Virus record (IMG/VR): IMGVR_UViG_3300014050_000138
Location: 1 to 23,810 of that record
DNA length: 23,810 nt
DNA from: a virus
Direction: 5' to 3' (one strand)
Under the pieces are notes generated by a model that saw nothing but the letters and a program-made list of their open reading frames with translations, did no database searches and was not told where the DNA came from. Of this stretch, positions 1 through 23,810 are shown in pieces. Within the stretch, counting starts at the first letter, position 1, and every line of letters begins with the position of its first letter. Position numbers and translations under genes: made by a program.

Positions 1-88
1 TGGCAAACCAAAACCAGGTAAAATGAAAAAAGCCAAATTAAAAGAAATAATAAAAGGCTATGTTAAAGAAGCAATTCAACGAATCTAA
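1..88 (+). CDS. C-terminal end of a gene cut by the window edge, with leader-like helix
   Basis: A frame open from base 2 runs to a TAA at 86-88. It reads GKPKPGK followed by MKKAKLKEIIKGYVKEAIQR and one Ile. Either this is the C-terminus of a gene starting before the window, or a 21-residue reading frame starts at the ATG at 23. The segment after Met matches the amphipathic leader seen at the start of many proteins in this window (compare the genes at 2662 and 15194). Its last 29 bases overlap, in another frame, the next gene, which carries a second leader of the same type. I cannot assign a function. The side-by-side leaders may reflect recombination between modular genes or an old frameshift. 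Confidence 0.5.
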   Translation, partial: GKPKPGKMKKAKLKEIIKGYVKEAIQRI

Positions 89-605
89 ATTAAAAAAATT
101 AATAAAAGGATGGATATTAGAAGAATTAAATCAATCCCATAGACTCGAAGAAGAATACTTTGATATAAATGAAATAAAAATAGATCCTCTAAACTCATAT
201 GAATATAAAGAAACCAATTTTCTCCAAGGGAAAGGAAATAATAAAGCGTGGGAATTTGAAGATAGATGTGGTAATTTAATATATGCTGTTTACAATCCTA
301 ATATAAATGAATTTAAAACAGGCTTTAAAATAGACGGAGTAGATACACTCATATTTCAACCCGAAAGATTTCCTTTACTTATAGATAAAATTAAACCCTG
401 CCCTGACGATAAAAAAATAGGAACTATATATAAAATTTTAATCCAAGAAATAATACCACAATTTCTATTATTAACTAAACCCAACAAACTATATTTTAAT
501 CCTGTTTCCACTACCCGAGATAGATTAGTTAAAATTATAATAGACAAAATAATAAAACAATACCCCCAATTAACCCCAAAAGGAAATTACCTAATTAACA
601 TATAA
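60..605 (+). CDS. Hypothetical phage protein with leader-like N-terminus
   Basis: A 181-residue protein of unknown function. Residues 2-6 (LKKQF) match the start region of the next gene. Residues 9-23 (SKLKKLIKGWILEEL) form a basic amphipathic helix of the leader type repeated across the window, with ILE|E and, at 37-39, INE|I as possible prohead-protease sites. The rest is a compact globular domain with alternating hydrophobic strands and a C-terminal part containing STTRDRLVKIII and ending NYLINI. The start ATG overlaps the preceding frame; AAAAGG lies only three bases upstream, too close for a good ribosome binding site, so the true start is uncertain. One base separates its stop from the next ATG, so the two are probably co-translated. 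I infer a small virion-internal or accessory protein, with low certainty. Confidence 0.7.
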   Translation: MLKKQFNESKLKKLIKGWILEELNQSHRLEEEYFDINEIKIDPLNSYEYKETNFLQGKGNNKAWEFEDRCGNLIYAVYNPNINEFKTGFKIDGVDTLIFQPERFPLLIDKIKPCPDDKKIGTIYKILIQEIIPQFLLLTKPNKLYFNPVSTTRDRLVKIIIDKIIKQYPQLTPKGNYLINI

Positions 606-606
606 T

Positions 607-1185
607 ATGGATAAAAATTCAGTTTTAAAAAAACAATTCAAAGAGCGTGATGTACAACGTCTCCGTAATGTTATAACTAAACAACACGGAAGTAAAAGCA
701 CACTTGGAGTAGGTTATACTAAAATTCAAGAAACCCACAACGAAGGAGACATATGGGAAGAAGATGGCAGACAATGGACTATTAAAAATGGGATAAAACA
801 AAATATCACCAAACTAGATAATGCTAAAAAATCGGTTTTATTTCCGTTATTTTGCCCGTCCTGCCACAAAACCATGAAACCCCATTTAGATAAAAAATGG
901 TATTATTTATTTAAACGTTGTTTTAATTGTCAAGTAACATTTGAAGCCGAAATACGCCGAAAAGGACTATGGGATGAATATGAAAAAACCATGTTCAATT
1001 CAGATATTGAAGGCATAAAACAAGAGTTCCAAATATGGATTGATGACCAAATACAAAATGAATCAAATCAATCGTATGTAACCGAAGCTGGAGATGTAGA
1101 AAAATGGACAGGTTCATCTAAAAATAAATTACTTGAAACCAAAGAAGAGGGTCTTAAATATCTTGATGGTTTAAAAAAAGAATAA
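607..1185 (+). CDS. Zinc-ribbon phage protein
   Basis: A 192-residue protein with a four-cysteine zinc-ribbon: CPSC at residues 83-86 and CFNC at 105-108, separated by a basic aromatic stretch. The N-terminal part (LKKQFKERDVQRLRN, then GVGYTK and GDIWEEDGRQWTIKNG) matches from memory a conserved hypothetical family of marine T4-like phages. The C-terminal third is acidic and helical. Metal binding by the four cysteines is the only function the sequence supports; whether it binds nucleic acid or protein is not visible. It starts one base after the preceding gene and ends directly at the TATTTATAA motif that precedes the next gene. It lacks the amphipathic leader seen in many neighbours. Confidence 0.8.
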   Translation: MDKNSVLKKQFKERDVQRLRNVITKQHGSKSTLGVGYTKIQETHNEGDIWEEDGRQWTIKNGIKQNITKLDNAKKSVLFPLFCPSCHKTMKPHLDKKWYYLFKRCFNCQVTFEAEIRRKGLWDEYEKTMFNSDIEGIKQEFQIWIDDQIQNESNQSYVTEAGDVEKWTGSSKNKLLETKEEGLKYLDGLKKE

Positions 1186-1194
1186 TATTTATAA
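1186..1194 (+). promoter_or_regulatory. TATTTATAA promoter-like motif
   Basis: TATTTATAA lies in the gap after the stop codon, with 18 bases between it and the ATG at 1213. The sequence here also contains TATAAATA (1190-1197), the exact T4 late-promoter consensus. It is one of the best-spaced members of a repeated motif in this window. Confidence 0.55.
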
Positions 1195-1212
1195 ATATAA
1201 ATCTAAATAAAA

Positions 1213-2625
1213 ATGGAAGATCTACAAAAAATTAAAGAATTTTTCTCTAAACCCTTGAAAGAAACTGCCTTTAAAAAAGGTGATAAAATAACTTATTTAG
1301 GACATCCTGGTGTAATTAAAGCTGTCAATACAGAACCGACAGGTGATATTACTTATACTGTATCATATGATAAAGGCCAAGGTAAAACTACGGCATCAAA
1401 TATTTCTAACAAAGGTGGAGAAATTAAAATGGCTGAAGCTATTACTACTGCTTATGAAGGTAAAAAAGAAACAGGTGTTGACATGGTTAAAAAGCGATTA
1501 GATGCTTTAGGTGTTAAATACGAAATGTCAAAAACTGATAAAGTAAGACCATTTAAAGTAATTTACAGACCAGTTAACAAATCAGATGAATTTTATGATA
1601 AATTTGAAGATATTGTTGATTTATTTAATTTAAAAGGTGTTGTAAAAACATCAATGAATGAAGCTTTAATGTTAGATAAATATGAAGTTGATTTTTTTCA
1701 TACTAGAGCTAACGTATATGCTAATATAGAAATACCTAGTAAAAATCCAACATTTGAAGATAATATTCAAATAAAAGGAACAGGTAAAACTGAAGAAGAA
1801 GCATTTGAAGATTTAAAACGAAATTACGAAAATTATAAAAAAACAGGAATACATGAAGCCAAATCAGAATTATATATGATTTCTAAAAGTGGTTCTAAAT
1901 TAAACCCTTATTATGTTTTAGAAAAAACAGATGGTTCTAAACAAATAGACATGATGTTTACTTCCCCTGAAGAAGCCAAAAAATATGCGACAAAGAAAAA
2001 CCTAAAACTATCCTCTAAACCAGGATATAATATGAATGAAGCTAAATCAGAAGATGCCGTTGATGCCATTACAATGGATATTCCTTTATTCCTTCGTATG
2101 TTAGAATATTCAAGAGAAGATGCCTCTCAAGACATGGATTTACATGACGTTACCGAAAAAGCAAATACTTTAGGTAAAGAAAGAGGCACATTAACAATGG
2201 ACGATTACGACGCTATTGTAGGTGCTGCTGAAGAAATTGATGAAACAGAATTAACTGAAGCATATGTTCCTTCAAACATTAAAGAATTTGCTAAAAGAAA
2301 AGGTATATCTTCTTTAGTTAATAAAGTAGCTGGTTGGGCTGAAAAAGTAGGTGCTAGAATTACTGGTGGGACTGCTATTGGTAAAGATTATAATACATTA
2401 ATATTAGACATGGGTTACCAAACCGCTGATATCTACATTAATATAGAAGATGGAACCATTGAATTATATGGAGAACCTGCAGATAGCTTCCCTCAGTTCC
2501 AAAAAGCATTTATGGACAAAGTAACTAGAGATGAAATAGAAAAAGATGAAAACCAATTCCGTCGTGAACAAGGTTTAGAAGAAACTTTAGTAAAAAAAGT
2601 TATGGAAAGACTTCGTAAGTCTTAA
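1213..2625 (+). CDS. Mosaic protein with KOW-like module and regular xE|A boundaries; candidate polyprotein
   Basis: A 470-residue protein built of short modules. Residues 21-66 are a KOW/SH3-like beta segment (FKKGDKITYLGHPGVIKAV). Later modules include a fold around 83-148, one around 155-212, one around 219-270, a helical one at 277-345 (MDIPLFLRMLEYSRED, DLHDVTEKA, LTMDDYDAIVG) and a C-terminal domain at 350-470. Between them sit MAE75|A, MNE150|A, IHE215|A, MNE276|A and LTE349|A, giving pieces of about 75, 75, 65, 61, 73 and 121 residues. T4 gp21 protease cuts after (L/I)-x-E, and a gp21-like protease is encoded in this window, so I infer a head polyprotein cut into small domains. The Met variants depart from the T4 consensus. 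It stands alone after its own promoter-like motif. Confidence 0.75.
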   Translation: MEDLQKIKEFFSKPLKETAFKKGDKITYLGHPGVIKAVNTEPTGDITYTVSYDKGQGKTTASNISNKGGEIKMAEAITTAYEGKKETGVDMVKKRLDALGVKYEMSKTDKVRPFKVIYRPVNKSDEFYDKFEDIVDLFNLKGVVKTSMNEALMLDKYEVDFFHTRANVYANIEIPSKNPTFEDNIQIKGTGKTEEEAFEDLKRNYENYKKTGIHEAKSELYMISKSGSKLNPYYVLEKTDGSKQIDMMFTSPEEAKKYATKKNLKLSSKPGYNMNEAKSEDAVDAITMDIPLFLRMLEYSREDASQDMDLHDVTEKANTLGKERGTLTMDDYDAIVGAAEEIDETELTEAYVPSNIKEFAKRKGISSLVNKVAGWAEKVGARITGGTAIGKDYNTLILDMGYQTADIYINIEDGTIELYGEPADSFPQFQKAFMDKVTRDEIEKDENQFRREQGLEETLVKKVMERLRKS

Positions 2626-2632
2626 TTTTACA

Positions 2633-2641
2633 TATTTATAA
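2633..2641 (+). promoter_or_regulatory. TATTTATAA promoter-like motif
   Basis: TATTTATAA with 20 bases to the ATG at 2662. It is intergenic, and no recognisable -35 element lies upstream. Confidence 0.5.
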
Positions 2642-2661
2642 ACACACTAAATAATAGAATA

Positions 2662-3294
2662 ATGAAAAAATCCGATCTTAAAGAGCTAATCCGTAACAGT
2701 ATTATCAAAGAACTAGAATATCAAGATGATGACGCGGCTTTAGGTAATATGTATTCTCCTTTATATGAAAAAAAGAAAAATGAAGAAGAGGATGTAGAAA
2801 TCACAGCTGATGAAACTGATACAACTGAAGAACCATCAACTGAAGAACCCACAACAGATACTCCATCTTCAGAAGATTCCAATTTATCAGATTCAGATCA
2901 AGAATATTTAAATTCTCTTGAAGATTTAAAAAATAAAGCTAAAGAAATGGGTGACGAAAAACTCGAAAACCAAATCGACAATACAATTACATATTTTACT
3001 CGTCAACACGTTGTTAAAGAAGGCGATACAGATTATGATAGAAAGAGACTTCAAAAAGAAATAAGCACCTATGGCCCCGAAGAAATGGATAATTTAGTTA
3101 ACCGTAACGATGTTAAAACTCTTATTTCATCTACTCGAAATATTATTAAAACACTTAAAGACGAAGGATTTGATGAAGATGATGTTTATAACTTTATTGT
3201 AGATAAAATTACAACTTTAGACGATGGTAGTGAATCATTAATGGAAAATTATGAACTTCGTCGTTTACAAGTAATAGCAGGCATAATAAAATAA
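2662..3294 (+). CDS. Leader-bearing acidic protein
   Basis: A 210-residue protein opening with MKKSDLKELIRNSIIKELE, the clearest form of the shared amphipathic leader. Residues 40-80 are a disordered acidic Thr/Glu/Pro-rich linker (TTEEPSTEEPTTDTPSSED). Residues 83-190 are helical and charged. The C-terminus, ENYELRRLQVIAGIIK, resembles the RRMQKLAGII stretch at the start of the gene at 12339, so it looks like a mobile short module. Function is unknown. The leader suggests packaging inside the head by analogy with T4 internal proteins. It ends ten bases before the next gene, which opens with VNE|A, a junction that in sister proteins lies inside one chain; the two may be a split polyprotein. 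Confidence 0.75.
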   Translation: MKKSDLKELIRNSIIKELEYQDDDAALGNMYSPLYEKKKNEEEDVEITADETDTTEEPSTEEPTTDTPSSEDSNLSDSDQEYLNSLEDLKNKAKEMGDEKLENQIDNTITYFTRQHVVKEGDTDYDRKRLQKEISTYGPEEMDNLVNRNDVKTLISSTRNIIKTLKDEGFDEDDVYNFIVDKITTLDDGSESLMENYELRRLQVIAGIIK

Positions 3295-3304
3295 TTTTTG
3301 TATT

Positions 3305-3916
3305 ATGGTAAACGAAGCTAGTTTAACTAAAGCCGAACTCGCAAAACGCGAAGATATCATTAAATCAATGAAAGGCAACAAGCGTAAATTAGTCCAAAAA
3401 TATGGGGCTGACGCTGAAAAAGTTATGTATGGTAGAGCAACTAATATAGCTAAAAAAGTAGCAGAAAATACTATGGAAACAGATAAACTTAAAGAAGCAG
3501 TTAAGGCTGCCTTAATGAACCCCGAAAAAGCTGATCTAAATAAAGATGGTAAACTTTCATCTTATGAAGAAAAAAGAGGAAGGGCTATTGAAAAATCTAT
3601 GCAAAAAGAAGACCTAGACTTAGGCCACGAAGATAACGAACCCCACATGGTTAAAGCCGATTTATACAAAATTGGAAAATACGCTATGGAACTTTATCAA
3701 ATGGTAGATCAATTTGAAGGACAAGGTGAAGTTGATTTTCCGGCTTGGTGGCAATCTAAAATTACTAATGCTGCCTCTATGATCAGCAGCGCAAAACATT
3801 ACCTTGAATTTGAATTAAAAGAACCGACTATTGATGCTATGGTGGATGTTGCCCAAAATACAGGAGCAATTGATGAAATTAAAGCCAAAGTATTAGCTAG
3901 GTTAACTAAAAAATAA
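3305..3916 (+). CDS. Hypothetical phage protein with EF-hand-like loop
   Basis: A 203-residue protein of at least three parts. Residues 6-57 (LTKAELAKREDIIKSMKG, then ADAEKVMYGRATNIAKK) match from memory a small helical domain common in marine T4-like phages. Residues 77-88 form a canonical EF-hand or dockerin-type calcium loop: D77, N79, D81, K83, S85 and E88. Residues 115-170 (YKIGKYAMELYQM, FPAWWQSKITNAASMISSAKHYLE) are a helical domain also recalled from phage structural or hypothetical proteins. It begins MVNE|A, a possible protease site right after the start. Its stop overlaps the next start by one base (TAATG). Calcium binding is inferred from the loop only. Confidence 0.75.
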   Translation: MVNEASLTKAELAKREDIIKSMKGNKRKLVQKYGADAEKVMYGRATNIAKKVAENTMETDKLKEAVKAALMNPEKADLNKDGKLSSYEEKRGRAIEKSMQKEDLDLGHEDNEPHMVKADLYKIGKYAMELYQMVDQFEGQGEVDFPAWWQSKITNAASMISSAKHYLEFELKEPTIDAMVDVAQNTGAIDEIKAKVLARLTKK

Positions 3917-4374
3917 TGAACCGCGACGAACTTATAATCAAAATCAAATCAATAGCAAAGCAATCCCTTGCTAATCGCCAAAAGGCTGACATAGCTGCTG
4001 TTGAATACGATGAATTAACTAAATTCCCAGAACTAAAAAAAGTAATAGTAGATTTACTTACTTCGGATTTTGATTATTTCTTAGCATCTATTGATTGGGT
4101 AGCCCCAAAACCAACTACGTTCCGTATTAATTTAAAAAATGGAACAAGTTTTTATCTTATATTTCATCCACGTTCTTGGATAGCACAAGTTGAAGGTAAA
4201 AAATATTATTTACTTAATTTAAACGAAGAAGAATCAGCAACTAATGCTATTGCCCGTTTATTAAGAATAGGTGCTAAAGTTGAACCTAAAGAAGAAGCAG
4301 ATACTGAAATGCCTGCTATTGAAACCCCCGCTGAAGAACCAGCAGCTGAAGAAAAAGTACCTGCAGAAGCATAA
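3916..4374 (+). CDS. Conserved hypothetical phage protein with acidic tail
   Basis: A 152-residue protein. Residues 1-115 form a compact alpha-beta domain: helices at the start, then strands around TTFRINLKNGTSFYLIFH and SWIAQVEGKKYYLLNL, then a helix ending NAIARLLRIG. Residues 118-152 are a disordered acidic Pro/Ala/Glu tail (PAIETPAEEPAAEEKVPAE). I do not recognise a named family. The start overlaps the previous stop (TAATG), and thirteen bases separate it from the next gene, so it belongs to the same translational run. It has no leader-type N-terminus; MNRDELIIKIKSIAKQSL is helical but does not fit the motif well. Confidence 0.75.
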   Translation: MNRDELIIKIKSIAKQSLANRQKADIAAVEYDELTKFPELKKVIVDLLTSDFDYFLASIDWVAPKPTTFRINLKNGTSFYLIFHPRSWIAQVEGKKYYLLNLNEEESATNAIARLLRIGAKVEPKEEADTEMPAIETPAEEPAAEEKVPAEA

Positions 4375-4387
4375 TAATTAATAAAGT

Positions 4388-5059
4388 ATGATTACATTAG
4401 AAACATATGGAGACTTAAAAAAGCTTATAGATAATATTAAGTTAAAACAAAAAGGACAAAAAATAATTTCTAAAGGAAAAGAATTTGCATTAGATCAAAT
4501 ATTAGGATTTATCCCGGGAGCGTCTAATGCTAAAACTCTTTATAGTTTTATTCAAACAGCTATTTCTAAACCCGATAGTAAAAAAACAAATACATGGCTT
4601 GATAAATTAGATATAGATGATGAAGTGTCTGCTATTGTAGACGATACTGTTGAAAATGGGTTTATGCAAGCTATGGCTAATATTATACAAAACGAACCAG
4701 ATAATAAACCATTAGAAGATGATTTTAATATGAATCAAAAGATGGTAGATTATTTAAGTAAAAAATATGATGAAAGAACTATAACTGGAATTAAAGAAAA
4801 CATGAAAACACAACAACTACGCAAACTCATTAGAGAAATTATTTTATCTGAAATACAAACACCTTCTGATGTAGTTAATCTTACTAAAATAGTTAAAAGT
4901 AATACTTCTCTAATAAATGCTCTACAAAAAGTTGATCAGCCTACTGAGGTTACATCTTTTTTAGAATACATATTAAGTACTATTAATCCCAAAATTACTG
5001 GAGTAAATACTTCTGCTCTTAAAACTGCAATAGATAATCGTTTTACTAAAAAAATATAA
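4388..5059 (+). CDS. Two-part hypothetical protein with an internal leader
   Basis: A 223-residue protein that reads like two genes fused in frame. Residues 1-138 are a domain with a hydrophobic stretch (FALDQILGFIPGASNAKTLYSF), an acidic segment (LDIDDEVSAIVDDTVENGF) and FNMNQKMVDYLSKKY. At residue 139 a second start-like point occurs: MKTQQLRKLIREIILSEIQ, the same amphipathic leader found at other N-termini, beginning at an ATG at 4802. Residues 158-223 are a small helical domain (LINALQKVDQPTEVTSFLEYIL). The second part may be made separately from the internal ATG, or released by cleavage near IRE150 or LSE155. Function is unknown. Its stop overlaps the next start (TAATG). Confidence 0.75.
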   Translation: MITLETYGDLKKLIDNIKLKQKGQKIISKGKEFALDQILGFIPGASNAKTLYSFIQTAISKPDSKKTNTWLDKLDIDDEVSAIVDDTVENGFMQAMANIIQNEPDNKPLEDDFNMNQKMVDYLSKKYDERTITGIKENMKTQQLRKLIREIILSEIQTPSDVVNLTKIVKSNTSLINALQKVDQPTEVTSFLEYILSTINPKITGVNTSALKTAIDNRFTKKI

Positions 5060-6273
5060 TGGACGCATACGATATATTTTTTAAGAAATTTGCTTATAAA
5101 TTTCCAAAAGGATATCCTGACATGAATAATGAGCAGGATATTTTATTGTTGGAGAATTTATTACAAGGATTAGGTATTGATTTTAAATTTGATAGTTTAA
5201 TATATGAAGTTAGCGATTCCCAAGTTACAAAAAATACAAGAAAAGCTATAGATTATATTATTAAAAACACAAACAATGGCTTTAAAACTCAATCCGATCC
5301 TAAACGTTTAGGTAACCCCAATAAAACATTATCAGATGATTTCAAAGTAATAATCAATCAATTATTTAAACCTGATGATATAACAATCCACGGGCCCCGT
5401 TCAGGACCTAATCCATCAGGTAAATACGATATGTATGAATTTGAGACTGATGATTTTGGTCTTGTTCGTATTGTTTTAAGTGGAGGAGGGAATGCGGGTG
5501 AACAATACGAAACCGAATTTTATAATGTAGCTAAAGAATTAGCAGGTGAGCCCAATGAAGCTTTACCTAAAAATCTTCAAACACTTTATAAAGCTTTAGA
5601 TATTGATAATTCAGAATTAACTAGCGATAATATTAAATCCTTTAGAACAGGAGATACTAAACGAAATTTAGATCCAAAAGGTCCTCAAGATATAGGTAAA
5701 ACTATTTCTGATTTAGATATTAACTATGGGGGTAAAACCTATTATATTTCATTAAAAAACAAACAAGGTAGTGGAATATACAGCGGTGCTAATATACCTT
5801 GGATATATGAAAAGAATGGAAAAGTAATATACGATCCTTCTAAATTTGATCCATCATCCGGGAATGGTATTTTATTTGAAATGTTTAATATTGATTCTAA
5901 AAAAATAGCTAAGGGATTAAACGATTATATTAATCAAACAGGCAAATCAGCAGATTTTCAAAATATTGATATAGATACTAATAAATTTAAAAAACTTTTA
6001 GCTTCATCTTTAGGTTACGGGTATTATTATGTAAGAGAATATGGTAAAGGAGATGTTAAAGTAATCCCAATTTTAACCTCTAAAGACTCACTAAATGCTA
6101 TTGGTAATATTACAAACGCCCAAATCAAATACCCTAGTAAAGATACTAAACAAGTTACAATTAAAATAGACACAGACAGCAAACTATTTGGTCCCTCCCA
6201 ATATGTAGTTGCTATTAGAAACACTTCAGGAAAAATACTACCATTATCTTTGAGAATCAGCAAAACAAAGTAA
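5059..6273 (+). CDS. Probable PD-(D/E)XK-type nuclease-like phage protein
   Basis: A 404-residue protein. Around residues 142-162 a Gly-rich turn leads to a helix with acidic residues (GGGNAGEQYETEFYNVAKEL). At 217-233 comes SDLDINYGGKTYYISLK, where D218 or D220 followed by a beta strand with S-x-K at 231-233 resembles the core of the restriction-endonuclease-like (PD-(D/E)XK) fold: helix Glu, strand Asp, then [E/S]xK on the next strand. The rest, including 260-340, fits a large alpha-beta protein. I recall related proteins in marine T4-like phages, unnamed. The fold assignment is inferred from motif spacing and could be wrong. It starts at a TAATG overlap with the preceding gene and ends at a promoter-like motif. 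Confidence 0.7.
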   Translation: MDAYDIFFKKFAYKFPKGYPDMNNEQDILLLENLLQGLGIDFKFDSLIYEVSDSQVTKNTRKAIDYIIKNTNNGFKTQSDPKRLGNPNKTLSDDFKVIINQLFKPDDITIHGPRSGPNPSGKYDMYEFETDDFGLVRIVLSGGGNAGEQYETEFYNVAKELAGEPNEALPKNLQTLYKALDIDNSELTSDNIKSFRTGDTKRNLDPKGPQDIGKTISDLDINYGGKTYYISLKNKQGSGIYSGANIPWIYEKNGKVIYDPSKFDPSSGNGILFEMFNIDSKKIAKGLNDYINQTGKSADFQNIDIDTNKFKKLLASSLGYGYYYVREYGKGDVKVIPILTSKDSLNAIGNITNAQIKYPSKDTKQVTIKIDTDSKLFGPSQYVVAIRNTSGKILPLSLRISKTK

Positions 6274-6282
6274 TATTTATAA
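6274..6282 (+). promoter_or_regulatory. TATTTATAA motif abutting a start codon
   Basis: TATTTATAA with only two bases to the ATG at 6285. An identical arrangement (TAATATTTATAATTATGAA) occurs at 21503-21521. If this is a promoter, the transcript would be leaderless or start inside the start codon; otherwise the motif has another role here. Confidence 0.35.
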
Positions 6283-6284
6283 TT

Positions 6285-6971
6285 ATGAATACACTACGCA
6301 ACCTCATCAAAGAATCTCTCCAAGGATACAACTTAAAGAAAAAATCATGTTCTTGTGGTTGTAACACTTGTGAAGATAAACGTATATTAGCGCCTATACT
6401 CAACGAATCAATCGCACCGCGCGAAATATTGTCTGAGGGACTTAAATACCATATAGACAATAACAAACCGCTTACTGAACATGTATATCGTGCGGGTTCG
6501 CAAAATTATTTTAATTTATGGTCTGAGGCAAGAGCATTATATTCTCGCGGTATTATAGACATCAAAAACCAAGACGATCTTGAAATACTAACCGAAACAC
6601 AATTGGGTGAGTTTGGGATGTATGAAGATAAAAAGGTTCCATTAGATTTTATAATGGAAGAAGTTGAATTAGAAGAAGCAGATAAAAAAAAGAAAACACC
6701 TCCAATTGGCAAACCAAAACGCGATTCATCGGGGGGAAAAGCTTATAAAGTATATGTTAGAGACCCTAAAACTAAAAAAATTAAAACAGTTAGATTTGGT
6801 AGTGGTGGTTTAAAAGCAAAAATTAATAATTCTAAAGCAAGAGCGGCTTTTGCAAAACGTCATAAATGTGGCCAAGGAGAAGAAAAAACAAGCCCCAAAT
6901 GGTGGAGTTGTAGGCTTCCAAGATTTGCTAAACTTTTAGGATTAAAAGGTTCTTATTCTGGTTTTTGGTAG
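6285..6971 (+). CDS. Leader-bearing mosaic protein, basic Cys/Trp C-terminal domain
   Basis: A 228-residue protein. It opens MNTLRNLIKE10|S, a leader with an (L/I)-x-E end. Residues 21-29 are CSCGCNTC-like (SCSCGCNTC), probably metal binding. LNE41|S and LSE51|G bracket a short linker. Residues 66-125 are a helical domain (HVYRAGSQNYFNLWSEARALYSRG). LEE131|A leads into a strongly basic domain at 133-228, recalled from marine phage proteins: GKPKRDSSGGKAYKVYVRD, TVRFGSGGLKAKI, AAFAKRHKCG, WWSCRLPRFAKLLG. The order leader, Cys cluster, helical domain, basic domain, each joined by x-E sites, fits a processed internal head protein; the basic end could bind DNA. Both roles are inferred. A homing endonuclease gene follows. 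Confidence 0.75.
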   Translation: MNTLRNLIKESLQGYNLKKKSCSCGCNTCEDKRILAPILNESIAPREILSEGLKYHIDNNKPLTEHVYRAGSQNYFNLWSEARALYSRGIIDIKNQDDLEILTETQLGEFGMYEDKKVPLDFIMEEVELEEADKKKKTPPIGKPKRDSSGGKAYKVYVRDPKTKKIKTVRFGSGGLKAKINNSKARAAFAKRHKCGQGEEKTSPKWWSCRLPRFAKLLGLKGSYSGFW

Positions 6972-6990
6972 GAAATATATCTTCTATCTA

Positions 6991-6999
6991 TATTTATAA
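6991..6999 (+). promoter_or_regulatory. TATTTATAA promoter-like motif before homing endonuclease
   Basis: TATTTATAA four bases before the ATG at 7004. It helps set that ATG, not the TTG at 6965, as the start. Confidence 0.4.
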
Positions 7000-7003
7000 T
7001 AAA

Positions 7004-7711
7004 ATGGCTTATGTTTATAGACATATTAGGTTAGATAAAAATGAACCTTTTTATATAGGGATTGGGAACGATAATTCTTATAAAAGGGCTTATAATAAAT
7101 ATGATAGAAATTATATTTGGAAAAGTATAGTTAATAAAACTAAGTATAAAGTTGAAATAATATTAGATGGCTTATCTTGGGAAAAAGCATGTGAAAAAGA
7201 AAAAGAATTTATATCATTGTATGGTAGAAAAGATTTAGAAAAAGGACCCTTAGTAAATCTTACATCTGGGGGTGATGGGGTTATAGATAGAAACCCTCAA
7301 ACCCAGCACTATATTAATTGCATTAAATATAAACCTATTCTCCAATATGATTTAAAAGGAAATTTTATTAAAAGATGGAATAGTGGAGTAGAATTAAAAA
7401 AATATTATACATCTACCCAAGTAAGTAATATACAAATGTGTTGTAGAGAAGAATATAATATTGTTCAAGGATATTATTGGTATTATGAAGAAAATTTTAA
7501 AAAAGAAAATATTGAAAAAAGTCAATCTTTTAAAAGTAAAAGAAAAAAACAAATTTTTGTAGAATCATTAGACAAAACTTTTAATAAAGTCTATTATGGG
7601 TTAGAAGAATGTGTAAAAGCTTTAAACCTTAATGTTTGTGAAGAAGTTATTAGAAAAAAATGTATAAATAACCAAGAGTATAAGGGGTATAAATTTCAAT
7701 ACTTACTATAA
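7004..7711 (+). CDS. GIY-YIG homing endonuclease
   Basis: A 235-residue free-standing endonuclease of the GIY-YIG family, which cuts DNA to spread its own gene. The catalytic domain is at the N-terminus: YVYRHIRLDKNEPFYIGIG, where YVY and YIG are the two signature strands, followed by RAYNKY with the expected Arg and a later Glu in EKEKEFISLYG. Residues after about 105 hold DNA-binding NUMOD1-like segments (PILQYDLKGNFIKRWNSGVE and a second near IFVESLDKTF). The ATG at 7004 is preferred over an upstream in-frame TTG because it begins right at the domain. Codon use is even more AT-rich than its neighbours, as expected of a mobile gene. It sits between two leader-bearing genes, and its stop overlaps the next start (TAATG). 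Confidence 0.85.
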   Translation: MAYVYRHIRLDKNEPFYIGIGNDNSYKRAYNKYDRNYIWKSIVNKTKYKVEIILDGLSWEKACEKEKEFISLYGRKDLEKGPLVNLTSGGDGVIDRNPQTQHYINCIKYKPILQYDLKGNFIKRWNSGVELKKYYTSTQVSNIQMCCREEYNIVQGYYWYYEENFKKENIEKSQSFKSKRKKQIFVESLDKTFNKVYYGLEECVKALNLNVCEEVIRKKCINNQEYKGYKFQYLL

Positions 7712-9288
7712 TGAAACTTACCGACATACTCAAGCAAATAATCCAAGAAAAAAAAGCCAAACGCGACAGATGCTTGCGTATTGCAGACCGCAAATTTAAC
7801 AAACCATCAGCATATAAATCAGGTGCTGTAGTTAGATGCCGCCAAGGCAAGATATGGAAAGGATTAAAAGAAAATCATAAGGCATATGCTAAAGAAAGAT
7901 ATGAAGCCGATTTAATAGAAGGGAAAGTAGGAAATTTATACCATTCAACTAACGCTACAGCAGCCACCAATATATTAAAAGAAGGATACATAAACCCAGC
8001 TAATATAAATTTAAAACAATATATAGGAACTTCAAATCCACCTTGGTGGTATTCAGATGAATTTGGTGAACCTCAGCCTTTATATGGAGATTTTATATAT
8101 GCTGCTTCAAATTATAAAGAAGGATTTTTTGGAGTATCAAATCCTGAAGTTACTTTTATAATAGATGGGGATAAAGTAAAGAATAGTGGAATTGATATAT
8201 ATAAAGCTCCTGAAAGTATGGAAAAAGGAGTATGTTTAATTCAAGGTTCTGTTTCTTTAAAATTTATAAACAAAATAATAATAAATGGAGATCTTATAGA
8301 CGAAGAAGATAAAATTAATTTAATATTAATTATAAAAAATAAAAAAATAAAATACGATACTTTATTAAAAGAAGATAACCAACCATCAGAAGGATCATAC
8401 CAACAAGCTTTAAAAGATATTAAACCTATAATACCTGTTTTATCACATAACCTTATTCATCAACAAAGTTTAGAACATAATGAAGAAAATATGGTTAAAT
8501 TAAATCAAAAAATATTTGATTTAGTTAAAAAGGGAGATGGTACTATACTTGATAGGTTATGGGATTTAGCAGGAAATTCATTATTAAAAAATGCTATAAA
8601 CATTATTACCTTTTACCATAAAAGTAATTTAAACGAATCCAAACAAGTAGGCCCGTTATATCATTTTACAGATTTTTTTTCTCTCAAAAAGATTTTAACT
8701 AGTAATACTATGATTGGATCCTATGGCAATCAAGATATAAAAGGTCGATATATATCGACAACACGTGATAAAAATTTTTATAAATCTGATCCTAACCTTG
8801 GCGTTGAGGATCTGCAAGCCGCTTTAATATTTGATGGAAATAAATTAAGTAATAAATATAAAATTAAACCATATGCTTATGAACCATATAGAGACCTTAA
8901 TCGAAGTGGTGCCGAAGCAGAAGAACTAATCATACTTCCAGGCAGAGATTTACCTAATATTAAATCATACTTATCAGGTGTAATATTATTAAAGCCTAAT
9001 AAAGCAATAGAATCTTTCCTAAAAAAAGAAAATATACCTTATAATGTAGATTTAAGCGAAGCTAAAAAAGAAACACTCCGCACCTGGTTCAAACGCAAAG
9101 GAGCACCGGGTAAAACAGGAGGTTGGGTTGATTGTAATTCACCAATCCGCAAAGACGGAAAAATAACAGGATACAAACCATGTGGGAGACAAAAAGGCGA
9201 AATACGTTCAAAATATCCTTCATGTCGTCCAACACCATCTAAATGTAAAGATCCTGGTAAAGGTAAAAAATGGGGAAAAACAAAATGA
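7711..9288 (+). CDS. Leader-bearing multidomain protein with two ADP-ribosyltransferase-like domains; candidate polyprotein
   Basis: A 525-residue chain of four modules. Residues 1-13 are a leader (MKLTDILKQIIQE). Residues 17-52 are a small basic Cys domain (RDRCLRIADRKF, KSGAVVRCRQGKIWKG). After LIE70|G comes a domain starting LYHSTNATAATNILKEG; after LNE309|S a second starts LYHFTDFFSLKKIL, with YISTTRDKNF (347-356) and AEAEELI (401-407). LYH[ST]T plus a late E-x-E recalls the ADP-ribosyltransferase fold. After LSE450|A comes a Cys-rich basic domain (GGWVDCNSP, GYKPCGRQKGE, YPSCRPTPSKC). T4 packages and ejects an ADP-ribosyltransferase (Alt), so an ejected effector is a fair inference. The fold is judged by eye, and the first domain lacks a clear catalytic Glu. 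Confidence 0.7.
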   Translation: MKLTDILKQIIQEKKAKRDRCLRIADRKFNKPSAYKSGAVVRCRQGKIWKGLKENHKAYAKERYEADLIEGKVGNLYHSTNATAATNILKEGYINPANINLKQYIGTSNPPWWYSDEFGEPQPLYGDFIYAASNYKEGFFGVSNPEVTFIIDGDKVKNSGIDIYKAPESMEKGVCLIQGSVSLKFINKIIINGDLIDEEDKINLILIIKNKKIKYDTLLKEDNQPSEGSYQQALKDIKPIIPVLSHNLIHQQSLEHNEENMVKLNQKIFDLVKKGDGTILDRLWDLAGNSLLKNAINIITFYHKSNLNESKQVGPLYHFTDFFSLKKILTSNTMIGSYGNQDIKGRYISTTRDKNFYKSDPNLGVEDLQAALIFDGNKLSNKYKIKPYAYEPYRDLNRSGAEAEELIILPGRDLPNIKSYLSGVILLKPNKAIESFLKKENIPYNVDLSEAKKETLRTWFKRKGAPGKTGGWVDCNSPIRKDGKITGYKPCGRQKGEIRSKYPSCRPTPSKCKDPGKGKKWGKTK

Positions 9289-9710
9289 TAAAACTACTTG
9301 ACATATTAAGCGAAGCCGAGCTAAACCAATGCCCGGCTCCAACCCAAAACATAAAGCTAAATCTGCAAAACAGACAAAAAGCTATAAACGAATACGAGTA
9401 TGGGCCGTTAAATCCAAATGAACCCAACGAAAAATTTTGGCAAGCCAAGGTTGATATGTGGAAACTCGATTCCATAGAAGAAGCTAAAACTTCCCGCTGT
9501 GGTAATTGTGCTGCTTTTGATATTACAACTAAAACATTAGATTGCATTGCTAAAGGAATAGGCAATGATGAAGGCACAGAAGATCCGTTTGATGTAATTA
9601 AAGCTGGTAAGTTAGGATATTGTAGATTTTTAAAATTCAAATGCGCTGCTGCTCGAACTTGCGATGCTTGGGTGGTTGGAGGTCCTATTACAGATGACAA
9701 AGCCATATAA
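9285..9710 (+). CDS. Leader-bearing Cys-rich conserved phage protein
   Basis: A 141-residue protein. The ATG at 9285 is chosen because it overlaps the previous stop as ATGA and because the chain then opens MIKLLDILSE|AEL, a leader ending in a clean LSE|A site; an in-frame ATG at 9270 adds five residues. The body is a conserved family recalled from marine T4-like phages: CPAPTQNIKLNLQNRQKAI, YGPLNPNEPNEKFW, then SRCGNCAAFD, LDCIAKG, LGYCRFLKFKC and RTCDAWVVGGP. At least seven cysteines in the second half suggest a metal or iron-sulphur site. The role is unknown; the leader suggests a place in the head. It overlaps the cupin gene by 17 bases. Confidence 0.8.
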   Translation: MIKLLDILSEAELNQCPAPTQNIKLNLQNRQKAINEYEYGPLNPNEPNEKFWQAKVDMWKLDSIEEAKTSRCGNCAAFDITTKTLDCIAKGIGNDEGTEDPFDVIKAGKLGYCRFLKFKCAAARTCDAWVVGGPITDDKAI

Positions 9711-9966
9711 AGATATAGAAATCACAGACAGCTATATTATTCGTGAATTTGACGAAAATATAGATTCTATTGAATTAAAATGGCATCGGGATCTAAAATC
9801 TCGTACAGTAACTGTGTTAGAAGGACAAGGATGGAAATTCCAAAAAGAAAACGAACTTCCTTTGGAATTAAATAAAGGAGATGTTATATTTATTCAAGCT
9901 AAAGAATGGCATAGAATATTTATAGGTGAAACAAATTTAAGGTTAAAAATTGAAGAATATAACTAA
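9694..9966 (+). CDS. Small cupin-fold protein
   Basis: A 90-residue protein with the look of a single cupin barrel: ELKWHRDLKSRTVTVLEGQGWKFQ, then PLELNKGDVIFIQAKEWHRI and a final strand LRLKIEEY. The two WHR histidines lie where the metal-binding histidines of the two cupin motifs usually are. Similar short cupins occur in T4-like cyanophages as hypotheticals. The substrate cannot be read. The ATG at 9694 is preferred to the one ten codons earlier because it keeps the overlap with the previous gene short and starts at MTKPYKDIEITDSY. The gene overlaps the downstream endonuclease frame by 17 bases. Confidence 0.75.
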   Translation: MTKPYKDIEITDSYIIREFDENIDSIELKWHRDLKSRTVTVLEGQGWKFQKENELPLELNKGDVIFIQAKEWHRIFIGETNLRLKIEEYN

Positions 9967-10582
9967 AATATATCTTGTTGAAAATTGTTATGGTGATCCT
10001 AATAAAGTTTATATTGGTAAGACTATAAATTCAAGAGAATCTAATCATAAAAAAACGTATGGTACCCAAATTAAATATACTTTTATAGATGAAATAAACT
10101 CATTGAATAGAAAAGATTGGGAACCATTAGAAACATATTGGATAGAGCAGTTTAAGGCTTGGGGATTTGAGATAGTAAATGTAAGAAAAAAGGGAGGAAT
10201 GGGTCCTGAATTCTTATCTGAGGAAGCTAGAAGTAAGAAATCTAAAGCTATGATAGGAAAAGCCCATTCAAAAGAAACTTGTTTAAAAATAAAACAAGCA
10301 TTACAAGGAAAAAAAAGAGATAAAAAAATTGGAGAAAAAATATCAAATTCAAAAAAAGGTAAGTCTATTAATTTAATAGTAACTTCTCAACATAAAAATA
10401 AATTAAAAGAAATAAAATCTATTCCTATTACCCAATATGATTTACAAGGAAATTTTATTAAAGAATGGGATTCAACTCAAGAGGCTGCTTTTTTTTATAA
10501 TGTTCAAAAAGGACATATATGTAACGCTTTAAATGGAAGATCCAAATCAAGTAAAGGATTTATATGGAAATATAAAAATTAA
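9950..10582 (+). CDS. GIY-YIG homing endonuclease with TTG start
   Basis: A 210-residue endonuclease. The GIY-YIG strands are IYLVEN and VYIGKT at residues 7-22, followed by Arg in NSRESNHK and Glu in EPLETYWIEQF. NUMOD3-like repeats follow (SEEARSKKSKAMIGKAHS, IGEKISNSKKGKS) and a C-terminal NUMOD1-like segment (PITQYDLQGNFIKEWDSTQE, then KGFIWKYKN). No ATG precedes the catalytic domain, so the TTG at 9950 inside the cupin gene is the only plausible start; translation probably couples to the cupin stop at 9964-9966. The C-terminal segment closely resembles those of the endonucleases at 7004 and 13015, pointing to a family of related mobile genes in this genome. Confidence 0.8.
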   Translation: MKNITKIYLVENCYGDPNKVYIGKTINSRESNHKKTYGTQIKYTFIDEINSLNRKDWEPLETYWIEQFKAWGFEIVNVRKKGGMGPEFLSEEARSKKSKAMIGKAHSKETCLKIKQALQGKKRDKKIGEKISNSKKGKSINLIVTSQHKNKLKEIKSIPITQYDLQGNFIKEWDSTQEAAFFYNVQKGHICNALNGRSKSSKGFIWKYKN

Positions 10583-10584
10583 TA

Positions 10585-10593
10585 TATTTATAA
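10585..10593 (+). promoter_or_regulatory. TATTTATAA promoter-like motif before an RNA unit
   Basis: TATTTATAA right after the endonuclease stop. No gene starts just downstream (the ATG at 10600 stops after three codons), so this copy most simply drives the non-coding unit that ends at 10714. It is a good argument that the motif is a promoter. Confidence 0.55.
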
Positions 10594-10599
10594 AGGAAC

Positions 10600-10714
10600 A
10601 TGAACACTTAAATTAAAGATACACAAAGTACAGACCGATTCATAGCCGGTCGCTTAACAAAAAAACTGACAGCTGTGGCGTCACCCCAATAAACTTGGAG
10701 ACGCCACTTTTTTT
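10600..10714 (+). ncRNA. Putative phage small RNA
   Basis: About 115 bases with no usable reading frame, between a promoter-like motif (10585-10593) and a strong intrinsic terminator. A hairpin at 10633-10651 pairs GACCG with CGGTC around a nine-base loop, followed by an A-rich single-stranded stretch, the palindrome ACAGCTGT (10669-10676) and the terminator stem. GC content is clearly above the surroundings, as expected of structured RNA. It is not a tRNA: no acceptor or T-arm pattern is visible. The 5' end is inferred from the motif. It could instead be only an untranslated tail of the upstream transcript. Confidence 0.45.
10675..10714 (+). terminator. Strong rho-independent terminator
   Basis: The stem GTGGCGTC (10675-10682) pairs with GACGCCAC (10700-10707), with an inner helix CCAA/TTGG, followed by seven T. 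It insulates the FAD dehydrogenase gene from upstream transcription. Confidence 0.85.
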
Positions 10715-10722
10715 ATGTATAT
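10714..10722 (+). promoter_or_regulatory. TATGTATAT promoter-like variant
   Basis: TATGTATAT directly after the terminator T-run, 22 bases before the ATG at 10745. It is a weaker match to the motif, but the position after a terminator requires a promoter somewhere here. Confidence 0.4.
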
Positions 10723-10744
10723 TTAATAGTTAACAATTTGAAAT

Positions 10745-12031
10745 ATGAAAAAAATAGTAATTGTAGGAGCAGGTGTAGCTGGAATGAATGCTGCAACCAA
10801 ATTAATAAAAAAAAATTACTCTGGTAATTTAATAACTGTAATAGATGCTGGAAAAGATCCATATAATAGACTTAAAGATGAAGTAATGCGAGGAGGCTTC
10901 GGAGCTGGGCTTTTCTCAGATGGTAAGTGGAGTTATCTTCACAATGCAGTAGGGGGTCAACTAGCTAAGTACATGGGAGAAAAAGAGGCAGACCAGGTCC
11001 TAGACGAAGCATGGTCTTATATTGTAGAATTTCATCCTGATCCTTTAAAAATAATGTTCTCTGAACCAACTCAAGAACCCGAATTTATTAAACCATATTT
11101 TAATCTAAGAATGGCCCCAGCATACCACATTGGAACTAACTATTTGCATGATATGGGTAAAAGATGGTACGATTGGTTAGTTGAAAAAGGTGTTAATTTT
11201 ATGTGGGAAACCGAAGTAATAGATATTGATTTTGAAATCCAATATATAACCCTTAACAATAAGCTAGAAATCATAAATTTTGATAAACTTATTTATGGCA
11301 CAGGTAAATCTGGTATTGATTTGACTCAAAAGCTAATTGATAAATATAATTTAAACAAAGAAAGTAAAAGTGTACAGTTGGGGGTTCGTATGGAACTTCC
11401 ACAAAAATACATGCAATCAATTGTAGATATAGCATATGATTTTAAATTATATAAGCGCCATAACGATAAAGTGTCCTCGCGTTCATTTTGCAGTAATAAT
11501 TTTGCGGCTTATGTAGCCGAAGAAGTTACATACGATATGAGATCATATAATGGTCATAGTTACAAGCAGCAAGATATGGTAAATAATATGACTAATTTTG
11601 GTATTATAATGGAAATAAAAGGAATAGACAGCCCATTCAAGTTCCAAAAAGATATAGTATCAAAATGCCAAATTGATGGAAAAGGTATTCATTATTCCCC
11701 TAATTTTACTCGCAAACCATCATTAACTGCTGAAGGTAAAGAAATGAATGTAGTTAGTGTAGGTAATTTAGATCTATTTAAACAAGTATATGGTGAATAC
11801 GCCGATTATATCATCAATTATATTGATGACTTAAATAAAGTATTTAATTTTGAAGATGATTACTCACTATACATTCCAGAAGTAAAATTTTTATCCGAGG
11901 AAGTTTTAACAAATTATGACGATTTATCTTTAATAAAATATCCTAATATACATTTTGTAGGGGATAGCTTATCTTCTAGAGGAATAGCTGTAAGTGCCGC
12001 TCAGGGCGTATATTGTGTAAAAAACTTTTAA
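10745..12031 (+). CDS. FAD-dependent dehydrogenase-like flavoprotein
   Basis: A 428-residue flavoprotein of unknown substrate. The N-terminus has a Rossmann dinucleotide site, VIVGAGVAGMNAA, with GAGVAG at residues 8-13. GGFGAGLFSDGKWS at 50-63, SRSFCSNNFAAYVAEE in the middle and FVGDSLSSRGIAVSAAQGVY near the C-terminus match the pattern I remember for uncharacterised FAD-dependent dehydrogenases (COG2509 type), including the GD near the end that holds the FAD. It is unusual in a phage and is probably a host-derived auxiliary gene. It has its own promoter-like variant and follows a terminator, so it may be expressed apart from the head genes. Nine bases separate it from the next gene. A related 3' fragment lies at 12879-12986. 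Confidence 0.75.
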   Translation: MKKIVIVGAGVAGMNAATKLIKKNYSGNLITVIDAGKDPYNRLKDEVMRGGFGAGLFSDGKWSYLHNAVGGQLAKYMGEKEADQVLDEAWSYIVEFHPDPLKIMFSEPTQEPEFIKPYFNLRMAPAYHIGTNYLHDMGKRWYDWLVEKGVNFMWETEVIDIDFEIQYITLNNKLEIINFDKLIYGTGKSGIDLTQKLIDKYNLNKESKSVQLGVRMELPQKYMQSIVDIAYDFKLYKRHNDKVSSRSFCSNNFAAYVAEEVTYDMRSYNGHSYKQQDMVNNMTNFGIIMEIKGIDSPFKFQKDIVSKCQIDGKGIHYSPNFTRKPSLTAEGKEMNVVSVGNLDLFKQVYGEYADYIINYIDDLNKVFNFEDDYSLYIPEVKFLSEEVLTNYDDLSLIKYPNIHFVGDSLSSRGIAVSAAQGVYCVKNF

Positions 12032-12040
12032 AATAACACT

Positions 12041-12283
12041 ATGGAAAAATGGGAACTCACCAAAAAACTCACTAAAACCGACGGAACAATAGCATACATA
12101 TGGGATGGCAAGCTCCACAATTGGGACGGCCCTGCTTTAATACCCGAAGGTAACATGCGTAAACGCGAATACTATCTTTATGGCATTCCTAAAACAGAAG
12201 AACAATGGAAAGAAGCACGCAAAGATAGAGAAGGACTTCCGTGGTATAAAAAACCTAGCGTTACAGGAACAAGTAGATATTAA
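12041..12283 (+). CDS. 80-residue DGPA/YYLYG protein, copy 1
   Basis: A small soluble protein with the core KLHNWDGPALIPEG and then REYYLYG and TEEQWKEARKD. The H-x-x-DGPA plus aromatic-Gly pattern resembles short repeat units found in phages and large DNA viruses, of unknown role. A paralogue lies at 14012-14254; by eye 72 of 80 residues are identical, while many synonymous bases differ. Both copies have therefore been kept as protein for some time. It follows the FAD gene by nine bases and probably shares its transcript, which ends at a hairpin overlapping the stop codon. Confidence 0.8.
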   Translation: MEKWELTKKLTKTDGTIAYIWDGKLHNWDGPALIPEGNMRKREYYLYGIPKTEEQWKEARKDREGLPWYKKPSVTGTSRY

Positions 12284-12308
12284 AAATATCGTTTTTTATT
12301 TTTTTTTT
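12276..12308 (+). terminator. Probable rho-independent terminator over the stop codon
   Basis: GATATT (12276-12281) and AATATC (12285-12290) form a six-pair stem around AAA, followed by a G and a long T-rich run to 12308. The stem is AT-rich and weak, but the T-run is strong. Confidence 0.55.
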
Positions 12309-12310
12309 AA

Positions 12311-12319
12311 TATGTATAA
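12311..12319 (+). promoter_or_regulatory. TATGTATAA promoter-like motif
   Basis: TATGTATAA after the T-run of the preceding terminator, 19 bases before the ATG at 12339. Confidence 0.5.
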
Positions 12320-12338
12320 TCAAATAAATACTTAAATT

Positions 12339-12629
12339 ATGAAACAAATATTATCTGAAGAATTTCGTAGAATGCAGAAACTTGCTGGTATTATTGCTGA
12401 AAACCAAAATAGTTTTCCTAGTGAAGATGAAATTAAAGCAAAAAGTGAAATGGGAGGTTGGGTAACATTATCAAAAAATGGAATCAATTATGACATTAAC
12501 TACACAGTAAGTTCTGAAAGTGATGATGAAATGTCATTTGGTGTCTACCCTTCAGGAGGTAGCGAAGATGAAGAACAAATAGCAGAGTTTTATACATATG
12601 ATGAATTAGTAGATTGGTTTAATAGGTAG
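12339..12629 (+). CDS. Small protein with RRMQKLAGII N-terminal module
   Basis: A 96-residue protein. It opens MKQILSEEFRRMQKLAGIIAEN, an alternative leader type with LSE|E and IAE|N as possible protease sites; the RR-x-Q-x-x-AGII core recurs at the C-terminus of the gene at 2662. Residues 38-96 are a small acidic alpha-beta domain (GGWVTLSKNGINYDINYTV, FGVYPSGG, FYTYDELVDWF). Function is unknown. Another frame opens at 12613 and continues for 87 codons with no start codon, so this gene may be the front part of a longer ancestral protein. It has its own promoter-like motif. Confidence 0.7.
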   Translation: MKQILSEEFRRMQKLAGIIAENQNSFPSEDEIKAKSEMGGWVTLSKNGINYDINYTVSSESDDEMSFGVYPSGGSEDEEQIAEFYTYDELVDWFNR

Positions 12630-12876
12630 TAAATTTACTATTGGTGATGAATTAACAACTTATGGGGGTGGTGAAAAAGTTACAGTAATAGGTATAAAGC
12701 CCAATTTAGCTGCTGCTTTAGCAGATACTGAAAATTCTGAAGCTGTTAAAGAACTTAAAAAAGATTTACGTAAAAACCTTATAAGTATAGAAGATAGAAA
12801 TAAACCTTTTTATTTAGTAACATCTGAATCGTTTCCTATTAATAAATATTATATTGAATCTGAATTGGAATTATAA
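12613..12876 (+). pseudogene. Start-less reading frame with KOW-like segment, probable gene remnant
   Basis: A frame open from 12613 to the TAA at 12874-12876 with no ATG, GTG or TTG near its front. It reads KFTIGDELTTYGGGEKVTVIG, then AAALADTENSEAVKELKKD and a C-terminal PFYLVTSESFPINKYYIE. The first part resembles the KOW-like segments in the genes at 1213 (residue 21) and 21516 (residue 283). It lies in the +1 frame relative to the preceding gene and overlaps its last codons, so either a frameshift joins them or this is the tail of a decayed gene. I favour decay, because another fragment follows at once. Confidence 0.55.
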
Positions 12877-12878
12877 CA

Positions 12879-12986
12879 AAATATCCGAATGTACACTTTG
12901 TTGGCGACGCTCTTTCAGCAAGGGGTATAACTGTTAGTGGAGCTCATGGTATTTATGTGGCTTCTTCGATTTTACAAAATTCTTAA
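12879..12986 (+). pseudogene. 3' remnant of a FAD-dependent dehydrogenase gene
   Basis: A 35-codon in-frame tail ending at TAA 12984-12986. It reads KYPNVHFVGDALSARGITVS then GAHGIYVASSI. It aligns without gaps to the end of the intact flavoprotein (KYPNIHFVGDSLSSRGIAVS, then AAQGVYCVKNF). The differences include GAHGIYVASS, which is nearer to what I recall of cellular COG2509 proteins, so it may derive from a related gene and not from a recent copy. Stop codons lie directly upstream in this frame, so it is not a functional gene. Confidence 0.75.
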
Positions 12987-12987
12987 A

Positions 12988-13014
12988 TATTTATAATCGA
13001 ACAAAAACTCGATT
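12988..13014 (+). promoter_or_regulatory. TATTTATAA motif with hairpin before homing endonuclease start
   Basis: TATTTATAA at 12988-12996, 18 bases before the ATG at 13015. AATCGA (12995-13000) and TCGATT (13009-13014) form a six-pair stem ending directly at the ATG. Hairpins near the starts of T4 homing endonuclease genes are known to restrict translation to late transcripts; a similar role is inferred here. Confidence 0.45.
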
Positions 13015-13962
13015 ATGAATTACCAAAGAATATATAACCAAATAGTTGAACGTGCCCAAAATAGAACTTTAGATGGTTATAAAGAAAAACACCATATAAT
13101 CCCAAAATGTATTGGTGGGAATAATGATAAAGAAAATATAGTAAAATTAACAGCAAAGGAACATTTTTTATGTCATATATTACTTTGTGAAATTTATCCT
13201 AAAAATATAAAATTATATCAAGCTTTATGGTTAATGTCTACTAACAAAAATAAAAAAAAAGGGAAAAGATATAAAGTATCATCTAGAGTTTATGAAAGAA
13301 TTAAAATAGAAGCTTCTAAAATATACAAAAACCGAACACAAACTAAAGAAGAAAAACAAAAAAGAGTTAATTCTCAAATTTTAACTTGGGATAAAAAACG
13401 CAAAGAACAAGGTTTAATAATTAATAAAAATTATATTTTTGATTTTATAAAATCATACCCCAATATTAAATTGACTGAAAATAATAAACATTGTATAAAC
13501 TATTGTTATAATGATAATATTAATATTAAAAATATTATTTGTTTGTGTGGCAATGGAATAAAAAGGTTTCAAAACTATACTCAAGGTTATAAACAATATT
13601 GTAGTCAAAGATGTGCTAATTTATATAATAAAGAAAAATCTTTGCAAACTAAAGAAAATAATGGTTTATGGGATAATTCTAAAGAAAGATTACGTAAAAA
13701 AGAAATAGAAAATTTATCTAAAATAGAAATTGAACAACTTAGAAGAAAACGAATTAGTGTTAAACAAAAAGGCAAAACTAAATTAGGAAACAGTCATAGT
13801 AAACCCATTATACAATTCGATACCCAAGAAAATCTTATCCAAGAGTGGCCAAGCATTAGGCAAGCTGGTTTCAGTTTAGTAGGGAATCAAGGTGAACCTA
13901 TTAGAAAATGTCTTAAAGGTTTACAAAAAACAGCTTATGGGTACAAATGGAAATATAAATAA
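13015..13962 (+). CDS. HNH homing endonuclease
   Basis: A 315-residue endonuclease of the HNH family. The catalytic motif is at residues 22-60: YKEKHHIIPKCIGGNNDKEN, then IVKLTAKEHFLCHILL, with the paired His, the Asn and the later His expected of the fold. A four-cysteine finger lies in the middle (CLCGNG, YKQYCSQRCANLY). The C-terminus holds a NUMOD1-like DNA-binding segment (PIIQFDTQENLIQEWPS, then YGYKWKYK), very like those of the two GIY-YIG genes. It sits exactly between a FAD-gene remnant and the second copy of the 80-residue gene, where the intact copy has only nine bases, so the insertion point is readable. Confidence 0.85.
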   Translation: MNYQRIYNQIVERAQNRTLDGYKEKHHIIPKCIGGNNDKENIVKLTAKEHFLCHILLCEIYPKNIKLYQALWLMSTNKNKKKGKRYKVSSRVYERIKIEASKIYKNRTQTKEEKQKRVNSQILTWDKKRKEQGLIINKNYIFDFIKSYPNIKLTENNKHCINYCYNDNINIKNIICLCGNGIKRFQNYTQGYKQYCSQRCANLYNKEKSLQTKENNGLWDNSKERLRKKEIENLSKIEIEQLRRKRISVKQKGKTKLGNSHSKPIIQFDTQENLIQEWPSIRQAGFSLVGNQGEPIRKCLKGLQKTAYGYKWKYK

Positions 13963-13990
13963 AACTTGGTTTTTTAAACTTTCTTTTTTA

Positions 13991-13999
13991 CATTTATAT
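13991..13999 (+). promoter_or_regulatory. CATTTATAT, weak promoter-like variant
   Basis: CATTTATAT, 12 bases before the ATG at 14012, after a T-rich stretch. It is a poor match and is listed because of its position. Confidence 0.25.
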
Positions 14000-14011
14000 T
14001 AAAATAATAAT

Positions 14012-14254
14012 ATGGAAAAATGGGAACCAACTAAAAAACTCACTAAAACAGACGGAACAATAATGTACGTATGGGACAGTAAATTACACAACTGGGACGG
14101 ACCAGCACTAATACCCGAAGGTAATATGCGAAAAAGAGAATATTATCTTTATGGAAATAAAAAAACAGAAGAACAATGGAAAGAAGCCCGTAAAGATAGG
14201 GAAGGTCTTCCTTGGTATAAAAAAGCCTCAATCACAGGAACCAGTAGATATTAG
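14012..14254 (+). CDS. 80-residue DGPA/YYLYG protein, copy 2
   Basis: Paralogue of the gene at 12041, the same length with no gaps. By eye eight residues differ (for example L6P, A18M, I49N, P50K and P72A), while the KLHNWDGPALIPEG, REYYLYG and TEEQWKEARKD cores are unchanged. Synonymous changes are frequent, so the duplication is old and both copies look selected. Function is unknown. Upstream is the HNH endonuclease in place of the FAD gene. A T-rich run follows the stop but without the hairpin seen after copy 1. Confidence 0.8.
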   Translation: MEKWEPTKKLTKTDGTIMYVWDSKLHNWDGPALIPEGNMRKREYYLYGNKKTEEQWKEARKDREGLPWYKKASITGTSRY

Positions 14255-14271
14255 TTTTTATTTTTTTTGCA

Positions 14272-14280
14272 TATTTATAA
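14272..14280 (+). promoter_or_regulatory. TATTTATAA promoter-like motif
   Basis: TATTTATAA, 28 bases before the ATG at 14309, directly after a T-run. Confidence 0.5.
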
Positions 14281-14308
14281 CAAACAAAAACATTTAAATT
14301 TTAAAAAT

Positions 14309-14548
14309 ATGAAAGTATCACAATTAAGACAACTAATTCACGAAGAAGTTAGTAGCATGTTAAATGAAGTACCTAAAAAACCAAACGAAGTACCTAATTT
14401 GTTTTTAACACAAACAGGAACTGATAGTAAGAAGTTAAAAGAGATTAAACAAAATATATATGATTACATTAAAGGCTTAAATAATCTAGATGAATTAGAT
14501 GATCTTATTTTAGACCTTTGTCAACAATATAAGAGAGAAACACGCTAA
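14309..14548 (+). CDS. Small leader-bearing protein
   Basis: A 79-residue protein beginning MKVSQLRQLIHEEVSSMLNE, a full-length version of the shared leader with IHE|E and LNE|V. After a Pro-rich spacer with a short repeat (NEVPKKPNEVPN) comes a single helical domain (KKLKEIKQNIYDYIKGL, LDELDDLILDLCQQY). The ATG is preferred over an in-frame TTG 14 codons upstream because that TTG lies before the promoter-like motif and the leader fits at the ATG. If the leader is removed, a mature protein of about 60 residues remains. The role is unknown; it is a candidate internal head protein. A strong terminator follows. Confidence 0.7.
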   Translation: MKVSQLRQLIHEEVSSMLNEVPKKPNEVPNLFLTQTGTDSKKLKEIKQNIYDYIKGLNNLDELDDLILDLCQQYKRETR

Positions 14549-14577
14549 ACATAAACAAACAAAAATATTTTAAAGTT

Positions 14578-14605
14578 AAGCTTGGGAAACCAAGCTTTCT
14601 TTTTT
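14578..14605 (+). terminator. Rho-independent terminator
   Basis: AAGCTTGG (14578-14585) pairs perfectly with CCAAGCTT (14590-14597) around a GAAA tetraloop, followed by a T-rich tract. Confidence 0.85.
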
Positions 14606-14633
14606 ACATTCACGCAAATAAAATAATATAGTT

Positions 14634-15164
14634 ATGAAAATAGGCCTATGTGGAACTCAATCTGTTGGCAAAACCACACTTGTCAACGCATTAAAACAAC
14701 ACGAATTATTTAAAGGTTATGAATTTAGAACAGAACGTTCAAAATATTTAAATAGTTTAGGTATCCCTTTAAACACAGATTCAACATTCAAAGGGCAATT
14801 AATATTTCTAGCAGAACGTTCCGCAGAACTACTATGCGAAAATATAATCACAGACAGAACAGCAATTGATGTTATAGCTTTTAGTCAATGTTCTACATCT
14901 ATGACGATATACGAGAAAGAAGCATTTGAAAATGTTGCTAAATTTTTAATTGAAGAATACGATTATATCTTTTATGTTAGTCCTGAAGGGGTTGCTATTG
15001 AAGATAACGGAGTTAGAGAAACTGATAAAAATTATAGAGAACAAATCAATAATGCTATTAAAGAAATACTCATGATTCACGGCCACAGAGCTAAAAACAT
15101 AATCGATATATCAGGCTCAATTGAGGAACGCGTAAATAAAGTATTATCTGTCGTGTTTTCGTAA
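14634..15164 (+). CDS. P-loop NTPase, AAA_28/NadR-like kinase
   Basis: A 176-residue P-loop protein. The Walker A motif is GTQSVGKTT at residues 7-15. ITDRTAIDVIAFS near residues 72-84 has the Asp-Arg of a nucleoside or nucleotide kinase core, and EDNGVRETDKNYREQI at 123-138 is a lid-like Arg-rich segment. This arrangement is typical of the AAA_28 family (the kinase half of NadR-like proteins), which T4-like marine phages often carry. It may phosphorylate a nucleoside or cofactor precursor; the substrate is not readable. It follows a terminator, and no clear promoter motif lies in the short gap before it. Confidence 0.8.
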   Translation: MKIGLCGTQSVGKTTLVNALKQHELFKGYEFRTERSKYLNSLGIPLNTDSTFKGQLIFLAERSAELLCENIITDRTAIDVIAFSQCSTSMTIYEKEAFENVAKFLIEEYDYIFYVSPEGVAIEDNGVRETDKNYREQINNAIKEILMIHGHRAKNIIDISGSIEERVNKVLSVVFS

Positions 15165-15173
15165 TATGTATAA
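15165..15173 (+). promoter_or_regulatory. TATGTATAA promoter-like motif
   Basis: TATGTATAA directly after the stop codon, 20 bases before the ATG at 15194, the same spacing class as the better copies. Confidence 0.5.
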
Positions 15174-15193
15174 CAAATAATATATATAAAACT

Positions 15194-15685
15194 ATGAAAA
15201 AATCTGAACTAAAAGACTATATCAAAGAAATTATTTTAGCTGAATTAGAAGAAAATGAAGCTTTCAAAGTTATGGGAAGAACAGGAGAAACAGCTGTCCA
15301 ATCTTTTGCGGATTCAACTTCTGCTAATAAATTTAAATCTGAAAATCCTAATATTGCTTCTATAAAAAAGCTAGAGGAAACTGAAGATGAAGAACCAACA
15401 GAAGATGATATCAAAAAAGGAACAAAAACCATTGATTCTCCCATTCATGCTAAAGGAATAAGCCCTGAAGAAAAAGAAAAATTTGAAAAAACTAAAAAAC
15501 TTATAAATATTTTAATAGGTAAATTAGAAGAGTATAAAAAAGATAAAGAATTTGAGAATTGGATTAAAAAATCTTCATATGCTTCTGAATTATTAAATAC
15601 TAGGGGGAAAGCTAAAGAATGGATTAAAAAGAATATAGGAGTATATACTAAATTAGGAGCAGATAAACCAACAATTCCCGCTTGA
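15194..15685 (+). CDS. Leader-bearing charged helical protein
   Basis: A 163-residue protein opening MKKSELKDYIKEIILAELEE, very close to the leader of the gene at 2662. Possible cleavage sites are IKE|I and LEE|N. A segment at 26-56 (FKVMGRTGETAVQSFADSTS) is followed by an acidic linker (LEETEDEEPTEDD) and a C-terminal helical domain (KLINILIGKLEEYKKD, WIKKSSYASELL, KAKEWIKKNIGVY). Function is unknown. Its stop overlaps the TTG start of the next gene as TTGA, tying it to the run that leads into terminase. Confidence 0.75.
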   Translation: MKKSELKDYIKEIILAELEENEAFKVMGRTGETAVQSFADSTSANKFKSENPNIASIKKLEETEDEEPTEDDIKKGTKTIDSPIHAKGISPEEKEKFEKTKKLINILIGKLEEYKKDKEFENWIKKSSYASELLNTRGKAKEWIKKNIGVYTKLGADKPTIPA

Positions 15686-16266
15686 AAACTAAAATAACAT
15701 ACATTTCAATAATAGTTCTGCTAATTGGTGTAATTATTTATCTTTTAACCCAAGATAATACCCAAGAAGAACGAGTAGAAATTAAAACTACTATTGAAAA
15801 AATACCAGTTAAAGTTGAAACCCCGGTATATGTTCCTAAATGGAGAACCAAAGTAGAAACTATAACTGAATTTCAATTTGAAACAGATACATTTCAAGCC
15901 CCGATAGACACCAACGAAATACTAAAAGACTACTATTCCAAATACGCATATCAAGACACAGTATCTGTTGATACATTTGGTAATATAGTAATAAGCGATA
16001 CTATAACAAGAAACTATATTATAGCTCGCAAAGTTCAATCAAATTTAGAAATACCTAAAATTACAATTGAAAAAACTATTTACCTAAATAATAGAGAATG
16101 GTATGCTGGTGTAGGAGTAGTTGGAAGCCCAAGACAGCTTGGTTATATTGGGGGTGAAATACTATACAGAACTAAAAAACGCAAAGCAATAGGAATCGGA
16201 ATGGGTATAAATCAAGATTTAACTCCACAAGGTTCATTTAAATTGCTTTGGAAATTAGGTAAATGA
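15682..16266 (+). CDS. Membrane-anchored hypothetical protein
   Basis: A 194-residue protein with one N-terminal transmembrane segment (YISIIVLLIGVIIYLL, residues 7-22) and short cytoplasmic start, giving a type II-like or signal-anchor topology with the rest outside the membrane. The body is beta-rich (VETPVYVPKWRTKVETIT, VSVDTFGNIVISDTI) and ends in alternating strands (YAGVGVVGS, LGYIGGEILY, IGIGMGIN) that look like a small barrel or sheet. A TTG at 15682 overlapping the previous stop is the only start that keeps the membrane segment whole. A role at the host envelope, such as lysis, is possible but unsupported by any motif. It overlaps terminase by ATGA. Confidence 0.7.
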   Translation: MKTKITYISIIVLLIGVIIYLLTQDNTQEERVEIKTTIEKIPVKVETPVYVPKWRTKVETITEFQFETDTFQAPIDTNEILKDYYSKYAYQDTVSVDTFGNIVISDTITRNYIIARKVQSNLEIPKITIEKTIYLNNREWYAGVGVVGSPRQLGYIGGEILYRTKKRKAIGIGMGINQDLTPQGSFKLLWKLGK

Positions 16267-17834
16267 GTGAACAACAAAATATAAAAGAAGTATTAAAACA
16301 AGAATACATAAAATGTGCTACCGATCCGGGCCATTTTATGAAAAAATACTGTAATATCCAACACCCTCAAAGAGGTAGAGTACTTTTTAATCTATATCCT
16401 TTCCAAGACAAAGTATTACAACTTTGGAAAGAAAACCCATATTCTATTGTACTTAAATCGAGACAGCTAGGTATATCTACGCTAGCAGCTGGTTATTCTT
16501 TATGGTTAATGACTTTCCATAAAGACAAAAATGTGCTTTGTATTGCCACAAAACAAGAAACAGCACGAAACATGGTAACCAAGGTTAAATTTATGTACGA
16601 TAATTTGCCCTCTTGGTTAAAAGTAGGAGCAGAAGAAAACAATAAACTGTCTTTACGTTTAAGTAACGGCTCAATAATCAAAGCCACTTCTGCTGCTAGC
16701 GATGCTGGTAGATCAGAAGCAGTATCTTTGCTATTAATAGACGAAGCATCGTTTATTGAAAATATTGGTGAGATATGGGCCTCAGCACAACAAACCTTAG
16801 CAACAGGTGGTGGAGCTATTGTATTATCTACACCAAACGGAGTAGGAAACTGGTTCCACCAAACATGGGTTCGCGCAGAAAATGCAGACAATGATTTCTT
16901 ACCCATCAAATTACCTTGGTATGTTCACCCTGAACGAGACGATGCTTGGAGAAAACGACAAGACGAACTATTAGGTGATCCTAGACTAGCAGCCCAAGAA
17001 TGTGATTGCGACTTCAACACATCAGGTGACGTAGTATTCTATGCAGAATGGATAGATTTTATTAAATCTACTACTCTTAAAGATCCTATGGAACGCAGAG
17101 GAGCAGACCAAAACTTATGGGTATGGGAATCAGCAGATTATTCTAGAGAATATATGGTTATGGCGGATGTTGCTAGAGGAGATGGCAAAGACTTTTCAGC
17201 ATTCCATGTAATGGATATAGCTACAAACACACAAGTAGCAGAATATAGGGGACAAATGTCACCTAAAGAATTTGGATACATGCTAGTAGCTATCGCTACT
17301 GAATACAACAATGCTTTTTTAGTTGTAGAAAAAGCTAAAATTGGGTGGGCAGCACTTGACGCTATAATAGAAAGAGGATACAGAAATTTATACCATTCCC
17401 CCAAATCTGATCACCTTACTTCAGAATCGTATTTAAAAATATACGAAGGGGATTCAAACATGACCCCTGGCTTTACAATGTCATTAAGAACTCGTCCTCT
17501 TGTAGTAAATAAAATGAGAGAATATATCGGAGACAAAAGTGTTATAATCCAATCTAAACGCTTGTTGGAAGAAATGAGAGTATTTGTTTGGAAAAACGGA
17601 AGACCTGAAGCACAACTTGGTTATAACGATGATTTAGTAATGTCTTTTGCAATAGGAATGTATTTAAGAGATACTTCATTAAAATTCCAACAACAAAGCT
17701 TAGATATGACCCGAGCAGCTCTTGGAAACATAACAAAAAATACATACGTTGGAGCATACAATCCAAATAATGTAGCAAACCCATACTCAATGAACACAAA
17801 ATATGGGCAGGAGAGCATTAATTGGCTCTTATAA
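16263..17834 (+). CDS. gp17: Terminase large subunit (gp17-like DNA packaging motor)
   Basis: A 523-residue ATP-driven packaging motor and nuclease that fills the prohead with DNA. The ATPase half has a Walker A-like KSRQLGIS at 65-72, Walker B LLLIDE at 156-161 and the coupling motif STP at 189-191. The C-terminal RNase H-like nuclease has the first metal Asp in MADVARGDGKD (D302), an acidic residue in VVEKAK (E356) and the final Asp pair in GYNDDLVMS (456-457). It is shorter than T4 gp17 (610) but has both domains. No small terminase subunit is visible. The start overlaps the previous stop (ATGA). The portal gene follows directly, without the tail sheath and tube genes that separate them in T4. 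Confidence 0.95.
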   Translation: MSEQQNIKEVLKQEYIKCATDPGHFMKKYCNIQHPQRGRVLFNLYPFQDKVLQLWKENPYSIVLKSRQLGISTLAAGYSLWLMTFHKDKNVLCIATKQETARNMVTKVKFMYDNLPSWLKVGAEENNKLSLRLSNGSIIKATSAASDAGRSEAVSLLLIDEASFIENIGEIWASAQQTLATGGGAIVLSTPNGVGNWFHQTWVRAENADNDFLPIKLPWYVHPERDDAWRKRQDELLGDPRLAAQECDCDFNTSGDVVFYAEWIDFIKSTTLKDPMERRGADQNLWVWESADYSREYMVMADVARGDGKDFSAFHVMDIATNTQVAEYRGQMSPKEFGYMLVAIATEYNNAFLVVEKAKIGWAALDAIIERGYRNLYHSPKSDHLTSESYLKIYEGDSNMTPGFTMSLRTRPLVVNKMREYIGDKSVIIQSKRLLEEMRVFVWKNGRPEAQLGYNDDLVMSFAIGMYLRDTSLKFQQQSLDMTRAALGNITKNTYVGAYNPNNVANPYSMNTKYGQESINWLL

Positions 17835-17843
17835 TATTTATCA
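17835..17843 (+). promoter_or_regulatory. TATTTATCA promoter-like variant
   Basis: TATTTATCA straight after the terminase stop, 12 bases before the portal ATG. Confidence 0.4.
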
Positions 17844-17855
17844 TAAACATAAAAA

Positions 17856-19745
17856 ATGGCAGACACTAGTTTATTTACCCGATTAAAACGTTTATTTTCA
17901 ACAGACGTTATCATTCGCAACCAAGGTGGCAATCAACTTAAAGTGATTGACGTTGATTCTATACAAACTACGGGAGATGTAGCAACAAACTCTATAATGG
18001 ACAGATATAATCGTCTATATTCCCCGTCTTCAACATCACTATTTGGTCAACAATTAAACATAAACTACCAATACCTTCGTACCATGATCTATTCAGATTA
18101 TGATACAATGGATTATGACGCTATTGTTTCTTCTGCTTTAGATATCATTTCTGATGAGTGTACTCTCAAAAACGATATGGGAGAAATACTTCAAATTAGA
18201 AGCTCAAATGAAGATATTCAAAAGATATTATACAATCTATTTTATGATGTATTGAATATTGAATTTAATTTGTGGTCTTGGATTCGCCAAATGAATAAAT
18301 ATGGTGATTTTTTCTTAAAACTTGAAATAGCAGAAAAATTTGGTGTATATAATGTAATACCTTACACAGCTTACCATATTCAAAGACAAGAAAACTATGA
18401 TCCTGAGCACCCAAATGCTGTAAGATTTAAATATTCCCCCGAAGGATTCTACTCAGGAGGATCAGGATATTATGGTGTGCCCAACACTTTTGAGAAAGAT
18501 CAAAATGCTATATATTTTGACAATTATGAAATGGCCCATTTTAGATTAATAACCGACGTTAATTATCTTCCCTATGGCCGTTCATACCTAGAACCCGCTC
18601 GCAGATTATTTAAGCAATACATTCTAATGGAAGATGCGATGTTAATCAATAGAATTTCCCGCAGCCCAGATAGAAGAATATTTTATATCAATGTTGGTTC
18701 TATTCCTCCTGCTGAAGTAGAAAACTTTATGCAAAAAACTATTTCAACATTAAAACGTACTCCGTTGATTGACCACGAAACAGGCCAATACAATTTGAAA
18801 TATAATATGCAAAACCTACTTGAGGATTTCTATATTCCTGTAAGAGGCAACGATACTGTAACTAAAATTGACACCGCTCAGGGCTTACAATTTGACGGCA
18901 TTACAGACGTAACGTATTTAAGAGACAAATTATTTGCTGCTCTTAAGGTTCCCAAAGCATTTATGGGATACGAAAAAGATTTAACAGGTAAAGCAACATT
19001 AGCTGCTGAAGATATTAGATTTGCTCGCACGATTGATAGAATCCAACGCATTGCGTTGTCTGAATTGTATAAAATAGCATTAGTACATTTATATTCTCAA
19101 GGATATAACGGAGACGAATTAACAAATTTTGAGCTAGATTTAACAACACCTTCGATCATTTACGATCAAGAAAAAATAGCGTTATTAACCCAAAAGGTGG
19201 ATTTAGCTCAAAAAATTATGGAAACTAAATTACTGCCCACTGATTGGATTTACGATAATATATTCCACTTAAGTGAAGACCAATACGAAGAATATAGAGA
19301 TTTAATAGTTGAGGACCAAAAACGTGCCTTTAGAAACAAACAAGTATCGGAAGAGGGTAATGATCCTAAACTTACAGGTAAATCTTATGGCACACCCCAC
19401 GATTTAGCTTCATTGTACGGAAGAGGAAGATACGAGGATAATACAGTTCCTGATGGATACGACGAAAAAGTACCATTAGGCCGCCCTGAAGAAAAATCCA
19501 CAGACCGAAACTCTCAAGAAAGCCCGTTTGGAAAAGATAGATTAGGCAATAGAGGAGCAAAATTTGACGACAATGAATCAGATTCTATTCGCCCGCAATA
19601 CAAAGGCGGTTCTCCGTTAGCGTTAGAAGCAAAACAAATATATCTTAAAAATAAAAGCTTAATAGAAAGTTTAGCAACATCAGCGCGCTCTATCAAAGAA
19701 AATAAAGAAATTTCGTTTTTAGACGAAAATAACATAATGGAATAA
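17856..19745 (+). CDS. gp20: Portal protein (gp20-like)
   Basis: A 629-residue portal that forms the ring at the head vertex, seeds head assembly and passes DNA. Family signs are the N-terminal helical region with SALDIISDEC (93-102), WIRQMNKYGDFFLKLE (142-157), ITDVNYLPYGRSYLEPARR (232-250), LINRISRSPDRRIFYINVG (263-281) and, later, ITDVTYLRDKLFAALKVPKAFM, the conserved core before the channel helices. It is about 100 residues longer than T4 gp20; the extra is a polar, probably disordered tail of about 140 residues (GTPHDLASLYGRGRY, GRPEEKSTDRNS). It lies between terminase and a head-associated hypothetical gene. Confidence 0.93.
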   Translation: MADTSLFTRLKRLFSTDVIIRNQGGNQLKVIDVDSIQTTGDVATNSIMDRYNRLYSPSSTSLFGQQLNINYQYLRTMIYSDYDTMDYDAIVSSALDIISDECTLKNDMGEILQIRSSNEDIQKILYNLFYDVLNIEFNLWSWIRQMNKYGDFFLKLEIAEKFGVYNVIPYTAYHIQRQENYDPEHPNAVRFKYSPEGFYSGGSGYYGVPNTFEKDQNAIYFDNYEMAHFRLITDVNYLPYGRSYLEPARRLFKQYILMEDAMLINRISRSPDRRIFYINVGSIPPAEVENFMQKTISTLKRTPLIDHETGQYNLKYNMQNLLEDFYIPVRGNDTVTKIDTAQGLQFDGITDVTYLRDKLFAALKVPKAFMGYEKDLTGKATLAAEDIRFARTIDRIQRIALSELYKIALVHLYSQGYNGDELTNFELDLTTPSIIYDQEKIALLTQKVDLAQKIMETKLLPTDWIYDNIFHLSEDQYEEYRDLIVEDQKRAFRNKQVSEEGNDPKLTGKSYGTPHDLASLYGRGRYEDNTVPDGYDEKVPLGRPEEKSTDRNSQESPFGKDRLGNRGAKFDDNESDSIRPQYKGGSPLALEAKQIYLKNKSLIESLATSARSIKENKEISFLDENNIME

Positions 19746-19756
19746 ATATTCCGATA

Positions 19757-19765
19757 TATTTATAA
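19757..19765 (+). promoter_or_regulatory. TATTTATAA promoter-like motif
   Basis: TATTTATAA in the gap after the portal gene, 18 bases before the ATG at 19784. Confidence 0.5.
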
Positions 19766-19783
19766 TAAAAAAAGCCTAGGCTA

Positions 19784-20644
19784 ATGAATATAAAACATTC
19801 AAAGATAAAAAATACGGGGATTTTATTTGAACTTTTAGTTCGTCAAATCACCGCTGATACCTTATCTGGAAAGGAATCTAAAGCAGTCAATATTTTAAAA
19901 AAATATTTTGTTAAAAGTGAATTAGGAAAAGAATATAAACTTTACGAAACTTTATCTAAACACAGAAACCTTACAGAGGGCAAAGCCGAAATAGTTATCA
20001 ATTCTATTGTAGAAACTTCTAAAGGCTTAAACAGAGGAGCAATTAAAAGACAAAAATATAATTTAATTAAAGAAATCTCCACTCACTATAATATTGAAGA
20101 TTTTTTTAAAACCAAACTCCCCAATTATAAACTTCACGCTTCCCTCTACACTCTACTAGAACTATACAACACCAACATAAACAACCCAGATCAACTTATT
20201 GAAAATAAAATCAATATTTTAGAAACATTAACATCTAAATCGGTTGATAAACAAAAAGTTAAAGAAGATATTCTTGTAGAGTTCCAATCGTACGATAAAG
20301 ATCTTCGTATTTTAACATATAAAGTTCTTTTAGAAAAGTTTAATGAAAAATATTCATCACTAAACAATGATCAAAAATTAATATTAAAAGAATTTGTTAA
20401 TTCCGTTGATTCAACTCCAAAATTAAGAGATTTTTATAATACTAAAATTGAAGAACTTAAAACAAAATTAACTGCTTTGTCTCCTAAAGTTGCAGATAAA
20501 ACTGTTCAAATTAAACTAGACGAAGTAATTAAATTATTAACCCCATTATCTAAATCTCACAAAGTAGATGACGATAATTTAATAAATTTATTACAATACT
20601 ATGAACTTTTAAACGAAATTAAAAATATTCATGGGAAAGTATAA
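19784..20644 (+). CDS. Conserved head-region hypothetical protein
   Basis: A 286-residue, almost wholly helical, Lys/Leu-rich protein. The start MNIKHSKIKNTGILFELLVR, then QITADTLSG, matches from memory a family located between portal and protease in marine T4-like phages. Regular heptad-like leucines (EELKTKLTALSPKV, IKLDEVIKLLTPL, LINLLQYYELLNEI) suggest coiled coils. Its position matches that of T4 genes 67/68, which encode minor prohead core proteins, but there is no sequence basis for calling it either. A role in prohead assembly is inferred from position. It overlaps the next gene by 14 bases. Confidence 0.8.
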   Translation: MNIKHSKIKNTGILFELLVRQITADTLSGKESKAVNILKKYFVKSELGKEYKLYETLSKHRNLTEGKAEIVINSIVETSKGLNRGAIKRQKYNLIKEISTHYNIEDFFKTKLPNYKLHASLYTLLELYNTNINNPDQLIENKINILETLTSKSVDKQKVKEDILVEFQSYDKDLRILTYKVLLEKFNEKYSSLNNDQKLILKEFVNSVDSTPKLRDFYNTKIEELKTKLTALSPKVADKTVQIKLDEVIKLLTPLSKSHKVDDDNLINLLQYYELLNEIKNIHGKV

Positions 20645-21218
20645 ATATAAACTTAAAGAAACAAGCACTATAGCTAGTAATTCTGGTTTCACATCAGGAA
20701 CCGCAGGTGAGAATATTGCTACTCCTAGAGCCTTTAAAAAATCTACAAAAGGAAATTATGGAGCATATACTCAAGTAGGATACAAACCAGTTAAAGAAGG
20801 TCCGGGTGCTAACATGGGTCCTGGTCCTAAAGCCGGTCCTGAAGGAGTAACAGATAATACTTATGTAAAAACATTTAAATACAAGTTAGTGAACCAACCA
20901 GCATTGAACAAAGCTGCTAAAGGAATTGAAGTTAAACAATTGTGGGAAACCATAGAAGTAGAAGACTACTTAAATACTCTAAACGTAACCAGTCCTGAAA
21001 GAAGAGAATTTTTAACACAACGTTTAGGCGGATTTAATATCTTAGAACAAAAATTAAATCAATTAGTGCCCTTATTACAAGCAGCAAGAAATAAAACCCT
21101 GGACTACTATAAAAATAATCCATCATCTTACGCTGTTTTATATTCAACCGATGGCGCTATTGAATTGATAGATGATATAATTAATTCCTTCACCCCAGAA
21201 ACCAACCAAAACCAATAA
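20631..21218 (+). CDS. Head-region hypothetical protein with Gly/Pro linker
   Basis: A 195-residue protein overlapping its upstream neighbour by 14 bases. It begins with basic MGKYKYKLKE|TS, followed by a Ser/Thr/Gly segment (NSGFTSGTAGENIATPRAF) and a Gly-Pro-rich flexible stretch (EGPGANMGPGPKAGPEG). From residue 80 on it is an alpha-helical domain (TFKYKLVNQPALNKAAKG, IEVEDYLNTL, FLTQRLGGFNILEQKLNQLV). I do not recognise the family. Its place between portal and protease suggests a minor capsid or core component. Four bases separate it from the next gene. Confidence 0.75.
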   Translation: MGKYKYKLKETSTIASNSGFTSGTAGENIATPRAFKKSTKGNYGAYTQVGYKPVKEGPGANMGPGPKAGPEGVTDNTYVKTFKYKLVNQPALNKAAKGIEVKQLWETIEVEDYLNTLNVTSPERREFLTQRLGGFNILEQKLNQLVPLLQAARNKTLDYYKNNPSSYAVLYSTDGAIELIDDIINSFTPETNQNQ

Positions 21219-21222
21219 CAAT

Positions 21223-21504
21223 ATGGCAAATATACCCGTAAATTTCGGAGGAGTAATATTAACAGCAGGGCAATCCACCACTGGATCTTTTGCTGGTATT
21301 CAAAGTTTAGGAACCGGCTCTATTAATTCCCCCACCGGTTCTATAATTACTACTTTTAAATATGGGGTAGGAATAAATGCTGACGGAACTGTAATTGAAG
21401 CAACGGGCCCTTCATTTACTTTACCCGCTGGAGAGACAATAAATTTATTTATAACATCCGCAAGTTTAGGAGCCTTAAGCGCACCAGTAATTTTATACAC
21501 ATAA
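21223..21504 (+). CDS. Small beta-rich putative virion protein
   Basis: A 93-residue Gly/Ser/Thr-rich protein with almost no charged residues, unlike all its neighbours. Alternating short hydrophobic strands (VNFGGVILTAG, GSIITTFKYGVGI, TINLFITSASLG, APVILYT) suggest an all-beta fold. Such small neutral beta proteins in head operons are often decoration or fibre-like proteins; that is an inference from composition and place. The ATG is four bases after the previous stop, and the gene ends at a promoter-like motif. Confidence 0.75.
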   Translation: MANIPVNFGGVILTAGQSTTGSFAGIQSLGTGSINSPTGSIITTFKYGVGINADGTVIEATGPSFTLPAGETINLFITSASLGALSAPVILYT

Positions 21505-21513
21505 TATTTATAA
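21505..21513 (+). promoter_or_regulatory. TATTTATAA motif abutting a start codon
   Basis: TATTTATAA two bases before the ATG at 21516, in the same context as the copy at 6274-6282. Confidence 0.35.
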
Positions 21514-21515
21514 TT

Positions 21516-22739
21516 ATGAAAACACTACAAAATCAATATACTGCTATTACAGAAGGTAAAGGAAATAAAGACCATTTTTTAAAACAAGCCCGTCATTTAT
21601 TTCCCGAGCTTTTGACTGTAAATACTACATTTAACGATGCCATTACAATATTAAAAGGCAAAAACATTCTAACAGAAGCCGTAGGTGGTATTGTCACTCA
21701 AAACCCAAACAAACCAGATTGGTTTAAGATTTTTAACACAAACATAAAAGAAGCTGTTGGGGTTAAGGATAAAAAAGAATACGGTGACCAAAATACCTTT
21801 GAAAAAATAGACAAAGATGTAGCTAAAGATTTAGAAAGCAATTTTGATAATAGCAACCCTAAAAATATAGATAATGTTTACGGCCAATCATTCTTGATAG
21901 GTTATTTAGCTGAAATGGATGATCCTAAAAATGCAGAAAAAACAGTAGACGAATTAAAACAGATTGTAGCCAAAAACATGGCTAAAGATATTAACTATTA
22001 CGCTAAAAACGGAATGTTTGCTGTTAAAGGCATTGGTTTAGAAACATCTACTGAACCTAAAGCACCAAAAGGCAAATACAAGTCTAGTGGATACGGTGAT
22101 TTAAAAGAAAACAAAGAAAACAAACCAGAAAACCCATATAGTCTATACAAAAGTCACCCTAAATTTAAAGAAGCAGAACAAGCAATTGCTAAAGCCTTAA
22201 AAACAGCTACTAAACGGGAAGATGTTGAAAATATATTAAAAAATTATCGTGAAGCTGGAGCAGATGATACTGCCTCTAGAGAAGCTATATTTGCTGCTTT
22301 CAATAAAAAATTAAGAGAATCAGAAACCCGCTCAGTAGGCCCCATGATTAAATCTAAAGAATTCAAAGTAGGAGACAAGGTTAAATATAAAGGAATGAAT
22401 CATGAGATTACTCGCATAGTTGATGATAGAATTTATATTAAAAACTTAAAATATGGTGGAAGACCTGATACTTGGGTTAAAGCTAGTGATTTAAAAGAAT
22501 CATATGAATATGAATCTAAACTTCGTTCATTAGTTCGCAATTTAATAAAAGAAGAATTAAATGAAGGCTATGGTATGTCCTTAGAAGATGCTAAAGTTGA
22601 AGCCCAACGTATATCCCAAGAAGAGGGTGTAGTACAACACGTTGAAGAAACATCAGAAGGATCTGGAGAGTACAGAGTATCAGATTGGTACGATTCAGAT
22701 TTAACTGTTGCTTCATACCAAAACGGAATGGAATTATAA
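21516..22739 (+). CDS. Multidomain head-region protein with multiple xE sites; candidate polyprotein
   Basis: A 407-residue protein directly before the protease. The start MKTLQNQYTAITE13|G resembles a T4 internal-protein leader (MKT... ending IxE). LTE54|A and IKE79|A follow. Residues 85-195 are a domain recalled from marine T4-like phages (NIDNVYGQSFLIGYLAEM, DELKQIVAKNMAKD, GKYKSSGYGDL). Residues 205-268 are helical. Residues 283-327 are a KOW-like module (FKVGDKVKYKGMNHEITRI) resembling that at 1213. LKE328|S, then the shared amphipathic segment SKLRSLVRNLIKEELNE350|G, lead to a final domain (SLEDAKVEAQRISQEEGVV, VSDWYDSDLTVASYQ). A core or internal protein cut on head maturation is the best guess. 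Confidence 0.75.
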   Translation: MKTLQNQYTAITEGKGNKDHFLKQARHLFPELLTVNTTFNDAITILKGKNILTEAVGGIVTQNPNKPDWFKIFNTNIKEAVGVKDKKEYGDQNTFEKIDKDVAKDLESNFDNSNPKNIDNVYGQSFLIGYLAEMDDPKNAEKTVDELKQIVAKNMAKDINYYAKNGMFAVKGIGLETSTEPKAPKGKYKSSGYGDLKENKENKPENPYSLYKSHPKFKEAEQAIAKALKTATKREDVENILKNYREAGADDTASREAIFAAFNKKLRESETRSVGPMIKSKEFKVGDKVKYKGMNHEITRIVDDRIYIKNLKYGGRPDTWVKASDLKESYEYESKLRSLVRNLIKEELNEGYGMSLEDAKVEAQRISQEEGVVQHVEETSEGSGEYRVSDWYDSDLTVASYQNGMEL

Positions 22740-22741
22740 CC

Positions 22742-23344
22742 ATGAAACAAGTACTCATAGAAACAATCCCGTTTAGCATATCTCCTGTTCAATTAACAGA
22801 AGGTATGAGAGCTCCATCAGGTAATCCTATGGTAGAAGGGATATTAGCTACAGCCGAAGTAAAAAATGGAAACGGCAGATACTATTCAAAGGATTTATGG
22901 GAACGTGAAATAGATAAATACCAAGAAGTTGTTAAACAAAATAGAGCAACCGGTGAACTTGATCACCCCGAGAGCTCAATTATAAACCTAAAAAATGTAT
23001 CCCACATCATTCGAGAATTATGGTGGAATGGAGATAAAGTATTAGGTAAAATAGAAATTCTCCCAACAACATCAGGTAACATCCTTAAAGCTTTAATCGA
23101 CAACAGAGTTCAAGTTGGTGTTTCAAGTAGAGGAATGGGCTCGCTAAAACAAATGGGAGAAACATTAGAAGTACAAGACGACTTTGAACTACTTTGTTGG
23201 GATTTTGTATCAACCCCATCCAACCCCGGATCATATATGCAATTAGTAAAAGAAGGTAAAGAAAATAACATCAATCCTTACTCTAAAGCAAACAGTATTC
23301 TCACAGATATTCTTTGCGCTAACGGAACTTGCCCTCTTTTTTAA
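22742..23344 (+). CDS. gp21: Prohead core protease (gp21-like)
   Basis: A 200-residue serine protease of the T4 gp21 family, which matures the prohead by cutting scaffold, capsid and internal proteins after (L/I)-x-E and then itself. The catalytic His is in GELDHPES (H75) and the Ser in VGVSSRGMGS (S128 or S129), with conserved GRYYSKDLWEREID before and FVSTPSNPGSY after. Length is close to T4 gp21 (212). QLTE20|G near the N-terminus is a possible self-cleavage site. The ATG at 22742 is chosen over an upstream TTG lying inside the previous gene. A double-hairpin terminator follows. It is the enzyme on which the polyprotein hypothesis for this window depends. Confidence 0.93.
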   Translation: MKQVLIETIPFSISPVQLTEGMRAPSGNPMVEGILATAEVKNGNGRYYSKDLWEREIDKYQEVVKQNRATGELDHPESSIINLKNVSHIIRELWWNGDKVLGKIEILPTTSGNILKALIDNRVQVGVSSRGMGSLKQMGETLEVQDDFELLCWDFVSTPSNPGSYMQLVKEGKENNINPYSKANSILTDILCANGTCPLF

Positions 23345-23359
23345 TACAACACGCCCCCC

Positions 23360-23413
23360 TCTAAGGGTAGTCCCCTTAGACCAACCCTCCCCTAAAAAGG
23401 AGGGTTTCTTTTT
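23360..23413 (+). terminator. Tandem-hairpin terminator after the protease
   Basis: The first stem is TCTAAGGG (23360-23367) with CCCTTAGA (23373-23380). The second is AACCCTCC (23383-23390) with GGAGGGTT (23399-23406), followed by TCTTTTT. It separates the protease from the scaffold and capsid transcription unit. Confidence 0.85.
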
Positions 23414-23417
23414 GCGA

Positions 23418-23545
23418 TTTTTATAACCTTCGATATATGTATCGATGTAATATGCTATCTACATATATAGCATCGATATTAATATAATTTTATTACGCTT
23501 CATTGAATAAGCGTATTTCCCCTAAAAAATTTGAGGATAAACAAA
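23418..23545 (+). promoter_or_regulatory. Structured leader of the scaffold gene
   Basis: A non-coding leader with three small hairpins: TCGATA/TATCGA (23430-23445), ATGCTAT/ATAGCAT (23452-23473) and TACGCTT/AAGCGTA (23494-23515). ATCGAT occurs twice (23441 and 23472). A weak TTTTTATAA at 23418-23426 could be its promoter. GAGG at 23533-23536, nine bases before the ATG, is the one convincing Shine-Dalgarno sequence in the window and sets the start. Confidence 0.5.
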
Positions 23546-23810
23546 ATGAACAGCAACAGAGATTTGCTTAAAGAAGCAATCGCCGACGCTAAAGCTGTCA
23601 AGGAAACAGCAATAGCAAATGCAAAAGCCGCTCTTGAAGAAAGTTTTGGTCCATTTTTGAGAGAAAAGCTAGCTGCAAAGATAGCTGAAATAGACGAAAT
23701 GGAAGAAAATTACGAGATGGAGGAAGGCAAAGAAGAAATGGAAGAAGGTTATGGAGAAGAAATGGAAGAGTCTTACGAAATGGAAGAAGGCAAAGAAGAA
23801 ATGGACGAAG
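23546..23810 (+). CDS. gp22: Prohead scaffold protein, N-terminal part (gp22-like), cut by window edge
   Basis: The first 88 codons of a gene running off the window. The N-terminus NRDLLKEAIADAKAVKETA, then NAKAALEESFGPFLREKL, matches the usual start of the major prohead scaffold in marine T4-like phages. From residue 50 the chain is very acidic with imperfect repeats of YEMEEGKEEM, the disordered stretch typical of scaffold cores that are digested by the protease before DNA packaging. Codon use is less AT-biased than upstream genes, and the gene has a proper Shine-Dalgarno sequence, both consistent with high expression. The major capsid gene would be expected just beyond the window. Confidence 0.8.
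   Translation, partial: MNSNRDLLKEAIADAKAVKETAIANAKAALEESFGPFLREKLAAKIAEIDEMEENYEMEEGKEEMEEGYGEEMEESYEMEEGKEEMDE

Follow-up and report, generated by a model that had tools for sequence, protein, structure and literature searches.

In T4-like phages, few parts of the virion are as poorly understood as the internal head proteins. The few that have been solved (IPI, Alt) counter restriction or seize transcription. The function of the T4 capsid targeting sequence (CTS), which brings proteins into the head, is documented (PMC9026906, PMC9958956). In SPN3US and phiKZ, head precursors are cut after x-x-E by the phages' own prohead proteases; propeptides can hold multiple copies of the motif, some of which were shown to be cut (gp53), and the identified cuts, self-cleavage aside, all remove N-terminal propeptides (PMC10052503). 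A different kind of chain is formed by the polyvalent proteins of phages and conjugative elements, which carry 2-15 shuffled domains each and have been proposed to be injected with the DNA and processed (Iyer et al. 2017, PMC5512222). Finally, the region between gp16 and gp17 of cyanophages has been noted as variable (Sullivan et al. 2010, PMC3037559).

Here we describe a gene that encodes a leader followed by a shuffled series of small modules, or beads, with a head-protease-like motif at their borders. It lies in a stretch of viral DNA of 23,810 nucleotides (the window) that, from its terminase, gp20-type portal and gp21-type protease genes, is a fragment of a T4-like phage. The original prediction, made from the sequence by eye, took this gene for a beads-on-a-string precursor of small head-internal proteins, and comparison with relatives largely supports it, with cleavage and packaging as the inferred part. 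We consider it likely that the string is a modular precursor of small internal head proteins that would be co-packaged by means of its leader and cut by the gp21-type protease.

Architecture of the string protein

The ORF at 1213-2625 (plus strand) encodes 470 amino acids. All five xE↓A sites that had been claimed for it are present in the translation, each followed by Ala: KMAE75↓A, SMNE150↓A, GIHE215↓A, NMNE276↓A and ELTE349↓A (the arrow marks the proposed cut). These sites had been thought to divide the protein into six small domains. Six beads did emerge from the comparison with homologues, but the border between the first two was misplaced, as homologues favour AYE82↓G (broken in nine of 15) over E75 (broken in two of seven). 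Homologues also revealed additional seams at the end of the leader (LKE17↓T), at a second position in M5 (IDE344↓T) and before a short exchangeable tail (LEE457↓T). Given the seams at E17 and E457, the string consists of a leader, six beads and a tail (Table 1).

Table 1. Features of the string gene and of the head genes in the window (coordinates in nucleotides of the window)
Feature	Coordinates	Strand	Remarks
Leader peptide, residues 1-17 (MEDLQKIKEFFSKPLKE↓)	1213..1263	+	capsid-targeting-sequence-like
Bead M1, residues 18-75	1264..1437	+	same bead in L003, L025, L039
Spacer AITTAYE, residues 76-82	1438..1458	+	between possible sites E75↓A and E82↓G
Bead M2, residues 83-150	1459..1662	+	ends at SMNE150↓A
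Bead M3, residues 151-215	1663..1857	+
Bead M4, residues 216-276	1858..2040	+
Bead M5, residues 277-349	2041..2259	+	near-universal three-helix bead and disordered tail
Bead M6, residues 350-457	2260..2583	+
C-terminal tail TLVKKVMERLRKS and stop, residues 458-470	2584..2625	+	exchangeable
Terminase	16263-17834
gp20-type portal	17856-19745		PF07230, 1e-66
Prohead core protease, gp21 type (S77)	22742..23344	+	presumed processing enzyme; Pfam Peptidase_S77 PF03420 6.8e-29; PHROG 207 1.2e-57
gp22-like scaffold ORF	starts 23531		separate from the string gene

Searches of the protein against Pfam and PHROG placed no bead above the cut-offs, and the Pfam search found no peptidase domain. FHBP_C and Arc-like matches were weak, fell below the cut-offs and were dismissed.

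Beads recur in other orders and other genes

Relatives were gathered by scanning viral contigs with the whole protein, with alignments of M5 and M2, and with a DNA pattern of the leader. We found 42 non-redundant proteins (100-1024 aa) that begin with one leader, MKDIQKIKEFFSKPLxE↓, and then diverge. The smallest (L069, 100 aa) consists of leader, M5 and tail, and the largest (L052, 1024 aa) of about a dozen beads. The leader is the same whichever beads follow: residues M1, D3, K6, I7, F10, F11 and E17 are invariant in eight aligned leaders, and DNA homology to L001 and L005 stops where it ends (ORF nt 51-55).

When bead families were defined by cutting the relatives at their seams, the 42 leader-bearing proteins yielded 31 recurrent families in 40 distinct orders. 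Left neighbours of M5 in this set are of 12 kinds and those of M2 of seven; the family of M2 (03) comprises 19 members, with seven different left and ten different right neighbours. There is a loose grammar to these orders: some beads are usually early, M5 is found mid-string, and M6 and a basic CPAGKAY bead come late. A second copy of the leader stands within the L001 chain (IQIKEFFSKPLEE↓A), which looks like a fusion of two proteins that each had a leader.

The beads of the window protein also travel outside this set. M3 is 93% identical in DNA to L035/L036 from ORF nt 434 to 657, with seams at 450 and 645; the protein there lacks the window-type leader and has M5 immediately after M3. M4 is 92% identical in DNA to L012 from ORF nt 638 to 842, with seams at 645 and 828, and also occurs in L015, within a different gene. 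M6 is common to L001, L005, L025 and others, and lies in different genes in L089, L043 and L048. Even the tail is exchanged, as ORF nt 1364-1413 and the terminal stretch of the L012 gene are 100% identical, and L012 itself has no M6. M5 is the most widespread bead, encoded at 423 loci in viral contigs. Single modules thus occur in different orders, within different genes and as proteins of their own, namely L069 and L201 (69 aa), which consists of a short leader, MTTLRQLKE↓G, and M5 only. Loss of conservation at the x-E-A sites was not seen among the homologues.

A search of genome contigs for a bacterial source of M5 gave only four matches, all on metagenome-assembled contigs, and three of the four sit with phage-like string or leader-plus-bead proteins. 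Among isolates, Flavobacterium phage immuto is a relative; its gp079 (841 aa) is string-like, has similar seams and is encoded just upstream of the terminase.

Predicted structure

One check proposed with the original prediction was whether all five junctions lie in flexible linkers. In the full-length model (pTM 0.29), confident parts are found in M1, M2 and M6, and pLDDT falls below 50 at residues 76-86, 148-192, 204-239, 266-292 and 337-347. All five junctions lie in or beside such low-confidence, non-compact stretches, and no single compact fold spans them in this model. We regard this as partial support, because the alignment is thin over M3-M5, which accounts for the low confidence there and leaves the linker status of E215 and E276 weakly tested.

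M1 was modelled as a five-stranded, SH3/KOW-like unit (strands 25-73) for which Foldseek reported weak similarity to the EF-P N-domain and to chromo-like folds (E ~0.3). M6 reached a pLDDT of ~80 in the full-length model. M5 modelled alone (AlphaFold, 50 sequences) gave a confident three-helix unit with pLDDT 79, its last 10 residues below 50. It had no counterpart in the PDB, and its viral matches are uncharacterised phage proteins. Foldseek with the whole model returned no significant match.

Homology breaks coincide with the proposed cut motif

To locate exchange points we used a break score, which compares at each position the homologous proteins that stop there with those that align across it. 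This profile replaced raw BLAST HSP-end statistics, which were noisy and showed a modest excess only. At [ILMV]xE↓A the break score was 0.556, against 0.203 in a circular-shift null (sd 0.025, maximum 0.290 in 1000 shifts), and at [ILMV]xE↓S or G it was 0.538. Controls stayed low: 0.29 for hydrophobic-xE before other residues, 0.27 for [^ILMV]xE↓A, 0.05 for xD↓A and 0.29 for xK↓A. The profile peaked at offset 0. Inside beads the motif was seen zero times, against 8.7 expected by shuffling. Seam specificity therefore depends on P3 and P1', as it does at gp21 sites. By P3 residue, the scores were 0.65 for Met and 0.54, 0.48 and 0.53 for Leu, Ile and Val, so Met is as good a seam as the other three. 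As had been suggested, cutting at such sites would widen the gp21 preference to Met at P3.

Breakpoints called de novo, with no reference to the motif, were enriched 5.3-fold for EA, 14-fold for NEA and 20-fold for MNEA. About half of them had no strict motif within 10 residues, which indicates that exchange is not restricted to seams. In DNA, the homology that the window gene shares with L036 (M3), L012 (M4), L001, L003 and L005 mostly ends ~16 nt or less from seams, with 78-97% identity inside the homologous segments. The Ala codon at seams of the window lineage is unbiased (GCT 0.58 vs 0.60 background), which means that the amino acid, not the DNA, has been kept.

The leader and the head protease

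The context of the string gene is that of T4-like head genes, with portal and protease in the window and a Gp23 major capsid protein (MCP) in sister contigs. The GELDHP and VSSRG motifs of the protease line up with T4 gp21 in an alignment, and the enzyme looks catalytically intact. T4 IPII and IPIII begin MKTYQEFIAE↓A (T4 record), and the string leader is laid out in the same way. In the present family the leader end, ...KPLxE↓, is conserved and E17 is invariant, while P1' varies (T in the window). In the MCPs of sister phages, V[T/I/S/M/V]E or INE aligns to FLTE65↓A of T4 gp23. P3 is V at these sites and P1' is often S, N or T, with F in L142 and Q in L168/L169, so the match is to the general xE class and not to MNE↓A; the MCP of phage immuto has VSE↓A.

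We propose that the amphipathic leader, working like the T4 CTS, would bring all the beads into the prohead core as one chain. The gp21-type protease would next cut every hydrophobic-x-Glu↓Ala/Ser/Gly seam behind its Glu, so that the leader comes off and five or six beads, each folded on its own, are released. These would remain with the DNA inside the head and, like T4 IPs and Alt, would probably be ejected into the host, where they may act against host defences or in host take-over. Phages could swap, lose, gain and duplicate beads freely, because all bead borders have the same cut motif and an in-frame exchange at seams always yields a processable string.

Other ORFs of the window

Many ORFs at 60-9710 and 12339-15685 begin with short amphipathic leaders that end in xE (MKKSDLKELIRNSIIKELE, MKVSQLRQLIHEEVSSMLNE, MNTLRNLIKESL, MKLTDILKQIIQE), which suggests a large cluster of head-targeted proteins. 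In the ORF at 21516-22739, which lies upstream of the protease gene, we counted six strict xE↓[ASG] sites where 1.5 are expected (p = 0.002). It also has a KGD/KOW-like stretch and, internally, a peptide resembling a leader (ESKLRSLVRNLIKEELNE↓G), and is probably another string. The ORF at 7711-9288 contains Cys-rich basic stretches (RCLRIADRKFNKPSAYKSGAVVRC; WFKRKGAPGKTGGWVDC) with a close match in L073/L077; they look like beads of cyanophage strings. A peptide of the form [RK][MLW]Q.[LR]AGI(I/V) recurs at the ends of scaffold-like and bead proteins: in the window at the C-terminus of 2662-3294 and the N-terminus of 12339-12629, at the C-terminus of L161 gp067, and in L093, L094 and L021. 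This peptide may be another kind of tag for core targeting or core binding. ORFs inserted among the head genes at 6965-7711, 9950-10582 and 13015-13962 resemble homing endonucleases (by eye, of the GIY-YIG and HNH types).

A second lineage and a possible mobile bead

In other T4-like contigs, one of them 355 kb long, the strings have QGVAE↓G seams. The MCP encoded by that 355-kb contig has LAE↓S near the place equivalent to the T4 gp23 site, one residue off in the automatic alignment. Between QGVAE seams we found a 50-residue bead, GDDRTVANIKNYERELAKYKKFNANGAHDVKIKNLEKIIAxLKSKQGVAE, whose DNA is exactly 150 bp long, 95-100% identical and present in unrelated protein contexts (L171-L176, L162, L166). 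It is bounded by the repeat CAAGGTGTGGCGGA(A/G)GG, and one contig (56,956 bp) has two copies of it within 1.3 kb; judging from these sequences, the bead behaves like a mobile in-frame cassette. The seam codons of this lineage are strongly biased, with GCG at 88% of Ala codons (32 sites) vs 5% background and GGT at 96% of Gly codons vs 38%. Here the seam is kept as DNA, so that the cut motif doubles as an exchange repeat. Similar string-like ORFs are found between gp16 and gp17 in cyanophages.

These codon biases and the 150-bp cassette are what one would expect if the seams were primarily recombination joints within a multidomain chain that stays uncut, such as a polyvalent-type injected protein or a core protein. 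We hold that to be improbable, however, since the Ala codon in the window lineage is unbiased though the residue is conserved, and since two lineages with different DNA and different P2 residues converge on hydrophobic-x-E↓small. Nor would a pure DNA joint be expected to follow P3 and P1' or to be avoided inside beads. We lean slightly towards a broader form of the cleaved-string reading, in which one four-codon motif would serve both as head-protease cut site and as module-exchange joint, T4-like lineages (Flavobacterium-type, cyanophage-type, jumbo) would reassemble polyprotein arsenals of injected proteins, and single beads would move as in-frame DNA cassettes.

Some strings carry enzyme-like domains. 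Two proteins with comparable seams contain a SpoT-like HD phosphohydrolase domain (L016:3326-5872, PF13328 7e-15) and a borderline GNAT domain (L020:1311-2873), and L054:1404-2504 is the only protein showing an HEIEH zincin-like motif (by eye). All three proteins come from related phages and contain M5; their domains hint that beads can be effectors directed at the host. This bears on a further explanation, in which the string, like T4 gp22, gp67 and gp68, would serve as a disposable scaffold or core protein that gp21 cuts into pieces, and these leave the head and have no delivered function. T4 gp22 is also rich in xE sites (ten listed in 269 aa), and the string gene lies in the head-gene region, as core genes do. 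We nevertheless find this explanation unlikely: the window has a separate gp22-like scaffold ORF, strings of another lineage include the HD phosphohydrolase and borderline GNAT domains, and the beads are folded units of 60-110 residues from many unrelated families that are shuffled between phages, unlike a conserved scaffold.

The density of the motif is a weaker guide than its position. The original prediction held that this density was not simply background, citing no site in the terminase and one in the portal. The portal site exists (LIE604↓S), but the terminase contains IDE161↓A and IYE395↓G, so the argument fails as stated. The window protein by itself is only mildly unusual and thus weak evidence, with five strict [ILMV]xE↓[ASG] sites vs 1.9 expected by shuffling (p = 0.03) and seven EA dipeptides vs 3.2 expected. 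Across the family the claim holds, as 169 sites in 33 proteins vs 59 in shuffles is an excess far beyond chance, and the sites are situated at homology breakpoints. That the spacing reflects chance or composition in an ordinary E- and A-rich multidomain protein, which the p value of the single protein would allow, is refuted by the break-score analysis, in which motif and breakpoint coincide far outside the null, and is very improbable given the family-wide excess.

Comparison with known systems

If phages encode internal proteins as protease-cut strings, bead borders could be read straight from sequence, and many "hypothetical" giant ORFs upstream of terminase would become lists of discrete, testable small effectors. 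It would also explain how T4-like phages diversify their injected proteins, and would be a rare case in which protease specificity and recombination joint coincide. Within the open-access literature we came across no earlier account of a prohead protease cutting multi-bead strings, and regard the novelty as provisional.

The closest counterparts are IPI, IPII, IPIII and Alt of T4 (PMC9958956, PMC9026906), which share with the string a short N-terminal leader ending in xE and a nearby gp21-type protease gene. Like the T4 internal proteins, the beads are small, variable, folded proteins that accompany T4-type head genes. In T4 there is one protein and a single cut per leader, whereas here a single leader can precede as many as about a dozen beads, each separated from the next by a cut motif. 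The six-bead window protein differs from T4 in this respect, and the single-bead relatives L201 and L069 resemble it. The leader belongs to a different sequence family from that of T4, and we claim no homology between them.

T4 gp22, gp67 and gp68 also have many xE sites, lie in the head-gene region and are digested by gp21, but they are conserved scaffold and not a shuffled series of folded beads. The string gene has no conserved scaffold sequence and is not beside the MCP gene as gp22 is; it lies ~20 kb from the scaffold-like ORF. In SPN3US and phiKZ, the multiple motif copies are in propeptides of one mature protein and not in bead strings (PMC10052503). Large hypothetical proteins of the cyanophage gp16-gp17 region (S-SM2 SSM2_109, T4-GC 119; DSL-LC02) come nearer, as they are also encoded upstream of the terminase, have multiple beads with xE↓small seams, and share Cys-rich beads with related strings. 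Their bead set is different, however, and the papers found do not call them precursors. The polyvalent proteins have the same chain layout with shuffled domain order; Pfam and PHROG searches found no known polyvalent domain in the window protein. Their processing is assigned to zincin-like peptidases, often embedded in the chain (PMC5512222), whereas the candidate here is the head protease, with its seam motif at every bead border.
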